A DNA stretch of 64,000 nucleotides. Origin: Watersipora subatra. Its lineage: Eukaryota; Bryozoa; Gymnolaemata; Cheilostomatida; Watersiporidae. Position numbers and translations under genes: made by a program. Below are positions 1-64,000 of this stretch, piece after piece; position 1 is the first letter of the stretch; each line of letters opens with the position of its first letter. The notes under the pieces are model-generated. The model ran no database searches, was not told the DNA's origin, and saw only the letters and a program-made list of their open reading frames with translations. Location: assembly GCF_963576615.1 (NCBI RefSeq), contig NC_088709.1, positions 76,738,538 to 76,802,537 on the forward strand, written 5' to 3'.

Positions 1-913
1 GCAACAACAAGCGAGAACAATGCAGATTTGTACCAACAGTGACGGTAGACTTTTGCAGAGTTATTCATGTCCAGCAAGCTTATAGAAACAAACCTCCAGG
101 AGATGAATTCTCAGGATCATTGATATTGCCAGGTGGCAGACTCGGTCATGCGGAGACATGCGCCAGACAATGGCAGCATATGAATACTAGAACTTGAGAT
201 GAGGTGTAAAACAATCTGGCCCGTCTTTTGCCCGTAGAAGTTCTCAGAGTATCCGATTATACCTATGCATAAATACTACAAAGCCTCTGCTGGTAGCAGG
301 TGCTTGCAAAGCTTGTAGCTGTCGTGTAAAACAAGTGAGCGACATGACACAATGCGGGTTGCAGTGATGAGATGTGACAGGTGCTTAAATGGAATAGAAT
401 ATACCATCTCAAAATGCTCTAAACATGGTTGCCTCCAGTTGCTTTCAAGTGGCTTTGTATAGCTGAGTATTACTAAAGACAAAATAAAATGTCAAATTCG
501 AAGAAGATATTTATTATAAAATTGCGCAATGTAATGAAGGAGGCATAGGCGAGGGCAGATGGCTGACCACAAGAGCCAATATGGTCGAGTTGATAGCCTT
601 TGTTAGCGTTGGATAATGTTATTTATTCAAGACTGATCAGGGGTGAGCTGGTGCAGTTTTCGTCAAGCGTGTGGTTTCCAGCCCTGGTACTGTCATCTCA
701 TCATCTCTTCCTGCGTTCGCCTCAGCCTGCACTGGACATTTTTCCAAGGAAATACGTTAAAACAAACCATTTTTGACAGAAGTGAATTTGACTGGTTATA
801 CAAAGAATATGCTAAAATTGTGGGTATTAGAGGAGTCTGAGAGTCTATTAGCCTCAGTACAAAGCTGGTTAAATCATGCCTAAGAGATGCCTAAGAGGAA
901 AATCTATGCGCAC
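1..913. other. No confident feature
   Basis: A mix of short frames on both strands without convincing splice context or homology. A + strand stretch near 105-200 is open but short. TTTATT near 511 and 621 could be - strand AATAAA signals if the exon at 914-1146 were terminal. Confidence 0.5.
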
Positions 914-1146
914 CTCATCAAAAGTCATAAGAGCCCCTTTGTATTCCTCCAGCACCTCTTTGTCAGCGATAAGACCCATTTTGAATGTCACCCCTCTCTT
1001 GCTGTCTGTCCGCCTTTGAAGTGACTTGCGTTTCCTTATTACTCCACCGGCAGCTGTCGGCTGTAAACCCACCTGATGAGATGGGAGGCTAGAGGTAGGC
1101 ATGTGACCACGCCCTAGTTTTCTGAGATCAGGGGCTGAGGTGCTTT
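914..1146 (-). CDS. Candidate further exon of the dynein-like gene (or of another gene)
   Basis: An open segment of 77 codons lies after a strong acceptor (pyrimidine-rich tract ending TTTTTACAG) and ends at GATGAG|GTGCGC. It must be entered with one base carried over, which is exactly the phase left by the dynein exon ending at 18360; joined, the first codon is Glu. The peptide is basic and Ser-rich at first (VIRKRKSLQRRTDSKR), then GLIADKEVLEEYKGALMTFDE, faintly like the stretch preceding dynein AAA4 (D...L..LEEY). If the donor is not used, the frame runs to a stop at about 869, which would end the protein without AAA4-6. Phase agreement has a one-in-three chance of being accidental, so the link across 17 kb is tentative. 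Confidence 0.45.
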
Positions 1147-2039
1147 CTGTAAAAAGCAAGATCAAGATAGAGAAAGAAAAAACTTCAAGGAAAGCCATTA
1201 CCAAATTTATCAAGCTACCAAAATGTCAAATTAGGGAAATCCTTGAGCACATCGTGACTAGTAATAACAGGTATTACGCTGAAAGTAAAGGCAGAGTGAA
1301 GCTAATGTTAGGACAGCTGTTCTAGCAAGCAAGCGTATAGCAGACTAATGAATTCTGGGGAAGAACTAGACAATTACTTTAAACTGATGCATAGCATTCT
1401 TAGATGAGCTGAGTGGGGTAAGGCTTGAATACTGAAATTATCTACATAGAACATGCTTGCCTTTCCTCTATACAGGTCAACATTGACTTACGACTGCTTT
1501 GCATCTCGACCGACCAGTCCTAAGCCGGTCTTGGCATTATATAAATAATATTATTTATTCCACAATATAAAATCATGGAGAATATAACACGAAATTCGAG
1601 TTCAATTTATTTGCAAAGCAGTCTTGTTTTGGCTATTGCAGTGAGAAGACTTACTGACAATAGACTACAGCAAAAACTAAACAAGGTTTACTCTTACTGT
1701 ACTTTGGATTCAGTAAAATAATTGTAAAATTACTTCATTTGATTTGTAGTAAAAACATCTCAACAAAATATGAAAATCATCTTAAAAAAGCAAACTTGAA
1801 GGTTGCAAAGTGGGTCAGACGGTAGCATAGGTAGCAAGTCGTCGATGACGACCCATACATACCATCAACAAATGTTTTTGGGTAAATTGTATGGAAGTCT
1901 CAACTCAATTTTACTCAATGAGAAGAATGATAACAGTATTTTTAAAGCAAAAAGACTAATAGAAGCGACTGTGTTAGCAGTATTAGTCAGCATAGCCAGG
2001 CCTTGTAGTGTCACTTTTCTGATCTCACAATGCTTTGCT

Positions 2040-2185
2040 ATGACTATGCCTCTATCTGTACCTATAAGTGTATATATACACTACGCATTGCCTCTCTATG
2101 TATCTATATATACACTACATAATGCCTCTATTTGTACATATATATAAAGTACATAATGCCTTTATCTGTACCTACACTATATGTA
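2040..2185. repeat. Short degenerate repeat of TATGCCTCTATCTGTACC type
   Basis: Four uneven units of about 35-45 bp mix TAATGCCTCTAT with TATATACACTAC. The remaining stretches at 1147-2461 show no gene or clear element. Confidence 0.7.
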
Positions 2186-2461
2186 CACTGAGGATGGTTC
2201 ATACTCACTACTTTTAAACAACTATTAATAAAAGTGTGTACTTGCAGACACTTGCAGACACTTGCGAGGTCTTGCCTAATTGAGCTATGTGGGTTCTGTA
2301 CATAGCAGCAATATAGTTATCATGAAACAACAACTGTAAAGCTTTATCCAACATAACCCACTGCAGGCAAACCAGCTTCGCCAGTGGTATTCAGTCAAAA
2401 TGAATATGAACAAAGGTTTGCCAAAACAAGAAAATGTCTTACAAGACCAAAATACCCTTTC

Positions 2462-3330
2462 TTAAAGGTTGACTTGCAACAAAATTAACATTACAGTTAT
2501 TTGGTATCAAAAGATTCGCCATGTTTTACTCTGCTGTGTTGTAGGTGCAAAATATGTAGAAATGTGATTACAAGCTCTTAAAAGCTCAAAAACGAACAGT
2601 TAATCGCAGCCATCACAAAACCGCCATAGATTAGAATCTCTTTCCAAAACGGCTCAAATGGGACGTAGTTGTACAATATGGCTTCTGTTTACACTTTCAC
2701 GCAACCTCATTCGTCGAAATATGTCTATTGTTCCTACACGTCTATTTTATCGTCATTGTAATGCTGTCACTTTCAGCACTGATATCTCAAAACCTACCGT
2801 AAAAATTCGTTTAATTTTTTAACCTTAGCTCGAAGGAGGACATATCATTATCTGATAAACATGACGAGCCTGTTGGTCACCTGCGATATTCGAAAAATGC
2901 TGCAGAAATTATTTGCCAAGCATGGGTCACATGATCAGATTACGACTAGACGATTAGACCAAGCCGAAACAAAACTGTAAAGAAGCGAGCATCTATATTT
3001 GATACGTGGTCTTCGGTAAAACCCGAAGTATTTGTCATAAACTAGTACTACGAGAAGTTTTATATCGAGCTTTGTATTGGCCTTTCAATTCACGTGAGAA
3101 CATACGTGACAAAACAATAACCAAATTTCATGACTACGTCAGAGAAATAAACTGATTCCTATCTACGGCGGTTTTGTGATGGCTGCGATCAACTGTTTGT
3201 TTTTGAGCTTCTAAGAGCATGTAAGCACATTCCCACATATTTTGCACCTACAACACAACAGAGTAAGACATGGTGAATCTTTTGATAACAAATAACTTTA
3301 ATGTGAAATTTGTTGCAAGTCAACCTTTAA
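2462..3330. mobile_element. TTAA-flanked inverted-repeat element, copy 1
   Basis: 869 bp including flanking TTAA. The ends are imperfect inverted repeats about 165 bp long starting AGGTTGACTTGCAAC. The centre has no ORF, so this is a non-autonomous (MITE or foldback-like) element. The TTAA flank on both sides suggests TTAA target duplication, as in piggyBac-type elements; the superfamily is inference. It has the same orientation as copy 3 and lies outside recognised exons. Confidence 0.85.
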
Positions 3331-3405
3331 GTTAAAATGCACAAAAAACATACGGTAACAAATGAATCGGTGAGCAAATTCGCTGGCATTGATGCGTGTG
3401 CAGAC

Positions 3406-4288
3406 TAGTGTTGGGCCGGTATTGGGTTATCCGCTCTTACTGATACCGAGGGATTCTCGGTATCCGAGGAAACCAACCATTTTCGGTGTCAGCTAGGTAT
3501 CCGCGGCCGGTTTGATATGATCGGTATTTATCCGTAAAAGCCTATCGGTATATGGTTATACGGATATCCGGAGAGATTTTTAAAACGCTTCATGACGAAC
3601 ATGCCAATCTCAGCATGAACTGGCGAACAAATTCAACAAAAATTTCCACGCTTACTGTATCTACTATTATATTACGTTACATTGATAATGCCACCAGCCT
3701 CAAAGGTTTGGGAGTTCTACACAGATGAGAGGACGTATAAAGACTCTAACGGGACTGGACTCTAATTGGACTGCATATAATTATGTGATTACATTACCTG
3801 ATGACAATATGTGATAGTACGATTTTTTTAAACTGTTTCAGTATATTTAACAAAGAGAGCCCATTGCCATTATCTATCTGTTCTTTATTATACATAACGT
3901 TTGTATCAATAACGATATTTTTTAATAGAATAAACAATGAAAACATCTATCATGAAAATGATATTTCCATCTTTCTTTGTTGGCTTTCTAAAACAAGGAG
4001 TCTCTTTGCCGTAACAATATACTGCTGACTAAAGAATGTTTTTTTGCGCAGGCTACTTTTTGCACAATGATAAAAATTGTTCGAGACAGTTATGATTTAA
4101 AGTTTAAACCATTTAAAGACACACAATGATAACCACATACCGAACAATAGTACCGACAATACCGAACTTTCTTAGTTGGCAAAGGATACCGAAGATGGTA
4201 AATACCGAGGATACCGATACCGGGAAAACCGATAAAAAAGTGCAAGGATATCCGATCCGGCACTAAATTAGATACCGGCCCAACACTA
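3406..4288. mobile_element. hAT-like element with 8-bp target duplication
   Basis: 883 bp between perfect copies of the 8-mer GTGCAGAC (3398-3405 and 4289-4296). Termini are TAGTGTTGGGCCGGTAT and its complement. An 8-bp duplication and such ends are typical of hAT transposons. Many inner copies of ACCGATA/GGTATCC-type words occur near both ends. Inside, at 3688-3762 on the + strand, an ATG opens a 24-codon frame beginning MPPASKVWEFYTDE, resembling the start of a BED zinc finger found at the N-terminus of hAT transposases. It then stops, so the copy is non-autonomous. Confidence 0.85.
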
Positions 4289-4331
4289 GTGCAGACCCTA
4301 TAATCGAAAGCTAGCAAATTGCCATGTATAA

Positions 4332-5092
4332 CGAGTTCATGGCACATGATAGGTAAGTTCATGGCACATGTTAGGTAAGTTCATGGCACATGTTAGGTGA
4401 GTTCATGGCACATGTTAGGTAAGTTCATGGCACATGTTAGGTAAGTTCATGGCACATGTTAGGTGAGTTCATGGCACATGTTAGGTAAGTTCATGGCACA
4501 TGTCAGGTAAGTTCATGGCACATGTTAGGTAAGTTCATGGCACATGTCAGGTAAGTTCATGGCACATGTTAGGTAAGTTCATGGCACATGTTAGGTAAGT
4601 TTATGGCACATGTTAGGTAAGTTCATGGCACATGTTAGGTAAGTTCATGGCACATGTTAGGTAAGTTTATGGCACATGTCAGGTGAGTTCATGGCACATG
4701 TCAGGTAAGTTCATGGCACATGTCAGGTAAGTTTATGGCACATGTTAGGTAAGTTCATGGCACATGTCAGGTAAGTTCATGGCACATGTTAGGTAAGTTC
4801 ATGGCACATGTCAGGTAAGTTCATGGCACATGTCAGGTAAGTTCATGGCACATGTCAGGTAAGTTCATGGCACATGTTAGGTAAGTTCATGGCACATGTC
4901 AGGTAAGTTCATGGCACATGTTAGGTAAGTTCATGGCACATGTTAGGTAAGTTTATGGCACATGTTAGGTAAGTTCATGGCACATGTCAGGTAAGTTCAT
5001 GGCACATGTCAGGTAAGTTCATGGCACATGTTAGGTAAGTTCATGGCACATGTTAGGTAAGTTCATGGCACATGTTAGGTAAGTAGGTAAGT
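4332..5092 (+). repeat. 22-bp minisatellite, ~34 copies, each with a consensus 5' splice site
   Basis: The unit is AGGTAAGTTCATGGCACATGTT-like (22 bp) with few variants (TTAGG or CAGG, GTAAGT or GTGAGT). The CAG|GTAAGT variant is the ideal animal splice donor on the + strand. Confidence 0.97.
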
Positions 5093-6235
5093 GAAAAAAA
5101 GTTTTAAAATGAAACCTGGAATGAACAAAAAGGAAGTAGTTCAACTTTTAATAACATTTCAGTTACTCTAAAATAATCTAAAGCCATTTTGAATATTAGT
5201 TGTTATATAATACATATTATATACATATTATATAATATGTTATATAATAATAGTTCTTTGTCAGATAAAATTATTGAAAACACACCGCTAAAAAAATATA
5301 CAAGTTAGGCTATATTAAAAGTATCATATTTAAATCGATTTCTATAAAGGTCAGGGACAAAAGATTTAAGTTCGACAAAAGATCGTTGAAAGGCTTGTAC
5401 TAGTGTGTGGTAATATGTCATATTTCCCCTCCAGTGCCCTTCAACCTTTACACACCACAGCTGCACCAGACTTGCACAATGTCTCTGGCACTTTTTTATG
5501 AGTGGACTGGGTGGTATAAGGGCATGCTAATGACACGTGAAATTTAAAAGCAAATACAAATGTCATATGAATGTTAATCCAGTTAGAGATGGCATTGCGT
5601 AACAAGTGTCTTAGCAAACAAATGTCTGCTATCAGTATCTATGTTCATTCAGTTGCCAAGCCAACTCGGTAGACCTCGACTCCAGGGAATGAGAGTGGTA
5701 ACTAGTACTTATGACTAATTCCTGCCTAACATATATATAAATCTGTGCAACACTTCTTTCCCTATGTGACGTACTAGGGTATCGGTTTTAAAGCCTGCAG
5801 GCTTGACACCACCAGTAATTGCGGGTCTGACCAAAGAGCACCTGTGCCAAGTGTCGCCTAAGTATTAGGATGGCCATAATTAATATGCAGCTAAATGTAC
5901 CAACATTATCATATAATCCGCATAAAAATTATCTGAGTATGATGCATGTCTATGCTCTGACAAGTCACCTCAGTGAACTACTGATGGGGAGAGTGAAACC
6001 TGTATTCTGTGCAGCTCCTCAGCCATTGCATGCAAATTATGAAAACAAACACACCGCTAATTGTGACTCATCATGCATCCACATTTATTTTAGTAAATTA
6101 AATATCAGAGGGGGTGTGCCTGGAGGTGTGGGCGTAACCATTTTTTACTTTCAATCAAGAAGCGTTAATCTGAGTTACACATACAGCTTGGGTGGCCAAC
6201 GATTATTATTGAAAAGATAACACACAAAATAATGA
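5093..6235. other. No gene seen
   Basis: AT-rich spacer with an AT palindromic tract around 5200-5250. A 116-codon frame near 5870-6220 lacks any recognised domain, start context or splice partner and was not accepted. Confidence 0.5.
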
Positions 6236-6725
6236 ACAGGTGCTGAAGAGGACATGGGGTAGGGCAGGTGTAGGGGGAGATGTGGAAAGAGCTGGTAGTG
6301 GAAGAAAAGAGCCAATGTGAGGGGGGCTGTTGTAGGGAGATAAGTGCACATGGTAGGGGCTGGTACAGGGAGATAAGTGCACATGGTAGGTTCTGGTACA
6401 AGGAGAGATGAAGACAGGGGGGTACAGGAAGAATTGAAGACAGGGGAGGGGACAGTTATAGGGAGATAAGATCATATGGAAAGGGCTGGTACAAAGAGAT
6501 AAGTGCACATGGTAGGGGCTGGTACAAGGAGAGATGAAGACAGGGGGTACAAAGAGAAATGAAGACAGGGGAGGGGACAGTTATAGGGAGATAAGATCAT
6601 ATGGAAAGGGCTGGTACAGGGAGATAAGTGCACATGGTAGGGGCTAGTACAAGGAGAGATGAAGACAGGGGGTACAGAGAGAAATGAAGACAGGGGAGGG
6701 GACAGTTATAGGGAGATAAGAGCAT
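6236..6725 (+). repeat. Imperfect purine-rich tandem repeat
   Basis: Blocks such as GGGAGATAAGTGCACATGGTAGGGGCTGGTACA and AGATGAAGACAGGGG alternate over about 490 bp, including a larger repeated block of about 110 bp. The + strand is strongly purine-biased with many GGGG runs. Confidence 0.85.
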
Positions 6726-7036
6726 ATGGGAGACAAGTACCAAGAAGTGGATCAGTCAGTTATCGTGACATAAGTCACTCTAAACCAGCCAGTTGTCACA
6801 ATAAGCCTGCTAATTACACAACAGAGATAAATCATATCATACACGAATGGCTGGAATATTAAACTTCATTAGACGGGCTCGTTTCTCACATACCGGCATT
6901 AAGCCAATGAGAAAAGAGAAATGGGACACGCAGCCAATGAGAAAAACTGCAGTGGTATGAGAACTGATACGACTACTCCGAATAACATTATAGACAAAGC
7001 TGTAAGACGAGGAGAGAGTGTATTGTTCTGCTCTCT

Positions 7037-7070
7037 TTTATAAGATTTCCACTGTCATTCTTCATATCTC
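7037..7070 (+). promoter_or_regulatory. Possible TATA-type core promoter
   Basis: TTTATAAG at 7037-7044 is followed about 22-28 bases later by a pyrimidine-rich TTCATATC start-like sequence and then by the first good donor upstream of the LHFPL coding exons. It is plausible as the LHFPL promoter, but such strings are frequent in AT-rich DNA. Confidence 0.25.
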
Positions 7071-7088
7071 ATTATCTCTCCCCGACAG

Positions 7089-7132
7089 ACGGCTCAAACG
7101 AGGACGACAAGCGCCTCTGCAAATCGCAACAG
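7089..7132 (+). other. Probable 5' untranslated exon or end of first exon of the LHFPL gene
   Basis: A 44-nt segment lies between a very good acceptor (TATCTCTCCCCGACAG) and a very good donor (CAACAG|GTGAGT). It has no ATG, which fits untranslated leader. The next acceptor on this strand is TTTACTTTTTCAG, ending at 10186 just before the coding start. Alternatively the acceptor is incidental and transcription starts about 20-30 bases upstream, making this the end of exon 1. Only transcript data can decide. Confidence 0.5.
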
Positions 7133-8551
7133 GTGAGTGGAGAGGGAACGTGAGTTATGACTAGGAGCTCACATTTTTATTCGTATATTAAACATCGACT
7201 TCTCTATTATTCTGGATGTGGCTCAGACAACGCATGGTCAAGATTCTACTGCCTATATAACTGCGAGCCTCGGCGGCTACCTCATACATCGCGTTTTCAC
7301 TCAGCTAAACATCAAGGATTGTATTTTACTTTCATTGGCGGCATGCATGACTGTAACCCTCCTTGGGTAGACCAACCTACCCTCTCTTCCGCTAAGCATG
7401 TTTGTTCACCAGAACCATAAGCCGCGACTTTTCTGGCACAATAGTATTTAAATCAACAGGTTTTCTAAGTGTATCAGCCAGCGCTAGAAGGACTGAATTA
7501 TTTACCTGTTTTGGAAAGACCAACCACTAGAATAAACAGAGTTTAAAGTCTCTATTACTACTACAGGCCAAGGTCAAATATTTAATAACTTTATCATATT
7601 TCTATTATTAGCTTGAGAGCTTCACATAAAACGCTATAAAATTGTTCAAGTCAAATAAAATTTGAAAGTTTAAGCTGATTACTATATTGAACTTGTGTTT
7701 GTGCTGATATGAGTTTCCTACACAAATGCTGGCCAATTAGAATACTGCAGGGAAGAGCAAATGAAGCTGCAATATTTTACCAAAACTGACAGCCAAAGTA
7801 AGAGTTGATTGCTAAAAACTAGTAAATACCAATGTCATGTTAGGGTTGCCAGTCATGGCAACTCCAGAGAATGTCATCTCGGTTGAATTGCGACCCTAGA
7901 TAGACAGACGTATTTATAAGTAAAGACGCTGGCATATAATAGAAGACAACTTCCAAGAGGCAGAACCAAAGATACCCATGCATCACGGCAGCATCAGCAA
8001 TAATAATGAAATAATTTGCCTATAAGCAGTTGTTACAAGAGTTATCCATAAGGCAGCGAGTCTCTCACAAACTACTGCCGAGCCAGACAGGGTCTGTAGA
8101 CAGCGTAATAACTTGTAGCAGACTTGCTCTAACCCCATTATTTGTAACTCTCCTCCTTCATCTGTTTGGAGGCCTGATAGGTCATACCGAATAACACAAC
8201 ATTAATCTTATGTAGCTTAGGCTAGGGTAAGCAGAACAGCTGCAAAATAGTACATGCAAACATTAGTTTTATAAATGCTATTGAGTAATATTAATAGGGG
8301 CTGGCTCCAGACTCATCCAGCCCGGCCTGTTCATCAGCCATGCCCCGGCAGCACTCACTTAAGGCATCATCTGCATATCGCTACATCACTAGGATTGTGG
8401 TTGCCAGCAGGGACTCGGCATGCCCTAGCTTTGGCCAGCATGAACCAAGGCAATCATTGCCTGAACATTACATCCTAATTAATATTAAAAGTATTATTAA
8501 TATCTTTAAGCAATTTTACTAATTATGCTTTGTTATAAGGGCTACATTTCT
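7133..8551. other. Likely first intron of the LHFPL transcript; nothing else seen
   Basis: Begins with the GTGAGT donor at 7133. No exon-like segment or element was recognised. The stretch at 9398-10015 is likewise empty apart from small chance frames. Confidence 0.4.
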
Positions 8552-9397
8552 GTAGTCTTTGTTGTACATAGCCATACCTCTGCACAGTCTTTGTTGTACA
8601 TAGCCATACCTCTGCACAGTCTTTGTTGTACATAGCTATACCTCTGCACAGTCTTTGTTGTACATAGCCATACCTCTGCACAGTCTTTGTTGTACATAGC
8701 TATACCTCTGCACAGTCTTTGTTGTACATAGCTATACCTCTGCACAGTCTTTGTTGTACATAGCTATACCTCTGCACAGTCTTTGTTGTACATAGCTATA
8801 CCTCTGCACAGTCTTTGTTGTACATAGCTATACCTCTGCACAGTCTTTGTTGTACATAGCTATACCTCTGCACAGTCTTTGTTGTACATAGCTATACCTC
8901 TGCACAGTCTTTGTTGTACATAGCTATACCTCTGCACAGTCTTTGTTGTACATAGCTATACCTCTGCACAGTCTTTGTTGTACATAGTTATACCTCTGCA
9001 CAGTCTTTGTTGTACATAGCTATACCTCTGCACAGTCTTTGTTGTACATAGCTATACCTCTGCAGTCGTTGTTGTACATAGCTATACCTCTGCACAGTCT
9101 TTGTTGTACATAGCTATACCTCTGCACAGTCTTTGTTGTACATAGCTATACCTCTGCACAGTCTTTGTTGTACATAGCTATACCTCTGCACAGTCTTTGT
9201 TGTACATAGCTATACCTCTGCACAGTCTTTGTTGTACATAGCTATACCTCTGCACAGTCTTTGTTGTACATAGCTATACCTCTGCAGTCGTTGTTGTACA
9301 TAGCTATACCTCTGCACAGTCTTTGTTGTACATAGCTATACCTCTGCACAGTCTTTGTTGTACATAGCTATACCTCTGCACAGTCGTTGTTGTACAT
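8552..9397. repeat. 32-bp minisatellite, ~26 copies
   Basis: The unit is CACAGTCTTTGTTGTACATAGCTATACCTCTG (given in two parts: CACAGTCTTTGTTGTACA, TAGCTATACCTCTG). Copies are nearly identical, with two copies shortened by the loss of CA. Confidence 0.97.
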
Positions 9398-10015
9398 CTT
9401 TGACCATGACTACAACCATCAAGGTCATGGCCCAGTTTATACCTAATTTATATACCCAACCTACTGTCACCACCCGCTACTGTTTGTATTCTTGGGCTAA
9501 CAGTTGTGACTAGTCGATGTTGATTCCCTGTACCAGCGCAAGTTGCTGTCTTCAACTTTCACCCCTATGCCTACCTAAACTGCTGTCAACACCCTATTGG
9601 TCAGTGGACCGTTTTTTTATTGGGACTAGAGCAGAAAATAGCTTTGTATCAATTGGCAGGCACTTGTTGCTTGGCTCAAAAACTATGAAAGTATTTAAAT
9701 CGAAGCTGGGGGTAGCAACTATTAACCTACTGAGAGTACGACGGTAGGAGGGGTGGCCACCAAGCTTCTCTAAACTGACCACAGCCGTGCAAGTGCTCAC
9801 TATAATTGCTACTTCCTCTTGATAGTTGATTTCGAAAGTCATCGGAGGTCACATCTTTCATTTCACTTAATTTTTAAAAGATGAAAAGGAGAGAGATGTG
9901 ATGAGGTGGAAACCATAGTAGCAATTATCAGAGTTGTAATCTGGAAAAAATTAATGAGTGAAGCCGGAGGGGTCATGGTGACTGGGCAGAGGGTTGCAGC
10001 AAGAAGCCTTTAGGC

Positions 10016-10114
10016 CTACTCCTTGGTTGGCTCGAGGTTGGCCTGCTGCCAGTTAGACATGGGCTACTCCTTGGTTGGCTCGAGGTTGGCCTGCTGCCAG
10101 TTAGACATGGGCTA
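10016..10114. repeat. 48-bp direct repeat, 2 copies
   Basis: Two identical 48-bp units starting TACTCCTTGGTTGGCTCG lie just upstream of the LHFPL coding start exon. Confidence 0.95.
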
Positions 10115-10186
10115 CACCCATAAACATAATTTATTTGGCAATGTGAAAGAAAAGTATCAAACACTCTTGCCTATTTACTTTTTCAG

Positions 10187-10255
10187 TTTGAGAGCAGATG
10201 ATCTAGAATGAGCTATCCACAGAGGGTTCCAGTCCACCACCCCCAACAGCATGGG
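10187..10255 (+). other. LHFPL second exon with minimal upstream ORF
   Basis: The exon opens after TTTTTCAG at 10186 and closes at CATGG|GGTAAG-type donor (GT at 10256). It holds 21 nt of leader, including ATG ATC TAG (10198-10206), then one base, then the main ATG at 10208. So short an upstream ORF this close to the start could reduce or time re-initiation. Confidence 0.6.
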
Positions 10256-13200
10256 GTAAGCAGAATCAGTCATTAGGCTTTTACTCAACTGTGTTATAAC
10301 AGCAGTGGTTTGTATGAATAAGACACCCACTAACGTATTTTCTAAAACTAGAATGGCTATCTTGCTGTCAGAACTAGCAGATAGGTGTCACCAGTCTATG
10401 GCATGTTGTAAAAAGTGCTTGCACAGAAGATAAATGTTACTTGTCAAGGCACGTTATAAAAAGTTCTAGCAAAGTTCTAGCGCAACAAATAGGTGCCATC
10501 AGTCATGACATGTTGTAGAAAGTGCTTGCACATCAGAGAGGTGTCACAAGACAAAGCATTTTGCAGAAAGTGATTGAACAGCAGATAGGTGTTACCGGTC
10601 ATGGCATGTTGTGGAATGGAAAGTGCTTGCATAGCGGGATCGGTTTGCGCCAGTCAAGGCGTTTTGTAGCAAGTGATTACGAAGCCCATAGGTGCCACCG
10701 GTCATGGTATTTTGTAGGAAATATTAGCACTTTAAATATCTCTCACAAATTGTTTACTTACAAAAGCATCCAATTAAATACAAGGTTTTTTTTTACAGAT
10801 GACAGACTCACCCGCCTCGACACATACTAATCCACGTTTTCAGCACCAATACAGCGAGCTGCTGCAGTTAGGTGCGACAGACAGTGATGGTAGTGCTACC
10901 TACACCATGCCTGCGTACGGAGGTAGCGACGGTAGTCATACGACCTATTCGACCACGGCTCCTCTTTATCACAATCCTAACTGTCAGTGCCATCTCCAAC
11001 CGAGCCAGCCTGCGCAATGTCTCTCTCCAGCTAACCAAAGCGCTCGATCTGCGGAGAGCACCGACAGCAACATAACGACAGCTAGCGATGCAAAGAATGA
11101 TTGGAACACTCGAGGAAAGGAAAAATTGACAGTGAATAGGCTTAAGCAGCCGGTAGCGTGGATATGGATGAGTCTTTCCCTATTCTTATTCGCTCTCAGC
11201 ACACTGACCTTGACCCAGACGGGTTGGCTGGTCAATTCAAGAACGAGCGAGTCGCTTGGCCTCATCAAGCAGTGCAAAAGGAATGAAATAACGAATGATC
11301 TTAACTGCCAGCAATACGCGAGACTAGCCTCGATCTCTTGGAGGTTGACTCTCATCTTCTCCTGCCTCGCCGACACCTTGCTTGGACTCAGTTGGATATT
11401 AGCCTTAAGCACTATAACTTTAATCCAGAAAAAAACGAGGCGGCGCATCTCCTTCTTAGCAGGATACATGCAGCTATTTGCAGGTGAGTGTCACAGAACT
11501 GCCTGTGAGTCAGTTGTTTAGCGATCGTCTGCTGGCAGATACGAGTGATTGATTGAAGATTAATATCATAACCAGCCTGGCCGCAGTCAGGCCACTAAGT
11601 ACAAGCAATTGATAGCGCAGAGCAGCGGAGATGAAACTGGTTCACAACTCTGTCCTTTTCAATACAACAATGACAAGTAGAGAGCGTAGAGAGCTGAGTA
11701 GAGGCTTAGGGAGACGTGAACTCCTTTACCATGAGAAATCAGTATGAATTAGTGAAGCAGTGAGGAAAAAGAAAGCTGTTATGTGTAATAGATTAACTTG
11801 GCTGATCAAAGTCAGCATCATATCAACACCTGAATACCATAAAGTTTTATCACATTGCCAATGCGCTGCCGATAATGTGAGACGAATAATCCTTTATTTG
11901 CACCGCCAGCAGGAAGGCAACATAAAGCAAACACTCGCAGGCTTTCTCTTAAGTGCCAATAAACACAGATATGCTCAGGAATCGATAGGCTTTCTTGAGT
12001 GCTCCGCACAAACTATGGCAGAAACTAAAAACAAAACCCTGTGCTGACTTTCTGGCGACCTTTGCCGACACCAACCAATCAGTATATTCCTTTACCTTCT
12101 TACCAATATTTCTTGGTAGATCAAATACTGTAAACTCAAAAAACATTCAGATACATAACATGGTTTCATTCGGTCTCCGCTACTCTGCTCCCTCGGTAAC
12201 CTCAGGTCAAGTTCCTGAAGGCTTTTCAAATAAATTTATACAATAACCTCAGAAGTAATACAAACATTAGAGCTGTAGATAGCATTCTATGCCGCAAGAA
12301 AAAGTTTTAACGTTTTAAAAATATTGTGATGTAACTACGTATTTGTCAGTCTTTAAGTTTATTACATTTCATAGAGATGTTAGCATTAGTTAATACATCT
12401 ATGGGGCAAATGAAACACAAGCTAAACGACATCTTAAAGCTATATAAACTATTAAAGCTTTTCATAATTTGACATATATTGGGCTGACATATATTGGGCT
12501 GACATATATTGGGCTGACATATATTGGGCTGACATATATTGGGCTGACATATATTGGGCTGACATATATTGGGCTGACATATATTGGGCTGACATATATT
12601 GGGCTGACATATATTGGGCTGACATATATTGGGCTGACATATATTGGGCTGACATATATTGGGCTGACATATATTGGGCTGACATAAGCTGGTTACAGAT
12701 TTAATTGCCAAATGTTCAAGATAATATTATTTTCATTCTCATAATTTAATATAGATATACCTTTTAGGATTTACAGGCTATTCAGTGACATGAGGCTTAT
12801 AAGAAGCATACAACCAGTAAATGTATCAAAAATTTACCAAGTAACCCTCGCCCCTCCATCCGTTCACAAAAGTTTTAAAAATTGACGGTCAGGTGGATGT
12901 GAAAGTATAGGGTTGCGGCGGACAGCCCTCAACGGCTACACATGTAAAATTGACAGCACCCTCTATTCATAATCAATTAGCCTCTCCTTGCAACACATCA
13001 GCTACCAACCCCTCCCTCTTTCGTAGCAGATACATAAAAATTGGAACTTGTATCCCTGACAGCTCGCTGCCCATCAGTTTTCATTACCAGTCGCAGAAGA
13101 TAAAGCGATGATAATAATAATGAAATAAATATTTCTGAGTATTGATGCTGATGATAAGCATGTGGGCTTATTGTCAGAGAGTGATGCTTACATGACAACA

Positions 13201-15132
13201 TTACAAACATAGTCATGAGCAGTGTTGAGTCCACATGAGTTCAAATTGCTTTGATGTGCCTACGCATAGCTATCCCGACTAAGCTGTACCCTTATCACAT
13301 CCAATCCTAGCGTAGTACCAAAAATATTAATAGCAATGAATTCTAATCAGTGCATGTAGAGCTACGACAAAGTCTCTCGGATACAAATAGCAAATGTACA
13401 GCTATGAATGTACACCTGTGTGTTATCAAATGATTTTGTTAACTCAAAGCCAGCTAGCTACATATATTCAGTGGGTGACCAAAACAGTCTCTTTTATGGC
13501 TGCCGCTATCCCTTTGCAATGCTTCCGACTGACTCTGGGGAGAAAAAGCTTTCTTTGAGAAAGGAAGAACTGATTGTAGCAGTGACTTCCTAGGCTGGGT
13601 TAAACTAACTAATATTACAAAAATATTTAGCTTTAACTAAAACAAAGAGAGTTTGACTTTGCGAGGCTGCTATTTATTCCTGGTAAACATTAAAGTAAAT
13701 CAATCTAAGTCAAACATGTTTGTCTTTCAAACGAGGACACATGAGTTACAGTATCCTCAAGCCAAGCTTTCACACCACAAAAATCGCAGTAAGACTAACA
13801 GATACTTCCTTCACAGATGTATTTGCTTTCTGAAAACTGTTTCTGATATCCTTCAAAGACATCAAACTAATAAAACATCTTGTTTTCAATAATAGTACAG
13901 AGACCGAAAACCATTTTTGATAGTTGAGATCTTCAGCCAAACTATAAGGCATATCCTTGCAGCCTCTTCATGCTGACCAACAGCCATCTTTGTTTGTTAA
14001 AAGAAAGACTTATCACTCAATCTCTTGGTTCATTGTTGAAAAAAGTTTATTAATTTATTTTAATTTGAGTAGCTTAAATTAAAATTTAGATAACATAACT
14101 TGAATTTAAATAATGAATTTTTTTAAGTAGACTCAAGTTGTAAGTAGGCTGTATTATTTTACTAATTTAGTAACTTTATAGGAGCTAAACTTTCTGAATT
14201 GACGTCATTTCTCTAGTTTTATCAGGTCCATTAGCAACCTTTTTCTAGTTTTATCAGGTCTATTAGCAACCTTTCTCTAGTTGTATCAGGTCTATTAGCA
14301 ACATTTCTCTAGTTGTATCAGGTCTATTAGCAACATTTCTCTAGTTTTATCAGGTCTATTAGCAACCTTTCTCTAGTTTTATCAGGTCCATTAGCAACAT
14401 TTCTCTAGTTTTATCAGGTCTATTAGCAACATTTCTCTAGTTTTATCAGGTCTATTAGCAACCTTTCTCTAGTTTTATCAGGTCTATTAGCAACATTTCT
14501 CTAGTTTTATCAGGTCTATTAGCAACCTTTCTCTAGTTTTATCAGGTCTATTAGCAACCTTTCTCTAGTTTTATCAGGTCTATTAGCAACATTTCTCTAG
14601 TTTTATCAGGTATATTAGCAACCTTTCTCTAGTTTTATCAGGTCTATTAGCAACCTTTCTCCAGTTTTATCAGGTCTATTAGCAACATTTGTCAAAGCAT
14701 AGCAGGTTGAATACTATTTGAAGTAGGTTTATCAGGAGATGCAATATAACACCGAGTATGATTGCGATTGTTCATAGACATCTCAGTGTGGAATTAAGTA
14801 ACATGTAACTCGTACTAGAGTTAACTCGTATATTCAAAGTTGTTTTTCTTCTATACTTATAGCTTAAACTATATCTGCTATTTGCAGCCGTCCTATTCAC
14901 AACAGCCATCATGTTCTACATGGTTGGATTAGATTCAAAGGTGGTCAGGGAGATTTGCGGGACCAACAGCTCTATATTTCGGACAGGCGATTGTGATGTG
15001 GGATGGAGTTATCTGCTTTTAACAATCACTTCCTCCCTCTGCTTTCTGCTACCAGTCTTGTCACACTATATAGACTATACTTTGTGCAACAAACCAGAGA
15101 GAAGGCGTGATTCGGAATACATAACTACATAA
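10208..15132 (+). CDS. LHFPL-family tetraspan membrane protein, 325 aa, exons 10208-10255, 10799-11483, 14888-15132
   Basis: Three coding exons with consensus junctions (phases 0 and 1) encode 325 residues. Four hydrophobic segments lie near residues 136-157, 198-224, 236-258 and 284-305. The third-fourth loop reads GLDSKVVREICG, then FRTGDCDVGWSYLL, which matches the LHFPL hallmark (G-W-D-S-E-E-V, C-G, G-x-C-x-V-G-W-A-Y). LHFPL proteins are four-pass membrane proteins, members of which act as auxiliary subunits of ion channels or receptors at the plasma membrane. The subfamily cannot be fixed here. Unusual is the cytoplasmic N-terminus of about 130 Ser/Thr/Gln-rich residues, much longer than in typical members. 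The first ATG at 10208 was chosen because its 16 codons join exactly in frame to the second exon. A two-codon upstream ORF (ATG ATC TAG at 10198-10206) ends one base before it. The product may instead begin at the ATG that opens exon 10799. The last exon ends ERRRDSEYITT. Confidence 0.85.
10373..10720. repeat. Diverged ~50-60-bp tandem repeat in LHFPL intron 1
   Basis: About six degenerate units share ATAGGTG(C/T)CACC, GTCATGGCATGTTGTA and AAGTGCTTGCA-like words. It is older and more eroded than the other arrays. Confidence 0.75.
12471..12685. repeat. 15-bp minisatellite, ~14 copies, in LHFPL intron 2
   Basis: Perfect repeats of GACATATATTGGGCT. The period is divisible by three, so long ORFs appear on both strands; these are artefacts. 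Confidence 0.98.
14211..14690. repeat. 32-bp minisatellite, 15 copies, in LHFPL intron 2
   Basis: The unit is CTCTAGTTTTATCAGGT followed by CTATTAGCAACATTT. It ends about 200 bp before the last coding exon. Variants alternate ACATTT and ACCTTT. Confidence 0.97.
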
Positions 15133-15569
15133 CTTAAAGACTTGATGCTATGCACAGCCCATCCCTCGCGATCATAAGGACTGGAGCACAGTCTACTTAG
15201 CTCAAGATTATATTTTGTACTAGTTTCCTCGGTGCATTCTGTATTTTTATAGAACTTCAATGTAAATACAAGAGAGTATTCTATGACAGCAACATTTTCT
15301 TCTTTCACGTTATCCCCCTTACATTGAACAGTCCTATCTCATATCTTAGTTTTAAAATAGAGCACAGCATGCCCTCTTCACTAGAGATAGTTTCTCCTTC
15401 CGCAATCCATTCAAGGAACTCGCTTGCTGAAGGTCAGATCTTTGACCACTTCACAAGAAAAAGGAAGCAACATCTCACCCAGATGCAAATTTATTTTGAC
15501 AAGCTCGACCAGGATGCTCATTGGCTGAAGAATGCGAGTGTTGTTGAAGCCGAATGCAGCATTGCATTA

Positions 15570-15575
15570 AATAAA
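15570..15575 (+). terminator. Putative polyadenylation signal AATAAA for the LHFPL gene
   Basis: The canonical hexamer lies about 440 bases after the LHFPL stop. It is the first AATAAA on this strand after the stop, giving a 3' UTR of about 450-470 bases. Confidence 0.45.
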
Positions 15576-15899
15576 CAAAGGAAAGGTTCAGCAATGACGA
15601 AGAAAAATGATGCTTGAATTATGGATGAGTTAGTTATGTAATATGGACTGCGGGGTAGCTGTTTAGCTGGCATGTCTAGCACCTGCACTGCTGCCGTTTG
15701 CTTAACACCTGCGAAGTGCTGCCATAGCGTGGCTAGCTCCTCTATAATGGACTAGAACAAACTAGTAGAGGGGTACTAGGTAAAGGGATGGATAGTTATA
15801 CAAGCCATTTTGAGATATTAAACAAAGATATATATATTCAGTCTCACGGAGAAAAAAAACTTCCCATGAAGGCGCAAATGAGAGCGGTTCAAGCTATCT

Positions 15900-16967
15900 C
15901 CACCAAATACATTGTAGTGATGGTATCTACCAAATACATTGTAGTGATGGTATCTACCAAATACATTGTAGTGATGGTAGCTACCAAATACATTGTAGTG
16001 ATGGTATCTACCAAATACATTGTAGTGATGGTACCTACCAAATACATTGTAGTGATGGTACCTACCAAATACATTGTAGTGATGGTATCTACCAAATACA
16101 TTGTAGTGATGGTACCTACCAAATACATTGTAGTGATGGTACCTACCAAATACATTGTAGTGATGGTATCTACCAAATACATTGTAGTGATGGTATCTAC
16201 CAAATACATTGTAGTGATGGTATCTACCAAATACATTGTAGTGATGGTACCTACCAAATACATTGTAGTGATGGTACCTACCAAATACATTGTAGTGATG
16301 GTATCTACCAAATACATTGTAGTGATGGTATCTACCAAATACATTGTAGTGATGGTACCTACCAAATACATTGTAGTGATGGTACCTACCAAATACATTG
16401 TAGTGATGGTACCTACCAAATACATTGTAGTGATGGTATCTACCAAATATATTGTAGTGATGGTATCTACCAAATACATTGTAGTGATGGTATCTACCAA
16501 ATACATTGTAGTGATGGTACCTACCAAATACATTGTAGTGATGGTATCTACCAAATACATTGTAGTGATGGTACCTACCAAATACATTGTAGTGATGGTA
16601 CCTACCAAATACATTGTAGTGATGGTATCTACCAAATATATTGTAGTGATGGTATCTACCAAATACATTGTAGTGATGGTACCTACCAAATACATTGTAG
16701 TGATGGTACCTACCAAATACATTGTAGTGATGGTACCTACCAAATACATTGTAGTGATGGTATCTACCAAATATATTGTAGTGATGGTATCTACCAAATA
16801 CATTGTAGTGATGGTATCTACCAAATACATTGTAGTGATGGTACCTACCAAATACATTGTAGTGATGGTATCTACCAAATACATTGTAGTGATGGTATCT
16901 ACCAAATACATTGTAGTGATGGTATCTACCAAATACATTGCAGTGATGGTAGCTACCAAATACATTG
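15900..16967. repeat. 27-bp minisatellite, ~39 copies, ending in an inverted unit
   Basis: The unit is TACCAAATACATTG followed by TAGTGATGGTATC. The position-24/26 variants (ATC, ACC, AGC) form a mosaic. The last copy is followed by its reverse complement, giving a perfect hairpin at 16939-16985. The 27-bp period makes 358-400-codon ORFs in three frames, all low-complexity artefacts. Confidence 0.97.
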
Positions 16968-16985
16968 GTAGCTACCATCACTGCA

Positions 16986-18359
16986 TATAGTTTTATCTTC
17001 TAATGCCAAATTCATATGGCCTGAGCTCAATTATAAAACTATAACTTAGTTTAAATTGAGCAGCCTCAAAATCTAACAAAAAACGTTTCATAGAAACAAC
17101 AACCCCTTCAGCTCGGCGCTCCCTGGCAATTGAATCGAAGCTTATTTAGCCCTCATTATACACCTGGTTATACATATATAATGGTATTCTATGGTATCCT
17201 CAAGTCAGTTTTCTTTTTAACAGAACACATTTTCAGTTAGAAAACGTAATAAAAAACCGATAACAATTGAAACAACTTGCCTTGCATACTAGAGGAATTG
17301 AAAATAAGGCAAGAAAGCGCCTAGTAAGAGAGGATTACTCCAGAACAGAAATAAGGGTTTGCGAAGAGTTTAGGAACAGGGCCTACTTGATGAAAAACAT
17401 AGCTGAAAGAAGGCCTATAAAGACAGCTAAAATGTTTGCCTACCGGATGGAACATCACTAACAGCTCTAGAAGTTGAGGTTCGTCTGCTCTCGGTAGTAA
17501 ATACACTCCTTGTCTCCCAGGTGACGGGTGTTAGAGATGTAAAGTTAGTCATGTCGTCTAAACATCAAGCGAGTGTGACAACAAAAAGCAGGTGCAAAGC
17601 AACATAATCTACCAGAAACACAAAGTGAAGCTGTGCGTACACCATGCAGGGATGATAAAAGACTGACATTCTGTGCAGGTAGTTCCAGACAGAACAAAAC
17701 ATTAGATGCCTAAATATGAATATGGGTGATCCATGTTGTCACAAAATAAACGAAAAGCATAATCCTAGATTTAGCAAGCGTATGCACAGTTTCCTGGTGT
17801 TAAAAACAAAAGCGTGTTGTAGCTGCATGCTCTTTTCATGTAGAGGAGACAACTTCAGCACAAGCTACATACTATACTACAATTAAACCAACTAGAGCCA
17901 ATGGATGCTGGGTGAGTAACTCGCATGATTAACCAACATGATTGGATGACACCAATTACCTACTTCTAGATTCTATCACCTTGTTTACATATTTCACTTA
18001 TTTTTAGCATTATGCTGTAACATCAGTGAATGTTATAACACCAACAGAAAAGAATAAATTTTGTGAGTTGTACAATGAGGAATTGCCTGCTCATAATTGC
18101 CGATGCCTTATCTAGTTGCTCACCCATAGAGTGCTAATATGTTTGCCTAAAACACAAATATTTGCATTTCATATCTGGTTAGATTTCATAGTTTGCCTGC
18201 TTTTTGATGTAAATTAAGTAAAAAATGAATTAGCCAACAGCGTGAGTATAGCAAGCCTTAAAACAGTTAATGTGACTATTGCTGACAACACTAATTGATA
18301 CACACTGCAGCATGAAGCACAAGCTATGATTTATGAGCGATTCCCAGAGCTTCACTAAC
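16986..18359. other. No confident gene; one + strand open segment at 17264-17461
   Basis: The 65-codon + strand frame ends at a stop after FAYRMEHH and is Lys/Arg/Glu-rich. It could be a terminal exon if the AG at about 17291 is an acceptor, but no partner exon was found. The rest is AT-rich spacer. Confidence 0.3.
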
Positions 18360-19894
18360 CAGATACAGACACGCCTATAGTGCTAGCTTCTTCTCCCGCC
18401 TGAAGAGGATGTGGAGCTGGCATTGACTCAGATACACGGATAGCCTGAGATCCAATTTCTGCATGATCTGATTCATCGCTGCTGGAGTTGTCTCTGCCTT
18501 GCAGTTCAGATTTCTCATAGAGACTGCGGTACTGGCTGCAGAAGATAGCAATGGGCTAATAAAGCAAAGCTAAAAAGACCACATTTACACAGTTTTTGTA
18601 TTAATATAAAGTACATTACCATGTTTTAAGAAATAAGATAAAGATTTCTAGTAGAATGCAAGTCTTCTGACAGACTTTGAAAATTCCAAATGACAGTACA
18701 AATAACTGCTCAACTTAGAGATATTCTGAACTTTAAATTGTTATTAAAAATGGCAAAACAGCAGTTTCAGGCAACCACACATCTTCTACTGTTGCTGTTT
18801 GGAAATACACAATAGATTTATACGCAATAGAGTGGTTATACGCAATAGAGTGGTTATACACAATAGAGTGGTTATATGAAATAGAGTGGTTATATGCAAT
18901 AGAGTGGTTATACGCAATAGAGTGGTTATACGCAATAGAGTGGTTATACGCAATAGAGTGGTTATATGAAATAGAGTGGTTATATGCAATAGAGTGGTTA
19001 TACGCAATAAAGTGGTTATACGCAATAGAGTGGTTATACGCAATAGAGTGGTTATACACAATAGAGTGGTTATATGAAATAGAGTGGTTATATGCAATAG
19101 AGTGGTTATACGCAATAGAGTGGTTATACGCAATAGAGTGGTTATACGCAATAGAGTGGTTATATGAAATAGAGTGGTTATATGCAATAGAGTGGTTATA
19201 TGCAATAGAGTGGTTATACGCAATAGAGTGGTTATATGAAATAGAGTGGTTATACACAATAGAGTGGTTATACGCAATAGAGTGGTTATACACAATAGAG
19301 TGGTTATATGAAATAGAGTGGTTATATGCAATAGAGTGGTTATATGCAATAGAGTGGTTATACGCAATAGAGTGGTTATACGCAATAGAGTGGTTATACA
19401 CAAATACCTCTACAAGCACCACCAAAAATTGATGAAAAGTGAATCATTACCGCTCTGCTCGATAATCATCAAATGTTGGTTTCACATCGTCTTGTTCTGG
19501 GCTCATCAGACCATCGGCAAGGTTTATAGTTGTTTCTGTGAATGGAGTTATCGCACCTTGGTACGCATCCTCACTATCATTGTCTTCCAATGCCCGGCTT
19601 GATTTATCACCTGCAATGATTTCAAAAAAACCTATATGCAAGGGTAATATAGAGCAGTATGATTCAAGAGAGAGAATATAAATGTATAGACCTTTGTAAA
19701 CATACAGCCTTACCTCCATGAGTATGCAGAAAGCTATCTGGGTCCATGTCCCTTTCACTGAAAGGAGTCACAACATCTGTAGTCACCTCTGTCATACTAC
19801 CATCACTCAGGTCACTGTCATCAGAGTCAGTATCATCGCCGAGGGTATGACCGAATGGTAATGGAGTACCCTTCATGGCATCTTTGTTGCTTTT
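18360..19894 (-). CDS. Acidic Ser/Asp-rich linker after AAA3, 3 exons (19714-19894, 19451-19610, 18360-18535)
   Basis: Three exons continue the frame from AAA3 (phases 0, 1, 2) and end with one base left over at 18360 (donor CTG|GTTAGT). In ordinary dyneins AAA4 follows AAA3 within a short linker; here about 170 residues of acidic, low-complexity sequence are inserted. Examples are DDTDSDDSDLSDGS, ALEDNDSEDAY and GRDNSSSDESDH. The first two exons share a motif, VVTPFSERD and AITPFTETT, suggesting an old internal duplication. No known domain is recognised; the segment is probably disordered and rich in casein-kinase-like sites. Splice sites are good, including GCG|GTAATG at 19451. A dense 18-bp repeat array begins about 45 bp downstream of the 19451 donor, between it and the next exon. 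Confidence 0.75.
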
Positions 19895-22800
19895 CTACAG
19901 AGAGTAGATAACTCTAGTAGCGGTAATTATTCACCTAACTTGTAAATATTAATCTAAGTCACTAATACTACAGTCAGACATGTAAATATTAATCCAAGTC
20001 ACTAATACTACAGTCAGACATGTAAGTATTAATCCAAGTCACTAATACTACAGTCAGACATGTAAATATTAATCCAAGTCACTAATACTACAGTCAGACA
20101 TGTAAATATTAATCCAAGTCACTAATACTACAGTCAGACACGTAAATATTAATCCAAGTCACTAATACTACGGTCAGACATGTAAATATTAATCCAAGTC
20201 ACTAATACTACAGTCAGACATGTAAATATTAATCCAAGTCACTAATACTACAGTCAGACATGTAAATATTAATCCAAGTCACTAATACTACGGTCAGACA
20301 TGTAAATATTAATCCAAGTCACTAATACTACAGTCAGACATGTAAATATTAATCCAAGTCACTAATACTACAGTCAGACATGTAAATATTAATCCAAGTC
20401 ACTAATACTACAGTCAGACATGTAAATATTAATCCAAGTCACTAATACTACAGTCAGACATGTAAATATTAATCCAAGTCACTAATACTACAGTCAGACA
20501 CGTAAATATTAATCCAAGTCACTAATACTACAGTCAGACATGTAAATATTAATCCAAGTCACTAATACTACAGTCAGACATGTAAATATTAATCCAAGTC
20601 ACTAATGCTACGGTCAGACATGTAGCAGCGAATAAACTTCCTACCTCATACAGCTTTTTGTCTTCCATCACCGCCCGCATGTGCCGAGAAGCAGCATGGG
20701 AATCTATCCAATCAGGACTTGCGGTACAAAAATGTTTTTCTACTAGATCTCTTAGTGTCCGCCTAAACCAAAGATCATCTACAAGAAAATTCCAAAGTTG
20801 ACAAAGTGATCTGTTGTATCCGCAACAGTCTTGGTTTTAAATGGTTGAAACTAAGATAGCAGTTGCTTTCTCATGAATAATTAAAGTATTGTAGCTTTCC
20901 AGGGACAATTGCTCTATGTCCCTAAATCAGAATTGCTCCGTTTGAACTCCTTTTAAAATCTGTTAATTTGCTTCAATAAACCAAACATTCAGACTACGGT
21001 GATTTTAGTGAGCTTACACAAAGGGAGAAGTGGGTGTTAAACAAAGGGGGGGGGGAAGAGTTACACAAGGGGGGGGTGAAGAGTCAGCTGGAGACTTGGC
21101 CTAGCTAATCATGTCCTTTGATAAAATTGCCATGAAGTTTAAATGATATTCTTCTGTTTAGTTAAGTGATTCGTAATTTCAGATTAGTTTACTTTTATCT
21201 TAGATAACAGAATTCAACGAAGAAGGGCCAATGACAACACCCAAAATAAGCAAAAGTTCATTAAAATTGAACTACAAGAAACAGTCATAAAATGAAAGCT
21301 AAAATAATCGGAAGTACAGTCCTGCCTCGATTTACGATCATCTCAATTTGCAACTAATTTTACGTATGATGTAAAACTTGAGCAAATATCTGTTCAATAA
21401 TCGGACATAAATGTAAATTCAGACATATGTCTGAACTTTCTAGAGGTACTGCAGTTGTAGATAAGTGCGTAATGCTTTTCCTTGAATTGAAACAAAAAAT
21501 AACTAAAAAACGCGAGCAAACATCTTTTAACATATTTTGTAAAACTATCGATAGGGAGACAATGAAAGCCATGCAAAAAATAAGCAAAAGTGAACAGACT
21601 ATAAAATGGCCATTAAAAGGTAGAAAATATCAGATGTAAAAACTAAAACTATAAATAGGTTATATTAATTTTATGTTTATGTAACCTAACTTAGACTAGT
21701 TCCACATGACTAGTTCCTAGACTAGTTCCATCAACTGCTCTACTCATGTCCATATTCCCTGTTCACAGGTCTCTAATGTCTCAATACAAAAGTACAATAG
21801 CAAAGTGACAATACAAATATTTTTGTTTATAATTATTTTACTTACCTAGTGTATAACTTAATGTTTTACCCGTAGTTTCATACAAAACTCTATTTACCAT
21901 ATTTGTTCTGAGGCCAACATACCAACCACCATATTTGTTCTGAGGCCAACATACCAACCACCATATTTGTTCTGAGGCCAACATACCAATTGTTAAGGTA
22001 TTGATATTTTAACTTAATTAAACAAAATACATTGTGTGTTTTTGAGAACTAAACATGAAAACAGAATAAGTTTGTATGTCAAGGTTTGACTGTAAATGTT
22101 TAGTTTGTATGTCAAGGTATGACAGTAAATGTTTAGTTTGTATGTCAAGGTTTGACTGTAAATGTTTAATTTGTATGTCAAGGTATGACTGTAAATGTTT
22201 AGTTTGTATGTCAAGGTATGACAGTAAATGTTTAGTTTGTATGTCAAGGTTTGACTGTAAATGTTTAATTTGTATGTCAAGGTATGACTGTAAATGTTTA
22301 GTTTGTATGTCAAGGTATGACTGTAAATGTTTAGTTTGTATGTCAAGTTATGACTGTAAATGTTTTAGAACAATTAATGTTTGAGAGTTTGGAATCCTGC
22401 GTTATTTGTTGCTAGAAATTTGACTGAAGCTAATTCTTACGACCTCGCACAGATGAAATGATGATTTTATCTCAAGATTTGTGGTTCACCCATTGAAGCA
22501 GATATTATCCATGCACTTACCTATTGTAAAACTCACTTAAATATTTGCTTAGTTGATGAATATGATTAGTGCGGTCAGATTTCTATGATTATGTTAGCAC
22601 GAAAATGGAAGACGAAAATGTATAATGCGAGTATTATAAATCGTATGTATATAAGTCGCAACACGAGATATGACTACAAATATACAAAGTAGCAATAACA
22701 CCTTGATTATTTCACCTGGTTTAATCATCACCACCAAGAGGACTTTGCGATTGGCTTGCTGAAACCTTTGAATTTTCCAAGCTCTCTAAACACTTAAAGT

Positions 22801-25800
22801 TAAGTTTCCACCTGTAGCAGGTGTCACACGCCTGCACCTGTAACAGGTGTCACATGCCTGCACCAATAGTAGGTGTCACATGCCTGCACCAATAGTAGGT
22901 GTCACACGCCTGCACCAGTAGTAGGTGTCACGTGCCTGCACCTGTAGCAGGTGTCACACGCCTGCACCAGTAGCAGATGTCACATGCCTGCACCTGTAGC
23001 AAGTGTCACAGGCCTACACTAATAGTAGGTGTCACATGCCTGCACCAGTAGTAGGTGACACACGCCTACACCAGTAGTAGGCGTCACATGCCTGCACCTG
23101 TAGCAGGTGTCACATGCCTGCACCAGTAGTAGGTGTCACATGCCTGCACTTGTAGCAGGTGTCACATGCCTGCAACTGTAGTAGGTGTCAAATGCCTGCA
23201 CCAGTAGCAGATGTCATGCCTCAAATGGAGCAAGAAAACAAACAGCTAACTCACCATCATCGCTGAGCAGACGATCGGCAAATGTCCTTGAGACCTCATG
23301 ACACCACAGTCTCACAAGCACAGGCATCATTGGCAATGCAGCGTCCGCTGACTGATTCCTTGTGTCCTTACTGTCCTTGACACTTAGTGATTTGAACTTC
23401 TCCTTGCTGACTTTGCCACCAGGTAGCATTCCTCCAAAGAGCGATTGTACATTGCTCACTGCGCCTGCTGACAAACCATGCACAAATGTTATGTATGCAG
23501 CAAATTCTCAGTGTAACAGAAGGCAGTATCATAGGCTAATCTAAATCAGCCAATCAATGCTCATGTAACAAAGGTTCAGCCAACCAATGCTCATGTAACA
23601 GTGCCAAGATAGCAGAGACTCAGCCTATCAGTACTAATGTTTATATAGTTGCTACACTCACCATTTTCCTTTTTGGCACGAGCTCTACGGGGTTTTGACT
23701 TTGTTTTTCTAGGTGACAGAAGCAGCATGCCTTCAACGATGCGTCCGATATCATGTAGGGTGAACACATAGTGGCTCTGAGCCGGAGTGGCTCTAAACTT
23801 TGATCTCATGAGCTTGTAGAGGTCAAGCATACCTTGCATCATTGCCTGATCAACAAGAAAAGGATGTATTGCACGACAGAAATGTTATTTTAAGGAAACC
23901 AATTAAAGTTTTGATAATTCATAGAACTATACATAGCAATCTAAACTAATCCATTTAATCTAATCCAAATTTAAAAGTACAAAGTTTACTTATCCATAGT
24001 TACGCATAACGCATAGAGCTGAGTTAATCTATAGAGCTATGTATAAGCGTACACTAAGTTAATCATAGAACTATGTATAAGGTAGAGCTGAGTTAATCGA
24101 TAGAGCTATGCAGAAAAGCGTTGAGTTGCAGCACCTTGGCTAGTTCATAGTGATGCTCAACAGCGTAACTTGGGAACTCCTCTAGCCATGTCTGCAGAGA
24201 CTTCCCATACAGAGTGTGCATTCCATCATCGGTTGGTGAAAAGAAGTTGATAACTGCCATCTGCCTAATGAGCCTATCAGACAGACTGTGGGCATTCACT
24301 CCGAACCCGCTCCCTGGCAACAAATATTAGTACGAGGCATCACGAGATGATACGTAAGAAAGTTGTTTATAGTTATCACTGCATTACATCCTGTCTTTTA
24401 CAGTACTAGATCTATCTAGGAACTTCATTGAATGAGCATGTCTGCCTGATCCAGCCTGATCCATTCCAGATAGAGCTATCTCTATTCACTTGATAATCAC
24501 AGAATGAGAGTGATAGTTCTAGACAACTCAAACCTGTGCAGACAACTCAAACGTTGCTCAAGATAAGTTTTAGTACCTGCATGCCCAGGAGAAGCACATG
24601 CCATAATGAATGTGGCTGGTTTTGTATCCTCGAACACAAATCTCTTCCTGTCGTAAGTTATCTTGTGGGCAGTCACCTCTCTGAGCGCCTCGAGACATGG
24701 CTGCATGGCTGGTGGAAAGAGCATAGATAAGAGCATTATGTTACTTCTATGCTTTCACATTTGTACTCTCACCCACCATGTATATACTTATCGAATTTAC
24801 TTATTAGTTATTACGTACATACACCCCTTACATAAAGGATCTGCAGGCTCTTCTGCATACATTCTCCACATAAAATCCTTCCCGCTTAAGGCTGGTTCAC
24901 ACTACGTCGCCGTATCTCAGCGTTCATGCCACAATACTTCGGTGATTGTCGATGATGGCAATGTTCACACTAGCACAAAGCCATCCGCGTTTGTATCAGG
25001 GAACAGTCGTCGACATTACGTTCTCATATATAACGCGGTCACTGGAGCGTCAGCGATAGGCGTGGCCTAATTAATAACAGACCATTGAGACGCACGTAAC
25101 CATTCGCGTTTCGGTTTAGTAGCAAAAGCTAGTACCGCGCGCATCGAGTGATCGCTTTTGTTGAAGATGGATAGAAAATTAAAACTAAGAAAAGTACTTG
25201 TCTTAGCATTGCTCAGACGAAGAAACCGACTTGACAACAGCAGCAAGCAGCAGAGCTTTACACCTGAAAGAAGATGGTGGGTGCCGGATGCGTCCAGCCT
25301 GGAAGAGAAGAAATCAAGGACAATTTAACGCACTCTATTATACATCGCGCAATGAAGACTGTGAAATGTTTTTTTCGGTAAATAGAAAATATTAAAGTAA
25401 AGAGTAAATATGCATAGGCCTTACAAAAATATTTTCATAAACTTATCATAAACAAAACGAGTCAGTATAAAAAATGTTGTCGCGTATTTCTGATTCATGC
25501 TAGTCCAACGAGTGGAATATAGTCCTGCAGCAACTATCATAAACAGAAACCACGCTATCCGCGATCACGAATTGTCTTCACCGAAATAGTTCACATTACA
25601 CGTGCTGTCGTCGATGCTCCGCGAACTATCGGGAAAGTTTGACAGCTGCAAACTTTCCCGACGTGTCCGCGATGCTTCGTCGATGCCATCAATTCACGGT
25701 TCACATAATCGACGATGAACGCCGAAAGGGAAACGCCGAGATACGGCGATATAGTGTGAACCGGCCTTTGGTCACATCTATCTCTTTACATTCTCACACA

Positions 25801-28800
25801 CCTTCAAACCTCTCCCTACTTACATTCTAACACGCCTCCAAACTCCTCCCCTCCTTACATTTTAACATGCCTCCAAACTCCTCCCCTCCTTACATTTTAA
25901 CATGCCTCCAAACTCCTCCCTCATCTATTTTTACACACCTCCAAACTCCTCCCTCTTACATTCTAACACGCCTCCAAATTCCTCCCTCATCTATTCTTAC
26001 ACACCTTCAAACTCCTCCCTTTTACATTCTAACACACTGCCAAACTCCTCCCCTTCTAAACTCCTCCCCTCTTTATATTCTTACGCACCTCTAAGTGCCT
26101 TATAATTTACACACTTTAAAACTGCTCTTCCCTTTGGAACCAGGTACCACTTTTTATAGATGATACTAAATGCCGCAACATAAATATTTGTTATTAAATC
26201 AGAAACAAGGTATCTCTTCAGACCAGGACATTTGGCTGTTAACAGTCACAACGGTGCCTACTTATAACATAACTTGGATATTCATTAATCACCCCTTCCC
26301 CCCTCACTATACATTAATTTCACTCACCACTGTCAGCGGGCCCTCGAGCAGCAGTGGACAAATCGTCTATAAAAAACATGTGCCTTTGTGGTGGCCTTAC
26401 ACCACCTCCTTGCGGTCCCAAGGCAAACACCGTTTTCTGCCGCAGGTCTTGGAGGCGAGTAATTATGATATGTTGAAACTGTGCCGAGGTCAGCCCTGCA
26501 TGAAAAAACAGAGCAGTCAATGTCAGATAATAGTACTGAAAATGATAATGATACAGTTTTGCAGTTTGTAGAAAGACTAACTGAACGCCCAGCATTGCAC
26601 AGGTAATAAAGATTTTTTGCACAATAAGTTTATTTTTAATCAACATGTACAACATTTTCCATTCTATTTCTATATTGCAATGTAGTTGCCTGCCCCTGCA
26701 GTTGCCTGCCACTGCAGTTGCCTGCCACTGCAGTTGCCTGCCACTGCAGTTGTCTGCCACTGCAGTTGCCTGCCTCTGCAGTTGTCTGCCACTGCAGTTG
26801 TCTGCCACTGCAGTTACCTGCAGTGGCAGACAACTACATTACCTGCCAATGTTTGTAAGTTGTGTTTTAATGCCTGTGCAATGCCGGACTTTCAGCTATT
26901 ATACATATATTTATAGCACTTTAGGAAGTCTGGGCACGCATTTTTCTTCTAGTGCTTCAAGCATGCTACCTGAAGTGTAAAGCGTGCATATTGTAACCAA
27001 TTGCCATTACAGATTGGCAGATGTAGTATGACAACAATTATACCATAGTATGGCAAGGCATAGCGGTTAGCCCCTGCCTGCAAAACCGTATGTCTGAGGT
27101 AAATTCTATTGCAAAGCGGAAGCTATAACAGAATATATGACAAACAAACCAATCTTCCACTCATACCTGGACACATAGCTATTTTGGTGTAATGCTGCCT
27201 CGTCATGAGCATATTGGTGACAAGTGCTGTTTTCCCTACTCCAGGCACACCAGTTATGAGAACATGGTTGTGTGCAGCAATCAACATCTCTGTGACATGG
27301 AAGATTCTTTCTATCTGTAAGTATACAGGTTACACAGCTAACGAGTGTGACCCTGTAAATTTACTATAAATGGGGCTACTATTAAATGGCATACAGATAT
27401 TTTACAGACATGTTTAAAGCTTACATAATCTACAGTCAAATCTCATGCGATAATGATATGAAAAAATCTAATATATATAATATAATATATATAGTATAAT
27501 CAAATCTAATGGAATTTAGCATTTATGCTGAATTCCATTAGATATGTTTTTATCTAAATTTTTATAAAGAATAGCTTTACTTGAGGTTTATATGAACCTA
27601 TGGCTACCTACATGTCTGACTTGGCAATATATCAACGTGTTGACATGTGCCTTGCATGGCATATCAACTTTGTAATAGCTATACAAATTTTGGCATAATT
27701 TTGTCATAAAGTACATAAATGTATGGGCTACCAAACCTATCTTTGGTTTTTTCGTGACGTCATTCCATGAGTGCGGGACTGTGAATTTTAGTGGTCCGCA
27801 ATCTTTGTAGACAACTTTTACCATTGAAAACACTTACCATTGAAGCTTGTGAAATTTATTTTTGTGAACGACGCTGTTGTTCGCAATTTTGTTGAACACT
27901 TTTTCGAAGGAATCCTGATATGAACTCAAAATAACACCAAAAATACTATTCAATAACGCAGAAAGAATGACGTTTGTTTGTCAACAAATATGGCGACGTT
28001 TCTGCAAACGAGTGCATGTGCAGCCAAATTGATGCATAAATAAAAATGAAGGATATGTTACCTACAAACAAATAAAACATATCAATAACCTTGACCCAAA
28101 AATGTATTTAGGTACTAATAAAACATATTAGTCAATGTGAAACACTTTCATGAGAATACCACCACACTTCAGCTTTTTCATGTGCGCAGCATGTGGGACT
28201 AGACAATGTATACTTTACTATGAGCTAAACCCTGCTAGAAGAGCACATTGCTGTGTGTCACCATAGCATTGTGTAGCCATAACTCACGTCTGATGTAATC
28301 ACATAGTTGGCGGGAATGTTTCTCAGTCTCTCAGCAGGCTTGTCTTGCCATTTAGCAAGAACCTTCTCTTTGACATCCACAAATAAATCATAGACTGAGC
28401 CAGTCCTCGGCAGAGTCATAGAGACGGAACAGCGGTATAGAGCCTCCTTAGTATACTGGTCAAACTTGACCCTTGAGCTAGATTTATAATTAAAATAACA
28501 TAATACACCTAACTAAAATACATGTGTGTTTCTATATATGTCAGCATCAACGAAACAAGATCAAAGAGTGTGAAAGAGACATAACACTTGGCTAGAAAAA
28601 CTAGGTGTTTGAGCATCAGTCAACCACATGTGATGCATAGATTCGCATTGAGCACCTGTCAGAGAGATGGCCACCGAACCCCCAAACAAAACTGTAGACG
28701 AAGATGCATTTGACAAGGCTCTCGTGTGCAATGTAGTCTTCATCTTGGAGAGATTTAGATGCCGAAGAAGACTGGCTTCTTTGGTCTCCAGAGGTAGATG

Positions 28801-31800
28801 TGAGAGACTCAGAAATGCCACTTTCACCAAATGACATCCCTGGAGGGAGAGAAAACATGCGAGTTGAAACTGAAGAATTGAATAAGAACAATGTCTTCAA
28901 GTAAAAATCACGTTTTGTAAGGTGAGCTAGAAAGGAATTAAACATCTAGAAACATATAAAAAAACTATTCACATACAAATGGGTTACTGGTTACAAGTAA
29001 TTGCATGGAACGCGTGTTATAGTGTGACAATCAATTTTTTATATATAAAAGATTGGTTAACAAATAAAATGGAAAAAGAGCATGTGTGCAAATGAACAAG
29101 GATAAAAAAGACATGACAAGATAAATTGATAGGTGACAGAGCGATAGTAGCGAGATATATGATAGAATAAGAGGAGACAGAGTAATGATAGAGAGATATA
29201 TGATAGAATAAGAGGAGACAGAGTAATGATAGAGAGATATATGATAGAATAAGAGGAGACAGAGTAATGGTAGAGAGATATATGATAGAATAAGAGGAGA
29301 CAGAGTAGTAGTAGAGAGATATATGATAGAATAAGAGGAGACAGAGTAGTGATAGAGAGATATATGATAGAATAAGAGGAGACAGAGTAATGGTAGAGAG
29401 ATATATGATAGAATAAGAAGAGACAGAGTAACGATAGAGAGATATATGATAGAATAAGAGGAGACAGAGTAGTAGTAGAGAGATATATGATAGAATAAGA
29501 GGAGACAGAGTAACGATAGAGAGATATATGATAGAATAAGAAGAGACAGAGTAATGATAGAGAGATATATGATAGAATAAAAAGAGACAGAGTAACGATA
29601 GAGAGATATATGATAGAATAAGAAGAGACAGAGTAATGATAGAGAGATATATGATAGAATAAGAAGAGACAGAGTAATGATAGAGAGATATATGATAGAA
29701 TAAGAAGAGATAGAGTAATGATAGAGAGATATATGATAGAATAAGAGGAGACAGAGTAGTGATAGAGAGATATATGATAGAATAAGAAGAGACAGAGTAA
29801 TGATAGAGAGATATATGATAGAATAAGAAGAGACAGAGTAATGATAGAGAGATATATGATAGAATAAGAAGAGACAGAGTAACGATAGAGAGATATATGA
29901 TAGAATAAGAGGAGACAGAGTAGTAGTAGAGAGATATATGATAGAATAAGAAGAGACAGAGTAATGATAGAGAAATATATGATAGAATAAGAGGAGACAG
30001 AGTAGTGGTAGAGAGATATATAATAGAATAAGAGGAGACAGAGTAATGGTAGAGAGATATATGATAGAATAAGAAGAGACAGAGTAATGATAGAGAGATA
30101 TATGATAGAATAAGAAGAGACAGAGTAACGATAGAGAGATATATGATAGAATAAGAGGAGACAGAGTAGTAGTAGAGAGATATATGATAGAATAAGAAGA
30201 GACAGAGTAATGATAGAGAGATATATGATAGAATAAGAAGAGACAGAGTAACGATAGAGAGATATATGATAGAATAAGAGGAGACAGAGTAGTGATAGAG
30301 AGATATATGATAGAATAAGAAGAGATAGAGTAATGATAGAGAGATATATGATAGAATAAGAGGAGACAGAGTAGTGATAGAGAGATATATGATAGAATAA
30401 GAAGAGACAGAGTAATGGTAGAGAGATATATGACAGAATAAGAGGAGACAGAGTAATGATAAAGAGATATATGATAGAATAAGAAGAGACAGAGTAGTGG
30501 TAGAGAGATATATGATAGAATAAGAGGAGACAGAGTAATGATAGAGAGATATATGATAGAATAAGAAGAGACAGAGTAATGATAGAGAGATATATGATAG
30601 AATAAGAGGAGACAGAGTAGTGGTAGAGAGATATATGATAGAATAAGAAGAGACAGAGTAGTGATAGAGAGATATATGATAGAATAAAAAGAGACAGAGT
30701 AGTGATAGAGAGATATATGATAGAATAAGAGGAGACAGAGTAATGATAGAGAGATATATGATAGAATAAGAGGAGAGAGAGTAATGAGAAAGAGATATAT
30801 GATAGAATAAGAGGAGACAGAGTAATGAGAAAGAGATATATGATAGAATAAAAGGAGACAGAGTAATGGTAGAGAGATATATGATAGAATAAGAAGAAAC
30901 AGAGTAATGATAGAGAGATATATGATAGAATAAGTAGAGATAGAGTAATGATAGAGAGATATATGATAGAATAAGAGGAGACAGAGTAACGATAGAGAGA
31001 TATACGATAGAATAAGAAGAAACAGAGTAATGATAGAGAGATATATGATAGAATAAGTAGAGATAGAGCAATAGTAGAGAGTGGATAGGGGATATCCTAA
31101 GCAGAGTAAAATGAGAGAAAAACAAAAAAACATTATAAAGAAACAAGTCAAAACGGATACATGTAAAAGTTATAATGGAATACAACAAGGAAGCTACTAG
31201 ACATAATTATAAGTAACAAGAATAGAGTTAACAAGGGAGCTAGTGCACTCGGTTAGTATATCAACTGATATCTATAAACTTACTTGAGAACCTAAGGCCT
31301 GGTGCAAGAGAAAATACAGTACATGAGCTATGTTCATGCACTGATCAGCTAAAGGCTAAACATAATTGCATGAATCAATTAAAAAAAGGTGAATCATTCT
31401 TCAAAATGCTTGATGTAGGTAGTCAGACATTCGAAATCCAAAGTAAATTTCCATAGCTAACGTTAAGCACAACAATTGCATTAATCCTTTTGGATGGAGT
31501 TGTCAAACCATGAAACATAACTATTTAGTTTCTCCAGATCTTTGAACGGCTGCGTTGACTTGCAACCTTTTGCAAGCACAGACCTTGTATGTCTCTTTAG
31601 CAGCTGGTGCACACCACTTATATGCACCTGAGCATCTGCCATGATCTACCACTTTGTTGTAACATGATCTGCTAAGAAAGCTGAAGTAAAATAGTCTCTA
31701 TACAACCAGTACTAGAGGTTTGGTAGAAGGCTTGTAAATATATGCAAGGCCTCTCAGCCTCCCTCAAAAAATACAATGCCACTTGCCAGGCTGAACTAGA

Positions 31801-34800
31801 TCACTGACCTGCATTCAGTGAAGCCTCTGATGTATTGCTGGCATCCCTCAACATGTACTTGTTTAGAAGTGCTGTAATAATCTTGAGAAATGTTTGTACC
31901 TGAAGCACACAGAAAGTGAGAATATAATAAAGATCATTTTTACCCTGAGTCTGTATGCTTTACATAAAATTCATATGCTTACTTCATGCATGCCACGGAC
32001 TGAGTTCCTGTAGCTGCCATGCCTGTTGGTAAGGTTTGCGTCTAGAGCTTTCTCCAAATCACTTTCAATGAACTTGAGAGTAGGCTCAAACATTTCTGTG
32101 ATCATTGTGTTCAAGACCTTCAGACTACAAAGAGTAACAACATGAATCTGAGAGCTGAGGTTAAGTTAGATAATCTAGAAACTTGACTTGAATAAATTGG
32201 ACTAAACTTGATTCGAAAACTTTTTGCGAATAAACTATTATTTGTAAAAATGTAGAGATTGATTCAATTATGCAATACAATTTTAATGAATACACATGAC
32301 AAAATATTTTAAAAGTACCTTTTTATGAAAACTAATAACCATTAGAACACGCGCCTATGCTCTACTTGTTGACCCTTCAGTCTGTTTAACCAAGAGGACT
32401 GTCTTCATCTCTTTCACAGCAATAATATTTTATATAATAACAATAACTAAATAATAATATCTAGTCAGAAGTAAAGTGATGTTGATTTTAAGACCTTTTT
32501 TAAATAATCAAAACTCAAATAAAATTGTTTCCAATAAAATATGACTTTTTAAGATTATGCTACGGGTAATAAAGAGCTGTTGTTGTAAAGCTACGACACA
32601 AAGAATGTACATGGCAGTCAGCTATTATATGGACAGGTTGAAAGTGCTGCTGATCTATTTATCAATTCAATTGGACAGATATTCTTGTTAGAGATTTAAC
32701 AAGTAATTATACTTGTAATACCAAACAAATCAAAATAAATTTGAAGGCTTGAGAGTCTCAAGCCTTTCTCAAGCCAAGTCTCAAGTTGAGACTTGACTGA
32801 TGCTGATTTAACACTTGGTGAGTTGACTTATATTCTAAGTACTTGATTCTAGTGAGTGACTAACAGAACTCGCTATCAGTCGCTAGTCTGACGAGGTAGG
32901 AGAAGATTTACCACTCATCATTCTTCACCAGCACAAGAAAGACTAACAGAACATGAGAAAACAAAGAAGAGCCATAACATTCATGTGTGTACCAAGTTTA
33001 CCAGGTAAAACATGAGATGAGAAGGACTCGAGTAACATGAGTGAAAAATCTGACTGAAATGGTTCAAGAGGATGACAAGTTTGAAATGGTTAAGATGTTA
33101 GCTTGACAACAGCGGTTTCGGTTCTAAGTGGAGACAATTCCAGTCAACTATTTCATCTGAGTTGGTTTGTATTTGTACCTGTTTCTTTATCAACATCTCT
33201 CATTTTTAACAAAACAGAAAATACTTATCAAAGAAAACTTACAGCTTCAACCAGCAAGCAACAGAAACTCCTCTGAAATTGAAGAGCAATTACATGATGT
33301 TACAAGACATTGATACACTAATTGCTACAAAGAGTTGTCACCTCTTTAAACTACATCAACCTGAATACATACACTCCAGGGCTATGGTGTATGAATCAGC
33401 GCTTAAGATCTTTCACTGACTATACGTAATAAAACAGCTAAACTGGTTATAGGTTAAACACGATGTAATACAGTTTTACATGTTGATGTAACTCTCCCGC
33501 ATACATCTATTGTTCATATCGGTTTACATGTAATTCTCCATGCATACATCTATCCTTCATATAGATATAACTCTCTACATAGAAATTCATCAATTATATA
33601 GACAAAACTATCTACATAGACCTCTATAACTTATGTAAACATAAATTTCAACATATGCATTTACTAGTCCTAAAGCACATTTGATTCTTGCAATTGTGCA
33701 AAAAGCAAGATTGGTGTCTAGCCATTTTCTTTTCATCACAAGAATATGCATATTTATACTAACATACAAACAAATGCCTCTATAGATTGTCTATCAATTA
33801 TACGCAGCATAAAGTACCCCTAGAAACTTCACCTTGCTGTGTTGAACACCCACTTGTGCCTCGCTTGAAGCATCCAATTAGACACAAGGTACTTCCAGTG
33901 ATTGAGGGTGTTTGGACAATGCACAACCGAGCTTCGAGCTACACTTGATGGAGATGCGTTACACAGTGTTCCCGTCTCAAATATCAGTGAAGTGAAACCT
34001 GGTTAGAATCAAAACAGAAGCTAATAGAGAAGGAAGAGTGCTTGTCAAAAGACCAGAATATCTTAGAAATCACAGTTTGTCACCAGTTAAATACAATCAT
34101 AGGCCACACTCACTTGTGCTCTCAATGGACTCACTATTAGCGAGAGTCAACTTTCTGTTGGAGTCCATCATGGAGCTGAGACCATCAACCCAATGAGTTG
34201 ACATCTCGCCGTCGAGCACCAGCCAATTATCTATCACTGACGGCTCCTCCACCCCAGTCTTCGCTTTCTTTTCACTAGAAATTCATTAAAATAATGCTCA
34301 TATGTAAGTCAATATTGATAAAGGGCAGACAACTGCTCGACGCTTGCCTTTTATGTGCATGAGAATTGTGCAGGCAGTAATCAAGGGTTGATAAAGCAGT
34401 TATGTTATGAGTGTCGTGTCATCTTACATGAAGTTATCTACCCTCTGCTACAGTTCATGTCACCTTGAATGTATGACAGAGAATCAAGACCACCACATAC
34501 ATGTAGGTATCAATTGTTTCATTTGCATTGATACGCAATGGTACAATTCCAAACTACTTGATGATTGTCTTCTCTCTCATTCTTAATGCTTATTGAACAT
34601 CTAGAAACCACACGCATCTCGGCCAGGATTAGATAAGTCACAACACCGATACAATACTCACAGACATGCTCAGAAATGCACAGACTGTATAGATTCACTC
34701 AAGTTGATGTTGCAATGAGAAAAGCAAACAAAAGAATTGAAAGATGTTACCGTGGTAACAAAAGAAAGCACAGAGAAAAGAACAAGTTAACAAGACAGAC

Positions 34801-37800
34801 ATACGTACTGCGAGAGCAGCATAGACTCTGCTTTGCCCGTCCTATCAAATGTGTCATGATACAATGTAATGAAAGGGTTAAAATATAAAAACTTTGTAAA
34901 CTGTTAAACCTTGGCCTTGACCCTCAGATTGAGTAGAACTATTAACTGAAGATCGAGGGAAAGTAAATAGTTTAACTGTGGGCTAGCATAATGATATTAT
35001 ACTAATATTCAAATGTTGACGCTAATCTAGTTTGAGTTAGGAACTGCGAGCAGACAGTAGGTACTCATCAAGGGATGACTGCAGAGGACTAATTCAGGAG
35101 ACAAAACTGTGCTTTATTAAGTGTTGTTCATTAATTAGATGTCAGATAACTAACATGATCTCTTATATTATCTACATTTATCACCTTTGGGTGATGTCAT
35201 TCAGCATGGCTCACAACTAGTAAAGAATGATGGAAGAATGTTCTGAAATGTATCACCATCAAAGTATCCAAATATATAATATATATACCGTATATACACT
35301 ACATAAATAATATAACATAATATATAGTGCATGTATAATTGACACGCTTCATTAAGTGTTCTCTTTAAAAAAAGAACAGGTCACCAGATTCTAATTCCAG
35401 TGAGAAATTTTAAACTTAAAGGTTGACTTGCAACAAAATTCACATTACAGTTATTTGGTATCAAAATATTCACCATGTCTTACTCTGCTGTGTTGTAGAT
35501 GCAAAATATGTGATAATGTGATTACAAGCTTTGAAAAGCTCAAAAACGAAAAGCCGCCGTAGATTAAAATCAGTTTATTTCTCTGATGTAGTCATTACAT
35601 TTGGTTATTGTTTTGTCACGTGATGTTCTCACGTGAATTGAAAGGCGAATAAAAGGGTGGATATAAAACCTCTCGTAGCACTAGTTTATGACCAACACTT
35701 CGGGTTTTACCGAAAACCCCGTATCGAATATAGATGCTCGCTACTTTACAGTTTTGTTTCGGCTTGGTCTAATCATCTAGTCGTAATCTGATCATGTGAC
35801 CCATACTTCACGAATAATTTCTGCAGCATTTTCCGATTATCACAGGTGACCAACAGGCTCGTCAAGTTTATCAGACAATAATATGTACTCCTTCGAGCTA
35901 AGGTTAAAAATTTAAACGAATTTTTACGGTAGGTTATAGGATATCAGTGCTGAAAGTGACAGCATTACAATGACGATAAAATAGACACGTAAAAACAATA
36001 GACATGGTTTTATTGGATGCGTGAAGTATATTTGCACAAATATTTTGACGAATGAGGTTGCGTAAAAATGTAAAAAGAAACCATCTTGTACAACTGCGTC
36101 CCATTTGAACCATTTTGGAAAGAGATTCCAAACTACGGCGGTCTCGTGTGGCTGCGATTAACTGCTCGTTTTTTAGATTTTAAAAGCTTAAAATCACATA
36201 TCCACATAATTTGCACCTACAACACAGCAAAGCAAGACATAGTGAATCTTTTGATACCAAATAACTGTAATGTGAAATCTTTTGCGAGTCAACCGTTAAA
36301 CACGGCAGTCTTAAGCAGAACGTTAAAGTCATCTACCTGTAGAGTTGTGTAAATGTCTGAGCAGAGGTCACGTGTCTGTGGATGCTCCTGAGAAGATGAG
36401 TGAGTGCACCATCTCTCCACACTCCTTCCTCGGAATGTCCAAACAACTGCAAGAAATGATATAAATTTGTATTGAACGTGTCTGTAAGACTCATCACAAC
36501 CCAGAATGACTTATGCTGCTGCAAATAGAAGAAATTTTATTATTTTACTCAGCTTCAAAGGTCAGAAAACCGAAAAAAGTGGCAAACCTTTTGTGCAGCT
36601 GATTAGGCATACGCGTATTGCATACAATTATATGTACGTATGACATATTATGTACTTACTTCTTCTTCGCTCATGGCTGATGGACAGAGTGTCATTATAT
36701 GCACCTTCGGGTAGACTACCTCAGCTTCTGGATCTTTCACCAGCGCATGCAAGCTACCGAGTCTGGCAAATGACCTTGACACATTGCCCCATTTTTTGAT
36801 AAGCTGAGATTTTTCCCGGGCTTCGAGTGATTTGAGAAACTAAAAAATGGGCCAGCATTGGTGATGACGGTGAAGAGGAAAATACAATGAATAAGCAAAT
36901 GATCGAACTACATACGTGTATCTCTCTGCTCAATCCTAAATTTGTTTTACCATCTCACATGAATAAGAGTGATTTTTTGTATACCGGGTGCTTATAATAA
37001 GAAAATACATTGCTGGTTTTATAAAATAACATATAATACAAACTCCCCTAGGTTTACAGCTTAAAAGGTCTGTTAACGGATGGCTGAGGTGAGGAGCAGC
37101 GTGTGAGAGCTGAGAAAAGGTTGGCAGCAATGAATCTAACCTTAATTATATCAGCTGTTCTTGGAAAAACCTCGGCATGAACCTCTGAGGCAGAAGTGCT
37201 GAGAAGTGTGGAGGAATTAGAGCTTCTAGCCGACACCGGCCATAATGAGTGCATGTTAGAGGCAAGAGGGGTTATGGGATGAGAGGTTGGATAACTCCGA
37301 AATGGAGAATGATGATCGATAGGAAGAGTTGGTGAGGTAAAATTGTATGCCTAAGCAAAGCAGCGAAGAAAGTTACTTATTAGCTGACACTGCATATGCA
37401 TCTTAAACAGCAGTGTTACTAGTTGCAACAGATTCATGCAGAATAATAGAGTATTCATGCCATAATCATAGGGTAGTCATAAGCCAACCATATGTCGCAC
37501 ACGCTTAGTGTAAACATGTAAATCATGGAGCAATCACGTAGCACAGTAGTAGTGGCTTTGTAAAACTAAAATAGCATATATCTAACATTAGTCAAACAAA
37601 TATTTCTACTACAAGCACAGCATGAGTAAATAGCAGTTATATAGCAGTTACATGGGAATTATATGGTAGTTATATGGCAGTTATATTGCAGTTATATAGC
37701 AGTTACATGGTAGTTATATGGCAGTTATATTGCAATTATATTGCAGTTATATAGCAGTTACATGGTAGTGATATGGTAGTTATATGGCAGTTATATTGCA

Positions 37801-40800
37801 GGTCATATATCAGTTATATGAAAGTTATATGGCAGTAATATGGCAGCCACATAGCAGTCATACAGCAGTTGTATAGCAACTTTAAAGCTCATATATGATA
37901 ATTGTGCAAATTAATTGCCGCAATTTATAGCAAGGAGTTGTTCTCCATAATTAGTATACAGATCTCATCAAACAAGATAAGCAAGCAAGCTGTCGGATTA
38001 CAATGGACGACCTCCAGTGGCACAAGCGAAGCAGATGCGCTGCGAACATATATAAATATTTTACCTCAACCGAGTAAGGGTCACTTTCCTGTTGAAATTT
38101 CAATGAGACAAAATATATGCAATCCAAGAGAGAGTACAACTCTTAAAGGTTGACTTGCAACAAAATTCACATTACCGTTATTTGATATGAAAAAATTCAC
38201 CATGTCTTACTCTGTTGTGTTGTAGGTGCAAAATATGTGGAAAGGTGATTACAAGCTCTTAAAAGCTCAAAAACGAACAGAAAATCGCAGCCACACAAGA
38301 CCGCCGTAGTTTGGATTCCCTTTCCAAAACGGCTCAAATGTGATGTAGTTGTGAGAGATGGTTTCTGTTTACACTTTCTTGCAACCTTATTCGTCGAAAT
38401 ATTTTCACAAATATACTTCACGCATTCGATAAAACTATGTCTATTGTTCTTACGCGTCTGTTTTATCGTCAATGTATTGCTGTCACCTTTAGCACTGATA
38501 TCTTACAACTTACCATAAAAAATCGTTAAACTTTTTAACCTTAGCTCGAAAGAGTACATATCATTGTCTGATAATCATGACGAGCCTGTTGGTTACCTGT
38601 GATAATCGAAAAGTGCTGGAAAAATTATTTGCGAAGTAGTGGGTCACATGATCAGAGAACGACTTGACAATTGAATAATGCCAAAATAAAACTGTAGCGA
38701 GCATCTATATTCGATACGGGGTCTTCGGTAAAACCCAAAGTGTTTGTCATAAACTAGTACTACGATAAGTTTTATATTGAGCTTTTTATTGGCCTTTCAA
38801 TTCATGTGAGAACATACGTGACAAGACGATGACCAAATTTCGTGGTTACGCCACCGAAATAAAGAGATTCTAATCTATGGCGGCTTTTGGTTTTTGAGCT
38901 TTTAAGAGCTTGTAATCACATTTCCACATATTTGGCACTTACAACACAACAGAGTAAGACATGGTGAATCGTTTGATACCAAATAACTGTAATGTGAATT
39001 TTGCTGCAAGTCAACCTTTAAGTAAATCTACATGCTGCCATTCTGTATAGAAAGTTTCAAATGTTTCAAAGTTCCTAAATCCAAGAACAAAAGTTGTACT
39101 AAAACTGAGAGTCATACAAGTTTGCTTCCGAGTGAAACAATGCGTAATGAAACACAACTAACCTTGGGCAGATTCTGTCGAAAGGTTGTCAGAGGCTTGC
39201 TTGGCTGTATCTCCTCGGATAGCTGAGACACGCGTGCCTCATTCTTCCTAGCATGAATTCTGTTAAGCGCTAAACAGAGTGTTTTGTAGATCACAGTCTT
39301 GCCACTTCCTGCTGGACCACAGACTATGACATTCAGGTTCTGTTGCAGCGCGCTGTACAGCTGTAAAATCTTCTCCATTATCTCGTGAGACTCGTGCAGC
39401 CCTGATAAAATTTTGAAATCTTCATAATCTTGCACATCTACGCAAGAATTTCTACGAGTCCGCTGTTACGCATAGACAGCTGCCAAAAACGTTCCAGACT
39501 TTTTAGTCTAACCACCGCAGGTCAGGTGACTCTGTACTCAGAGTTGAACAGGAATGTATTGAATACTACTGAAAGTTGAAACATGATTGACAGAGTCGTG
39601 ATTGGTGTTACATTTTCTTTAATTGTATCAATAAAATTACCTTAACAAAAAGATGAGTGACAATTTGATTTCAGCGCTCCAACCATGTACTAAGAATTTT
39701 TGGGACCAAAAACTAAGACACCAAGAAAGACTTTTTGAACATTTCATTGTAATGTTTTACATTTTTAGTTTTTTGTCAATAATTCAACAAGGGTGATTAG
39801 GGGTAATTTTAGCCGCAATAAGAATATGAGCTTGTATTATAGTAAACAAACAATGACAGCCTTTGTCATAGAAAACTGCAATGACATCATCATTTTGGTT
39901 TTTTAATTGCACTGACTTCTGGTTGGAAATAGAACAAGAAAAACTAACATCTTAGGAGTTATCGCCTCTTAGACACTGATTAGCCAACTTCTCAACCTGA
40001 ACTATTTAGTGCTAAATTATTTCTGATTAAATGTTTAGTAAAGTTTTAGCCTCTGGTACTACAAGTGAGAAGTATTCATACTAGGATTCCTACTAGGACA
40101 AAATATCTAACTCACCAATAAATGATTCTATTTTATGGTGCCACAGTATTTAGGTCAGGAAGGTCAGGTAGGTCAGGAAGAGTGTCGCAGGAGAAATAAA
40201 CAAATCTGCCATACTTACCGTCAGTTCTAAGCTGGTCTTTGATTGCTTGCACCAACTCGGAGTGGTGCACAGAGGGGAGAATTTCAGCTGAGAGAGGAAA
40301 AATGTCTCGCAAAATATTCCTAAATGTGATTAAGTCCGACTCTTTTTCAAAGAGAGGAAGCAATATGGCGGAGAAACCATATACCAATGACACTTCATAT
40401 TTGTCTGGTTTGGGGAGAAGAAATTCATCTGAATAATGAGAGAAAACATACCAAGCTGCGTCTAATATGTAATCTTACGCTGGAGTACAGAATCAGAAGG
40501 GTTGATATGCTACACAAACCTTCTGATGAGTCGATATGTAATATGTAATCTTATGCTGGAGTACAGAATCAGAAGGGTTGATATGCTACACAAACCTTCT
40601 GATGAGTCGATATGTAATATGTAAACTTATGCCGGAGTACAGAATCAGAAGGGTTGATATGCTACACAAACCTTCTGATGAGTCGATATGTAATATGTAA
40701 TCTTATGCTGGAGTACAGAATCAGAAGGGTTGATATGCTACACAAACCTTCTGATGAGTCGATATGTAATATGTAATCTTATGCTGGAGTACAGAATCAG

Positions 40801-43800
40801 AAGGCTTGATATGCTACACAAACCTTCTGATGAGTCGATATGTAATATGTAATCTTACGCTGGAGTACAAAATCAGAAGGGTTGATATGCTACACAAGCC
40901 TTCTGATGAGTTGATATGTAATATGTAATCTTACGCTGGAGTACAAAATCAGAAGGGTTGATATGCTACACAAACCTTCTGATGAGTCGATGAACTGACG
41001 ACGATCAAAAGCTGGACTGTAGAGCCTCTCAACAGAAAGCTGGAGAGCTTGAAGGAGAGACTTGAGGGAAAGTCTGCAAAAGACAATGTGAATGAATAGA
41101 GGAGAAGATAAGGCAGAAATGAGAGTACTGTAAAATATGAGTAATAGTATGGACAGAAATGAAGATGAGAGAAAATGGGAAGAGAAGTCATGAGTAAAAG
41201 AGAGACACTCAAGATAGAATGTGATCAACTAAAAGGTCAACAAGGATGTGAAATGAAAGGAGAGACTCTGAGAGAGGAAAAAAAAAATACAGACTGTTGA
41301 GAAAGATGAGAAAATGGCTGCTCACCTGAATGAACCGATTTGGTTCTGACAGAACTCGCTGAAAAGCAGAAGTTTGTCGGTGAGTGCCCGAGGGTTCTCA
41401 TAGCCCCAACTGTAGAGGAGCGTTTCTATTAGAACTCGTCGGTCTGGTGCAACCATGGCACACGGCCTCATCAACAGCTGCAGTTTAAAAATAAAACTCA
41501 TAACTAATCTGGCATTACGCTAACAGCACTAATCTCTCCAACAGCCTGGGAGCCTGTGATCACAGAGCCATAAAAAAAGATTGTCGACCCATACCTCTAC
41601 TACAAACTAGGAATGCCACAAGCAAACTTTAATTGAAATAAGAATGTGACCCGATGTGTCATGAGGATCCACTGATTATTTCTAAAGCTAACTTATTCTA
41701 ACTGTAAATATTTTTCCAGATAGTAATTCAAAGTCATGGCAAACTTAGCACTAAAAAGTGGAGATCAAGGTTGACATATACATGTTCAAATCCTAAAGAG
41801 CTTTTGTTTTAAAACTATGCCTAGGTGTCCCTAGGTAGCCTTCTCATTGAGTGCTAGTACTATGATAAGTAGAAGTGTCAGCCGATAGAATTGAGCGGGT
41901 CCATTTAAACTCACCAGCGGTTTACGACATTGACTGAAGCGCTATAGACTGCGCTGGTCAACATACGCCTATAATTTATATTTTTTACTGACGATAAGCA
42001 CAGTATATTAGATCGGAAGAGAAATATAAAAATAATTTGAACAGATTATAAAACTATGTTAACCCTCGTTTTTCATATATGTAGGACAATAGGCAATCTA
42101 TAACGCATCCTTAAAATACCAATGTTAAATTCTGATCATAAGAGGATATGAGATTTACACTTCGGTACAGTATAAGCCATCATGCTATTACTTACTGAAA
42201 ACACATTCATAGATGTTCTTATCCCTAAACTTACCAAAAAATTTTTCATAAACAAATACAGAGATGGTACAACACAAACACAGAAATAGATATATCTATT
42301 TCTAGACCTCCCTGATTTACTTACCCGGAGTGATTCTGGAACTTCCTGGTATCTCGAGGCATCGCTATTGAAGACCATAAAGAAGGCGCTATTGTCACGG
42401 GCTGGTATGAGACGGCCTCCATACATAATGTCACCAAGATATCGAGGTTGGTAGGGTATGGGCTGACTAACTAGATGTCTGTTGTCACCTTCTTTCTGTG
42501 CTTCAAAGGAAGCCTTCTGACTCGGGACATTATCTACAGGTAGGGAGAACAGGCGAGGTATTAACCCCCTTTAATTTTACATTATACATCTTTTACTCGC
42601 TCTTTTATAGCATAACTTGGAAGCATGAAACGCTTGTGTGGTAATGTTTAAAGACTAACATAAAAAGCAAGAACAAGCAAAAGAAAGAAGTCAAGAACAG
42701 CTCAAAGGATAACATCTATAAAAGCGTGTATGTAAAACACATTCCAAGTCCTGAGAGTCCTTAGCAATGTGCTATATCAAAGCATCCTAACTCAAAGCTT
42801 AGAATCTACCATAGAAAAGGCTGGGAAGTGGACTTTCTTTGTAAATCTCAGACTCTTTCAAAGAGCTCCCTTCTCCAATTGAGTGTCTCCGTTTTCTTTC
42901 TGATCCAGATACACTGTCAGTTGTCTTCTCCTGAAACAGAACAGAAGTCTAGTGCCTTTTTGAATAGCCATATTAGGTGACTATAAAAGAGCAAAAGCTT
43001 GCTTTTTCAAAAATAATATCAGACAAAATTTTCTGTTTGAACCCATCAAAAGCTCACAATTGAAAGATTGGCAAAATCTAATTAACCAGAAGAACAACAT
43101 TAAAAGGTAAATGAGCAATAAGGAGGCTGATGGACAATGATGAAAGTGTTTATAAGAATAAGTAATGAATTCATAAATTCTCTCACTATGTTAAGGCTAA
43201 TGAGTCAAGCATCCAATGCCTATCTCCAATAAAAGCTTACACAAATATCTATTTTATTATTGGTTGAATAAAACTAGCACGCTAGGAAACAGGCAAATAT
43301 GGGGTAGCTCTATAGGAAGCAGGTGCATATGGGTAGCTCTATTGAAAACAGTTTAATCAGCCAATGCTTTATTTGGAATAGTTGTGTTCAGTGATTCTGC
43401 CAATTTAATTGCAAGCAGTTTGTGTTACCTGCAATTTTTAGTGTTCAAACTTTAGCACAAGGTTGGCAATACCTTGTGCTAAAAAAGGCAGTGCCTACCT
43501 GTTCTGGAATGAATGTGTTAACTTGAGAGAGGAGACGAGGAGTTTTGGTTGGTCTAATGGTTCCTTCATCCTGAGGGAGAGTGTGCAAAGTAGTCAGCGA
43601 GTTCCTCCGAGGAAGTTTCAGAGGCTGCAATAATAGAAGGATAGTTCAATACAAACCAATAAGACAAAAACAAAGATCTTGTGTCAAGTGAAGGTCAAGG
43701 TTTGATGTGATTATTGGCTAATAATGTTGGTGGGGGGAAGATAAGGAATGAATAATTATAAAGGATGCAGGGAGAGACAAGCATAAAGAGTTTAGCACAT

Positions 43801-46800
43801 AATGTAAGGAGTGGAGAGTTAGCTACCTGTTCTGTTACTGGCATCCCTCTAGTAGTGTACTCAAATGCCTGAGAATAGCGGAGGGAGCGAAGTGCCATTG
43901 ATATGCTGCGCAGCTGTTGTGCTGCGACTGACATGAGCTCTACAGTCAATCGATCAGAGTTATCGAAGAGAGCCCAGCAGCCAGACTGCACGACTCCTGA
44001 GAGGATGCGCTGCAGATTGAAGAGGTCAAACTGACTGCTACAGGTCAAAGGAAAGATGGCGGTGCCCAGGATCTATAGAAGAGAAACGATACGATGCATA
44101 GCTGATACACCAACTGCATTGTGTATCATACATGTATAATATAATAGATCATATCACTTTCCTCTCATTAGAAACATCGAGATATATGGATACATTTACC
44201 ACCAGACAGAATGAGCTTGCAGTGTAGCGATAAGAGGTGAACACAAACGCTACAGTTTTCATGTTACAAGTCAGAAATGGTATGAGAATTGTGCCCCTCG
44301 ATTCTCTATGAAAGACCTGGCTGTCAAGTAGCTGTTTTGCCTTCTCGTCTCATCAAAAACAAAAAGCTTTTTGTCATTCCATCAAAGAAAATGATTGGTG
44401 GTTTTAAACTCGTTCTGCTAGTCGTGACCGTGTGACCATTTCTATTAGCATTTGATAAACTCTCTCAATGAACTGACATAAAAATTGAAAGAAATTCTAA
44501 ACACAGAAGAAAAACTGAATATTATAATAGAGATAACTCGCTCATCGCACATTAGAATACTCAAACTACGAAGACTCAAACTACGGAGACTCAAACTACG
44601 GAGACTCAAACTACGGAGACTCAAACTACGGAGACTCAAACTACGGAGACTCAAACTACGGAGACTCAAACTACGGAGACTCAAACTACGGAGACTCAAA
44701 CTACGGAGACTCAAACTACGAAGACTCAAACTACGGAGACTCAAACTACGGAGACTCAAACTACGGAGTGTTTATGTGTAGAAAGTAAAGTTTACTTGTT
44801 GCATTGTTAAAAAGAGCTTAGGATGTCCTCAGTTTTATATTATTGGTGAAAAAATTAACACCGAGTTCTGCTTGTACAGATAGTAACTTTTACAGATGTA
44901 ATGAAGCACAATGATTAAAAAAAAAGTTACTTAAGTACCAATTACTTGTTGATCAACACGCCCATGTAGATGTGCAATAGCCTGTGGCCCTTACAAGAGT
45001 TTTATCACAGCTAATCGCAGGGTGATGCTCGTTAATGGCTGCTTACCTACAATATCTGAGATGTAATGTTGCAACATTGGTAGGCTATAAAGTTTGGATC
45101 AGATGTACTCACAAAATAGAGGTTATTCACAAAACAAGCTTTTGTGTCGGCGGTAAGATCACTATAGAGACAAACAACAAGCTCCAGTCGAAACTGGAGT
45201 CAACACAACGAGTCGCTTACCTTTGATAAAGAGAGAACTGTTTCTGTTTTACCGACACCACTTGGACCCATTACTGTACCAAGCCTGTAATCCTTCATAG
45301 CCATGAGAAGAGAATATTGGACTCTTTCAGTGAGCCCGGTGGTTATGAATGATGTCTTAGGTCCTTGGTACTCATAGCCATATTCATAACTAGAACCAGA
45401 CAAGAGTGAATCAAGCGGTTTCATTTGAGACCTGTTGAGCGTTAAAGTAGGTCGCGCAAGCAGAGACCTGGAACATGAGGCGCTAACAGAAGCCGTTAAA
45501 AGGTAACAAAAGAGAACACTTGAAGAAGAAAAGATATGACAAAGACAAATATGTTAAGAAGCGAGATCATGACAAAAAAGAAGACATGACAGAAAGAGAA
45601 GACATGACAGGAAGAGAGGACATGACAGGAAGAGAAGACATGACAGGAAAAGAGGACATGACAGGAAGAGAAGACATGACAGTAAGAAAAGACATGACAG
45701 GAAGAGAAGACATGACAGGAAGAGAAGACATGACAGGAAGAGAGGACATGACAGGTAGAGAAGACATGACAGTAAAAGAAGACATGACAGAAAGAGAGGA
45801 CATGACAGGTAGAGAAGACATGACAGGAAAAGAAGACATGACAGGAAGAGAAGACATGACAGGAAGAGAAGACATGACAGGAAGAGAAGACATGACAGGA
45901 AGAGAGGACATGACAGGAAGAGAAGACATGACAGGAAAAGAGGACATGACAGTAAAAAGAGAATGTGAATAATAAAATATGGAAAGAGAAGAGAATTGAA
46001 AGAGAGATGAGAGAAAGTACCAAATTAAAAAGAAATATTAAAAGAATATTTTATATTCTGAATTACCTCGCATCAAGTTGTTGAACTTGCAGGGGTCCAA
46101 AAGCATATGTAGAAACCATTTCTATAGAAGTTGTCTGCTTTTCTAACAGTTCTTCTACAAAATTAGTACAGCAATACCGTGTGCGTAATGCCAAATCTTT
46201 TCCGTATTTCTCTATCATGCATGACGCCTCAGAATAGACAAGCGCAACACTGTAAGTTTAAGCTCTTGCTGCATTCTGCAAAGATTTCTTATCTGAAGCC
46301 GATCACAGCCAATACGAATTTGCACAGCAAAAAATATAACAGAAGCTAACACTGGGTAAAGAGCTGTATCACATCTGTGATGCGCAAACTAGCAACTCCG
46401 TTTGGAAAAGGATTCGTGTGAGTCAATACAGTCTGAGCAATGAGAAAATACTGATGAGTGATAGCAACATGGGAAGACAACTGTCATATATGGTTTCCAG
46501 GAGAGTAAAATTCAAAGTTGCTCATTATTAAGGTCCACTCTGAAAGGTTAGCATGCCGGTTAAGGTGAAATACATGAGTGTAAGGGAAGACAACCTAAAA
46601 TAATTATAAAAAAACATCAGCTGAAGATTGTCTGACTAAGGTCTACCACAAGTCTCTATGACTTTGTTATTACCAGCTACAGCGACTATGAGACGTACTA
46701 ACTAGTAACTAGTAACTAACAACTAGACTATAACTGCGGCTAGCTATTGGACAATCTTTCAGATTAACTGACCAATCATTTAATTACTTAGGATGTTTAT

Positions 46801-49800
46801 TGGCAAATAAAATCACAGCTCAACCATTTAAATATGGATAATGAAGCGGAAGCAGCCAACACATCGTTCCTTACCTCCGAGTGCATTGATGACTACTCGG
46901 AACTTGCTTCCTGATAAACAATGCAGGTGGCACATGAAGACGGTTTGTTCATCAAACGCACAGACAGTCAAAAGTAATAATGTCATTGCTGCGGTTTTAG
47001 TAGCATCAAAATAATGAGATTGATCTAAGTTGGTTGAAAAATTGCTACTGATGGTGTAGTCCTGCTTGAGTAAGATCACGGTATGAATGTCCAATACCAC
47101 TGATGTGCTCAATCGTATAGGAAAACTTTGTTAGCATCATAACATGAATAAGGAATGCTGATGATGTAATAAAGAAGAGAGCATAAAACTGCATACCTCC
47201 ACTCAAATAGCTCGTCTGACGCCTAGAAGCTGGTGTGGCAGAAGCTCTGGGAGACAAAGCACCGACGTTGCTTGAGGTGACCCTGAGTGAGCGTTCTCGA
47301 GAAAATGCTGGATCGAGCTTCTCCTCAGTCACCTGCACAAAGGTCTTCGCTCTGAGAAGTGATGAAATCTCCATAGAATATTTTAGGCTGCTTGACCAAT
47401 CATAGCAGTTGCTGCATGAGACATCGGCAGACAGCAACCCTAAAAAAAGGGCCCAGATTTTTACAAGATATTCTAACAATGAAATGACCAGGCTTCCACT
47501 AGCTGACAATGTACTCAAACGAAGAGATACACCGGCTTTTTTAAGATGACATTCAGTACTCCATAAAACCGTAAAAAACCTAGGTTCAAGCCAGAACGCT
47601 GGCTAAAAGCTTTTAATAGAGGATTTCCCACCGACAATCTAACTCAGGCTAATAGTTCGTTACTACTCTTATGTGCTAGGCTAGTAAAGATATATGACCA
47701 AAATAAGATATAACCGATATGGCTAGAAAAAGAATGAAGAGAGACTAACTGTCAGTCAAGCTGATGAGTTGGGTATAGCAATTTACTAGTCCTCTCAGCA
47801 CAAGACTCAGCCTCATTCTGGAATATTCCACTCTTGTGTGTAAGAGACTGGAATTCTCTCGAATCACTAAAACTACTCTTTCCATTTTTTGCTGCAATGA
47901 GTTCCTGCAACAGACACTTAGGATGAGCATACAACAAGAAATAAGATCTTCAGATAACCAGTGCATATTATTTGCTTTTAAAAGGTAACACTTTCCTTAA
48001 AAATCGTCGCATAAATATTTTGAATGGCTTTGAAATGTTTTCAAAATTACACAAACCAAAAAAACTAATTCTCGAAAGTATTTGTGTTTGACAAGTAGAG
48101 ACAAGTGCCAGGCAACAGGTGCTGAGCATAATAAAGATGAGCATACCTAAGAGCAGCAATCTCTCGTCGAACATCAGTGGAAGACTTCAAGGCCTGAGTC
48201 ATCTTGTGTGACCAGAGGATCTGTTGCGTTGTTATGAGACACTGCGATGGGTACTTCAAGAGTCTGAAATATTACAGGCACATGAATGCACTAATAAAAA
48301 CAACAGTGCACTTGAATACACTACAATATCAACTCTCTCCTACAATGAACAGCATACAATATCAACTCTCTCCTACAATGAATAACATACAATATCAACT
48401 CTCTCCTACAATGAACAGCATACAATATCAATTCTTTCCTACAATGAACAACATACAATATCAACTCTCTCCTACAATGAACAGCATACAATATCAATTC
48501 TTTCCTACAATGAACAACATACAATATCAACTCTTTTATAGAATGAATAACATACAATATCAACTCTCTCCTACAATGAACAACATACAATATCAACTAT
48601 TTCCTACAATGAAAAGCATACAATATCAACTCTCTCCTACAATGAACAGCATACAATATCAACTCTCTCCTACAATGAACAGCATACAATACCAATTCTT
48701 TTTTAGAATGAACAGCATACAATATCAACTTTCTCCTACAATGAATAACATACAATATCAACTCTCTCCTACAATGAATAACATACAATATCAACTCTCT
48801 CCTACAATGAACAGCATACAATATCAATTCTTTCCTACAATGAACAACATACAATATCAACTCTCTCCTACAATGAACAGCATACAATATCAATTCTTTC
48901 CTACAATGAACAACATACAATATCAACTCTTTTATAGAATGAATAACATACAATATCAACTCTCTCCTACAATGAACAACATACAATATCAACTATTTCC
49001 TACAATGAAAAGCATACAATATCAACTCTCTCCTACAATGAACAGCATACAATATCAACTCTCTCCTACAATGAACAGCATACAATACCAATTCTTTTCT
49101 AGAATGAACAGCATACAATATCAACTTTCTCCTACAATGAATAACATACAATATCAACTCTCTCCTACAATGAACAGCATACAATACCAATTCTTTTCTA
49201 GAATGAACAGCATACAATATCAACTTTCTCCTACAATGAATAACATACAATATCAACTCTCTCCTACAATGAACAACATACAATATCAACTCTTTTATAC
49301 AATGAATAACACACAATATCAACTTTCTCCTACAATGAACAGCATACAATATCAACTCTCTCCTTCAACAAACAGCATACAATATCAACTCTCTCCTACA
49401 ATGAACAGCATACAACATTTCCAAATTTCAAGTTGTTGTAACTACTGCAGTCATGCAACATATAAGTTTACATAGCACAGCTTTAGTTTGACCTTGACAT
49501 GGTTTCTGATGGTTCAAGCTGTAAAGTTTTAAAACTTCACCAAGTCTTACCTGTGAGTCCAAAGCTTCATCTCTCTGGTCAAGTGAATAGGAAGTCTCAC
49601 AGAATGCCTAGTGTTATCTTCCACTTCCTTAGCTTTTCTCTCTTCTTCCATGCTTGCTACCTCAGCCAGTACAGACACAAGATCTGGATTGTCTACAAAA
49701 ATATACAACAATCATGATAATATAAACATATGAACAAAAACAGGAAAAGCTATTCACATATTTGACAGGCAATGAGCAAAATGATAAAATTAAAGGTACC

Positions 49801-52800
49801 TATACCAAAAATGAGCACAACAGTTCTATCTGTAAACTCCTCTATGCTGATTGCAACTATTAGCACATGATCACATTACTTACACACTTGTAATCTTTTT
49901 TCTACATTTTACACACAGAGCATGAACTGTATGTACATAAGACACTCAAACAGCGAGCAACTTTTCTGATAGGTACATTCCGCAGTGAAGCCTGTACAGA
50001 GAGTTAGTCTTACTTGTCCCGCTTTCCTTACAAGTAGGTACTTACTTACCTAGTGGGTACATGCAGAAATAGCGCATTGTTTGTAACACAGTAAGACAAT
50101 CGCCAACTAGCCTGAGAAAATAATATGGAAGGAAGCTTCACTCAAACAATAGTAAATATTCTTATGTACATAGCTCAACTTGGCATAGATTAATCACTTA
50201 AAGCTAGCAGTGAAGTAGTAACTACGTAATTGAACTACGTCTACTAGTCCATAGACATCTACTAGTCCATAGTCATCTACTAGTCCATAGAACTGACCAA
50301 TAAATACTTCTGATAATGTCGCATAGACCACTTTTAAAATACCCTCATCTGCTGTAACCTTTTAATATAACTTTACATGTACACACTTTGTACCAATCTG
50401 GGTGCTCACCATTATATAGGTGCTCTAACAGGCAGTTCTGTAGCTGGCTTTGTAGGGTTTGCCTAAGTTGTTTGTCAAGTTGTGAGAGCCAAGAAGGGCC
50501 ATGGTGGAGAGCTCCTACTCTCTCTAGCAATGGCACACACTCGTCATGCTCTCCGAATATGCAAACTGCCTCTAGTTTGTCTCCTGAAAGTATTATAACA
50601 AGTCGAGTTATTCAGTCGGAAGATGAAAAGAAAGATCTAAGATTTTGTATATACTTACGATTGACTGAAAAATAAAATAGCGGTCGACTTACAATACAAA
50701 AACAGCATTCGACCTAATGTACTAGTTTTGGTATAACTCATAAGACAGAATCAGCTGATACCCTTAAAATTTACCATTAAGTTGGTAGTCTAAGGCTACA
50801 TTAGCTGAGTTCTGGAAGTCATCAGGAAGCTTGAATCGTAGTGAGTCCAGTGCTGGAAAGCATTTCCTGGCAATAGGAATAAACTGCTGTGGAGATCTGA
50901 TTACTGACATCATATGTATGACATCATCGTCTGTGACAAAGTAAAGTCGGGGAAAGGACTGACGCAATTGTTCTATCTGTGAGCTGAAGTCCTTCAAGAT
51001 GGCTTCCTACAAGTGACAGTGTAGAGTTTGTGCAAGTTCTTTATGACGTCAGACAATGTATAACACACTTTACATATATTTATGTATGGACTATTCTTAA
51101 GACAGTATGCATACCTCAGCGATTACCATCTGAGTGAACATTCTACGTAAGTTCTCTCCTTGAATGGTCTTGTATCCTTTCTCTCCTCTAACACGTGAAG
51201 TGATGGACATAACTCCTGTGAAGAGAATATACTATCGCCTTAATTGTGTCACAAAAACAAGCTTTAGTAAGACACTACTTGATACATGACAGTTTGCTAA
51301 ACATCTAGGAGTGATTGCGGGAAGCAATACCTGGATCAGCGAGGATTGACCTCTGAATGTCCTTCATTTGTGAGTGAACCTCTTCAAAAGAGAAAGCTTG
51401 AGTAGACATTCCGGTGTACAACTTGGGGTCTTCAAACAGCTTCATTAGATAGAGCCACTAAAATACAAAAGAAACACATTTACCTGAATTCTGTCAGTAT
51501 AAAAAAAATCAGGTAATCACAATCTGCATAATATCCCCTGTTGTAAGCTTCAGCACTTACCTTGATCTACTAGAAAAAATAAACATTAGAAACCTGCTGT
51601 TTAGCAACTTTAAATGTTATAGTAGCCATTTGATTCTGACAGGAGTAATTATGGATTGCCAGGTTTGTCATTGTATCACCATAGATTGACAGATCTGAAA
51701 TGACTTGTCATACATTGACAGGTCTGACATGACTCACCTTAAACTGGCAAGTCTGACATGACCCACCTTGGACTGGCAGGTCTGACATGACTCACCTTAG
51801 ACTGGCAAGTCTGACATGACCCACCTTGGACTGGCAGGTCTGACATGACTCACCGTAGACTGGCAGGTCTGACATGACTCACTTTAGACTGGCAGGTCTG
51901 ACATGACTCACCTTAGACCGGCAGGTCTGACATGACTCACCTTAGACTGGCAGGTCTGACATGACTCACCTTAGACCGGCGGGTCTGACACGACTCACCT
52001 TAGACCGGCAGGTCTGACATGACTCACCTTAGACCGGCAGGTCTGACATGACTCACCGTAGACTGGCAGGTCTGACATGACTCACCTTAGACCGGCGGGT
52101 CTGACACGACTCACCTTAGACCGGCAGGTCTGACATGACTCACCTTAGACTAGCAGGTCTGACATGACTCACCGTAGACTGGCAGGTCTGACATGACTCA
52201 CCTTAGACTGGCAGTTGAGCCAGAGAAGGAGCAGCTCCTCAATCTCCCTGAGTTTGTAGTGGAGAGACTCAGTACTTGCTCGGAAACCTGCTATATAGGG
52301 AGAGGAAAGCATTTGCCGCAGACTCACTTGGCTATCCTGAAAGAAAAAAGAAACAAGGAATTAGTCTATAGGAATTTATTTTTCAACTTCCTTTTTTATG
52401 AAAAGAGGCTTGCTACCAACCTCTAGCAAATACTGAAGCTCCTCGGTCTCTATGAGTATGTAAAGGTCATCTGTAGTTGTATCGAGTCCCTTGGGGGCAG
52501 GTGCTAGTGGTGTCTGTCTGCTGGATGATCTCTTATCAGCTCCCAGTCTCCTCTGCTCTGTACGAGACTTGTCTGTCAACAGTGAGACTCAACAAGTAGT
52601 TGACTACTAGTTGAGTACTTCATCCAGCGACTAAATCTACTTTCAATTACTTACAATTTTATAACTTATAAATTAGAGTTTTAAAAAACTGATACCATAT
52701 GTTGGATTGATTCACTATGAAAAGTGTTTAAAAATAGACACTATAGTATATTTTTAATTATATATTAATAACTCTACTAAAGTAATAAGAATGTTTGGTA

Positions 52801-55800
52801 AGTTGTTATCAGCAAAACCAGAGAAAAAGTTTTTCAAGAGCGCCAAACAAATCAACAAAGCCTGCTGCAAGGCGAAGCGTATAGAAAGCAAAAATGCATC
52901 ATTTGCTGTTTTTAAACTAATAAATATCTTTCCCATGAAATATAACCAGAGCAATATGAAAGAAAGTAGCAAGCACAGAACTTGAACCTGGAAGATTTTG
53001 TCACAACCCCTATGGGATTGACTAAAGAGAAGTGAGATTTCATAGAGAAGTTACATCAACAGAGCAAAAGCAGCAGCGATTAATGCCCAAAAACATCACA
53101 GGCACGCTAGTTTAATACTTTCAAATAAAGAAAAAGGACAGAAGACATGTTGCCATGAAAGAAAACTCGTGCCTTACCCCAAGATCTCTCCAACCCTCCA
53201 ATAACACCTGATATTATTAAAATAAGTATTAATCCTTGGTGAATTCTGATGCCCAGACTGAAAAAGGCATCTAGGAGCTATCACGAAAGCAATGTGAAAC
53301 AGTTCTTACTAATAGATGTCTTTAATGGACACTTTTATGACAGACAGAAAATGAATTGTAGGTGATTGCAACTCAAATAAGTGAACGGCAACTGAAGAAA
53401 CATATGGTTGAGCCCTTGATTCTTCCATTCACTCGGTCAACAGAAATAAGACAAACATAATGGCCAACAAATAACATCTAACAGATTACAACCATGTGCA
53501 GTAACTAGTAACTAGTGGTGACCATATGTGTGGTCTTTCAATAACGATGTGTGTGGTCTCTAAAATAACTCACCAGCAATAGTGATTACCATCAACTAGC
53601 AGCTAATTATAGCAGGCAGCTTCCAATAATGCCCTACTGGCTCATAATGATTGACCTAAGCTACTGGCTATACACCAATAATTGAACTAACATCAACTAG
53701 CAGTCACCTATCATAGCTACATAGCTAGCGGGTAGCTAGCCCATGTAGAGCAGCACTTACTTGTAGGATTGGCTGAAACAATCAATGCAAATTAATATCA
53801 TGCATTATTCAGAAACTTATTTTTCATTTATATATGTTGCAGATTAAGTATTTCATAAAATAAGGCGTTTCATAGATGCAAACACGTTTAATGCTGGTGA
53901 TAAATATATGAAATGTGTAATTATCTTACAGATGTACAGCTTGATGTACTGCGTTTTAAAGTTCAAGTCAAACAAGCCAAAAGAGAAGTCTTTTCAAGGC
54001 AGTCTCACCGGTGTGTAATCTAAATACGAATATTTCACTCTACTTTAGTACTCTGTAGTCCACTATTATTCACTAGTGTATAATATAAACATGAATATTT
54101 TAATCCACTTTAGTACTCTGTAGTCAACTATTATTCACTAGTGTATAATATAAACATGAATATTTTAATCTACTTTAGTACTCTGTAGTCCACTATTATT
54201 CACTAATGTATAATATAAACATGAATATTTTAATCTACTTTAGTACTCTGTAGTCAACTATTATTCACTAGTGTATAATATAAACATGAATATTTTAATC
54301 TACTCTAGTACTCTGTAGTCAACTATTATTCACTAATGTATGATATAAACATGAATATTTTAATCCACTTTAGTACTCTGTAGTCAACTATTATTTACTA
54401 GTGTACGATATAAACATGAATATTTTAATCTACTTTAGTACTCTGTAGTCAACTATTATTCACTAGTGTATGATATAAACATGAATATTTTAATCCACTT
54501 TAGTACTCTGTAGTCAACTATTATTCACTAGTGTATAATATAAACATGAATATTTTAATCTACTTTAGTACTCTGTAGTCAACTATTATTCACTAGTGTA
54601 TGATATAAACATGAATATTTTAATCTACTTTAGTACTCTGTAGTCAACTATTATTCACTAGTGTATAATATAAACATGAATATTTTAATCTACTTTAGTA
54701 CTCTGTAGTCAACTATTATTCACTAGTGTATAATATAAACATGAATATTTTAATCTACTTTAGTACTCTGTAGTCAACTATTATTCACTAGTGTATAATA
54801 TAAACATGAATATTTTAATCTACTTTAGTACTCAGTAGTCAACTATTATTCACTAGTGTATTATATAAACATGAATATTTTAATCTACTTTAGTACTCTG
54901 TAGTCCACTATTATTCACTAGTGTATAATATAAACATGAATATTTTAATCTACTTTAGTACTCTGTAGTCCACTATTATTCACTAGTGTATAATATAAAC
55001 ATGAATATTTTAATCTACTTTAGTACTCTGTAGTCAACTATTATTCACTAGTGTATGATATAAACATGAATATTTTAATCTACTTTAGTACTCTGTAGTC
55101 CACTATTATTCACTAGTGTATAATATAATCATGAATATTTTAATCCACTTTAGTACTCTGTAGTCCACTATTATTCACTAGTGTATAATATAAACATGAA
55201 TATTTTAATCTACTTTAGTACTCTGTAGTCCACTATTATTCACTAGTGTATAATATAAACATGAATATTTTAATCTACTTTAGTACTCTGTAGTCAACTA
55301 TTATTCACTAGTGTATGATATAAACATGAATATTTTAATCTACTTTAGTACTCTGTAGTCCACTATTATTCACTAGTGTATAATATAATCATGAATATTT
55401 TAATCCACTTTAGTACTCTGTAGTCCACTATTATTCACTAGTGTATGATATAATCATGAATATTTTAATCTACTTTAGTACTCTGTAGTCAACTATTATT
55501 CACTAGTGTATAATATAAACATGAATATTTTAATCTACTTTAGTACTCTGTAGTCAACTATTATTCACTAATGTATGATATAATCATGAATATTTTAATC
55601 TACTTTAGTACTCTGTAGTCAACTATTATTCACTAGTGTATAATATAAACATGAATATTTTAATCTACTCTAGTACTCTGTAATCCACTATTATTCACTA
55701 ATGTATGATATAATCATGAATATTTTAATCTACTCTAGTACTCTGTAGTCCACTATTATTCACCAGTGTATAATATAAACATGAATATTTTAATCTACTT

Positions 55801-58800
55801 TAGTACTCTGTAGTCAACTATTATTCACTAATGTATGATATAATCATGAATATTTTAATCTACTCTAGTACTCTGTAGTCAACTATTATTCACTAGTGTA
55901 TGATATAAACATGAATATTTTAATCCACTTTAGTACTCTGTAGTCAACTATTATTCACTAGTGTATAATATAAACATGAATATTTTAATCTACTTTAGTA
56001 CTCTGTAGTCAACTATTATTCACTAGTGTATAATATAAACATGAATATTTTAATCTACTTTAGTACTCTGTAGTCAACTATTATTCACTAGTGTATGATA
56101 TAAACATGAATATTTTAATCTACTTTAGTACTCAGTAGTCAACTATTATTCACTAGTGTATTATATAAACATGAATATTTTAATCTACTTTAGTACTCTG
56201 TAGTCCACTATTATTCACTAGTGTATAATATAAACATGAATATTTTAATCTACTTTAGTACTCTGTAGTCCACTATTATTCACTAGTGTATAATATAAAC
56301 ATGAATATTTTAATCTACTTTAGTACTCTGTAGTCAACTATTATTCACTAGTGTATGATATAAACATGAATATTTTAATCTACTTTAGTACTCTGTAGTC
56401 CACTATTATTCACTAGTGTATAATATAATCATGAATATTTTAATCCACTTTAGTACTCTGTAGTCCACTATTATTCACTAGTGTATAATATAAACATGAA
56501 TATTTTAATCTACTTTAGTACTCTGTAGTCCACTATTATTCACTAGTGTATAATATAAACATGAATATTTTAATCTACTTTAGTACTCTGTAGTCAACTA
56601 TTATTCACTAGTGTATGATATAAACATGAATATTTTAATCTACTTTAGTACTCTGTAGTCCACTATTATTCACTAGTGTATAATATAATCATGAATATTT
56701 TAATCCACTTTAGTACTCTGTAGTCCACTATTATTCACTAGTGTATGATATAATCATGAATATTTTAATCTACTTTAGTACTCTGTAGTCAACTATTATT
56801 CACTAGTGTATAATATAAACATGAATATTTTAATCTACTTTAGTACTCTGTAGTCAACTATTATTCACTAATGTATGATATAATCATGAATATTTTAATC
56901 TACTTTAGTACTCTGTAGTCAACTATTATTCACTAGTGTATAATATAAACATGAATATTTTAATCTACTCTAGTACTCTGTAATCCACTATTATTCACTA
57001 ATGTATGATATAATCATGAATATTTTAATCTACTCTAGTACTCTGTAGTCCACTATTATTCACCAGTGTATAATATAAACATGAATATTTTAATCTACTT
57101 TAGTACTCTGTAGTCAACTATTATTCACTAATGTATGATATAATCATGAATATTTTAATCTACTCTAGTACTCTGTAGTCAACTATTATTCACTAGTGTA
57201 TGATATAAACATGAATATTTTAATCCACTTTAGTACTCTGTAGTCAACTATTATTCACTAGTGTATAATATAAACATGAATATTTTAATCTACTTTAGTA
57301 CTCTGTAGTCAACTATTATTCACTAGTGTATAATATAAACATGAATATTTTAATCTACTTTAGTACTCTGTAGTCAACTATTATTCACTAGTGTATAATA
57401 TAAACATGAATATTTTAATCTACTTTAGTACTCTGTAGTCAACTATTATTCACTAGTGTATGATATAAACATGAATATTTTAATCTACTTTAGTACTCTG
57501 TAGTCAACTATTATTCACTAGTGTATAATATAAACATGAATATTTTAATCTACTTTAGTACTCTGTAGTCAACTATTATTCACTAGTGTATAATATAAAC
57601 ATGAATATTTTAATCTATTCTAGTACTCTGTAGTCCACTATTATTCACTAGTGTATAATATAAACATGAATATTTTAATCTACTCTAGTACTCTGTAGTC
57701 CACTATTATTCACTAGTGTATAATATAAACATGAATATTTTAATCTACTTTAGTACTCTGTAGTCCACTATTATTCACTAGTGTACGATATAAACATGAA
57801 TATTTTAATCTACTTTAGTACTCTGTAGTCAACTATTATTCACTAGTGTATGATATAAACATGAATATTTTAATCTACTTTAGTACTCTGTAGTTAACTA
57901 TCTCTTACCAGTGTATAATCTAAAGACTAAACTCTGAATAAGACACACATGTGACACATGTACAGTCCCATCAACTTTAATTGGCATGTGGTTACCTGCT
58001 GTATAGATTGTGTCAGGGATATGTTACCTGCTATATAGATTATGTCAGGGATATGCTATCCTGCTGTATAGATTATGTCAGGGATATGTTATCTGCTATA
58101 TAGACTATGTCAGGGATATGTTACCTGCTATATAGACTATGTCAGAAATATGTTACCTGCTATATAGACTATGTCAAAGATATGTTACCTGCTATATAGA
58201 CGCTGTCAGGTATATGTTTGGCCAATTTAAAGTAGATATCATTAGAAGTCCACAACTTTTCTATCTTGTTAAGTTTTTGCTCAAGTCTGTACTCGGCTCT
58301 AGCTCGGGAGAAAATGGCATCTATTAGCCCCTGATGAGAGGCGAGATTGTAGGCGAGCAACTCCTCAACAGTAAACTCCCAGTCATCCTCATATGTCTCA
58401 CCCATTCCAACAAATATGGCATGCCAGTGTGCTGACTACAATAAACAGAGGCTTCCAATGAGCTTTATAAATCTAGTAGAGGCATAAGTAGCCAACATGT
58501 ATGAGAACTTAGAAAAATGACGGCTTGTTCATCATAGAACAGTTGGTAAAAACTTTATATTAGGATTTTGTTTTTAAGATGGCAGATCTACACTCCGGTC
58601 TTGTGTTCTTAAAGAACAGAACTGGCAGAGTACCAGACATTTGCTAACACGCAGGAAAGTCAATTTGGTGCATCTTCATAATACGGACGTAGTATGAGTA
58701 CCTTGAGAGCATCACTAGCCATCCTGTGAAGAAGAGGAAGGTCCTTTTTGAAGTCGTCCAAAGTCTTGAACCAGTGAGCAAGGACACTGTCCCCTGCAGG

Positions 58801-61800
58801 AAGGTAGCTCTGCATTTGTGTTGCTATAGAGAGCCACTCCGTGATCTTATCCAGTGCCTTTTGCGTGCTCATCTGCCCATAGAAAAAGATCTATCACTTG
58901 ACACTCAACTACAGTCAGTAATAGAGTTTAGTAAAGATTGTAAGCCATGGTAACAAGTGGGCGTGTGGAAACCTCTTTTACCAAAGAGATAGAGAGAGAG
59001 TGAGAGAGAGCAACACTTTGCAAATATGTTTATAAATCATCAACTGGAATATGATAAAAAAGGTCTAGAGGCTTAAAAGGAGAACAAGCATTATTAAGCA
59101 TTCTTAGCTTGCTAGCTCCCTTCACTCGCTTTTCAACTGTTCCAATATTTAAAAAAAAATTTCAACTTCCATCTTCAAAAGTCTGGCAGCAATGAAATTA
59201 TGTAAAACTATTTATAGCCAAACCTTCTTGAATAGCTGAGCCTTCCAGTCTTTAATGGCGTGACTAGAGACCTCAACATATTTCCAGAGCTCCTGTCTGA
59301 CTTGCATAGCATCAGCAATCTCCTGCAAAAAGCCAAGCTGATAGCCCTCACCAGCTATGGCCTCCCTCCACTTGGATGCCTGCTCCAACTTCTTTCTCAC
59401 CCTGTAGAACCTGTCCCTCAACTGTAAGAGATCTTGACTGGTTATGCAGGTGTGTGGAACTGTCAAGCAGGCTATTACCAGCTGTTATGGCAAATAATTT
59501 TTTCTAGCTGTTGAAAGGGTGTGACAATTTCAAGTCCTTAATCTGAACACCTTATATTTAGGCTTGAAATAATATCCTCTGCAACAAACTTTATCTGTTC
59601 TCTTCTTCTTTTTTCACAACTCATCACATTATTCTGCTATTCACCTCTCCAATCCTAAGGCTTTTTTTAGATTGTATTTTGTTTAGTTACAGAATATAAG
59701 TCGACTAATCTCGCATAGAAAATCAATTAACCGCATGTCGTAGATATTTAACCAACCAAATGGCATGACTTACATTGTTAACAAATAAAACGACATGTCT
59801 CAGATTGTTAACCAATAAACTCACGTGTCTCATGTCGATTAACATTTTGGTAGGATTCTCATTTGGATTCAGAAATTTTCCAGAAGTTGCGGTTTCTCCA
59901 AGTTTTTCAGCTTCAGCCATGAGAGCCTGCATAAATCCATACAAAACCATTGAGCTGTGATATATTCTCACTAAGTAAAATACAAAACAACTTACCGTTG
60001 TCTGATTGCGGTAAAATACAGTTGAGGTTGAATAGGTTTGATACCTGTGACTGTGGTAAGAAGTTAAGTCAACACTGCAGCACCTTGGCTAATTTAGACA
60101 AGTATAGACCTCATGGTACCAGATTAGACATGTACAGACCTCATGGTATTAGATTAAAAAAGTACAGACCTCATGGTATTAGATTAAAAAAGTACAGACC
60201 TCATGGTATTAGATTAAAAAAAGTACAGACCTCATGGTATCAGATTAAAAAAGTACAGACCTCATGGTCCTCTTCCAAGCTCTTCATAGTGATCGGAGTC
60301 TGCGTATTGATAAACTCAGAAGCATCCTGAATGCGCGTGAGGAACAACTCCCACTGCTGCATCACCTGCCCTTCTAGCCTCTCTTCATCAGCAGTAAGCT
60401 GTCGGTAACTCATTCGCACAACCTCAAACAGCGACTTGATGTACTCGACTTTCTGCTGATAGGCGCCTGTGTCTTTTTTGTACTCATACACTTGCTTTGC
60501 ATAGACAGCGAAGGCTGCTACATCTGTTTCTTTCATCTTCATGTTCTGCGCAAAAATAAAACTTACACACGTTTATGCAAAGTTTGTGGTGAAACCTATA
60601 CTCTTACATATATATCCTCTCAGTAACGTATTGTCATGATATTCTATTGTCAAGTTTTCGATGTTCAAAGTCCTATAACAAAAGACCAAATTTCTTCTCT
60701 CATGTATTGAATCAAACATTATATGAGAATAACGTTCATCCAATTAATTATTATCAGATTGACAAAGATTCAGAAGCATGCAATACCTGGACGATGTTTG
60801 TCATGTCAGCAATGAACTCTCTAGCAAGCTTGAATGACTCATCAGCCACAAACTCAATGATGTCTCGGTAGATATCATTGAGCTTTGGTATAAGAGAGTT
60901 GTGAATGTGAGAACAGTCAATGAGCAGCACCTGCAAAAACAGTAGAATGTCTCAGGCTTCTCACACTAGTAGTTCAGTATGACAGGACACAAGCAGTGAC
61001 CTAGTGGGCTTCTCACACTAGTAGTACAGTGCAACAGGTTAACAGTAAATTGACATGACACAGGCAGTGATATAGGGGGCTTCTCACACTAGTAGTACAG
61101 TACAACAGGTTAACAGTAAATTGACAGGACACAGGCAGTGACCTAGTGGCATACCAATAATAACCTAGACGCATACATTACGTTTTATTAAATATCTCAC
61201 TTGGTTTGTTGAAAGAAACGACTTCTCAAAGTTCTTGATCCTTTCAATCCAAGTTCTGATAACTCCAAGTTGTTGCTAAAACAATTAATGATGAGCATGT
61301 TTGCATGAGGCGTAGTAGAAACTAAGAAAATGGTGATGAAATAATAGCAAATATTTGTATTTTGCAATAGAAAAATATATTTATAAATGCAGGAGTTGAA
61401 CAGTTTATGAAAAGGTCAATGAACAAAAGAGTCTGTGAATACTTAACACTAGATTTCAACAACTAAGCCTGCTATAAGCGATTGGAAAACGTTATACAGC
61501 CAAAGTATAAACTAGGAAAAAGGATAAAGTGCTAGAGCACACAACTCCACACAAGCTAAGTTTCCCGCCTTAAAATCTCCAACAACGGTTCTGGAGCATG
61601 ACAAGCTTGCTAGTCATCATGGTTAGGCAATAACAAGCTGTTAGTCTTCGTCATAGTTGTGGGCAGCTGATAGTTGTGGGCAGCTGATAGTTGTGGGCAG
61701 CTGATAGTTGTGGGCAGCTGATATATGTGATAAGCTGAGAGTTGAATAATACTTAATAACAAGTTACAAGCCCTAGTATGAAAAATTGCTGAATGAGTCA

Positions 61801-63738
61801 TAGCAAGGAGTAGTGGCTACGCAGCACTCTAGTGTATAAGCAGAAATATACCTCTACAGCAGACGCTTGCTCCCTTGGATTGTAGTCCTAAACACAACAT
61901 ATACGTACATCCACAATCAAGCTTGCAATACAAGATCCATTCAAGAGTTCAATGAAATATACAGTAGCTGCTCCTATAATGTATACCTCCTATAATGTTA
62001 AGTCCATATAACGTAAAATGTGAAACAACACCTCATGTAGGTGCATGTTCTGAAATTTTATTTGAATAACGAGAGTCCCATAGTTAGCCTTAAAAATATA
62101 GCTTACTCTTTTGCCATACTTGGGAGAAAAACTCTGCATTAGGTTATCTCTATTATATATACAAATTTCATGACAGTCTAGTTTACTGTAAGAGATCGTC
62201 AGGTGTGTCGACAAAGCACAGAGAATAAGTAGCTGGGCGATTGTTCAGAAATACTTAAAGGCAATCGATTAGTGTAGGTGTTACAGCATCAGTCTACCAC
62301 TTCGAACGTCTCGAATCGAAGTATCGTCAAAAGCTACATTTTATTCTAAATTTGATCTTTGGAGATGGATAGACAACGGACAGATAGACATCGATGTTAT
62401 TATAGTAAAGGTAGATTTTTCTATTTTAATTTTGCACACATAGAAAGCATTTATTGTTTTTTTTTTGCTGAATAGACCTTGCTGTCTAGAAAAAATAAAC
62501 AATTTGCTGTAAATTGACGTTGAAGGAGCGCGTTCCCTCAACTTATTGTAACATTACCGTATTCATGGAAAATGAACTGAGTAAAAATGGAAAGAAAAAG
62601 GAGAACAGTTGTTGATGCAAACCAACAATAATTTATTGGCCGCACCGTGGTTACACTTGGTTACCGTGGTTACACTTGGTTACCATGGTTACACTTGGTT
62701 ACCATGGTTACAGCGCAGCCAATAAATTAAAGAATTAGGTCTAGTTTTTCCCGTTTTGTAGAGCCAAAGGGGTGAGTTTGGAAAGATTTTAGAACAAATC
62801 AGACAACTTACATGTATATTACTGTTGTTATTACATAAAATCCCTATAATAAAAATGTTTCTGGAATGGCTTATTTACGTTGTAAGAGCATCTACTGTAG
62901 ATACGAAAGTACAACGCTACCAAGAACATAAGAGCTGACAGGGTGTTCCAGAAGATATGTGATGTTGCATCATACCTCAATATGAAAAGCTTGCTCTCCT
63001 TTCCAAGCAAGTCTTGCTGAGACTGTGCACCTTTGGCAATATTGTCTTATCTCATTGAGCCAAGAGCTCTCCTCAATAAAGGACTCAATCTCGTTAAATG
63101 CGCTGTGCAGCACTGCGACTCCTTGATCAACGACAGCCTGATGATCGAAACTAGAACAGATTGCTTTATAAAGAAACATGACGTTATGTAATGCAATAGA
63201 TTAGTTAAACTTTACAAGCAAAAATCATATCAGCAAAGATCAGGGATTTAGAAATTAATGACTTAATATTGCTGTTTTTTAGATCGTTGATAAAAAATCT
63301 CTTTAAATCATTCCAGATAGATCAAACCATTTCTAATAGATCAAATCATTCCTACTTGACCAAGCCATCTCTAATGGTCTGATTGTTCTCACTTGGTCGA
63401 ATTATTTACATGATGTAACATAACTTTCATTAGGTCAAGATATTTCCACACTGTCAAATTTTAACTGCTAGGTCGAATAAACTATTGCTACAAAATTCCG
63501 AATTAGAACAAATTTTGTGGAACCAAAAAAACCATAGAAATAATAAATTATGCATGAAAATGAAATGGTTGTTTGTGAAATACTAACTCTTGTTTTAGAA
63601 GTTGTGACACATTGGCACTGGTGAGAGGAGCATATCGGCCTGTATACCCTGTACCCACCAACTGTAGCTCATTCTCCATCGGCACAGTGAGCTCTGGTGT
63701 GAGAATCAGCAAGTCATTTTCCGATTTGCCAGGGTACT
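18360..63738 (-). CDS. Divergent dynein heavy chain (DNHD1-like), 53 exons, 5' and probably 3' incomplete
   Basis: Multi-exon gene read right to left. I chained 53 exons (8,136 coding nt, 2,711 full codons) by matching acceptor, donor and phase at every junction; the frame never breaks. Domain order is tail end, linker, AAA1, AAA2, AAA3, then an acidic linker, as in dynein heavy chains. Hallmarks are GYEYQG before AAA1, Walker A loops GPSGVGKT (AAA1), GPAGSGKT (AAA2) and GVPGVGKT (AAA3), and linker signatures such as FPRLYF. AAA1 is far from the near-invariant motor-dynein sequence and its Walker B reads ALFDNSDRL instead of the usual CFDEFNR form. That divergence points to the DNHD1 class, large dynein-related proteins linked to sperm flagella in mammals. 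The family name is inference from memory; dynein-like identity is firm. The start codon lies beyond position 64000 and no AAA4-6 or stalk was found. Introns carry most of the window's repeats. Exon coordinates are in the domain entries. Confidence 0.88.
18819..19405. repeat. 18-bp minisatellite, ~32 copies, in a dynein intron
   Basis: The unit is GCAATAGAGTGGTTATAC, with GAAATA and ACAATA variants. It begins about 45 bp from the 19451 splice donor. Confidence 0.97.
19941..20624. repeat. 40-bp minisatellite, ~17 copies, in a dynein intron
   Basis: The unit is TGTAAATATTAATCCAAGTC followed by ACTAATACTACAGTCAGACA. It fills nearly the whole intron between exons 20645-20778 and 19714-19894. Confidence 0.98.
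20645..32124 (-). CDS. Dynein AAA3 module, 11 exons
   Basis: Exons: 31983-32124, 31809-31899, 28656-28839, 28288-28477, 27167-27314, 26328-26495, 24577-24708, 24135-24313, 23662-23845, 23255-23467, 20645-20778. Lead-in YSFVWGFGGHLSDR and VKFDQYTKEAL are typical of the AAA2-AAA3 junction. Walker A is LITGVPGVGKTALV in 27167-27314. Walker B is RHMFFIDDLSTAARGP in 26328-26495, where Asp-Asp resembles other dynein AAA3 sites. Next come QPCLEALRE, TPAQSHYVFTLHDIGRIVEG (the family's TPxKSHYxFNLRDI block) and VRLWCHEVSRTFADRLLSDD (the LW.HE..RVF.DRL block). All junction phases agree. The acceptor of exon 24577-24708 was set after CCACCAG rather than the later ATGCAG, because only that choice keeps the frame. 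The 23255-23467 exon carries a Lys/Ser-rich insertion. This is the best conserved ATP site in the gene. Confidence 0.87.
21895..21990. repeat. 32-bp repeat, 3 copies
   Basis: Three identical units containing CATATTTGTTCTGAGGCC and AACATACCAACCAC in the intron between exons 23255-23467 and 20645-20778. Confidence 0.95.
22071..22365. repeat. 33-bp minisatellite, ~9 copies
   Basis: The unit is TTTGTATGTCAAGGTATG followed by ACTGTAAATGTTTAG. It lies in the same intron as the 21895 repeat, with variants alternating in a two-unit or three-unit pattern. Confidence 0.97.
22812..23216. repeat. 26-bp minisatellite, ~15 copies
   Basis: The unit is GTAGGTGTCACATGCC followed by TGCACCAGTA, more diverged than most. 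It starts about 40 bp downstream of the 23255 splice donor. Confidence 0.95.
24899..25767 (+). mobile_element. PIF/Harbinger-like transposon remnant
   Basis: 869 bp with terminal inverted repeats of about 38 bp starting AGGC(T/C)GGTTCACACTA. Flanks are TTA (left) and TTG (right), an imperfect match to the 3-bp target duplication of this superfamily. On the + strand from 25168 a frame contains FTPERRWWV; after a one-base shift the next frame reads RRNQGQFNALY and NEDCEMFF. The order RRWWV, RRxxxGxFxxL, D..MFF is typical of the N-terminus of HARBI1/PIF transposases. The rest is missing. It lies in the dynein intron between exons 26328-26495 and 24577-24708, opposite the gene's strand. Confidence 0.75.
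25168..25410 (+). pseudogene. Frameshifted N-terminal fragment of a PIF/Harbinger transposase
   Basis: ATG GAT AGA starts a Lys/Arg-rich frame that reaches RRWWV and then stops. The homologous continuation lies in a neighbouring frame, implying a one-base indel, and it ends soon after DCEMFF. Catalytic DDE residues are absent. Similarity is judged by eye from the family's N-terminal motif pattern. Confidence 0.6.
25790..26100. repeat. Pyrimidine-rich ~35-bp imperfect repeat
   Basis: Units such as CCTCCAAACTCCTCCC then CTCCTTACATTTTAACATG, 7-9 degenerate copies, immediately beside the PIF/Harbinger remnant. Confidence 0.85.
26684..26834. repeat. 16-bp minisatellite, ~8 copies, ending in a perfect hairpin
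   Basis: The unit is GTTGCCTGCCACTGCA. The final unit is inverted to give a 17-bp stem with a 4-base loop (26797-26834). Confidence 0.95.
27504..27543. repeat. 40-bp near-perfect inverted repeat
   Basis: Arms ATCTAATGGAATTTAGCAT and ATGCTGAATTCCATTAGAT are complementary over 19 bp except one position, with a 2-bp centre. It follows an AT-rich stretch in the intron between exons 28288-28477 and 27167-27314. Confidence 0.9.
29133..31080. repeat. 41-bp minisatellite, ~47 copies, in a dynein intron
   Basis: The unit is GAGATATATGATAGAATAAG then AGGAGACAGAGTAATGATAGA (41 bp). Variants at AATGATAG/AGTGATAG/AGTAGTAG form a mosaic. None of the three - strand frames contains a stop, so ORFs above 700 codons appear; they are artefacts. 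It lies between exons 31809-31899 and 28656-28839. Confidence 0.98.
31481..31642 (-). CDS. Small intronic ORF, 53 aa, unknown
   Basis: Lies in the dynein intron between exons 31809-31899 and 28656-28839, on the same strand. It starts MADAQVHISGVHQLLKRH and ends WFDNSIQKD. The composition looks protein-like (few low-complexity residues), but no family is recognised and no splice sites fit the dynein frame. It may be a fragment of a transposon protein, a retained pseudoexon or chance. Confidence 0.2.
   Translation of the reverse strand: MADAQVHISGVHQLLKRHTRSVLAKGCKSTQPFKDLEKLNSYVSWFDNSIQKD
33243..40428 (-). CDS. Dynein AAA2 module, 8 exons
   Basis: Exons: 40219-40428, 39163-39401, 37141-37350, 36660-36839, 36337-36446, 34114-34274, 33833-33998, 33243-33272. 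Walker A is NVIVCGPAGSGKTVIYKTL in 39163-39401. The AAA2 Walker B equivalent is NWLVLDGEMSTHWVDGL in 34114-34274. It has Asp-Gly, which is normal at this position in dyneins (W-I-V-F-D-G), so no loss is implied. LTLANSESI and LCNASPSSVARSSVV follow, matching the family's conserved stretch after Walker B. Exon 37141-37350 is a Ser/Pro/His-rich insertion with little family resemblance. Exon 36337-36446 starts LFGHSEEGVWRDG. Reading further upstream there is open but intronic, since the site after TTTCTTGCAG restores both phase and family alignment. Exon 33243-33272 is only 30 nt. Introns on either side of 37141-37350 hold two copies of the TTAA element. Confidence 0.85.
35416..36299. mobile_element. 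TTAA-flanked inverted-repeat element, copy 2
   Basis: 884 bp, in the dynein intron between exons 36337-36446 and 34114-34274. Its left TTAA-AGGTTGAC end is intact; the right end reads CCGTTAA with one substitution. The internal sequence is the reverse complement of copies 1 and 3, so it is inserted in the opposite orientation. The right end lies only about 40 bp from the 36337 splice donor. Confidence 0.85.
37630..37872. repeat. Degenerate ~10-11-bp AGCAGTTATAT repeat
   Basis: Over 20 imperfect units of (A/T)G(C/G)(A/C)AGTTATAT in the intron upstream of exon 37141-37350's acceptor side. Confidence 0.85.
38143..39021. mobile_element. TTAA-flanked inverted-repeat element, copy 3
   Basis: 879 bp, in the dynein intron between exons 39163-39401 and 37141-37350, with TTAA on both sides and the same termini as copies 1 and 2. 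It is colinear with copy 1, with scattered substitutions and short indels, and has no coding potential. Confidence 0.85.
40468..40990. repeat. 76-bp minisatellite, 7 copies, containing an exon end and its splice donor
   Basis: Units repeat every 76 bp. On the - strand each carries CGACTCATCAGAAG|GTTTGTG, and the rightmost copy is the true 3' end of dynein exon 40976-41073. Donor positions are 40976, 40900 (GC instead of GT), 40824, 40748, 40672, 40596 and 40520. Confidence 0.97.
40976..46154 (-). CDS. Dynein AAA1 module with degenerate Walker B, 8 exons
   Basis: Exons: 46067-46154, 45221-45467, 43827-44072, 43499-43624, 42810-42930, 42325-42533, 41326-41477, 40976-41073. AAA1 is the main ATPase site in motor dyneins. 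The entry motif YEYGYEYQGPKTSF and Walker A MGPSGVGKTETV are clear in 45221-45467. In 43827-44072 the Walker B region reads GCWALFDNSDRLTVELMSVA: the aspartate is kept but the following catalytic glutamate is asparagine. The usual sensor motif TMNPGYAGR is replaced by FFMVFNSDASRYQEV in 42325-42533. The downstream LLMRPCAMVAPDRRVLIE block matches the family's LFRPVAMMVPD block. Exons 43499-43624 and 42810-42930 encode 82 residues rich in Ser, Thr, Lys and Arg that ordinary AAA1 lacks. I infer that nucleotide may bind but efficient hydrolysis at AAA1 is unlikely. Confidence 0.87.
44560..44768. repeat. 15-bp minisatellite, ~14 copies
   Basis: The unit is CTCAAACTACGGAGA with rare GAAGA variants, in the intron between exons 45221-45467 and 43827-44072. 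Confidence 0.98.
45580..45957. repeat. 18-bp minisatellite, ~21 copies
   Basis: The unit is GACATGACAGGAAGAGAA, in the intron between exons 46067-46154 and 45221-45467. The period is divisible by three, giving spurious ORFs on both strands. Confidence 0.98.
47197..60545 (-). CDS. Dynein linker region (DHC_N2), 18 exons
   Basis: Exons: 60261-60545, 59825-59926, 59224-59421, 58702-58872, 58189-58435, 53761-53772, 53178-53207, 52421-52572, 52202-52336, 51331-51457, 51115-51215, 50775-51006, 50410-50583, 50050-50106, 49551-49692, 48147-48263, 47750-47904, 47197-47439. The linker is the mechanical arm over the AAA ring. Family signatures appear in the expected order: ELWKYVEV, FKKDLPLLHRMASDALK followed by SAHW (equivalent of the RHW motif), EYRLEQKLNKIEKLW, WLNCQSKWLYLMKLFEDP (the W..VQ..WLYL motif, split by an intron), FPRLYFVTDDDVIHMMS, RKCFPALDSLRF and NCYDWSSSLKYSME. 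The exon at 47197-47439 adds a Ser/Arg-rich insertion before AAA1. Between 58189 and 53772 lies a 4.4-kb intron filled with repeats. Exons 53761-53772 (12 nt) and 53178-53207 (30 nt) are microexons supported by consensus sites and exact phase. Confidence 0.85.
48322..49412. repeat. 33-bp minisatellite, ~33 copies, with 396-bp higher-order period
   Basis: The unit is AACAGCATACAATATC then AACTCTCTCCTACAATG. Marker variants (TTTTATAGAATG, CTATTTCCTAC, TTTTTTAGAATG) recur 12 units apart. It lies between exons 49551-49692 and 48147-48263, ending about 60 bp before the latter's acceptor. A 423-codon + strand ORF through it is an artefact. Confidence 0.97.
50240..50294. repeat. 18-bp repeat, 3 copies
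   Basis: CATCTACTAGTCCATAGA-type units in the intron between exons 50410-50583 and 50050-50106. Confidence 0.9.
51700..52214. repeat. 29-bp minisatellite, ~17 copies, containing an exon end and its splice donor
   Basis: The unit is CTTAGACTGGCAGG then TCTGACATGACTCAC. On the - strand each unit reads CAGTCTAAG|GTGAGTCATG; the first unit is the true end of dynein exon 52202-52336. Most copies keep GTGAGT intact. Confidence 0.97.
54005..57920. repeat. 65-bp satellite-like array, ~60 copies, with 1.3-kb higher-order repeat
   Basis: The unit is TACTTTAGTACTCTGTAGTC, AACTATTATTCACTAGTGTA, TAATATAAACATGAATATTT, TAATC. Rare variants recur exactly 1,300 bp (20 units) apart: CTCAGTAGTC at 54831 and 56131, TAATCC at 55681 and 56981, CACCAG at 55761 and 57061. 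It occupies almost all of the dynein intron between 58189 and 53772. Confidence 0.98.
57985..58206. repeat. 32-bp repeat, ~7 copies, containing an exon end and its splice donor
   Basis: On the - strand units carry GTCTATATAGCAG|GTAACATAT, the true junction of dynein exon 58189-58435 being the first. Downstream copies include damaged donors (GCAG|ATAAC, GCAG|GATAG). Confidence 0.93.
59740..59830. repeat. Decayed ~30-bp repeat of an exon-donor junction
   Basis: After the exon end at 59825 the - strand shows related words: GAGACACGTGAGTTTATTGG, then GAGACATGTCGTTTTATT, then GTAAGTCATGCCATTTGG, each followed by GTTAAC or GTTAAA. Confidence 0.6.
60098..60268. repeat. 29-30-bp repeat, ~6 copies, containing an exon end and its splice donor
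   Basis: On the - strand units read ACCATGAG|GTCTGTACTTTT, the first being the true 3' end of dynein exon 60261-60545. The A-run length varies between units. Confidence 0.93.
60787..63738 (-). CDS. Dynein tail end (DHC_N1-like), exons 63588-63738, 62976-63150, 61852-61887, 61201-61275, 60787-60930
   Basis: Five exons joined in frame (phases 2, 0, 0, 0 at the successive junctions). The first exon enters with two bases of an incomplete codon after a TTTTAG acceptor, so coding continues upstream beyond the window. The encoded segments are mainly helical and charged, for example SWLNEIRQYCQRC and TWIERIKNFEKSF, resembling the helical bundles of the dynein tail. This region has few diagnostic motifs, so assignment rests on unbroken frame continuity into the clear linker downstream. 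The 63588 donor is AGA|GTTAGT, a weaker consensus than the others. Two exons are very short (36 and 75 nt). The intron upstream of the first exon begins with a 24-bp repeat array running off the window edge. Confidence 0.7.
60957..61150. repeat. ~68-bp repeat, 3 copies
   Basis: Units share CTTCTCACACTAGTAGT and AGGCAGTGACCTAGTGG; the first copy lacks a central segment of about 22 bp. It fills the intron between exons 61201-61275 and 60787-60930. Confidence 0.92.
61650..61722. repeat. 17-bp repeat, 4 copies
   Basis: GCTGATAGTTGTGGGCA repeated in the intron between exons 61852-61887 and 61201-61275. Confidence 0.95.
62630..62728. repeat. 19-bp repeat enclosed by an 11-bp inverted repeat
   Basis: AATTTATTGGC and its complement GCCAATAAATT enclose about four copies of TGGTTACACTTGGTTACCA-like units in the intron between exons 62976-63150 and 61852-61887. 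Confidence 0.9.
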
Positions 63739-63769
63739 CTAAAATATTTTCATTCTTCTAATAGGTTGC

Positions 63770-64000
63770 AACAACACTTACTAGTCTGGTGTTTATATAA
63801 CCTACTAGTCTGATGTTCATACTACTTACTTGTCTGATGTTCATAATACTTACTAGTCTGATGTTCACACTACTTACTAGTCTGATGTTCACACTACTTA
63901 CTTGTCTGATGTTCATACTACTTACTAGTCTGATGTTCAAACTACTTACTAGTCTGATGTTTATACTACTTACTAGTCTGATGTTCACACTACTTACTAG
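63770..64000. repeat. 24-bp minisatellite, >9 copies, running off the window
   Basis: The unit is ACTTACTAGTCTGATGTTCACACT. On the - strand it contains ACTA|GTAAGT, a donor-like word, upstream of the first visible dynein exon. Confidence 0.95.

Follow-up and report, generated by a model that had tools for sequence, protein, structure and literature searches.

The minus strand of the window, the whole 64-kb stretch of DNA analysed here, carries part of a dynein heavy-chain gene (17444..63137), which was modelled as 47 exons comprising 2418 codons without a stop. The model was generated by a small splice-aware gene finder whose splice-site weights follow the general metazoan consensus without training on the species at hand, and it contains Pfam matches to DHC_N2 (5.6e-68) and AAA_6 (1.8e-50). 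Dyneins in the PDB match both codons 1-1339 (best 1.6e-56) and the stretch after codon 1339 up to codon 2201 (best 6.3e-31), in homology searches that covered the model without its last four exons (19894-17444) and in which some other exons fell outside the aligned stretches. Scans of the window returned no Rfam match at gathering thresholds and no tRNA, and a pattern taken from a mobile-element-like repeat had 0 matches in the genome and viral contig collections searched.

Five exon ends of this gene coincide with tandem repeats, and four of these junctions (60261, 59825, 52202, and 40976) are well supported by protein homology. At 60261, the end of the exon modelled at 60261..60545 on the minus strand, alignments to solved dyneins run across the junction (DHE|ALMAE) without gaps, and at 59825 (MRH|LRDRF) they do so in two of the three printed alignments, the other having a 3-residue gap just after the junction. 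The junction at 52202 is gapless and conserved, with WLNCQSK|WLYL aligning to WLNCQRN|WLYL of dynein axonemal heavy chain 6, and that at 40976 is gapless with respect to 8glv_Kg (FIDSSE|DEF and FPDSAE|DVL, respectively). The fifth exon end, at 58189, is given by the model only and falls in a linker without alignment (query residues 420 to 470).

Tandem arrays across splice donors

At each of these exon ends, a minus-strand array begins within the exon, crosses the donor, and continues into the intron. The array at 60100..60268, a minisatellite with six copies of a 30-31 bp unit (30/61 bp according to TRF), crosses the donor at 60261 and takes in about 8 exonic bases, the last bases of the exon being copy 1 of the array. 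The minisatellite at 57991..58218 (32 bp unit, seven copies) crosses the donor at 58189 with about 30 exonic bases, and that at 51676..52214 (29 bp unit, approximately 18-19 copies) crosses the donor at 52202 with about 13. At 40463..40991, an array of seven 76 bp copies crosses the donor at 40976, takes in about 16 exonic bases, and nearly fills the intron. With TRF scores of 280-988, these four arrays are themselves beyond chance, and the agreement of TRF arrays and gene model bears out the observation, made in an earlier note on this DNA, that the tandem unit starts in the exon and crosses the donor at these four sites. All five modelled exon ends are identical to those listed in that note. 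The unit lengths given there also hold for the 32, 29, and 76 bp arrays, the unit at 60261 being corrected to 30-31 bp. The fifth array, at 59748..59832 (30 bp unit, two TRF rows), had been described as a decayed form of the same architecture; it does cross the donor at 59825, with 8 exonic bases, but its repeat donors are lost, the GT having disappeared from two copies and the single one remaining scoring -3.6, so that there is no row of donors at this site. None of the five arrays extends as far as the acceptor, which is situated 34, 173, 218, 326, and 5418 nt past the array ends.

A copy-by-copy walk through the four better preserved arrays identified an intact GT behind the true donor in 31 of 35 copies (5/5 at 60261, 4/6 at 58189, 17/18 at 52202, and 5/6 at 40976), with AG preceding the GT in most copies of every array. 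Rows of donors are hence present, but the figure of 6-17 potential donors per array put forward previously was somewhat overstated. Use of any of the 31 intact GT decoys would break the reading frame: for 30 of them, including the five at 60261, the extended exon would contain a stop, and for the first copy at 52202 it would carry a 29-nt frameshift. Since 23 of the 35 copies have a donor score equal to or higher than that of the true donor, position alone marks the latter by this score. From protein homology and reading frame, we infer that the donor adjoining the real exon is the one used.

The divergence of the copies shows no clear sign of selection on the decoys. When the four arrays are pooled, the donor 9-mer is changed in 17 of 291 cells, versus 67 of 1029 for the rest of the unit (Fisher P 0.79; five of the nine donor motif positions entered this test at 58189), a result indicative of neither purging nor conservation. 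In the 60261 array taken by itself the donor motif is changed less (1/45 versus 17/105), which is partly a register effect of an extra base in one copy. The most decayed copies at 52202 are the distal ones, with mean identities of 0.55-0.65 versus 0.86-0.92 for the others. This trend is weak at 60261, where the last two copies have identities of 0.80 and 0.76 versus 0.87, yet another copy, the one with the extra base, also stands at 0.76; by the same comparison of copy identities, distal decay is not seen at 58189 or 40976. Taken as sequences, the decoys look neutral and ignored.

Placement of the arrays relative to chance

The window is densely populated by tandem arrays, 37 of which, hand-picked from 59 TRF rows, sum to 16.7 kb of its 64 kb. 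The 28 arrays located in modelled introns were tested, and the remaining 9 fall outside the model. Besides overlapping rows, the selection left out two rows in modelled introns (61971-62015 and 40152-40180, with scores of 51-53), the second of which begins 38 nt after the donor at 40219 and would have raised the number of arrays this close to a donor (50 nt or less) from nine to ten, as well as short rows outside the model, below 5.3 kb (2071-2181, 2240, 3742, and 5210). Under the null model, each array was placed randomly in its own intron, with an exonic overlap of up to one unit minus one base on either side, and a crossing was defined as at least 5 bases.

With minisatellites so abundant in the window, random placement should by itself yield approximately 1.5 donor crossings. 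The 5 observed among 28 arrays, against 1.5-1.6 expected, correspond to P values (0.009-0.012, or 0.007 with the overlap limited to 30 bases) that are somewhat flattering, since the donor class was chosen in the earlier note after seeing the data. The excess persists when the decayed array at 59825 is removed (4/27, P 0.04) and when the test is confined to arrays of roughly four copies upwards (4/18, P 0.02-0.03). Furthermore, 9 of the 28 arrays have their start no more than 50 nt from a donor, where random placement predicts 4.5 (P 0.013). All five crossings occur at donors and none at acceptors, where about 1.7 are expected (P 0.15-0.16; 1.4 expected and P 0.22 under the 30-base limit), and the difference between donor and acceptor crossings has a two-sided P of about 0.01. 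Donor and acceptor crossings pooled are not significant, with 5 observed versus about 3.2 expected (P 0.17, or 0.11 under the 30-base limit).

A self-match analysis of the exon ends gave a different perspective on the same sites. Five of the 47 modelled donors reach an identity of 0.70, one of them (48147, offset 15, chain of 1) in a chance-like manner, the decayed array at 59825 attains just 0.67, and none of the 47 modelled acceptors reaches this value (best 0.62). So much of the DNA in the window lies in arrays, however, that 26.5% of 3000 random positions also reach 0.70, a proportion above the 5/47 of donors, and exon ends are therefore not enriched by this measure.

The possibility that other arrays contain ghost donors, having been born at donors and then displaced, was considered and discarded. 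The 25 other arrays tested, which are located above 18 kb in the window and were each represented by one unit, show no enrichment of donor motifs (mean shuffle P 0.45 in sense and 0.52 in antisense).

That the placement of arrays at donors goes beyond coincidence is hence moderately supported, and a special mechanism operating at donors is not proven. The earlier proposal of a recurrent mechanism at splice junctions, as opposed to coincidence, retains the support of the donor excess (5 versus 1.5, P ~0.01), but it is weaker than claimed when donors and acceptors are taken together (P 0.11-0.17).

Mirages and the probable origin of the arrays

Judged by anatomy only, the structure described here is not new, being known as the mirage of amphioxus genes, with a report on Adh in amphioxus reportedly due to Canestro in 2002. 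Two articles (PMC3087553, PMC3902484) describe amphioxus mirages as minisatellite-like repeats with a unit that spans an exon-intron boundary, in Adh3, the globins BflGb6 and BflGb9, troponin C, and PGBD5, the PGBD5 mirage being added and troponin C being cited in PMC3902484. According to these articles, many but not all units carry AG/GT, the boundary concerned may be the 5′ or the 3′ one, and the Adh, globin, and troponin C mRNAs are reported to be normal despite the mirages. Further traits mentioned there are a homogenised cluster interior with the edge excluded, and haplotype length polymorphism or somatic instability. In the case of the lancelet globin BflGb6, the published account places the array at an acceptor boundary and describes splicing as regular.

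The dynein arrays resemble amphioxus mirages in that the unit spans the exon-intron boundary, at five sites of which one is decayed, and in that 31 of 35 copies keep the GT, most of them with AG. Their units (29-76 bp) are within or just above the 10-72 bp range of the Adh3 mirage, and shorter than the globin units. Unlike the lancelet instances, which include an acceptor (BflGb6), the four to five arrays reported here occur in a single gene and all of them at donors, with 0/47 acceptors involved. A literature search covering titles and the beginnings of abstracts found no report of boundary-crossing arrays in further organisms.

We assign a probability of roughly 0.82 to the reading that the dynein arrays are mirages, in which an exon end and its donor would have been duplicated and expanded into the intron, with the copies drifting neutrally and the true donor being used. 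In this mirage model, a founding tandem duplication would have taken in the last 8-30 exon bases, the donor, and some of the intron, and ordinary tandem-repeat turnover would presumably have spread the duplication into the intron. The exon copy would thereafter be held by coding selection, while the intronic copies, with their donor look-alikes, would be free to drift. The direction of copying is indicated by the residues encoded in the duplicated segment. At 52202, the conserved Cys-Gln of WLNCQ..WLYL lies in the copied part of the exon, and at 40976 the same is true of the D-S-x-E of FxDSxED, common to 8glv_Kg. Because the copied part at these two sites encodes residues found in other dyneins, the exon predates the array and served as its source.

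The explanation that competes most directly with a donor-linked origin is pure coincidence, to which we would give somewhat less than an even chance and which is compatible with mirage anatomy. In introns rich in minisatellites, some array edges would be bound to hit splice sites, and only those sparing the protein would survive. The abundance of arrays in the window, the pooled crossings (P 0.11-0.17), and the lack of donor motif enrichment in the 25 other arrays are in line with this view; against it stand the excess at donors alone and the donor-acceptor difference (P ~0.01 in both cases), the clustering of array starts within 50 nt of donors (P 0.013), and the repeated reports of such arrays in lancelet genes. 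A functional role for the arrays, with several copies serving as alternative donors to generate protein variants, seems highly improbable. Its precedent is the human IFI6 gene (6-16, G1P3), where, according to PMC4526556, which cites Turri 1995, a minisatellite provides multiple splice donors and the use of downstream ones gives rise to isoforms. The dynein repeat units likewise offer donors at the exon end, and 23 of the 35 copies match or exceed the true donors in strength, but every GT decoy here would break the frame (31/31), unlike the IFI6 donors that yield isoforms, and the repeat donors are not conserved above the rest of the unit in the four arrays.

Recursive or self-correcting splicing, whereby the extra units of an extended exon would be removed again as an intron through AG|GT, would make any choice of donor harmless, and the AG preceding the GT in most copies of the four arrays offers the necessary motif. 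Also in its favour, the acceptor scores of the copies attain the lower end of those of the modelled acceptors (-0.6 to 6.7) at 58189, where they are -0.8 to 0.7, and at 52202, where most lie between -1.0 and -0.6. These scores are no better than marginal, and those at 60261 (-4.4 to -3.7) and 40976 (-1.8 to -1.4) are poor, which makes this process very doubtful. The alternative of intron birth in progress starts from the notion that tandem duplication of an exon end bearing AGGT makes new introns. In intron gain by tandem genomic duplication, the new intron takes its splice sites from the segment that was duplicated, and the dynein arrays resemble this process in that an AG|GT-bearing segment at an exon has been duplicated. 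They differ from it in that the acceptor lies 34-5418 nt beyond the array at all five sites; the introns were hence not made from two repeat copies, and intron birth appears quite unlikely here. In its favour, the lancelet globin authors propose such a model for mirages (PMC3087553), with the arrays as raw material for new introns, a potato case has been reported, and PMC2812944 connects the gain of introns in duplicated human genes with tandem repeats located at exon-intron boundaries.

Within the mirage reading, the restriction of the crossings to donors, based on five arrays with a P of about 0.01, is the part for which no description was found in the literature consulted. A tentative and rather unlikely interpretation is that arrays at donors are tolerated and arrays at acceptors purged, as splice sites would be committed in the order of transcription. 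If the first of many equal donors wins, the outcome would be correct and harmless; if the first of many equal acceptors wins, it would be wrong and harmful. The acceptor array of BflGb6 with regular splicing, as given in the excerpted account, speaks against a strict rule of this kind, and the present sample comprises five arrays.

The question raised in the earlier note, of how the first donor gets chosen, is a fair one, to which the sequence by itself contributes just one fact, namely that use of any GT decoy would spoil the protein. The usual candidate explanations are exon definition and early commitment in the course of transcription, and work on 5′ splice site choice mostly relies on small numbers of engineered sites. 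Should the first donor always be used, the rows of 5-18 similar, and often equally strong, donors per intron would amount to natural competition experiments on 5′ splice site choice, and, were the transcription-order reading true, the genome would put first-come-first-served donor choice to the test naturally, among rows of equal or stronger decoys. With four to five arrays in one gene, this genome would be a rich place for the study of such structures, and the arrays already show that repeats can extend into exon ends with the protein unharmed.

Arrays within introns and at the window edge

Two introns consist almost entirely of a single array: in one, the array at 19941-20624 accounts for 684 of 750 nt, leaving unique ends of 20 and 46 nt, and in the other, the 76 bp minisatellite that crosses the donor at 40976 (40463-40991) contributes 513 of 547 nt, with 34 nt of unique sequence ahead of the acceptor. 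The 32 bp minisatellite that crosses the modelled donor at 58189 (57991-58218) lies in the same modelled intron as a 65 bp minisatellite detected by TRF (54011-57924; 60 copies, 3.9 kb). At the window edge, a 24 bp array (63776-64000) carries TA|GTAAGT in its units on the minus strand, and could represent a further minisatellite extending from an exon across its 5' splice site into the intron, in which case the putative exon would fall beyond the window.

A MITE-like element in dynein introns

Introns of the dynein heavy-chain gene also harbor two copies of an element of ~880 bp, in mutually reversed orientation (35414-36299 and 38142-39023). Its inverted ends, of ~134-139 bp and 86-92% complementarity, identify it by structure as a putative MITE-like mobile element.

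LHFPL gene pieces

On the plus strand, opposite to the dynein gene, two pieces separated by minisatellites (10799-11483 and 14863-15129) match Pfam PF10242 (E 5.6e-9 and 3.7e-11, respectively), and are predicted on this basis to belong to a gene encoding a Lipoma HMGIC fusion partner-like (LHFPL) membrane protein.
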